Source: Chloroflexota bacterium
GTDB lineage: Bacteria; Chloroflexota; FW602-bin22; JACPRP01
Reading direction: 5' to 3'
NCBI GenBank assembly: GCA_016210495.1
Contig: JACQUC010000250.1
Span: 1 to 24,854 of the forward strand
Length of the DNA stretch: 24,854 nt
Positions 1 through 24,854 of the stretch are shown piece after piece. The notes under the pieces are model-generated. The model saw only the letters and a program-made list of their open reading frames with translations, was not told the origin of the DNA and made no database searches. Positions within the stretch are counted from its first letter, which is position 1, and every line of letters begins with the position of its first letter. The translations under genes and the position numbers were made by a program.

Positions 1-146
1 ACGAACCCCGGCCGGCAACTTGGTCTAGTCCCGCGTCTTGGCCTGATGACATAGCGACCTGGCAGCCCACAAATCAGCTTCGGCATAACGTAGGGCTAGA
101 GTGGCCTTGATCGCCAGCATGCCATTATGCACGGATCTCAGACACG

Positions 147-170
147 AACCAATTTACGAACTAACCAATT
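147..170 (+). repeat. Direct repeat upstream of the alcohol dehydrogenase promoter
   Basis: The octamer AACCAATT occurs at 147-154 and again at 163-170, 16 bp apart start to start. It lies directly upstream of the candidate -35 box and abuts a perfect palindrome. This could be an activator or repressor site, but the region is AT-rich and the spacing is not a whole number of helical turns, so chance is possible. Confidence 0.3.
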
Positions 171-182
171 CACAATATTGTG
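171..182. promoter_or_regulatory. Perfect 12-bp palindrome overlapping a -35 box (possible operator)
   Basis: CACAATATTGTG reads the same on both strands and overlaps the first five bases of the candidate -35 hexamer at 178-183. A dimeric repressor bound here would block the promoter. The regulator is unknown; none is encoded in the window. Confidence 0.4.
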
Positions 183-206
183 TTTCTAATGTCAGACTGC
201 TAGAAT
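178..206 (+). promoter_or_regulatory. Sigma70-type promoter for the iron alcohol dehydrogenase
   Basis: The -35 is TTGTGT (178-183), the spacer is 17 bp and the -10 is TAGAAT (201-206), preceded by TG at 198-199 as an extended -10. Transcription would start near 213, leaving a leader of about 96 nt before the GTG start at 309. The -10 context TGCTAGAATGC is repeated exactly at the promoter near 6302. Confidence 0.55.
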
Positions 207-235
207 GCAATCGACCACGCTAAAGAACTCTCGGC

Positions 236-263
236 ACGGGGCTGCACCGGATGGCAGCTCCGT
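236..263 (+). promoter_or_regulatory. 10-bp hairpin in the alcohol dehydrogenase leader
   Basis: ACGGGGCTGC (236-245) pairs with GCAGCTCCGT (254-263), including one G-U pair, around an 8-nt loop. It falls between the predicted transcription start and the ribosome binding site, with no U-tract after it, so it is unlikely to be a simple terminator. It may stabilise the transcript or act as a small regulatory element. The rest of 1-308 shows no coding region that I can support. Confidence 0.4.
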
Positions 264-308
264 ACAGTTCCCGCTAACGGCAATACGGTCACATAGGAGC
301 GATAGGCT

Positions 309-1475
309 GTGGATATCGAGAGAAGCTGGAGGCTGAGTTTTCGACAACAGATCCTTTTTGAGGTGGGAGGCGCCAGGAGAATAGGGCAACACGTCGAGCA
401 ATTCAACCCTCGGACTATCCTTGTGGTGACTGATCGGGGCTTGACCCAGGCCGGGATCGTGGATGACGTTTTCGAAGGGCTGAGAGCGGTGCGTTGCGAG
501 TGGAGGCTTTTCGACGGCGTACAAGCTGATCCCCCGGCGGAGGTCATTATGCAAGTTGCTCGTGACATCGAGGGGAGCGGCGTGGACCTCATCGTTGCCC
601 TGGGTGGCGGCAGCTCTATCGACACCGGCAAAGCCATTGCCGCGATGGCTACTAATGGAGGCCATATCCTGGATTACGCGGGTTTAAACCGCATTCCAAT
701 ACCACCCCTGCCCATCGTTGCGATTCCAACCACCGCGGGCACTGGAAGCGAGAGCACCAACGTGGCAATAATAACGGACACCAACACGCACGCCAAACTG
801 CCAGTAAGCAGCGATAAGCTCTTACCATCACTGGCTCTGCTGGATCCCGCTCTCCTTCGGGCCTGCCCCTCCAAGATTGCTGCCGGCTCAGGAATGGATG
901 CCCTTAGTCACGCAATCGAGGCTTACCTAACGGCGGCGGCTAATCCTATCACCGATTCCATAGCGTGCGAGGCCATAAGATTGATAGGTCGAAGCCTTCG
1001 CACGTTTGTCGGCAATCCAGGTGACTTGAGAGCTGCTGCCGATATGCTTGTCGCCAGCGGTTTGGCAGGTATGGCCGTCTCGATCGACGGACTGCGACTC
1101 GGCGCGCCTCACGCTATGTCGGAATCTCTTACGAGAGTCTGTTCGATACACCACGGCGCATCGTGTGGCCTTCTTCTGCCAGCCGCTATGGACTACTTGC
1201 TCACTACAGCCACTGAAAAGCTGAGGCGGATCTCCGAACTGATTGGTCTGGATCTCGGCGGGTTGAGCGCCGAGGATGCCGCCCGAAGGGCCGTGGATTA
1301 TGTAGCCAGTTTGCAGCGGGATTTGGGTCTTCCCACAAGACTAAGCCAGGTCGGGGTCAAAGAAGAACACCTGAGGCCGATGGCTCAGACGACGATGACC
1401 AAGCGCTACCTGGAATGGAATCCGCGGCCCTTGACCGAAGACGCGGTGGTCGAAATCTACCGGTCGGCGCTATGA
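309..1475 (+). CDS. Iron-containing (group III) alcohol dehydrogenase
   Basis: NAD(P)-dependent interconversion of an alcohol and an aldehyde or ketone, cytoplasmic. At 388 aa it has the usual family length. The nucleotide-binding motif GGGSSIDTGKA is at residues 99-109. The four metal ligands expected from the FucO family appear to be present: D197 and H201 in GMDALSHAIEAY, H268 in GAPHA, and H282 in IHHG. The start is GTG with AGGAG at 295-299, nine bases upstream. The gene stands alone on the forward strand and converges on the amidohydrolase. Its own promoter, palindrome and leader hairpin suggest separate regulation. The substrate cannot be predicted; the neighbours suggest it handles an alcohol or semialdehyde from a catabolic route. 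A decayed relative lies at about 9458-9795. Confidence 0.9.
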   Translation: MDIERSWRLSFRQQILFEVGGARRIGQHVEQFNPRTILVVTDRGLTQAGIVDDVFEGLRAVRCEWRLFDGVQADPPAEVIMQVARDIEGSGVDLIVALGGGSSIDTGKAIAAMATNGGHILDYAGLNRIPIPPLPIVAIPTTAGTGSESTNVAIITDTNTHAKLPVSSDKLLPSLALLDPALLRACPSKIAAGSGMDALSHAIEAYLTAAANPITDSIACEAIRLIGRSLRTFVGNPGDLRAAADMLVASGLAGMAVSIDGLRLGAPHAMSESLTRVCSIHHGASCGLLLPAAMDYLLTTATEKLRRISELIGLDLGGLSAEDAARRAVDYVASLQRDLGLPTRLSQVGVKEEHLRPMAQTTMTKRYLEWNPRPLTEDAVVEIYRSAL

Positions 1476-1482
1476 TCGGAGA

Positions 1483-1527
1483 TCGAATCCAGCCTGACAA
1501 CCGTATCGGACAATGCCTCGGATTCGA
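1483..1527. terminator. Inverted repeat between convergent genes (weak terminator candidate)
   Basis: TCGAATCC (1483-1490) and GGATTCGA (1520-1527) form a perfect 8-bp inverted repeat with a 29-nt loop, just after the dehydrogenase stop and before the convergent amidohydrolase end at 1604. No T-run follows on either strand and the loop is long, so a Rho-independent terminator is not well supported. It is the only such structure I see in this gap. Confidence 0.2.
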
Positions 1528-1603
1528 CGGACCAGTCTCTGGCCGCTAACCCGCCAGGACCAGCGCCGTTCAATAAGCGCCGACGGCAGGTACACAGGTT
1601 GCG

Positions 1604-2989
1604 CTAGTCGATTACCCTCCAGCGCGTTCGCACAGGAAGGCCGATCCTCTTGAGCGCTCGCTCGCCTACCTTCTGTATCTGTTCGCATACCTGAAGCTCG
1701 TCGACCAGAGTTATCTTACGGTCTTCCATCACCACCTGGCCGTCGATCATTACTGTGTCCACACTGTGGCCATCGGCTGAATATACCAGGTTGTTGAGCA
1801 CGTTGAACAGAGGGAGCCATTCGGACCGTCGCGCATCCAAGATCACGATATCCGCCTTCTTCCCGGCCTCCAGCGATCCCAGCCGGTCCTCCTGCAGGAT
1901 AGCCCTGGCACCCTCGATGGTTCCCATCTCTACCACCTTCTCGACGGGCATGACGCTCATATCGCGCCGCGCGTCCTTGTAAACCCCCGCAATCAAATAG
2001 AGCGACCGCAGCATATCGAAGTGGTTGGAGCAGTTGGCTGCATCGGTGCCTACGGACACACAAATCCCTCGTTCGAGCATCTCCGGAAATTTCCCAACCT
2101 GGCTGATACCGTAGCCAAACCAGAAGGCTGTGGAGGGGCAGTGAGCAATCTTCACATCGTGTTCCTGCAACAGATCTATTTCACTGTCGTCGACGTTAAC
2201 CATGTGTACCAGCAGAAGATTCCGGCCGAGAATCCCCAAATCCTCGTAATACTGCACAGGCCGCTTCCCCGTGCGCTCCACATAACCATGTACGTCCTCT
2301 AGCCAGGAAGAGAGATGCATCGTCATCCCCGTATCGTACTTCTCGGCAAGCTGCTTGAGCCCGACGAGGAGCTGATCTGACGTCTGAGTGTGGCCAATGG
2401 GAGTAGCCCACACCTTGATCCTGCCATTTGCAGAGTTGTGGTATTTCTTGATCACTTCCTCGGTTGTCTCGCAGGCCTCGTCGGTAGTTTGGTAAAGGTT
2501 GGCGGGCGTCTTCGGAATATCCCAGGTCCATTTACCAACACATCCCCGAATGCCGACCGCGTTCATAGCGGCCACGATTTGATCGACGTGCTTGGCCGTT
2601 CCTGCTTCGCAAAAAGCTGTTGTCCCGTTCTTTATCATCTCGATGAACGTGAAGAGGGCAGTGGCGTACTCTTCCTCTGCCGAAAGTCCCGAATACATCG
2701 GCACGATCCATTTGAAAGCCCAGTCCAGGTGGTCCACATCATCTGGCACAAGCCCTCTAAACGCTTGCTCAGCAGACACGTGGGCGTGGGTATTGATGAG
2801 GCCAGGAACAACCACTTTGTTGCGGGCGTCAATGGTCTTGGAGGGCACGAACCGTTTTTCCAGTTCCTCAGTTCGGCCAACGTCTACAATCAGGTCCTGG
2901 CGCACGGCAATGGCCCCGTTGCGGAAAACCCTTCTCTCCTTGTCGACCGTCACCACATGTCCACCCTTGATCAAGTAGTCTACGTCCAC
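1604..2989 (-). CDS. Amidohydrolase of the TrzA/AtzA / MtaD (SAH deaminase) type
   Basis: A metal-dependent hydrolase or deaminase that typically removes an amino or chloro group from an N-heterocycle. Numbered from the chosen start (461 aa), the metal site is HxH at H68/H70 (NTHAH), H225 (TMHLSS), H262 (LLVHM) and D316 (VGTDAAN). The usual HxxE catalytic element after the third ligand reads HLSSW here, an oddity that may alter chemistry. I chose the GTG at 2989 because AAGGAGG lies five bases upstream and family members begin just before the DYLIKGG-like strand. An upstream ATG at 3028 overlaps the preceding stop as ATGA but lacks a clear ribosome binding site. It is last in the reverse operon after the flavoprotein. 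The substrate is unknown. Confidence 0.85.
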   Translation of the reverse strand: MDVDYLIKGGHVVTVDKERRVFRNGAIAVRQDLIVDVGRTEELEKRFVPSKTIDARNKVVVPGLINTHAHVSAEQAFRGLVPDDVDHLDWAFKWIVPMYSGLSAEEEYATALFTFIEMIKNGTTAFCEAGTAKHVDQIVAAMNAVGIRGCVGKWTWDIPKTPANLYQTTDEACETTEEVIKKYHNSANGRIKVWATPIGHTQTSDQLLVGLKQLAEKYDTGMTMHLSSWLEDVHGYVERTGKRPVQYYEDLGILGRNLLLVHMVNVDDSEIDLLQEHDVKIAHCPSTAFWFGYGISQVGKFPEMLERGICVSVGTDAANCSNHFDMLRSLYLIAGVYKDARRDMSVMPVEKVVEMGTIEGARAILQEDRLGSLEAGKKADIVILDARRSEWLPLFNVLNNLVYSADGHSVDTVMIDGQVVMEDRKITLVDELQVCEQIQKVGERALKRIGLPVRTRWRVID

Positions 2990-3024
2990 CGCGACCTCCT
3001 TCTTTCTTTTATGGATGGTGGCTT

Positions 3025-3795
3025 TCATCCGCTAGCCGTATCGTCAGATGCTAGCGCCGCCTCTTCCGCAAAGGATATTCGGTCAGAAAGGCGAGTAACC
3101 GTAGGCTTGTATGCGGCCTGCCGGCCAATGATCTCCATTCTTTCCTTGATCCCTGCTGTCAATACCAGGGCCAGTTCCACGGCGCGTCGCCCGGTGCTGC
3201 GAGCGCCCTTTACCGCTACCAAAGCCGTGCTTTCCCCTCTCTCGTAGCCGGACTTCAGCGCATCTCTTTCGATCTGTCCATAAGACCACCCTGCTGCTCC
3301 AAAGTGGTTGAACTCCCTATCTCCGCCTGCCGGTATGCATCCCATAGTGAACGCGTGGTTTATCAGGTCCGTAATTGCGTGCTCCTGTCCAGAGAACAGC
3401 GTGCCACCCTGAGCAATGGCAGCGATTACTTTCAAGTGGTGAGGCATCGTAAAGCCATTCCCGCTGAACTGACTATTGCCCAATCGATCGATAAAGCACT
3501 TCAACTGCCCGGGGATGCTCATATGATACACGGGAATCGAATAGATGATTGCGTCCGCTTTCAACCATTTGTCACGAAGTTCCTGAAAGTCGTCCTTCCT
3601 GGTGCATTCCCCACCCAGTTGTACGCACTTGAAGCAGGAGACGCAGGGCGCATATTTCTTGCCTTTGATAAGATACAGCTCGACGTCAACTTCGCTTGGG
3701 GCGGCTTCTTTGGCCCCGTCCAAAGCCTGTTCCAACAGAAACTCAGAGTTTGCGAATCGGCGCGGGCTTCCACATATTCCTAGAACCTTGATCAT
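3025..3795 (-). CDS. Iron-sulfur flavoprotein (NADPH-dependent FMN reductase family)
   Basis: A flavodoxin-like electron carrier of 256 aa. The N-terminal MIKVLGICGSPRR strand-loop is the FMN phosphate-binding site (residues 1-13). A compact cysteine motif, C51-x2-C54-x2-C57-x6-C64, matches the single [4Fe-4S] cluster motif of archaeal Isf-type flavoproteins. A flavin-contact stretch IPVYHMSIPGQLK follows. The start at 3795 is supported by an AGGAGGG ribosome binding site; a longer frame reaches 3852 but adds a non-conserved tail. It sits between the molybdenum hydroxylase and the amidohydrolase in one operon. It could take electrons from the hydroxylase, which lacks its normal FeS and FAD partner subunits here. 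That role is inference. Confidence 0.85.
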   Translation of the reverse strand: MIKVLGICGSPRRFANSEFLLEQALDGAKEAAPSEVDVELYLIKGKKYAPCVSCFKCVQLGGECTRKDDFQELRDKWLKADAIIYSIPVYHMSIPGQLKCFIDRLGNSQFSGNGFTMPHHLKVIAAIAQGGTLFSGQEHAITDLINHAFTMGCIPAGGDREFNHFGAAGWSYGQIERDALKSGYERGESTALVAVKGARSTGRRAVELALVLTAGIKERMEIIGRQAAYKPTVTRLSDRISFAEEAALASDDTASG

Positions 3796-3861
3796 TGAAC
3801 ACCCTCCTGCATGCCAACCACGGAGCTCTAGCAAAGGCTGCGGCCGAAGCAAGGCCCAGTA

Positions 3862-6138
3862 TTACTCCCAGCATTTAGATTCGGAGTTCTTCAATACTTT
3901 GCGCATCTTTTCCGGTGTAACAGGGAGGCTCTTTACTTGAATGCCAGTCGCGTGAAAGATTGCATTGGCAATGGCGGCAACGGTCGGGTTCAGCGCAGCT
4001 TCACCAAGTCCTTTGCCTCCGAAGGGTCCAGCCAGTTCATCCGAAGTAACCAAGAGCGGGCGTATCGGCGGAATATCCGCCATTGTCGGCATCCTGTAGT
4101 CGACCAGCGTTGTGGGCATTACTTTCCCATGCTCAACCTTCATCTCCTCGGTTAGAGCATAGCCAATTCCTTGAACAACGCCTCCCTCTATTTGGCCCTC
4201 GGCCGCGGCGGGGTTAATGGCTTTGCCCACATCGTGCGCCGCTACCACGTCTAAGACTTGCACCTGCCCTGTTTCAGCGTCGATCTCCACTTCCGCTACC
4301 TGAGCCGCAAATGCATAAGCTTCCGACACATTTCCGTACTGCGTTTTCGGGTCTGCCTTTTCAGTGGCAGAATCATAACTTCCTTTTCCTATCACGGGGG
4401 CTCCACCCCGTCTATAAAGAGCTGCTTCGACAAGCTGTCCTAATGTGTAAGCTGGTTTTGGCGAACCCTTCACAGTGGCTGATCCGTCCCTGATTTCGAT
4501 ATCCTCGGGATTCGCTTCTAACAATTCAGCTGCCACGTGAACTAGCTGGTTCCGCACATCTTCGGCAGCTTTCTTTACTGCGTTGCCAGCGATAAAAGTA
4601 ACCCGAGTAGCCCTGGAACCCATGCCAAAGGGCACCACATCAGTATCTATTGGTACGACCTCTATGTCTTCCAAAGACGTACCAATTACCTCCGCGGCGA
4701 TCTGTGCTAGCACTGTATTGGAACCCTGTCCCATTTCGGGCTCGCCACAAAGCAGTTTGAATTTTCCATCGTGATGAGCTTGAATAATTGCTGTGGAACC
4801 ATCATAATCGTAGGGAAGCCGCGCTCCACTCGGGTGAATAGCGCACGCGATTCCAATACCACGCAACGGCGCCTTTTTTGCTCTTTTCTCCTCCCAGTTC
4901 ACTTCGGCCGCTGATTGTCTTATGCAGTCGCTGAGCCCACAACTTTGAATCACGTGCCCGTGAATGGTCACATCTCCTGACTGAGACACATTCCGCAGTC
5001 GCAACTCCACAGGATCAATTCTCAGTTCGTGGGCAATTCTGTCCATTTGAGACTCGACGGCGTACGTCATCTGCGGCAGACCATAACCTCGGTAGGGTCC
5101 GGTAGGGATCTTGTTGGTGTAAACAAGATATGCGATCGATCGAACTGCCGAATAGCGGTATAGAGAATCGACAAAACAAGCGGCGCTGGCCGTTATGCCA
5201 GGCGATTCGTGGCTGTAAGCGCCATTATCCGCTATTATCTTGCTATCTTTCGCCAGCAGAGTTCCATCCCGGTTAACGGCAGTCCTCAGGAAAATGCTCA
5301 TCGGTACTCGCGGGCGACTTGAAGCAAATTCCATTTCCCTCGAATAGACGAGTCTAACTGGCCTCCCGGCTTTAACCGATAGAAGCGCAGCTATGACAAA
5401 CGCTTTTTGGTACTTCTTGGCACCAAATGCCCCTCCTATGATCGTGTTGACAACTTTGATCTGACTCAGGGGGATTCCCAGTGCTTTTGACAGAAGTGCA
5501 CGGTCGTGGAAGGGTCTCTGGCTGGGCAACCAGACGTCCAGTTTTCCAGAAGGACTGTAGCTGGCGAGACAGGCGATAGGCTCGATATACCCCTGATGAA
5601 CCAGGGAAGTATCGAAGCGATCTTCAACAACGTGGTCCGCTTTTCGAAAAGCCGCGTCGACGTCTCCCCTTACTATCTCAAATTTCGCGGCGATGTTGTT
5701 CGCTGCTTGGTGAATCAGAGTTGCCCCATCAGCCGTGGCCGTGTCGGGATCGCATAAAGCAGGGAGCAGTTCGTACTCTACTGTTACCTGACTTACGGCC
5801 TCCTCCGCGGTCTCAGCGTCCTCAGCTGCCACGGCAGCTATTTGATCGCCGACATATCTTACTTTATCCGTCGCCAAAACCTGCTCATCGGGGATCTGAG
5901 GCCCGTATCTCACCTTACTTGTATCGTCACAGGTAACTATGGCCTTAACGCCCGGGATTTTCCTGGCCCGACTGGTGTCAATGTTGATTATTCTTGCGTG
6001 GGGATATGGGCTGCCCAAGATCTTGCCGTGCAACATACGTGGCAAGCTAATGTCGGCGACATATCGTGCTTCACCCAGGGCCTTTGGCAATGCATCGATC
6101 CTTCTAAGAGGTCTTCCCACAACCCTTAAGTCGGTCAC
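3862..6138 (-). CDS. Xanthine dehydrogenase-family molybdopterin-binding subunit
   Basis: The molybdenum-cofactor subunit of a hydroxylase that adds water-derived oxygen to an aromatic N-heterocycle or aldehyde carbon. At 758 aa it is of normal large-subunit length. Visible motifs: GGAFGAKK (235-242), PYRGYG (348-353), the cofactor-contacting MGQG (469-472), and the catalytic glutamate E713 in GGKGLGEAALNP. It lacks the AYRCSFR loop of CO dehydrogenase, so it is not CoxL. The start is GTG at 6138 behind AGGAGGAGGGGT. It is first in a reverse-strand operon with the iron-sulfur flavoprotein and amidohydrolase. The [2Fe-2S] and FAD subunits that normally accompany it are absent from the window, which is unusual. 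The substrate is unassigned; purine-, nicotinate- or pyridine-like compounds are possibilities only. Confidence 0.9.
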   Translation of the reverse strand: MTDLRVVGRPLRRIDALPKALGEARYVADISLPRMLHGKILGSPYPHARIINIDTSRARKIPGVKAIVTCDDTSKVRYGPQIPDEQVLATDKVRYVGDQIAAVAAEDAETAEEAVSQVTVEYELLPALCDPDTATADGATLIHQAANNIAAKFEIVRGDVDAAFRKADHVVEDRFDTSLVHQGYIEPIACLASYSPSGKLDVWLPSQRPFHDRALLSKALGIPLSQIKVVNTIIGGAFGAKKYQKAFVIAALLSVKAGRPVRLVYSREMEFASSRPRVPMSIFLRTAVNRDGTLLAKDSKIIADNGAYSHESPGITASAACFVDSLYRYSAVRSIAYLVYTNKIPTGPYRGYGLPQMTYAVESQMDRIAHELRIDPVELRLRNVSQSGDVTIHGHVIQSCGLSDCIRQSAAEVNWEEKRAKKAPLRGIGIACAIHPSGARLPYDYDGSTAIIQAHHDGKFKLLCGEPEMGQGSNTVLAQIAAEVIGTSLEDIEVVPIDTDVVPFGMGSRATRVTFIAGNAVKKAAEDVRNQLVHVAAELLEANPEDIEIRDGSATVKGSPKPAYTLGQLVEAALYRRGGAPVIGKGSYDSATEKADPKTQYGNVSEAYAFAAQVAEVEIDAETGQVQVLDVVAAHDVGKAINPAAAEGQIEGGVVQGIGYALTEEMKVEHGKVMPTTLVDYRMPTMADIPPIRPLLVTSDELAGPFGGKGLGEAALNPTVAAIANAIFHATGIQVKSLPVTPEKMRKVLKNSESKCWE

Positions 6139-6251
6139 ACCCCTCCTCCTAATTCGTTGCGCGGCGCATCGGCCAGGGTCCTGTTTTAGTGAATGTCCTT
6201 TTCCGAGCTATCATATCACACACCGCCCGCCTAATCTACTTTTATCCGGAG

Positions 6252-6275
6252 CAGAGCGGCAGAGCGGCAGAGCGC
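6252..6275. repeat. Three tandem copies of an 8-bp unit
   Basis: CAGAGCGG at 6252-6259 and 6260-6267, then CAGAGCGC at 6268-6275. The array ends six bases before the -35 of the promoter at 6282. It may be a phased activator site or simple slippage. The rest of the divergent gap, 6139-6251, shows only the reverse operon's ribosome binding site; no convincing reverse promoter was found by eye. Confidence 0.6.
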
Positions 6276-6281
6276 GAGTTG

Positions 6282-6310
6282 TTGACATCAAACGAAACGA
6301 ATGCTAGAAT
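6282..6310 (+). promoter_or_regulatory. Strong sigma70-type promoter before the isochorismatase-family gene
   Basis: TTGACA (6282-6287, consensus), a 17-bp spacer, and TAGAAT (6305-6310) with an extended TGC just before it. This is a near-ideal vegetative promoter. Transcription would begin near 6317, about 208 nt before the start codon at 6525. Confidence 0.75.
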
Positions 6311-6316
6311 GCGTTC

Positions 6317-6524
6317 AATCTACAGACTGACCTGATAAGTAGAGACCGCTTTCGAGCCCACGGGCGACACATCGCCGTGTCGCAGCAACACTCAGTTCGG
6401 CGGCAGAACTGGCGCGATAGCCCGAGAGGCATGGCTTCATCGGCTGGTTGGTCGCTGAGTCCGTTGCCAGATATGTAGCAACCTGGTTTCCACTTCCGGG
6501 CTTCTTCTTGGTGAGGGGAAAGGG
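6317..6524 (+). ncRNA. Long structured leader, possible riboswitch or cis-regulatory RNA
   Basis: Four hairpins can be drawn in series. GCGACAC/GTGTCGC (6364-6370 with 6377-6383, 6-nt loop). CAGTTC/GAACTG (6393-6398 with 6406-6411, 7-nt loop). A longer imperfect hairpin at 6419-6445 (AGCCCGA and GAGGC paired with GCTTC and TCGGCT). GTTGC/GCAAC (6463-6467 with 6478-6482). The stems fill the leader and end about 40 nt before the start codon. I do not recognise a known riboswitch consensus (guanidine-I, TPP and cobalamin were considered). That the leader is structured is supported; that it senses a ligand is inference. Confidence 0.4.
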
Positions 6525-7154
6525 ATGGACATCTCGTCGATCATCGACCCCAAGAATACGGCGCTTCTGGTAATAGATATGCAAAACGGTTTTTGCCATC
6601 CGGAAGGGTCTCTGGCTCGAGGCGGTTCGCCCTACCTTCACGCCTGGCAGATTGTGCCTACAGTCAAGCAATTGGTAAACGTCTGCCGCCAAAATGGTGT
6701 TCACGTCATCTGGTCGCTGCAGAAGCATTTCCCTGACGATATCACCAGAAAAAAACACCGTATCCCTTCCCATCTCGACAGGGCGGGCGCTATTCCGTGC
6801 CTCAATGGCACGTGGGATGCGGAGCTGGTCGATGAGCTGAAGCTAGAAGTGATGCCTCAGGATGATCTGGTTGAAAAGCATCGCTCCTCTTGTTTTCACA
6901 ACACTACCCTCGAAGTAAAGCTCAGAATGCGTGGCATATCTACCCTCATCGTCAGCGGCGTCACGACAAACTACTGCGTGGAATCGACTATTCGCGATGC
7001 CTACGCCCTCGACTACGATATTGTCGTGGTCCAGGACTGCGTGGCCTGTCCCTGGGAGGATTTGCAGAAGGCGACGCTTAAGAATGTGGAGATCTTCTTC
7101 GGACAGGTGGTGCCTCTTGCCGGCGTGCAAGGTCTTGTGGTGGCTCGCCAATAG
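6525..7154 (+). CDS. Isochorismatase-family cysteine hydrolase
   Basis: A cytoplasmic hydrolase of 209 aa in the nicotinamidase / N-carbamoylsarcosine amidase / isochorismatase superfamily. The catalytic triad is visible: D18 in LLVIDMQNGF, K118 in VEKHRSSCF, and C151 in GVTTNYCVEST, with the cis-peptide-type VTT before the cysteine. These enzymes usually cleave amides, ureido groups or similar C-N bonds. The start follows a purine-rich GAGGGGAAAGGG. It is divergent from the molybdenum hydroxylase operon and driven by a strong promoter with a long structured leader. With the amidohydrolase it fits stepwise hydrolysis of a nitrogen compound. The exact substrate is unknown. Confidence 0.9.
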   Translation: MDISSIIDPKNTALLVIDMQNGFCHPEGSLARGGSPYLHAWQIVPTVKQLVNVCRQNGVHVIWSLQKHFPDDITRKKHRIPSHLDRAGAIPCLNGTWDAELVDELKLEVMPQDDLVEKHRSSCFHNTTLEVKLRMRGISTLIVSGVTTNYCVESTIRDAYALDYDIVVVQDCVACPWEDLQKATLKNVEIFFGQVVPLAGVQGLVVARQ

Positions 7155-7190
7155 ATATTTGGCTGTCCTGCAATCCCTGTAAGTTTGTAT

Positions 7191-7210
7191 CTTAGGTATC
7201 AAATACCAAG
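7191..7210. promoter_or_regulatory. Small inverted repeat upstream of the binding-protein gene
   Basis: GGTAT-CAA-ATACC, extended on both sides by CTT and AAG with a one-base bulge. It lies between the hydrolase stop and the ribosome binding site of the lipoprotein gene. It could be an operator or an mRNA hairpin. There is no T-run for a terminator. Confidence 0.3.
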
Positions 7211-7244
7211 AGCACTATCAATAAACAAGGGAGGAACCGAAGGT

Positions 7245-8288
7245 ATGCCAAAACCATTTCTGCCTGCATTGCTCGTACTTGTCCTCGCGTCTCTTGTGGT
7301 TCTGTCTGCCGGTTGCGCCCCGGCAGCACCAACCCCGGCAGCATCCAAGCCTGCGGAATCGAAGCCTGTCGCCCAGCCTGCCCAGCCGGCGAAAGAGGTT
7401 CCCGAGCAGCCGACGTTGAAGGTGGGCGCGCTGCCCGTTTCTTCTCTCGCGCCCCTCTACATCGCTCAAATGAAGGGCTGGTTCAAGGATGAGGGGATAA
7501 CCATCGAAACAACCCCGCAGTTCGGGATGCAGGGGATGGCCATACTCGAGTCCGGCAAGATGGACCTCAATTTCGCCGACGTCGTCGGCGCGATCATTAC
7601 GTTGCAGCAAGGATTTAAGTTTGTGATCGTCGCTCCTGCTTCCAGCGCTCGCGACGCGGCCCCCGACTCATCGGGGCTGGCCGTGCTGAAGGATTCGGGG
7701 ATCAAGCGGCCTAAGGATCTGGAGGGCAAGCGTCTTGCCGTCGACGCGCTACGAGGCATGGGCTGGACGTACATGCGCAACTTGGTCGAGAAAGATGGCG
7801 GAGATCCCAACAAACTCAATTTCATGGAGTTGCCTCCCCCGCAAATGGTTGACCCGCTCATCAACAAACAGATCGATGCGGCCAACGTGATGGAGCCTGC
7901 CCATTCGGTGCTTCTGAAGACAGGCAAGGTTGAGATCATCGCTTATCCGCTTGTCGGCACACAGCCCAAGATGGACATCTCTATGATCATGGCTCGCGAA
8001 GAATGGGTCCAGAAGAACCCGATAACCTTGAGAAACTTCCTGCGTGCCTATGGCAAAGCCATCGATTTCATCAACAAGAACGAAGCTGAGGCCCGCAAGG
8101 CAGTCGCCGAGTATGCCAAGCTTGATCCGTCCATCGCGGACGTCATGAATCTCAACGCCTTCAGGCCGCAGCTTCAGCCTGATCAGATTGAGAAGACGAT
8201 GGATCTGATGGTCAAGAACGGTATCATCAACGCGAAGGTTGACATCAAGAAGGGCATTTGGCCGACCGCGCTGAACCTGCCCAAATGA
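7245..8288 (+). CDS. ABC-type solute-binding lipoprotein (SsuA/ThiY/NMT1-like)
   Basis: The extracytoplasmic substrate-binding component of an importer, 347 aa. The signal peptide spans residues 1-23 and ends in the lipobox LSAGC with lipidated C24, followed by an Ala/Pro/Lys linker. The mature part begins with LKVGALPVSSLAPLYIAQMKGWFKDEG, a pattern (split here: LKVGALPVSS and APLYIAQMKGWF) typical of the NMT1/SsuA fold that binds sulfonates, nitrate, pyrimidine or thiamine precursors. The ATG at 7245 was preferred to a longer frame from 7185 because GGAGG precedes it and the signal peptide starts there. No permease or ATPase gene follows, so its transporter partners lie elsewhere or are missing. 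It probably imports the substrate of the neighbouring catabolic enzymes (inference). Confidence 0.88.
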   Translation: MPKPFLPALLVLVLASLVVLSAGCAPAAPTPAASKPAESKPVAQPAQPAKEVPEQPTLKVGALPVSSLAPLYIAQMKGWFKDEGITIETTPQFGMQGMAILESGKMDLNFADVVGAIITLQQGFKFVIVAPASSARDAAPDSSGLAVLKDSGIKRPKDLEGKRLAVDALRGMGWTYMRNLVEKDGGDPNKLNFMELPPPQMVDPLINKQIDAANVMEPAHSVLLKTGKVEIIAYPLVGTQPKMDISMIMAREEWVQKNPITLRNFLRAYGKAIDFINKNEAEARKAVAEYAKLDPSIADVMNLNAFRPQLQPDQIEKTMDLMVKNGIINAKVDIKKGIWPTALNLPK

Positions 8289-8356
8289 TTCATTGGATGC
8301 TTTGGTTGTAGCAAGGAGGTCGCTAATTCTACTGCCTGCGCAGTTTGGGAGGCTCT

Positions 8357-9346
8357 ATGCTTCCGCACAGCCCGATCTTCGTGGATAATGCTGTAACCCT
8401 TGCCCGGCGGCTGAAGCTCTTTCTTGCCCTTTCTAGAACCTTACAAGCGACGTTGAGCATTGCTCAGCCTGGCTTAGGCGCGGTGCTAGCCGTCGGCGCA
8501 ATCCCCCCCGCGGACAAAACGGTGGTGGGTGTGATAGCCGCCTGGGCGGGGCTTCACGCCGTCTTTGCCATGAACGATCTGTTGGACGTCGAGTTTGACA
8601 GGAGGCGGTTTCAACGTGTCCGCACATATCAAGGCTTCGATATCGATGCCGCGATTGTCAGGCATCCGCTTGCCCTCGGATACATCAGTCCTACCTCAGC
8701 AGTCCTGTGGATTGCATTCCTCACCACGATTGCTCTGGTCGCGGCTTTCTGGCTAAGTCCGATCTCAGCGGCCCTATTTGTGTCATCAGTCATCCTAGAG
8801 TGGGGGTACTGCAAGCTAGCTAAGGTTTCGCCCTGGAAGTTCTTACCCACCGGCTTGATGATAGGCTTTGGGAGTCTGGCCGGCTGGTTTGCTGTGAGCA
8901 ACGAAGTAAACCTAACCCTGGTTGTATTCTTCCTGTGGATGGCTGCGTGGGAAATCGGCGGTAGAAACATCGTGAATGATTGGTCGGATATCGAGGAGGA
9001 TATTTATCTGGGCATCAAGACCGTGCCCGCAACGTTCGGTGTTGGGTCAGCAGGAAAGCTAGCGTTTGTAGGCATTGTGCTAACGTTCCTTCTTAGCCTC
9101 GCGCTCGCCTTCACAGCCAACCTCAGTTGGTTGTATCTGGTGGGAGCAATGGTCGCGGGAGTGTACATGCTTCTGGTTCCAGGATTGAGGCTGCTTCGCG
9201 AGCCTGATCGAATTGAGCTTGCTCCAATTCTGTTCAATCGAGCCAGTCTTTACCCAGCAGCAATGCTGGCGATAGTGGTTGTGAGCATATACGTTCCACA
9301 TGTCGTAGACTGGGTGACGAGCTGGGTATATGTTCCAGTGCGATAA
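8357..9346 (+). CDS. UbiA-family prenyltransferase
   Basis: An integral membrane enzyme that transfers a prenyl chain onto an aromatic or related acceptor, as in quinone, heme or archaeal-type lipid synthesis. At 329 aa it has about nine hydrophobic helices. Both Mg-diphosphate-binding Asp motifs are present: NDLLDVEFD (N73, D74, D77, D81) and NDWSDIEED (D208, D211, D215). I take the ATG at 8357, with GGGAGG four bases upstream (tight spacing); a TTG twelve bases earlier is possible. It lies just before the quinone-linked electron-transfer operon, so menaquinone synthesis is tempting, but no other quinone genes are present. The acceptor cannot be told from the sequence. Confidence 0.85.
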   Translation: MLPHSPIFVDNAVTLARRLKLFLALSRTLQATLSIAQPGLGAVLAVGAIPPADKTVVGVIAAWAGLHAVFAMNDLLDVEFDRRRFQRVRTYQGFDIDAAIVRHPLALGYISPTSAVLWIAFLTTIALVAAFWLSPISAALFVSSVILEWGYCKLAKVSPWKFLPTGLMIGFGSLAGWFAVSNEVNLTLVVFFLWMAAWEIGGRNIVNDWSDIEEDIYLGIKTVPATFGVGSAGKLAFVGIVLTFLLSLALAFTANLSWLYLVGAMVAGVYMLLVPGLRLLREPDRIELAPILFNRASLYPAAMLAIVVVSIYVPHVVDWVTSWVYVPVR

Positions 9347-9389
9347 GCGGCCGTAGTAGAGAGAGGCCGTTTAGAAAGGATCTGCCAGG

Positions 9390-9457
9390 GTGCGGTTTGT
9401 CACGAAGCTGCTCAAGATGGACCTCGATGCCAAGTCCATAAAGATGGAGCAAGAACA
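9390..9457 (+). pseudogene. Truncated duplicate of the start of the 9841 gene
   Basis: A GTG-started frame encodes MRFVTKLLKMDLDAKSIKME, closely matching MRFVTKLLKMNLDLVSVNVE at the start of the 1229-residue protein 451 bp downstream. DNA similarity is clear over about 50 bp and then stops. After roughly 20 codons the similarity gives way to an alcohol dehydrogenase remnant in another frame. The nominal 67-codon frame is therefore a chimera and unlikely to be functional. It appears to be the relic of a lost paralog or a partial tandem duplication. Confidence 0.7.
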
Positions 9458-9795
9458 GAGGCGTTCACCGCCACCTGTGCGATCCCCGTTGGAGACGGCC
9501 TGGCCGCCGAAGCCCTTGCTCGCGTCGGAACGAACATCGTGGCTTTTGTCGGCGACCCGGAAAACGTGGGCGCCGGCTCCGACATGCTCATAGCGAGCTC
9601 GCTACCTTGTCTAGTCTTATGAAGGGCGGCGCCCACATCGGAGCGATCCACGCCACGGCGGAGGCAATGGGCGCCCTGCTCCACAGTCACCACGGTTTGG
9701 CCTGCCGCCTGCTGATGCCAACCGTGGTAAAGAACAACCTCTTTGCGGCGCCCACCGCTACGAGCGGGTAGCCGCGCTGCTGGCAGAGAACACGT
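9458..9795 (+). pseudogene. Decayed fragment of an iron-containing alcohol dehydrogenase
   Basis: Read in three frames in turn, this stretch matches the middle of the intact dehydrogenase at 309-1475. From 9458: EAFTATCAIP, then AFVGDPENVGAGSDMLIASS, aligning with EAYLTAAANP and TFVGNPGDLRAAADMLVASG; it ends at TGA 9620-9622. From 9619 in a second frame: GGAHIGAIHATAEAMGALLH and SHHGLACRLLMP, keeping the equivalents of the metal-binding histidines. From 9753 in a third frame: HRYERVAALLAENT, like the family's RYERVAELL helix. The N-terminal NAD-binding half and the C-terminus are missing. The divergence shows it is not a recent copy of the 309 gene. Confidence 0.75.
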
Positions 9796-9840
9796 TCCGG
9801 ATCGTAGTGTTTACATCCCTCGAATAGGTGGCTAGCGCCG

Positions 9841-12800
9841 ATGAGGTTTGTCACTAAGCTCTTGAAAATGAATCTCGACCTGGTCTCCGTCAACGTGGAG
9901 CGGGACCAACTGCTGATGCGTGGCCGGTCCGGCAGCCTCGACGGCGAAGTGTATCTGCGGCCGAAAGAGGTGATCGACCTCGTAAGGCTGGGCCTCAACG
10001 CGCCTACCATCGTCTTCGTCATCTTCTTCCCATTCTACTACCTGGTAGATTACTTGCGTCAAAACGCTGGCGACCAACGCCAGGCAATCTTCTCGATTGG
10101 CAGAGTGGCCTCACTGGCGTTGGCGGCAGTTCTACTGCTCGGCGCGTTCCCCTACTTCGCTCGCCACCCCTTACAGAGCGCCATCCTGCTCGCGGCGTTT
10201 GCCGTCCTGTTCCTGGCCACCTTTGCCACCAGCCAAATCGCGGCGCTGTTTTACGCCTTTGTCATTCTCGGCCTGTCCAGCTACTACCTTGCCGCCAGCC
10301 ACCTGGGGGTGGACGGTCACCTGTATGGGGTACTGGCTGTTCCGGTATCTATCATCACGTACTTCGCGGCGAAGTGTTTTGACGTTCCCGAACGCGCACA
10401 CCTCAGCCGGCTGCTTAACAACTCCACCTACGTGATCTCTCTCTTCTTCGGCGGATACGTGGCTGTGGGCGCTCCTTTCTATGTGTCAGCGGCCCCCTGG
10501 GAAGCCGCCCTGCCTTTGCTGGCCTTTTCAGCGCTGTACTTTGCCAGATACCGCGCCAACCGCACCATACGGCACCAGTACCTGGGCCTGATCTTTCTCG
10601 CCTCGGGCTACGTCTTTTTGCTGTACGCGTTGACGCCGTTGCCTCAAGCCTACTACGGCCCGGCGCTGGGCGCGCTCGGGATACTCTTGGCCATTGCAGG
10701 TGGCTTCCTTCGCCGCGCATCGAGCTTGACGCACGTCGCTCCCCTCTGGGTGGCGGCCGTGGGCTTACCCATCTTCGGGATCCCATACGGCTTCTTCGAC
10801 CAGACGGCCCTCCTGATCTCGCTTTCATTGGTCGCGGTCTGTACTTACCTTGTCAGCCGAACGGCACACGCAAACAAGCCCGGGACTTATGAACCCGAAT
10901 GGTGGTTCTCGGCCGTTCCCTTCGGCATCGCCAATGCGGTCGCGTTGGCAATCGCCTTCGCGCTCTTCGAGCTTGGATCGCCGTCCTTTGGCGCCACGGC
11001 CAGCGCGCTCGGTCTGGCGATTCTGTACTATCAGATCGCAGTAGACAGGGAGCCGTTCGCTCTGAGGAGCAGAAACGTCTACCTGCACGTCGCAGCTTTC
11101 TTTCTGGCTATGTTCTCCCTGCTGGCCCTGATCGCGCTGGACCCCTTCAAGCAGATACCGATCAACGCCTCGCTTATGCTGGTGCCATTAGCCGGCGTCC
11201 TGGTGCTGGCACGTTCCATAGAGCAGAAAGGAGAGCGGAGTGGCGCCCTGCAAAAGGCCACGTCGCTCTACGAGGGCAGCTACCTGGTTATGACGGCGGC
11301 CCTGGCCTGGCCGATCCTCTCAGGGGGCCATTCGGTCCCCGTGTCTTCCTTCGTGGCCATCGGCTTCCTGGTGCTCTATTTCGGGTTCATGAGTTTCAGC
11401 CGCAACGAGGGGCTGCTCTATTCGCCGGTGATCGTCGGCGCCTACCTGTACTACAACGTTCTGACCGGTGTAAGCGCACCTGCGCCGCTCGTAAGCGCCG
11501 CATATGCCGGCCTGGGCCTGGTGGCGATGGTCGTCGCCCTCACCTTCGCCCGACCTCAAAGGCCGCCCGGCAAGATGCTGTACTTCACCTGGTTCCTGTT
11601 CACCGGCCTGTCGATCCTGCCGGTGGCCCGCGATGCCATGCTCGCTGACTTCGCGCTCACCCTGTGCGCCGTGAGCTACCTGGTCGGCGCGAGATTCATC
11701 CCCGAGGCCGCGGGCGGCCGCCCGTTCCACCGCAATCCCACCGGAGGATTGCGCAACTTGACGGAGCTGATGGGCACCGTGGCCGCTCTCGCGTCACTCT
11801 TGCTCTTGCTGGTTCATCAGTCACTCTCGGGGGCAGTGGTCGTCACGGCCGCGCTGGCCGTGGCCTACGTCGTGGCCTTCCTCCGCTCCAGGGATCACGT
11901 TTACCTTTATCCTGGAAGCATCCTTCTGTCGTCGGCTTACCTGCTATCGCTCAAGCCCATCGCCACTTACGATAACGGGCTTCTCTTTATGCTGCCGCTG
12001 CTACTGCCGCTCTATGGTCTGGGCCATTACCTGTGGGCCAAACAGCAAGGCCACTTAGCCGTACCGCTGATGCTCGCGGGACATCTCGCCGCATTGGCGG
12101 CTATCGGGCTAGTCGTCTATTACCAGAACCTCGTGACGATGCCTGCTCTGGTGGTGGTCTCTTTGCTGCTGTACGCGGCTATCGCACTGGCCCTGGCGCG
12201 CACCGAGCGCGAGCCGTGGCAACTGCTGCCCGCGCTCATCTTTCCAGCGTTTGCGCTGTACTTTGCTACCACAGGCATCGGCGCGCTGGAAACCCGCCTC
12301 GCCGCGCTGGCCCCGCTGGGGATCGTGTACGCCGGCCTGGCCGGCCTCGTCAGGAAGAAGATAGATGCCTGGCTGGCTCGGCCCATCTTCACGGCGGCCG
12401 TGCTGGTGGCCCTGGCGGTCAGCGCCGCGACGTTCATCTCGGGCGGGACTCAGGAGGCCCAACTGGCGACCGTCGCCAGCGCCGCAGCCTACGTACTGGT
12501 TCACATCCTGCTGGCCCGGCACGAGTTCGTGTACCTCGTCGTCCTGTCGTTGGGCCTGCTGGCTTACCACTTGTTGCTGGCCTCGGTGGATTCCTTCTCC
12601 CGTGACCTCATCCAGTACTTCGCGGTCGGGCTAATCCTGTGCGGCGTGATCTTCCTGGTGCCCCCCGCTCTCCAGGCGGTGGGCTACCGCAAGCCAATAT
12701 GGACGCTGTTGGTCGATAATCAGGGATGGGCCTTCGTTCTTTCGTTGCCGATATTCATCGCCGTGCCCCTGGTGATCGCGCAGTACACCGTCACCGCCTC

Positions 12801-13530
12801 CGCCAACCCAACCTTCTGCGCCGGTTGCCACTCCATGAAGAGCTACTACGAAACGTGGCAGAAATCGGGACACGTACAGAAGGCCAGCCCCCCCGTCGCC
12901 TGCGACACCTGCCACTACCCGCCCGGCGGCCCCGAGGTGCTGCTTACTGGCAGAGTCACCGGACTGATGATGACGGTCGGCGAGATGGCCGGCCTCCAGC
13001 CCAGCAAGTTCCACGGGCGCGTGCTGGACGCCAACTGTCTTCAGCCGGGATGCCATACCAAAGAGAAGCTCACCAACTGGCTGGTCTTCAAGGGCGTCAA
13101 ATTCAACCACTCTACAATGATAGACCAGCGCGTCCGCGACATCGACCTCAACTGCACATCTTGCCACGCTCGAATCAAAGAGAACGCCGAGCGCCACTTT
13201 GAGGTGTCGGAGACCGTCTGCTACTACTGCCACCTCATGGGCCGGACGAACGAGCGGGGTACGGCCGTGGGCACCTGCGCCACCTGCCACGACGCCGCCG
13301 TCGAAACCAGGGCCACTTCCCAGTTCTTTACCCTTGGCGGCACGGCCGCCGGCGCGGTCGAAAGATCGCGCTGCCTTTCGTGCCACGCCACGACCAGCCA
13401 GGCCGACGACGCTAATCTGATGCACGACGCCCATGTCACGCGCATGAAGGTGTTCGGGGGGCGCAAGGTAGAGTGTTTCGAGTGCCATTCGGAGGTTAGG
13501 CATGGAAATCTTCCAGGGAGTAGGAAGTAG
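9841..13530 (+). CDS. Giant polytopic membrane protein fused to a NapC/NirT-like multiheme cytochrome c domain
   Basis: 1229 aa in three parts. Residues 1-50 form a small soluble domain. Residues about 54-985 hold roughly 33-34 hydrophobic stretches by eye, with no domain I recognise. The last helix (about 965-987) leads into FCAGCHSMKSYYETWQKSGH, the signature of NapC/NirT/NrfH quinol-oxidising cytochromes, where Met after CxxCH is a usual heme ligand. Heme motifs: CAGCH 993, CDTCH 1021, CLQPGCH 1066 (a CX4CH variant), CTSCH 1105, CYYCH 1127, CATCH 1146, CLSCH 1178, CFECH 1212. This suggests eight c-hemes on the outer face. The ribosome binding site AGGTGG is nine bases upstream. It opens the electron-transfer operon and overlaps the next gene by 29 bp. 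Likely role: quinone-linked electron entry or exit; the giant membrane part is unexplained. Confidence 0.85.
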   Translation: MRFVTKLLKMNLDLVSVNVERDQLLMRGRSGSLDGEVYLRPKEVIDLVRLGLNAPTIVFVIFFPFYYLVDYLRQNAGDQRQAIFSIGRVASLALAAVLLLGAFPYFARHPLQSAILLAAFAVLFLATFATSQIAALFYAFVILGLSSYYLAASHLGVDGHLYGVLAVPVSIITYFAAKCFDVPERAHLSRLLNNSTYVISLFFGGYVAVGAPFYVSAAPWEAALPLLAFSALYFARYRANRTIRHQYLGLIFLASGYVFLLYALTPLPQAYYGPALGALGILLAIAGGFLRRASSLTHVAPLWVAAVGLPIFGIPYGFFDQTALLISLSLVAVCTYLVSRTAHANKPGTYEPEWWFSAVPFGIANAVALAIAFALFELGSPSFGATASALGLAILYYQIAVDREPFALRSRNVYLHVAAFFLAMFSLLALIALDPFKQIPINASLMLVPLAGVLVLARSIEQKGERSGALQKATSLYEGSYLVMTAALAWPILSGGHSVPVSSFVAIGFLVLYFGFMSFSRNEGLLYSPVIVGAYLYYNVLTGVSAPAPLVSAAYAGLGLVAMVVALTFARPQRPPGKMLYFTWFLFTGLSILPVARDAMLADFALTLCAVSYLVGARFIPEAAGGRPFHRNPTGGLRNLTELMGTVAALASLLLLLVHQSLSGAVVVTAALAVAYVVAFLRSRDHVYLYPGSILLSSAYLLSLKPIATYDNGLLFMLPLLLPLYGLGHYLWAKQQGHLAVPLMLAGHLAALAAIGLVVYYQNLVTMPALVVVSLLLYAAIALALARTEREPWQLLPALIFPAFALYFATTGIGALETRLAALAPLGIVYAGLAGLVRKKIDAWLARPIFTAAVLVALAVSAATFISGGTQEAQLATVASAAAYVLVHILLARHEFVYLVVLSLGLLAYHLLLASVDSFSRDLIQYFAVGLILCGVIFLVPPALQAVGYRKPIWTLLVDNQGWAFVLSLPIFIAVPLVIAQYTVTASANPTFCAGCHSMKSYYETWQKSGHVQKASPPVACDTCHYPPGGPEVLLTGRVTGLMMTVGEMAGLQPSKFHGRVLDANCLQPGCHTKEKLTNWLVFKGVKFNHSTMIDQRVRDIDLNCTSCHARIKENAERHFEVSETVCYYCHLMGRTNERGTAVGTCATCHDAAVETRATSQFFTLGGTAAGAVERSRCLSCHATTSQADDANLMHDAHVTRMKVFGGRKVECFECHSEVRHGNLPGSRK

Positions 13531-15379
13531 GGAGCAGGGAATTAGCGGAGAGTTGGAGCCTATTACAGTGTCTCAGTACGGCGCGACGGTCCTGGGCGTT
13601 GGAGACCTGATCGGCGGTGCCCCGTGTCGGCAGGCGTGCCCGGTCAACACCGACGCGGGACTGTATGCCTCCCTCGTTGGCCGGGGACACTTCTCCGGCG
13701 CCTTCGACGTTGCCAGACGGCCTAACCCGTTGGTTCACATCTGCGCGCGCGTTTGCGGCCGGCCCTGCGAGTTGGCCTGCCGAAGGGGCCGCCTCGATTC
13801 GCCCGTGTCCATCAGGGCCCTCAAACGATTTGTCACCGATTTCGCGCGCGAGCTGCCAGCCCCGCTGACTCTTGCCCCGATGCATCAGGGACAGCCGGCG
13901 GAGCGCCTCGGGCCAACTCCGGGAAACGACGGCTCGCGGGGCGACGCCCCGAAAGTGGCCATCGTCGGATCCGGCCCGGCCGGCTTGTCGGCTGCTCACG
14001 GCCTCGCTCGCGCTGGCCACAAAGTAACGATCTTTGAGGCGCTGCCCTTGCCGGGGGGAATGCTCAGATATGGCATACCGGAGCATCGGCTGCCCAGACG
14101 AATCCTGGGCCAGGAACTCGAGCCGATCTGGGAAGCGGGCGTCGAACTGAAGACGGATTGCTCGCTGGGCAAAGACTTCTCGCTGGATGACCTGCGCGAG
14201 GACGGTTACCGGGCCATTCTCTTGGCCATAGGCGCCCAGCAGGGCAACGCCCTGGGAATCGAAGGGGAGAATCTCTACGGTGTGGTAAGCGCGCTGGACT
14301 TCCTGAAAGGGGTGGCGCAGGGATCGCGGTCGGCGACGGGCCAGAAGGTGGTCGTGGTCGGGGGCGGCTTCACGGCCCTTGACGCGGCCCGGACGGCACG
14401 AAGAGTCGGAGCTGCCGAAGTGTGCGTGGTCTACCGGCGGTCCAGAGAGCAGATGCCGGCCGACCCGGAAGAGGTGGGGCACGCCGGGGAAGAGGGGATT
14501 GCGTTCTCATTACAGGCCGCGCCAGTGTGCATCGAACGGGGCGACGACGGCTGTCTCTGCCTTCGTTGCGTGCGGACACAGGCGGCGGGCTTGGGGCCGC
14601 AGCACCGGGCGATGCCCGTGGCCGTTCCCGATTCGGAGTTCGCCATCCTTGCCAACCTCGTGATCCTGGCCACCGGGCAAAGGCCGGACCTGAGTGGCCT
14701 GGACGAACGGATAAGAGTATCCCAGGCGGGCACCATCGAGGTCGACCCCGAAACGCTCGCCACCACTGCTGCCGGCATCTTTGCCGCTGGCGATGCCGCC
14801 TTCGGGCCACGGCTCGTCATCCACGCGATCGCCGATGGCCTCAGGGCCGCCACGGTTATCGAGCGATACCTTGCCGGCGCTGAGGTCGAGAGCCGCGCAA
14901 GCTCTCGATTGACGTACGTTGCCACCCCCGTTTCGCCCAGCGCTGTGGGACGTGTGCCGAGGCACAGCGTGCCTGCGCTCTCGCCCAGCCAGCGCCACGG
15001 CCACGAGGAAGTGGAACTTGGCTACGACGCCAGGCTGGCCACCGCCGAGGGACGTCGCTGCCTCCAGTGTTTCGCGCACACCGTCTTCGAGGCCAGCCGG
15101 TGCATCCTGTGTGGTGCCTGTGTAGATGTCTGCCCCTCCGGTTGCTTGAAAATCGTCAGCGCGGAGCGGTTGATCGGTCACGACGAGCGCAGCGTTGGCG
15201 TTTTGGAGAGGCGGCGCGCCGAGGCCCATCGCGCGGCCGGTGGGTCACGCGCCACCATCCCGCCTGGCGTTGCCATCATCAAGGACGAGGAGCGCTGCAC
15301 CCGCTGTGGCCTGTGCGCACAGCGGTGCCCCACCGAAGCCATTCACCTGGTATCTGTTCGGTGGAAGGAGGCAGTTTGA
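13502..15379 (+). CDS. GltD-like FAD/NAD(P)H oxidoreductase with extra [4Fe-4S] clusters
   Basis: A cytoplasmic flavoprotein of 625 aa that should move electrons between NAD(P)H and iron-sulfur carriers. Order: N-terminal cluster-binding helical domain with C42/C46 and C81, C85, C89, C93; FAD fold GSGPAG (156-161); NAD(P) fold GGGFTA (287-292) followed by YRRSR (311-315), which suggests NADPH; ATGQRPD (390-396) and GIFAAGDA (425-432). The C-terminal two-cluster ferredoxin has C534, C537, C540, C544 and C599, C602, C605, C609. GGAGG lies six bases before the ATG. The gene starts inside the end of the preceding one, and its first 20 codons come from a purine-rich repeat. It is followed immediately by the Rieske gene, which suggests coupling to the cytochrome b complex. 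Confidence 0.9.
   Translation: MEIFQGVGSREQGISGELEPITVSQYGATVLGVGDLIGGAPCRQACPVNTDAGLYASLVGRGHFSGAFDVARRPNPLVHICARVCGRPCELACRRGRLDSPVSIRALKRFVTDFARELPAPLTLAPMHQGQPAERLGPTPGNDGSRGDAPKVAIVGSGPAGLSAAHGLARAGHKVTIFEALPLPGGMLRYGIPEHRLPRRILGQELEPIWEAGVELKTDCSLGKDFSLDDLREDGYRAILLAIGAQQGNALGIEGENLYGVVSALDFLKGVAQGSRSATGQKVVVVGGGFTALDAARTARRVGAAEVCVVYRRSREQMPADPEEVGHAGEEGIAFSLQAAPVCIERGDDGCLCLRCVRTQAAGLGPQHRAMPVAVPDSEFAILANLVILATGQRPDLSGLDERIRVSQAGTIEVDPETLATTAAGIFAAGDAAFGPRLVIHAIADGLRAATVIERYLAGAEVESRASSRLTYVATPVSPSAVGRVPRHSVPALSPSQRHGHEEVELGYDARLATAEGRRCLQCFAHTVFEASRCILCGACVDVCPSGCLKIVSAERLIGHDERSVGVLERRRAEAHRAAGGSRATIPPGVAIIKDEERCTRCGLCAQRCPTEAIHLVSVRWKEAV
13516..13540. repeat. Purine-rich tandem repeat at a gene junction
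   Basis: Imperfect units GGGAGTA, GGAAGTA, GGGAGCA and GGGA follow each other. They encode both the C-terminal residues of the heme protein (stop at 13528-13530) and the N-terminus of the oxidoreductase. Similar GGGAGTA arrays occur in intergenic DNA of some bacteria. Confidence 0.5.
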
Positions 15380-15380
15380 G

Positions 15381-15872
15381 ATGGAGTCCGGAGAACGAGG
15401 CTGGATACAACTCAACTCGACGGCCATTTCTCGTCGCAAGTTCCTGGGCTTGGTCGGCTTGGCTGGCATAGTGGGGTCGATGGGGATTGCCACGCTGGCT
15501 ACCGTCCGATCTCTCGTGCCAAACGTTCTCTACGAGCCCTCCACCAGGTTTCGGGCAGGCAAGCTACAGGATTTCACTTTGGGCTCTATCACGTTCATTA
15601 AGGAGAAAAAGGTTTACATCCAGCGTGACGAAAAGGGCTTGTTCGCCATGTCGGCCATCTGCACCCACCTAGGCTGCACCGTCCCGTGGCTCGAGGCCAA
15701 CGGGCACTTCGAGTGCCCCTGCCACGGCGGCAAGTACCATCGCGATGGCCACAATTTCGCCGGGCCTCCACCGCGCCCTCTCGACCGCCTGAAGATCGAA
15801 CTTGATGCGATTGGTCGGGTGACGGTGGACACGGCGAAGGTAGTCGACGGAGAGTACCGGCTGAACGTCTAG
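15381..15872 (+). CDS. Rieske [2Fe-2S] protein with Tat signal
   Basis: The high-potential iron-sulfur subunit of a cytochrome bc-type complex, 163 aa. The N-terminus carries a twin-arginine signal/anchor SRRKFLG (residues 17-23) followed by a hydrophobic helix. Cluster ligands are C94 and H96 in CTHLGC and C112 and H115 in CPCHGG; C99 and C114 provide the disulfide. Start ATG at 15381, with AAGGAGG nine bases before it, two bases after the previous stop. A longer frame from 15195 lies inside the upstream gene and is not used. It is paired with the cytochrome b gene 17 bp downstream. Function: electron transfer from quinol to periplasmic cytochrome c, or the reverse if the complex runs backward. 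Confidence 0.95.
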
Positions 15873-15889
15873 CGAGGTATCCCGGATCT

Positions 15890-17212
15890 ATGGAGACTAT
15901 GGAGCGGCTAACGGAGATAGTGACGCGGTCGCGCTTCTGGACCTCTTTTTTCCGGCACGGCTGGCCGGATAACGAGGTCAGTCGGGCGCTGGTCGTGACC
16001 AGCAACGTCTTCATGCACCTTCATCCGGTGCGGGTGCGGCGCCACGGCCTGCGTTTCTCCTACACGCTGGGACTCGGCGGGCTCGGCTTCCTGCTGTTCC
16101 TTATCCTGTCAGTGACCGGTGGGCTGCTGATGTTCTACTACGTGCCAGCCACCAGCCAGGCCTACGACAACATGCAGGACTTGCAGTTCGCCGTATCTTA
16201 CGGCCGGCTCTGGCGGAACCTGCACCGTTGGGCGGCCCACCTGATGGTTGTGTCTGTGTCCCTCCACATGTGTCGCGTTTTCTACACCGCCGCCTACAAG
16301 CCGCCCCGGGAGTTCAACTGGGTGCTGGGAGTCAGCCTGTTCGTCTTGACGTTAGCCTTCAGCTTCACCGGATACCTCTTGCCCTGGGACCAACTGGCGT
16401 TTTGGGCGATCACCGTGGGTACGAATATCGGCCGGGCCATGCCGTTGATAGGGGAACAGCTTCGCTTTCTACTGCTCGGTGGAAACGTCGTGGGCCAAAA
16501 CGCGCTGTTGCGATTCTATGCGCTGCACGTGTTCGTCCTGCCGTCGATAGCCTTGTTTGTCATGATCGTGCACTTCTGGCGAGTCCGCAAAGATGGAGGG
16601 ATCTCGGGACCGCCTGCGGCCACCGCGCCCTCCCCAGTGCCCCCCACTGTGCCCGGCGATGGAAAGATGTCCGCGTCTGTGGCAAGCGCCGAAGCGTCCT
16701 TCGGCCCGAATCCCCATAAGACCTACCAGTTGCTCGCTTTGCCGGACGGTATGACCCTGCTCCTGGACAAGCAACCCGAGGACACCGAAATGACCTTCCC
16801 GCACCTGCTAGTGCGAGAGCTGACGTACGCCCTGGCGGCCACGGCGCTGCTCATCGGCGTGGCTTTCGCGATCGATGCGCCCCTGGAGGAACTGGCCAAT
16901 CCCACCAAGACTCCCAACCCGGCCAAGGCTCCCTGGTATTTTCTGGGGCTTCAGGAGATGGTCTCCTGGGGCAATCCCTTCTGGGGCGGCGTGCTTGCCC
17001 CAGGCCTGATGCTGGTGGCGCTGCTTCTGCTTCCATACTTTGACCGCACTCCGGAAGGGGTAGGAGTCTGGTTCTCGCGCCACCGAAAGTGGCCGGTCAT
17101 AGTCTTCACCGCCTGGGTCGTGGCCATGGCCGGCCTCATCGTCATAGGCTATTTCTTCCGCGGACCCGGTTGGCAGTGGTACTGGCCGTGGATGGGGACA
17201 CCGGTCCATTAG
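15890..17212 (+). CDS. Cytochrome b (b6/subunit IV-type, single chain)
   Basis: The quinone-binding di-heme core of the Rieske/cytochrome b complex, 440 aa. Heme ligands: H112 and H126 in the second helix (14 apart) and H213 and H228 in the fourth helix (15 apart), the spacing seen in b6-type proteins. A Pro/Ala/Ser-rich loop (about 238-275) joins the b6-like half to the subunit IV-like half, which has [15 protein letters not shown] (343-356), the PEWY-equivalent quinol-site motif in a PxWY form. The cysteine that tethers heme ci in cytochrome b6 aligns with glycine here, so that heme is probably absent. It lies between the Rieske gene and a four-heme cytochrome that would replace cytochrome f or c1. 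Confidence 0.93.
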
Positions 17213-17249
17213 GGAGTTCACACTTGCTGACAGATTGGTGGGCAACTGA

Positions 17250-18077
17250 ATGGTGATCAGGCTATTGGCGCTGAGCTGTCTGGCCCTTCTGGGCACTCTA
17301 TCTCTGTGGGTATGGCGGGAGTCGAATCCCGAACACGCCCATGTTCTGGTTTCGCGGGCAGCTACCGCCAGAGAGATGGAGTCGCTGCGGCGAGAGGGGC
17401 TCGGCGTCCGCCAGATAGTGATCGACAGGCTGGGCCTCGTCGACCGCTGCGTTACGTGCCACATCAACGTCGAGGACCCCGCCTTCGCCGACGCCAACCT
17501 GCCCTTCCGATTCCATCCGGGCCTGGACAAGCATCCGCCGGACACGTTCGGTTGCACCCTCTGCCACGGGGGCGATGGGCGAGCCACGACGCTGAGCGCC
17601 GCCCACGGCGAGATTAGGCTCTGGAATGACCCGATGCTGCGGGGTGAGTACATCCAGGCTGCCTGCGGGAGATGCCACCAGGAGCAATATGTCGAGGGCG
17701 CGCCTCTGCTCTCGGCGGGGCGGCGGCTGTTCGATCACTATGGGTGCCTTGGCTGCCACAAGCTTTACAGCGCGGGGGGCAAAGCCGGCCCGGACCTCAC
17801 CGCCGTCGGGGCCAAGCATCCGACCGACCTCGTTTGGGGGAACTATCGGGGAGAAAGGTCGCTGGCCATCTGGTTCTTTCGCCATTTCAAGGACCCGCAA
17901 CTCTTGCTCCCCAAGTCCAGCATGACCGACTTCTTTATGTCCGATTACAACGCCAAGGCGCTGACAGTTTACATGCTTAGTCTCACCGAGGAGAGGTTTC
18001 CGCCGGAGTACTATCCTCGGAGGAAAGCGGGCGAGGGTCGCGGTGACAGCGGCCCGCGGTCCAGGAGGAACGAATGA
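17250..18077 (+). CDS. Membrane-anchored four-heme cytochrome c
   Basis: 275 aa with one N-terminal helix (about 3-22) that probably anchors it on the outer face of the membrane. Heme motifs: CVTCH 67, CTLCH 102, CGRCH 139 and CLGCH 166. The last is part of a class I cytochrome c domain (GRRLFDHYGCLGCHKLY, then a possible Met ligand at M225 in PKSSM). By position just after cytochrome b it probably serves as the c1/f-like partner of the Rieske protein, with three extra hemes passing electrons onward. The stop overlaps the next start as ATGA (18074-18077), so the two are translationally coupled. The ribosome binding site is weak. Confidence 0.9.
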   Translation: MVIRLLALSCLALLGTLSLWVWRESNPEHAHVLVSRAATAREMESLRREGLGVRQIVIDRLGLVDRCVTCHINVEDPAFADANLPFRFHPGLDKHPPDTFGCTLCHGGDGRATTLSAAHGEIRLWNDPMLRGEYIQAACGRCHQEQYVEGAPLLSAGRRLFDHYGCLGCHKLYSAGGKAGPDLTAVGAKHPTDLVWGNYRGERSLAIWFFRHFKDPQLLLPKSSMTDFFMSDYNAKALTVYMLSLTEERFPPEYYPRRKAGEGRGDSGPRSRRNE

Positions 18078-20422
18078 GCCAGCAGATTCAGAAGGGAATA
18101 GCCATGGCCCTGGCCGGCCTGGGGGCATTCACACTGGTGTTGGTTGCCTCGGCGTGCCAGGCCACAACTCCCGTCGCGAGCGACGCCAGGCCAGTGGATG
18201 CCCCGGCGCGGTCAGGGGGAGCCGCTCCCAGGGTGGAAAAGCCGGTCGCCCAGGCCGTTCCCACGCCGACCAGAACGCCCTTACAGATAGTCTCTCGTAG
18301 GGCAAGCTATGACCGCGTCAGCCCCGAAGTGGCGCGAGAAAAGGGTTGCCTGTCGTGCCACGATGGCATCGAGGACATTAATCCCAAGATGACCGCCGCA
18401 TGGGGCGCCGACCGGAAGTGCGAGGTGTGCCACAAGGGCCAGCCGCAGGCCACCACTAAAGATGAGGCCCACCGCGGCATGTACGCCAACCCCGGCGATC
18501 TGCGCGTCGTCTCGGAGACGTGCGGCCAGTGCCACGACGACGCCGGCGTCATACGACGCGATGTGGAGGGACTTATACCGGGCGTGGTCAGGCAATCGCG
18601 CGTTGTCTCTGCCGGGGAGCGGAACCACGTACCCAGGGTGCTCAGGTCGCTGATGGCCACCGCCGCTGGCGAGATCGCCGCCACCAGATTCCTCTGGGGT
18701 GCCCAGGACTCCATCGGCCCTCTCTTCGCCACCAGACCTATCTCGGCCATCAACACGATCTCGCCTACCGTTGCCATTGGTGACAGGCGCCAGGGCGTGG
18801 AAACCTCGCGCTTACAGGCAACCCTAACCACCCCCTTCCTGCAACAGCTACCGCCGGCCAACTACTCCGACGCCGATAACCTGCTCCGCAACTTCTGCCT
18901 CAAGTGCCATCTCTGGACCGAAGGCGAGCCGAAACCGGGCCTCCACCGCTCCAGCGGCTGCTCTGCCTGCCACGTCATCTACGAGGACGACGGCCTCTCC
19001 AAATCGGGCGATGCCACTATCCCCAAGAACGCCCCGTCTCACCCGGCCAAACACCAGATCACCGCCAAAGTCCCCACCGCCCAGTGCCTCCGCTGCCACA
19101 ATGATGGTGGCGGCCGCCTCGGCCTCAACTTCGTTGGCCTCATCCCCGCGCATGCCTCTGCCACACCCCTCCAACCTGATGGCTCGCCCCAGGCACCCAA
19201 GTTTGGCATCAACACCCTCCCTGTCAGACCCGATGTCCACTTTGAGAAAGGCATGCACTGCATCGACTGCCATACCTCCAAGGAACTGCACGGGGACGGT
19301 AATCTATATGCCCGCAAGGAAAACGAGGTAAGAATCTCCTGCGAGACCTGCCACGGCACGACGACGTCGCCCCCAACCCTGGCCGACAACCAGGGCGAGC
19401 CGCTCAAGAACCTCTACCGCAGCGGGGCCGAGGTCGTCCTGGTCGGCAAGATTGACGGCCAGCGACACTTTGTCACCCAACTGGACAAGGTTGCGCGGCG
19501 GGGCTCCCTCCCGCTGGCGATGCGTATCCCGGCCCACGTGCAGGAGCCTGGGACGAGCCCCCGGCTCAGGCTGGAGTGCTCTGCCTGCCACTCACGCAGC
19601 ACGCCCCAGTGTTTCGGCTGTCATCTCAAGCGGGACGACCGGCAGATGGCGCCGGTGGACTGGGTAGCCGGCATCGGCGAAGGGGTTGAGCCCAAGCCCT
19701 CCCAGGGTTTATGGTCGGGCGAGCTCATTTACACCCGCTGGGAAGATCCGCCGCTGGGGGTGAACTCGAGGGGCCGGGTATCGCCCTTTGTGCCGGGCGG
19801 GCAGGTATTGTTCAGCCGGATTGGGCCGAATGGTGAGGTTCTGTCGCTCAACCAGGCGCTGGAGATTGGCGCGGGCTCAGGTGGCAAGGCGCTGGCCTTT
19901 GCGATGAATCCTATCTCGCCGCACGCGACGACGAAGCAGGCGCGGAGTTGTGAATCCTGCCACAGCAATCCCAGGGCGCTGGGGCTGGGGTCCGAGGTAC
20001 CGCTGATGCGGGAGCGGGGCTGGAACGTCGATCTGCCTTTCGACCGCATGGTCGACGAGGAGGGAAGGCCGACGCAACTGACCACGCACGAACGAGCGCG
20101 ACCCTTCGACAAGGCGGAACTGGAACGGATAGATCGGACGAGCGACTGCATGAGCTGTCACAAGGATATGGACAACGCGCAGATCTGGGAACAGGTGGTT
20201 AGGAGGACGGGCCAGGCGAAGACGCCGCGCGACCATCAGGACATCATCAACTGGATATTCAAGGGTGGCGCGTTGAACGGCCCGCCTGCACCTTCTCCGG
20301 CCAGCACGATCCGGCCCGGGCCCGCGTCTGGTCCGGGACCGGCCACCATCACTTCGCCGACGACGATTGACGCTGCTCCAAGGACAGTGCCGCCGACGCC
20401 GGGCCCGCAGCAACTGAGGTAG
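18074..20422 (+). CDS. Twelve-heme lipoprotein cytochrome c
   Basis: 782 aa. The signal peptide ends in LVASAC, giving lipidated C28, then a Pro/Ala/Thr-rich linker. Twelve CxxCH motifs at residues 92, 116, 150, 275, 296, 338, 396, 423, 502, 513, 626 and 692. The C-terminus is a Pro/Thr/Ala-rich tail (about 724-782). I do not recognise a named family; the gaps between motifs do not look like a decaheme MtrA or an octaheme HAO. It is coupled to the four-heme cytochrome by a 4-bp overlap and lies four bases before the molybdenum enzyme. It probably conducts electrons between the bc-type complex and that enzyme. Residues about 177-508 are nearly identical in DNA to the second copy at 23368. Confidence 0.9.
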   Translation: MSQQIQKGIAMALAGLGAFTLVLVASACQATTPVASDARPVDAPARSGGAAPRVEKPVAQAVPTPTRTPLQIVSRRASYDRVSPEVAREKGCLSCHDGIEDINPKMTAAWGADRKCEVCHKGQPQATTKDEAHRGMYANPGDLRVVSETCGQCHDDAGVIRRDVEGLIPGVVRQSRVVSAGERNHVPRVLRSLMATAAGEIAATRFLWGAQDSIGPLFATRPISAINTISPTVAIGDRRQGVETSRLQATLTTPFLQQLPPANYSDADNLLRNFCLKCHLWTEGEPKPGLHRSSGCSACHVIYEDDGLSKSGDATIPKNAPSHPAKHQITAKVPTAQCLRCHNDGGGRLGLNFVGLIPAHASATPLQPDGSPQAPKFGINTLPVRPDVHFEKGMHCIDCHTSKELHGDGNLYARKENEVRISCETCHGTTTSPPTLADNQGEPLKNLYRSGAEVVLVGKIDGQRHFVTQLDKVARRGSLPLAMRIPAHVQEPGTSPRLRLECSACHSRSTPQCFGCHLKRDDRQMAPVDWVAGIGEGVEPKPSQGLWSGELIYTRWEDPPLGVNSRGRVSPFVPGGQVLFSRIGPNGEVLSLNQALEIGAGSGGKALAFAMNPISPHATTKQARSCESCHSNPRALGLGSEVPLMRERGWNVDLPFDRMVDEEGRPTQLTTHERARPFDKAELERIDRTSDCMSCHKDMDNAQIWEQVVRRTGQAKTPRDHQDIINWIFKGGALNGPPAPSPASTIRPGPASGPGPATITSPTTIDAAPRTVPPTPGPQQLR
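18602..19596 (+). repeat. Homogenised block shared by the two large cytochromes, copy A
   Basis: Aligns with 23860-24854 at a constant offset of 5258 bp, with no indels over 995 bp and about 60 mismatches by hand count (about 94% identity). The last roughly 90 bp are identical. Similarity falls sharply just upstream of 18602, although both genes continue in homologous frame. Copy B runs off the window, so the downstream limit is unknown. Confidence 0.9.
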
Positions 20423-20425
20423 TGT

Positions 20426-22783
20426 ATGAAGGCGAGACTTTCCAGACGCCAGTTCATCAAGGCCACGCTGGGAGCGGCGGCGCTCTTCGGCGGGATGGGA
20501 CGCCGGGCCGATTTGACGGCCGCTGAGTCGACGCTACGGGCCGGCGGCGAGCAGATCGTGAAGAGCCACTGCCCGTTATGCCACTGGGGCTGTGGCCTGG
20601 ACATCCTGGTCAGAGACGGCGCCATCGTGCAGGTCGAAGGAATGCCTGAGGACCAGGAGAGTCGGGGGGCCCTCTGCGCCCGCGGCAACGACGTGAAGAG
20701 CTTCGTCTACGACGCCGACCGGGTGCGGTACCCGCTGCTGCGCGTGGGCGACAAGGGCCAGGGACAGTTCCAACGCATCTCCTGGGAGCAAGTCATCGAT
20801 GTCATCGTGGACCGCTGGAGCGCCATTATCCGCGAATCGGGGCCGGAATCCATCGCCGGCTACATCGGCAGCGGCGGAGGCGTGGAGCGGTACTGGCTTA
20901 TGCCCCGACTCTTCAATTGCCTGGGCAGCCCCAACGTGTTCGCTTCGACAGTCGATGGCCAGTCGTCGTGGGCCTGGGGTGGTAAGATCGTCACGGGGGC
21001 CTTTCCCCTGCGCAGCGTCGAGCATCTGGATAGGACGCGCTGCTTCGTCATCTGGGGCGCCAATCCGGCGTCATCGGCGGGCCCCTTCGAGCCACCGCGC
21101 ATCTTCGACCAGCAGAGTCGAGGCGCCAGGTTGATCGTCGTCGACCCACGCTTCACGCCGCTGGCCAACGGCGCCGACGAGTGGGCGCCTATCAAGCCAG
21201 GGACGGATGGTCTTCTGGCATGGTCGCTGGCGCAGGTCATCATCTCTGAGCGGCTGCTGGACCGAGCCTTCGTCGAAGAATGGACCGAGCAGTTTAACGG
21301 CTACCAGGAGATCGCCTTGAGACCGGCCTACTCGCCGGAAAACGTCGCCGAAACCTGCGGCGTGTCTGCAGACCAGATTCGACGCATCGCGCGGCTCTAC
21401 GCCATCAACGCGCCGGCCTTGATTGTAGGTGGCCGGGGCATCGACCATCACTCGAACGGCCTTCAGGCCAGCGCGGCCATCCACTCGCTCGCTGCCCTCA
21501 CCGGCAACGTCAACAGGCCCGGCGGCAATACCTACTTTTCCTATCCGGTCGAGCCGCTCAAGGGGGTGCCCGCGCTGGATTACAGAATCGCCAACTCTCC
21601 CGGCGCGGCAAAAGGCCCAGTCACGCTCCCCACCGGGCTGGCCGACCCCAACCGACTGTGGGACCTCATCCTGGCCGGAGGCAGCGACGCGCTCTGGCGG
21701 CAGTCAGTCTTCGTTGCCCCGCCCATGAGTAAGGTGGCGCCAGCGTACGGATTCCAGCGCGCCTACCCCGGCAGCTATCAGGGCAAAGCGTATCCCATCA
21801 GGTCGCTGCTCGTTCAGGGAGGGAACCCCTTGATAGGCTTGCCGGAGGAGATGAAGGGCCGTGCGGCATTGCAGAAGCTGGAGTTTCTGGTGGCGACCGA
21901 CTGCTACGTTAACCAGACGGGCGCCTATGCCGACGTCATCCTGCCGGCAGCCCCCAGCCCCGAGTCCATCGGCCTTACCGGCGGGTCCTTCCCGTTCGGC
22001 AAGCAATACGTGGGCCTTCTGGAGCAAGCCATCCCGCCGCTGGGCGAAAGCCGATCAGACATCGACATCATTCGCAACCTGGGCTGGGCGATGGGGTACC
22101 GGCGCGAATTCAATTTTTCCGATGCCGAGTTCATCGACCTGCTGCTGTCCGCCTCGCCCCTTACGGCTCGATTGAGCCTCGACAGGCTCAAAGCCTTGCC
22201 GAGCCGGAAGATACCGCTGTTTCAAGGTGAGGACTATTTCCCTCTGCCGTACTCGAGCGAGAGATTCGCCACTCGCTCCGGCAAAGCAGTGTTTTTCAGC
22301 GCGACTGTTCCTGTCGATCCGGACCTGGCCCCCATACCCGGCTGGTCGCCACCGGTCGAGGGCCCCGACGAAACGCCCACGTTGTGGGAGAAGTATCCCC
22401 TGGTGCTGGCCGGCGGAAACGTCCCGGTCCGCTCCGGGTCCTGGACCCGAAATCTGATGTATGCGGGCGAGCTCGATCCCGATTCCTGGGCCGAGATGAA
22501 CCCGGTCGACGCCGCCAGCCTTGGGATTCGGGAAGGTGATCGAGCCTGGATCGAGTCGAAGGCCGGCAAAGCGCTCTTCAAAGTGCGCGTCACCGAGGCG
22601 CTGAGGCCGGGCGTGGTCTGGGTCGTAAGCCGCGGGGCGCCCACCAAAGGCACTTCCTGGAGCCGGGCCAGACCATCGCCAAACGCGAATGCGCTGGTGG
22701 AGGGTGCCTTCAACGATTTGAAGTCCGGACCAGCACGGTTCAAGGAGATGCTGGTGAGAGCAGTGAAGGAGCCGTCGACGTAG
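20426..22783 (+). CDS. Tat-exported molybdopterin oxidoreductase (DMSO reductase/CISM family)
   Basis: The catalytic subunit, 785 aa, with bis-MGD molybdenum or tungsten. The Tat signal SRRQFIK is at residues 6-12. The [4Fe-4S] site is C49-x2-C52-x3-C56-x27-C84. The region where formate dehydrogenases carry Cys/Sec reads NVFASTVDGQSSWAWGGK (170-187), with no Cys; D177 or one of S174, S180 or S181 is the likely metal ligand (inference). The C-terminal cofactor-binding domain starts near residue 655 (YPLVLAGGNVPVRSGSWTRN). It is followed by a four-cluster FeS subunit and flanked on both sides by twelve-heme cytochromes. No membrane NrfD/PsrC-type subunit is seen. The substrate is unknown; it may be an oxyanion, sulfur or organic compound. 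Confidence 0.9.
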   Translation: MKARLSRRQFIKATLGAAALFGGMGRRADLTAAESTLRAGGEQIVKSHCPLCHWGCGLDILVRDGAIVQVEGMPEDQESRGALCARGNDVKSFVYDADRVRYPLLRVGDKGQGQFQRISWEQVIDVIVDRWSAIIRESGPESIAGYIGSGGGVERYWLMPRLFNCLGSPNVFASTVDGQSSWAWGGKIVTGAFPLRSVEHLDRTRCFVIWGANPASSAGPFEPPRIFDQQSRGARLIVVDPRFTPLANGADEWAPIKPGTDGLLAWSLAQVIISERLLDRAFVEEWTEQFNGYQEIALRPAYSPENVAETCGVSADQIRRIARLYAINAPALIVGGRGIDHHSNGLQASAAIHSLAALTGNVNRPGGNTYFSYPVEPLKGVPALDYRIANSPGAAKGPVTLPTGLADPNRLWDLILAGGSDALWRQSVFVAPPMSKVAPAYGFQRAYPGSYQGKAYPIRSLLVQGGNPLIGLPEEMKGRAALQKLEFLVATDCYVNQTGAYADVILPAAPSPESIGLTGGSFPFGKQYVGLLEQAIPPLGESRSDIDIIRNLGWAMGYRREFNFSDAEFIDLLLSASPLTARLSLDRLKALPSRKIPLFQGEDYFPLPYSSERFATRSGKAVFFSATVPVDPDLAPIPGWSPPVEGPDETPTLWEKYPLVLAGGNVPVRSGSWTRNLMYAGELDPDSWAEMNPVDAASLGIREGDRAWIESKAGKALFKVRVTEALRPGVVWVVSRGAPTKGTSWSRARPSPNANALVEGAFNDLKSGPARFKEMLVRAVKEPST

Positions 22784-22838
22784 GCGCGCAAGGAGAGCCG
22801 AGCGGGGCAGTCTCTACATTTCAACTAAAGGAGCGTAC

Positions 22839-23390
22839 ATGCAAGTAGCGTTCTTCTTCGACCAGTCCAGGTGTCTTGCCTGCCTCTCCTGCGAGGTCGT
22901 TTGCAAGCAGTTGCACGACATTCCGGTTGGGCCGCGGTGGCGGAAGGTCTACGAGCGCGTCGTCGGCACGTTTCCGAACGTGGGACGATACTCGCTGTCG
23001 CTGTCCTGCAACCACTGCGAGAGCCCGCCGTGCATACCGGCTTGTCGTCAGGGCGCGATCTTCAAGCGTGCCCAGGATGGCATCGTCCTGATCGACGCGG
23101 CCCGGTGTGATGGCTGCCAGGAGTGCATCGATGCCTGTCCCTACCGGGCGCTGGTGGTCGCTCCCGACGGCGGCATCCAGAAGTGCACCGCCTGCGTCGA
23201 GCGGGTTACTCGTGGCCAGGCCCCCGGCTGCGTGCAGACGTGTCCCGGGAGGGCGCTGCACTTTGGGTCGTTGCCTGAGATGGCTGGCAGACGTGGTGCA
23301 GAGCGAGTGGTCGGCAACTCACAACCCGCCCTATTCCTACGGTCCAGCGAGCTTGAGCTAGCAAACTATGAACTTGTGGCTTCACGGTAG
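22839..23390 (+). CDS. Four-cluster [4Fe-4S] electron-transfer subunit (DmsB/PsrB/NrfC-like)
   Basis: 183 aa. Sixteen cysteines in four groups: C12, C15, C18, C22; C57, C60, C65, C69; C90, C93, C96, C100; C116, C119, C131, C135. This is the full pattern of DMSO-reductase-family beta subunits. It has no signal of its own and is probably exported by riding with the Tat-borne molybdenum subunit encoded 55 bp upstream. The ribosome binding site AAAGGAG lies six bases before ATG. Its last 23 bp overlap the start of the second large cytochrome, suggesting electrons pass from this subunit to multiheme cytochromes rather than to a membrane quinol subunit. Confidence 0.93.
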   Translation: MQVAFFFDQSRCLACLSCEVVCKQLHDIPVGPRWRKVYERVVGTFPNVGRYSLSLSCNHCESPPCIPACRQGAIFKRAQDGIVLIDAARCDGCQECIDACPYRALVVAPDGGIQKCTACVERVTRGQAPGCVQTCPGRALHFGSLPEMAGRRGAERVVGNSQPALFLRSSELELANYELVASR

Positions 23391-24854
23391 CATCCGACGA
23401 GTCCAAAACGCCGTTCAGAATACCACCCGAAGGCGGGGCCTGTGGGAACTTGGGGCCGGCGGGCTGATCCTGGCCGTGGTCGCGCTGACGGTTATGTCAG
23501 GGACTTCGGGACAGGTTCAAGACCGGACCGGTGCCACGAAACCCGCGGCCGCTGCCCGGGAAGATCGGACCCCATCCACTGGGTTGGCGGAAGCTTCGCT
23601 TCGCCCGGCGAAACCCAGCGTCTGGGTGTCACGCGAACTGGCGGAAGCCAAGGGGTGTCTCTCGTGTCACGACGGCATAGAAGACATCAACCCCAAGATG
23701 ACCGAGGCCGGCGCGACTTGTGTCACCTGCCACCGGGGCAACCCATTGGCCACCAACGACGCGGAGGCCCACCAGGGGATGTTCGCCAACCCCGGCGACC
23801 TGCGGGTGGTCGAGCAAACCTGCGGGCAGTGCCACAGCAATAAGGGTAGCATTTCCCAGGTTGTCTCCGCCGGGGAGCGGAACCACGTGCCCAGGGTGCT
23901 CAGGTCGCTGATGGCCACCGCCGCTGGCGAGATCGCCGCCACCAGATTCCTCTGGGGCGCCCAGAACTCCCTCACCCCTCTCTTCGCCACCAGACCTATC
24001 TCGGCCATCAACACGATCTCGCCTACCGCTGCCGTTGGTGACAGGCGCCAGAGCGTGGAAACCTCGCCCCTACAGGCATCCGTCACCACCCTCTCCCTCC
24101 AACAGCTACCCCCGGCCAACTACTCCGACGCCGATAACCTGCTGCGCAACTTCTGCCTCAAGTGCCACCTCTGGACCAAAGGCGAACCAAAACCCGGCCT
24201 CCACCGCTCCAGCGGGTGCTCCGCCTGCCACGTCATCTACGACGACGACGGCCTCTCCAAATCGGGGGATCCCACTATCCCCAAGAACGCCCCCTCTCAC
24301 CCGGCGAAACACCAGATCACCGCCAAAGTCCCCACCGCCCAGTGCCTCCGCTGCCACAACGATGGCGGCGGCCGCATCGGCCTCAACTTCGTCGGCCTCA
24401 TCCCCGCCCATTCCTCTGCCACACCCCTCCAACCTGATGGCTCGCCCCAGGCACCCAAGTTCGGCATCAACACCCTCCCCGTCAGATCCGATGTCCACTT
24501 CGAGAAAGGGATGCATTGCATCGACTGCCATATCTCCAAGGAACTGCACGGAGACGGTAATCTATATGCCCGCAAGGAAAACGAGGTCAGAATCTCCTGC
24601 GAGACCTGCCACGGCACGGCCACCTCGCCCCCAACCCTGGCCGACAACCAGGGCCAGCCCCTCAAGAACCTGTACCGCAGCGGCGCCGAGGTCGTCCTCG
24701 TCGGCAAGATCGACGGCCAGCGACACTTCGTCACCCAACTGGATAAGGTCGCGCGGCGGGGCTCTCTCCCGCTGGCGATGCGTATCCCGGCCCACGTGCA
24801 GGAGCCTGGGACGAGCCCCCGGCTCAGGCTGGAGTGCTCTGCCTGCCACTCACG
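23368..24854 (+). CDS. Second large multiheme cytochrome c, partial (runs off the window)
   Basis: An open frame from ATG 23368 continues without a stop to the window end (495 codons seen). Nine CxxCH motifs are present: CLSCH, CVTCH, CGQCH, CLKCH, CSACH, CLRCH, CIDCH, CETCH and CSACH, in the same order as the 18074 protein, so twelve are expected in full. Unlike that lipoprotein it begins with a basic stretch (TTRRRG) and one hydrophobic helix (LGAGGLILAVVALTVMSG) without a lipobox, so it is probably membrane-anchored or secreted. The N-terminal 165 residues are only moderately similar to the paralog; from codon 165 the DNA is nearly the same. The ribosome binding site is weak, and the start overlaps the ferredoxin gene by 23 bp. 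Confidence 0.9.
   Translation, partial: MNLWLHGSIRRVQNAVQNTTRRRGLWELGAGGLILAVVALTVMSGTSGQVQDRTGATKPAAAAREDRTPSTGLAEASLRPAKPSVWVSRELAEAKGCLSCHDGIEDINPKMTEAGATCVTCHRGNPLATNDAEAHQGMFANPGDLRVVEQTCGQCHSNKGSISQVVSAGERNHVPRVLRSLMATAAGEIAATRFLWGAQNSLTPLFATRPISAINTISPTAAVGDRRQSVETSPLQASVTTLSLQQLPPANYSDADNLLRNFCLKCHLWTKGEPKPGLHRSSGCSACHVIYDDDGLSKSGDPTIPKNAPSHPAKHQITAKVPTAQCLRCHNDGGGRIGLNFVGLIPAHSSATPLQPDGSPQAPKFGINTLPVRSDVHFEKGMHCIDCHISKELHGDGNLYARKENEVRISCETCHGTATSPPTLADNQGQPLKNLYRSGAEVVLVGKIDGQRHFVTQLDKVARRGSLPLAMRIPAHVQEPGTSPRLRLECSACHS
23860..24854 (+). repeat. Homogenised block shared by the two large cytochromes, copy B
   Basis: Counterpart of 18602-19596, without indels. The left edge is abrupt, where copy A carries extra codons after its third heme motif that copy B lacks. 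The block continues to the window edge. Confidence 0.9.

Follow-up and report, generated by a model that had tools for sequence, protein, structure and literature searches.

Most Rieske/cytochrome b complexes known to be coupled to an NAD(P) oxidoreductase come from anammox bacteria; several other bacterial groups have related gene sets with other end enzymes. In the anammox-type complex, a multiheme c-type cytochrome with six or eight hemes replaces cytochrome f. For the Kuenenia complexes (Kustd1480-1485 and Kuste4569-4574) the paper describing them predicts one more heme b, at His43/His62, and argues that NAD(P)H is formed by bifurcation, with flow toward NAD(P)+; the larger problem of that model, according to the authors, is that electrons may be lost to menaquinone near heme cN (PMC12954380). 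The Geobacter extHIJKLMNOPQS cluster unites Rieske/cytochrome b and 12-heme genes (PMC5877670, PMC2825233). In haloarchaea, as recounted in PMC4683180, a molybdenum nitrate reductase is encoded with Rieske/cytochrome b.

The window analyzed here, 24,854 nucleotides that seem to make up a whole metagenome contig of an uncultured Chloroflexota bacterium (JACQUC010000250.1), carries nine tightly packed forward ORFs at 9841-24854, each with family support (Table 1). The gaps between them are, in order, -29, 1, 17, 37, -4, 3, 55 and -23 bases; the row is cut by the contig end. GC3 steps from 0.52-0.69 upstream to 0.75-0.80 inside where the row begins, and 33 heme motifs (8 + 4 + 12 + 9) are visible across it. 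A sequence-only reading had described nine consecutive forward genes, several overlapping, in one operon; all nine are present with three overlaps, and the ORF spacing agrees with a single operon-like row. It seems to encode the parts of an unusual respiratory machine linking NAD(P)H, membrane quinones, long heme chains and a Mo enzyme. A UbiA-type prenyltransferase gene upstream is possibly associated with it.

Table 1. Features of the gene row and of the gene upstream of it.
Feature	Position	Strand	Remarks
UbiA-type prenyltransferase	8345..9346	+	53% identity to UbiA-type gene upstream of split fusion genes in G001:C7
Membrane-heme fusion, 1229 aa	9841..13530	+	~25 hydrophobic segments, then NapC/NrfH-like and c7-like domains; 8 heme motifs
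GltD/NfnL-like NAD(P) flavoprotein	13502..15379	+	N-terminal Fer4_20, C-terminal ferredoxin-type domain
Rieske [2Fe-2S] protein	15381..15872	+	CTHLGC / CPCHGGKY; start codon probably ATG 15381
Cytochrome b, fused b6 + subunit IV (ExtP+ExtQ-like)	15890..17212	+	Four His for hemes and His43 in addition; heme cN Cys absent
4-heme cytochrome c	17250..18077	+	N-terminal hydrophobic segment; occupies cytochrome c1/f place
12-heme ExtM-like cytochrome	18074..20422	+	Candidate lipoprotein signal (by eye)
Mo/W-bisPGD oxidoreductase (DMSO reductase superfamily)	20426..22783	+	Tat-like start RRQFIK (by eye); FeS-site Cys49/52/56/84
DmsB-like polyferredoxin	22839..23390	+	152 bits vs DmsB cut-off 214
Second ExtM-like cytochrome	23368..24854	+	Truncated at contig end; shows 9 heme motifs

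The giant heme-membrane fusion and the 4-heme cytochrome of the earlier reading are both there. The motifs of the fusion are seven CXXCH and one CX4CH, and relatives of the protein were found in L079 (split into two ORFs), L093, L210 and L211. In L210 the relative adjoins NuoE/HdrA-, NuoF- and FlpD-like genes, which are those of cytoplasmic electron carriers. As for the two twelve-heme cytochromes that were claimed, the first has all 12 motifs; the second is truncated, so that twelve would be an extrapolation from the nine visible motifs, and it shares 86% identity with the first across 426 columns.

Kinship to the anammox complexes, also proposed from the sequence, is borne out by a common gene set and by the closest solved structures to the window Rieske protein, PDB 9rk4 (2.9e-31) and 9rk3 (1.8e-22), which are the two Kuenenia Rieske proteins Kuste4569 and Kustd1480 of NAD(P)-linked Rieske/cytochrome b complexes. 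As in Kuenenia, the window combines a Rieske protein, a b6-type cytochrome b with a subunit IV part, the extra-heme His and, clustered with them, a gene for an NAD(P) oxidoreductase. Where cytochrome f would stand there is again a multiheme c, but one of four hemes rather than six or eight. Unlike Kuenenia, its b6 and subunit IV parts are fused, the heme cN Cys is missing, the Rieske protein lacks a Ser discussed below, and ExtM-like 12-heme proteins, a Mo/FeS end module and the membrane-heme fusion are present.

With the Geobacter ext cluster the window shares 12-heme ExtM, Rieske ExtO, cytochrome b ExtP and membrane protein ExtQ (PMC5877670, PMC2825233), but the NAD(P) flavoprotein, Mo/FeS pair and fusion set it apart, and the visible row has no counterparts of the ExtH rhodanese, the ExtI porin, ExtKL or the 10-heme ExtN. 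Its proteins score below the NCBIfam cut-offs (ExtM 278/800, ExtP 283/290, ExtQ 70/150 bits). The haloarchaeal clusters likewise encode a Mo reductase outside the membrane with a Rieske/cytochrome b core, but there the Mo enzyme is NarGH, and the portion of the account used here mentions neither an NAD(P) oxidoreductase nor a chain of 12 hemes (PMC4683180). The proposal of a new supercomplex, a putative physical assembly, finds no support in that form: combinations of Rieske/cytochrome b with a Mo nitrate reductase or with 12-heme proteins are already published, and parts of the gene set recur in L079, L130, L136, L133 and L154. The combination itself was rightly called unfamiliar, in that the full set was met in no other locus among those examined.

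The His at position 43 of the window cytochrome b aligns with the matching His of two Kuenenia hertensis proteins, no. 43 in one (L167) and no. 62 in the other (L166). A His occupies this position in 33/33 flavoprotein-linked cytochromes b, in 24/39 others (20 short and 4 long) and in all 120 homologues among the matches listed, window included. The heme cN Cys position, before helix A, is Gly61 in the window; the Cys was found in 0/14 cytochromes b longer than 330 aa and in 55 of the 58 shorter ones. Its lack in the long proteins would remove the quinone-reducing heme, and with it the larger problem of the published model, and makes the window a variant of the anammox-type complex rather than a strict member. 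The lack is also met in cytochromes b without a flavoprotein, as is the His, so that the two features together are no proof of a bridge. Among Rieske proteins, a potential-raising Ser precedes the Tyr/Phe in 32/33 flavoprotein-linked cases vs 21/36 others, for which reason the flavoprotein-linked class looks high-potential. The window protein is the sole exception, with Gly instead, which suggests a lower potential than that of the class and therefore a probably lower driving force for NAD(P)+ reduction; this weakens the bifurcation reading for the window.

A flavoprotein is encoded in 32 of 71 Rieske/cytochrome b loci examined (24 from Planctomycetota, anammox included, and 8 from elsewhere), and adjoins the Rieske or cytochrome b gene in 31 of them, the exception being L070. 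Mapped onto the cytochrome b tree, the flavoprotein label must have changed at least six times, which speaks against plain inheritance of the pairing. End modules of other flavoprotein loci include NosZ (L132; 831 bits vs a cut-off of 625) and diverse Mo enzymes, with type II DMSO-reductase-like best models in L130 and L136 (below cut-off). For the Mo enzyme of L133 the best model is a formate dehydrogenase (497 vs 666 bits). NosZ in L132 and the Mo enzymes of L130 and L136 indicate that the end modules of kindred operons suit oxidants. The closest parallel in layout is a Tectomicrobia MAG contig (JACPUC010000024.1, L079), the only other locus examined that joins fusion, flavoprotein and Rieske/cytochrome b. 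It keeps the order from the fusion through the 12-heme gene, with identities of 40% (flavoprotein), 34% (Rieske), 56% (fused cytochrome b), 46% (4-heme) and 53% (12-heme, 294 aa), and its Rieske protein has the Ser that the window lacks; the contig stops inside the 12-heme gene, before any Mo gene could appear. In G001:C7 and L210 the fusion stands with no Rieske/cytochrome b nearby.

The Mo enzyme scored below the cut-off of every curated model listed. The top model, formate dehydrogenase (322 vs 666 bits needed), falls short of assigning it to that family; in a gapped-loop alignment that leaves the residue uncertain, the Cys/SeCys ligand column holds Gly with Asp beside it. Periplasmic nitrate reductase NapA (123 vs 931 bits), thiosulfate reductase PhsA (271 vs 694) and QrcB (137 vs 440) fall short as well. 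The CPLCH of the Mo enzyme belongs to its FeS site and is no heme motif. Formate dehydrogenases are among the best sequence and fold neighbors, with reductases of nitrate, arsenate and polysulfide as further neighbors in fold. The best matches share 34-36% identity (49 genomes), with E <= 1e-66 in two genomes only. The DmsB-like polyferredoxin is the likely partner of the Mo enzyme.

We tentatively favor, at somewhat short of an even chance, a reading in which these genes specify a variant anammox-type NAD(P)-linked complex with a Mo end enzyme that bifurcates menaquinol electrons to NAD(P)+. The fused cytochrome b would oxidize menaquinol at its positive-side site. The first electron would pass from the Rieske protein to the 4-heme cytochrome, the 12-heme cytochrome and finally the exported Mo/FeS enzyme, which may reduce a fairly oxidizing substrate; the second would pass through hemes bP and bN, and probably a heme held by His43 between two cytochromes b, and reach NAD(P)+ by way of the flavoprotein in the cytoplasm. 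The fusion could feed that heme chain by a second, NrfH-like route that starts at the quinone pool or at cytoplasmic donors. The sequence establishes the gene set, its order, the key residues and the kinship; from these we infer that the parts assemble into one complex, which way the electrons run, the additional heme, the substrate and the use of menaquinol. The order kept in L079 is among the evidence for this reading, and that L079 alone shares fusion, flavoprotein and Rieske/cytochrome b is counted against it.

A linear path from NADPH to the Mo enzyme, as first proposed, is one of several possible directions. In such a chain the flavoprotein would oxidize NAD(P)H and feed cytochrome b or quinone, then the cytochromes, with the Mo enzyme or some acceptor outside the cell as the end of the path. 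GltD-like flavoproteins permit both directions of electron flow, a Rieske protein without the potential-raising Ser fits a menaquinol enzyme of no extreme driving force, and cytoplasmic electron carriers adjoin the fusion relative in L210. Such a chain would, however, waste the NADH-to-quinone energy step, as argued for Kuenenia in favor of the opposite flow, to NAD(P)+ (PMC12954380), and a NosZ end module in a kindred operon suits a strong oxidant; we regard linear respiration as rather unlikely. Electrons might also enter from the far end, with the Mo enzyme acting as a dehydrogenase or the 12-heme proteins importing outside electrons, through Rieske/cytochrome b to quinone and NAD(P)+. The resemblance of the two ExtM-like cytochromes to extracellular conduits would fit this, as would the formate dehydrogenases among the neighbors of the Mo enzyme and as best model in L133, but the score against that model falls far below its cut-off, the fold neighbors include reductases too, and no ExtI-type or other porin is present among the scanned window genes, the window ending inside the row. 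We regard reverse flow as quite improbable.

The genes might instead serve separate modules placed on one transcript for regulation: the soluble flavoprotein, the Mo/FeS enzyme and an Ext-like Rieske/cytochrome b-cytochrome conduit would then never join in a single complex. Consistent with this, a Rieske and/or cytochrome b gene lies near the 12-heme gene in only 11/80 loci (many contigs being short), the fusion occurs apart from Rieske/cytochrome b as described above, and close matches to the Mo enzyme are few. We regard separate modules as quite unlikely; the near-constant adjacency of flavoprotein and Rieske or cytochrome b genes and the three gene overlaps speak against them.

It is possible, but doubtful, that NAD(P)-coupled Rieske/cytochrome b complexes form a general respiratory class across many phyla, beyond anammox, with a fixed quinol/NAD(P) core and a plug-in end enzyme, a strong oxidant driving electrons from menaquinol to NAD(P)+. 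If so, the plug-in enzymes would comprise HAO-like proteins, NosZ, several kinds of Mo enzyme and the Mo family of the window, and the mechanism would be seen at its cleanest in the fused branch, which would have a bridging heme but lack heme cN. It has long been asked how anaerobes that depend on weak donors obtain their NAD(P)H; with the same core lacking the heme cN Cys and with end enzymes that can be assayed (NosZ, Mo), the anammox proposal would become directly testable outside anammox.

The nine forward genes from 9841 to the window end are separated by intergenic gaps of -29, 1, 17, 37, -4, 3, 55 and -23 bases. Family scans bore out the gene list of the sequence-only reading, small corrections apart. 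GC3 steps up sharply at 9346-9841, from 0.52-0.69 in the preceding genes to 0.75-0.80 in the nine, possibly marking an acquisition or a chimera. The genes at 309-8288, upstream of the row, look catabolic.

Genes of the window, identified by family scans, with heme motif counts
Gene	Position	Features
Upstream genes	309-8288	Fe-alcohol dehydrogenase, amidohydrolase, xanthine dehydrogenase-type large subunit, RutB-like hydrolase, SsuA-like binding protein; all below curated cut-offs
Fusion protein	9841-13530	1229 aa, ~25 hydrophobic segments, 8 heme motifs; NapC/NirT and cytochrome c7 domains C-terminal
GltD-like flavoprotein	13502-15379	FeS domain at each end
Rieske protein	15381 (probable start)-15872	
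Cytochrome b	15890-17212	N-terminal part resembles ExtP, C-terminal part ExtQ
4-heme cytochrome	17250-18077	
12-heme ExtM-like cytochrome	18074-20422	
Mo enzyme	20426-22783	Tat-like start
DmsB-like FeS protein	22839-23390	
Second ExtM-like cytochrome	23368-24854	Incomplete at window end, 9 motifs visible

The two ExtM-like cytochromes share 86% identity over 426 columns. The middles of the two genes (18325-19594 and 23634-24852) are nearly identical, at up to 96% of nucleotides per 60-codon block, and their N-terminal parts diverge, a pattern suggestive of partial duplication or gene conversion. Searching species-representative genomes with an alignment of 23 ExtM-like proteins gave 435 relatives, of which the best 80 were kept. 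Rieske and/or cytochrome b genes lie on the available stretch in 11 of these 80 loci (L040, L047, L056, L065, L070-L074, L076, L079) and only the partner cytochrome in L077; because short contigs are common among the 80, absence carries little weight. The Tectomicrobia MAG locus L079 has the same gene order as the window from the fusion to the 12-heme gene, where its contig stops. Its fusion is split into two ORFs with a 4-base overlap (25% and 35% identity to the window fusion over parts); identities are 40% for the flavoprotein, 34% for the Rieske protein, 56% for cytochrome b, 46% for the 4-heme and 53% for the 12-heme cytochrome (294 aa).

The fusion, which we infer to be a membrane-to-periplasm electron entry, matched 13 of the 79 genomes behind the ExtM-like loci at E ≤ 1e-12, mostly through its heme part. 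Most of its membrane part was covered only in G001 (a Tectomicrobia MAG; two loci) and G004; the G043 match starts at residue 819, near its contig end. Three more homologues were found in the protein collection. Upstream of the fusion relative on G001 contig C7 lies a UbiA gene with 53% identity to the window UbiA. In G004 (L210, 521-11460) the genes after the relative encode NuoE/HdrA-, NuoF-, FeS- and FlpD-like domains, and in G043 (L211, 2380-10806) CCG-domain and FeS genes follow it, with one family-less ORF between; both loci possibly link cytoplasmic flavin/FeS modules to periplasmic hemes.

The window cytochrome b matched 50 of the same 79 genomes at E ≤ 1e-20. A chosen subset of the matches, mostly the better ones, was fetched; of 74 stretches annotated, including earlier loci, 71 yielded a cytochrome b ORF, leaving out L093 (without cytochrome b), L195 (flank only) and L158 (none from the ORF caller; internal stop reported by the genome search). 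The flavoprotein is present on the stretch in 32 of the 71, a lower bound because some of the 39 others are clipped at contig ends (e.g., L142, L146). By genome title, 24 of the 32 belong to Planctomycetota, Scalindua, Kuenenia, Brocadia or Brocadiaceae, and eight to Thermodesulfovibrionales (L070, where several genes separate flavoprotein from Rieske/b), Tectomicrobia (L079), Abyssobacteria (L130), Nitrospirae (L132), Armatimonadetes (L133), Poribacteria (L136), a Pseudomonadota MAG (L137) and Neomarinimicrobiota (L143); most of these genomes are MAGs and may contain misbinned contigs. Mapping the flavoprotein label onto the 71-row cytochrome b tree takes 10 changes, six or more of them forced by well-supported branches. 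Five or more Rieske/cytochrome b loci occur in G001 (contigs C19, C20 with three, and C22).

End modules vary among the flavoprotein-linked loci. Planctomycetota have a 6-heme (in some, 5-heme) plus an 8-heme protein, or a single large 8-heme protein. In L132 (8144-20000) the flavoprotein-Rieske-cytochrome b operon leads into NosZ (TIGR04244, 831 bits, cut-off 625); L137 begins like it and is clipped by the contig end. L130 and L136 each have a large Mo enzyme with an FeS gene; the Mo enzymes score best with the model for alpha subunits of type II DMSO reductases, short of its cut-off (324 and 344 of 985 bits). The L133 Mo enzyme scores highest with the formate dehydrogenase alpha model (497 of 666), followed by those for NasC and NapA, and reaches the cut-off of none of the three. 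The Desulfuromonadales locus L154 brings Mo (best model PhsA, 557 of 694), FeS, NrfD-like, 12-heme and 10-heme genes together with Rieske/b, with no flavoprotein on the stretch. In an Armatimonadetes MAG, the Rieske/cytochrome b genes of L193 adjoin a gene (12098-14656) for a protein of 852 aa that bears 29 heme motifs.

The best PDB matches of the window Rieske protein were 9rk4 and 9rk3, the Kuenenia proteins Kuste4569 and Kustd1480; the account of these gives potentials of +303 and +335 mV and supports a proposal that the Kuenenia complexes bifurcate quinol electrons to form NAD(P)H, and in it a new heme b, next to the flavoprotein, is predicted to sit between the cytochromes b on His43 or His62 (PMC12954380). 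The corresponding His of the Kuenenia hertensis loci, numbered 43 in L167 and 62 in L166, lines up with window His43. Counting the window, all 33 flavoprotein-linked cytochromes b have His in this column, as do 24 of 39 others and all 120 best homologues listed; since relatives without flavoprotein share it, His43 is compatible with a bridging-heme role rather than proof of one.

Like the Kuenenia complexes, the window pairs Rieske/b with an NAD(P) oxidoreductase, but it lacks the heme cN Cys and the Rieske Ser. The Cys position is Gly, as in 118 of the 120 best homologues listed (Trp in two). The Cys occurs in 0 of 14 cytochromes b longer than 330 aa and 55 of 58 shorter ones; because the 14 comprise six flavoprotein-linked fused proteins and eight others, some distant, its loss tracks the long chain, not the flavoprotein. 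The loss matters because, in PMC12954380, the larger problem of the Kuenenia model is said to be the reduction of menaquinone close to heme cN. The Rieske motif, CPCHGGKY, has lost a Ser kept in 32 of 33 flavoprotein-linked proteins (the window being the sole exception) versus 21 of 36 others. Given the ~130 mV drop cited for such a loss (PMC12954380), the window complex may have less driving force than its kin.

The nearest solved sequences to the window Mo enzyme are formate dehydrogenase H, other formate dehydrogenases, polysulfide/thiosulfate reductase, acetylene hydratase and Nap; none of the curated models listed reaches its cut-off. The FeS-site cysteines are present. Aligned with 15 relatives, the column of the usual Cys ligand (about residue 177) probably has Gly, with Asp just before it, the loop being short and gapped. 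The predicted structure (pLDDT 71.5) shows the superfamily fold and does not tell formate dehydrogenase and Nap apart.

Our preferred reading, held tentatively, is that quinol is oxidised and its electrons split: one would pass along the heme chain to the Mo enzyme and the second to NAD(P)+. The same genes might instead oxidise NAD(P)H, which seems unlikely. Reverse flow, from the Mo enzyme or from outside, is less likely again, and we give least credence to separate modules.

Singly, the pairings of Rieske/b are familiar: with an NAD(P) oxidoreductase from Kuenenia (PMC12954380), with a 12-heme protein from Geobacter ext (PMC5877670, PMC2825233), and with a Mo nitrate reductase from haloarchaea, where antimycin A inhibition is recounted in PMC4683180. 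The combination had been unfamiliar to the sequence-only reading. The complete set was found in none of the other loci examined, and the three pairings united with the fusion were not found in searches of open-access papers. What appears to be new in the window is thus the union of three known Rieske/b pairings plus the fusion.
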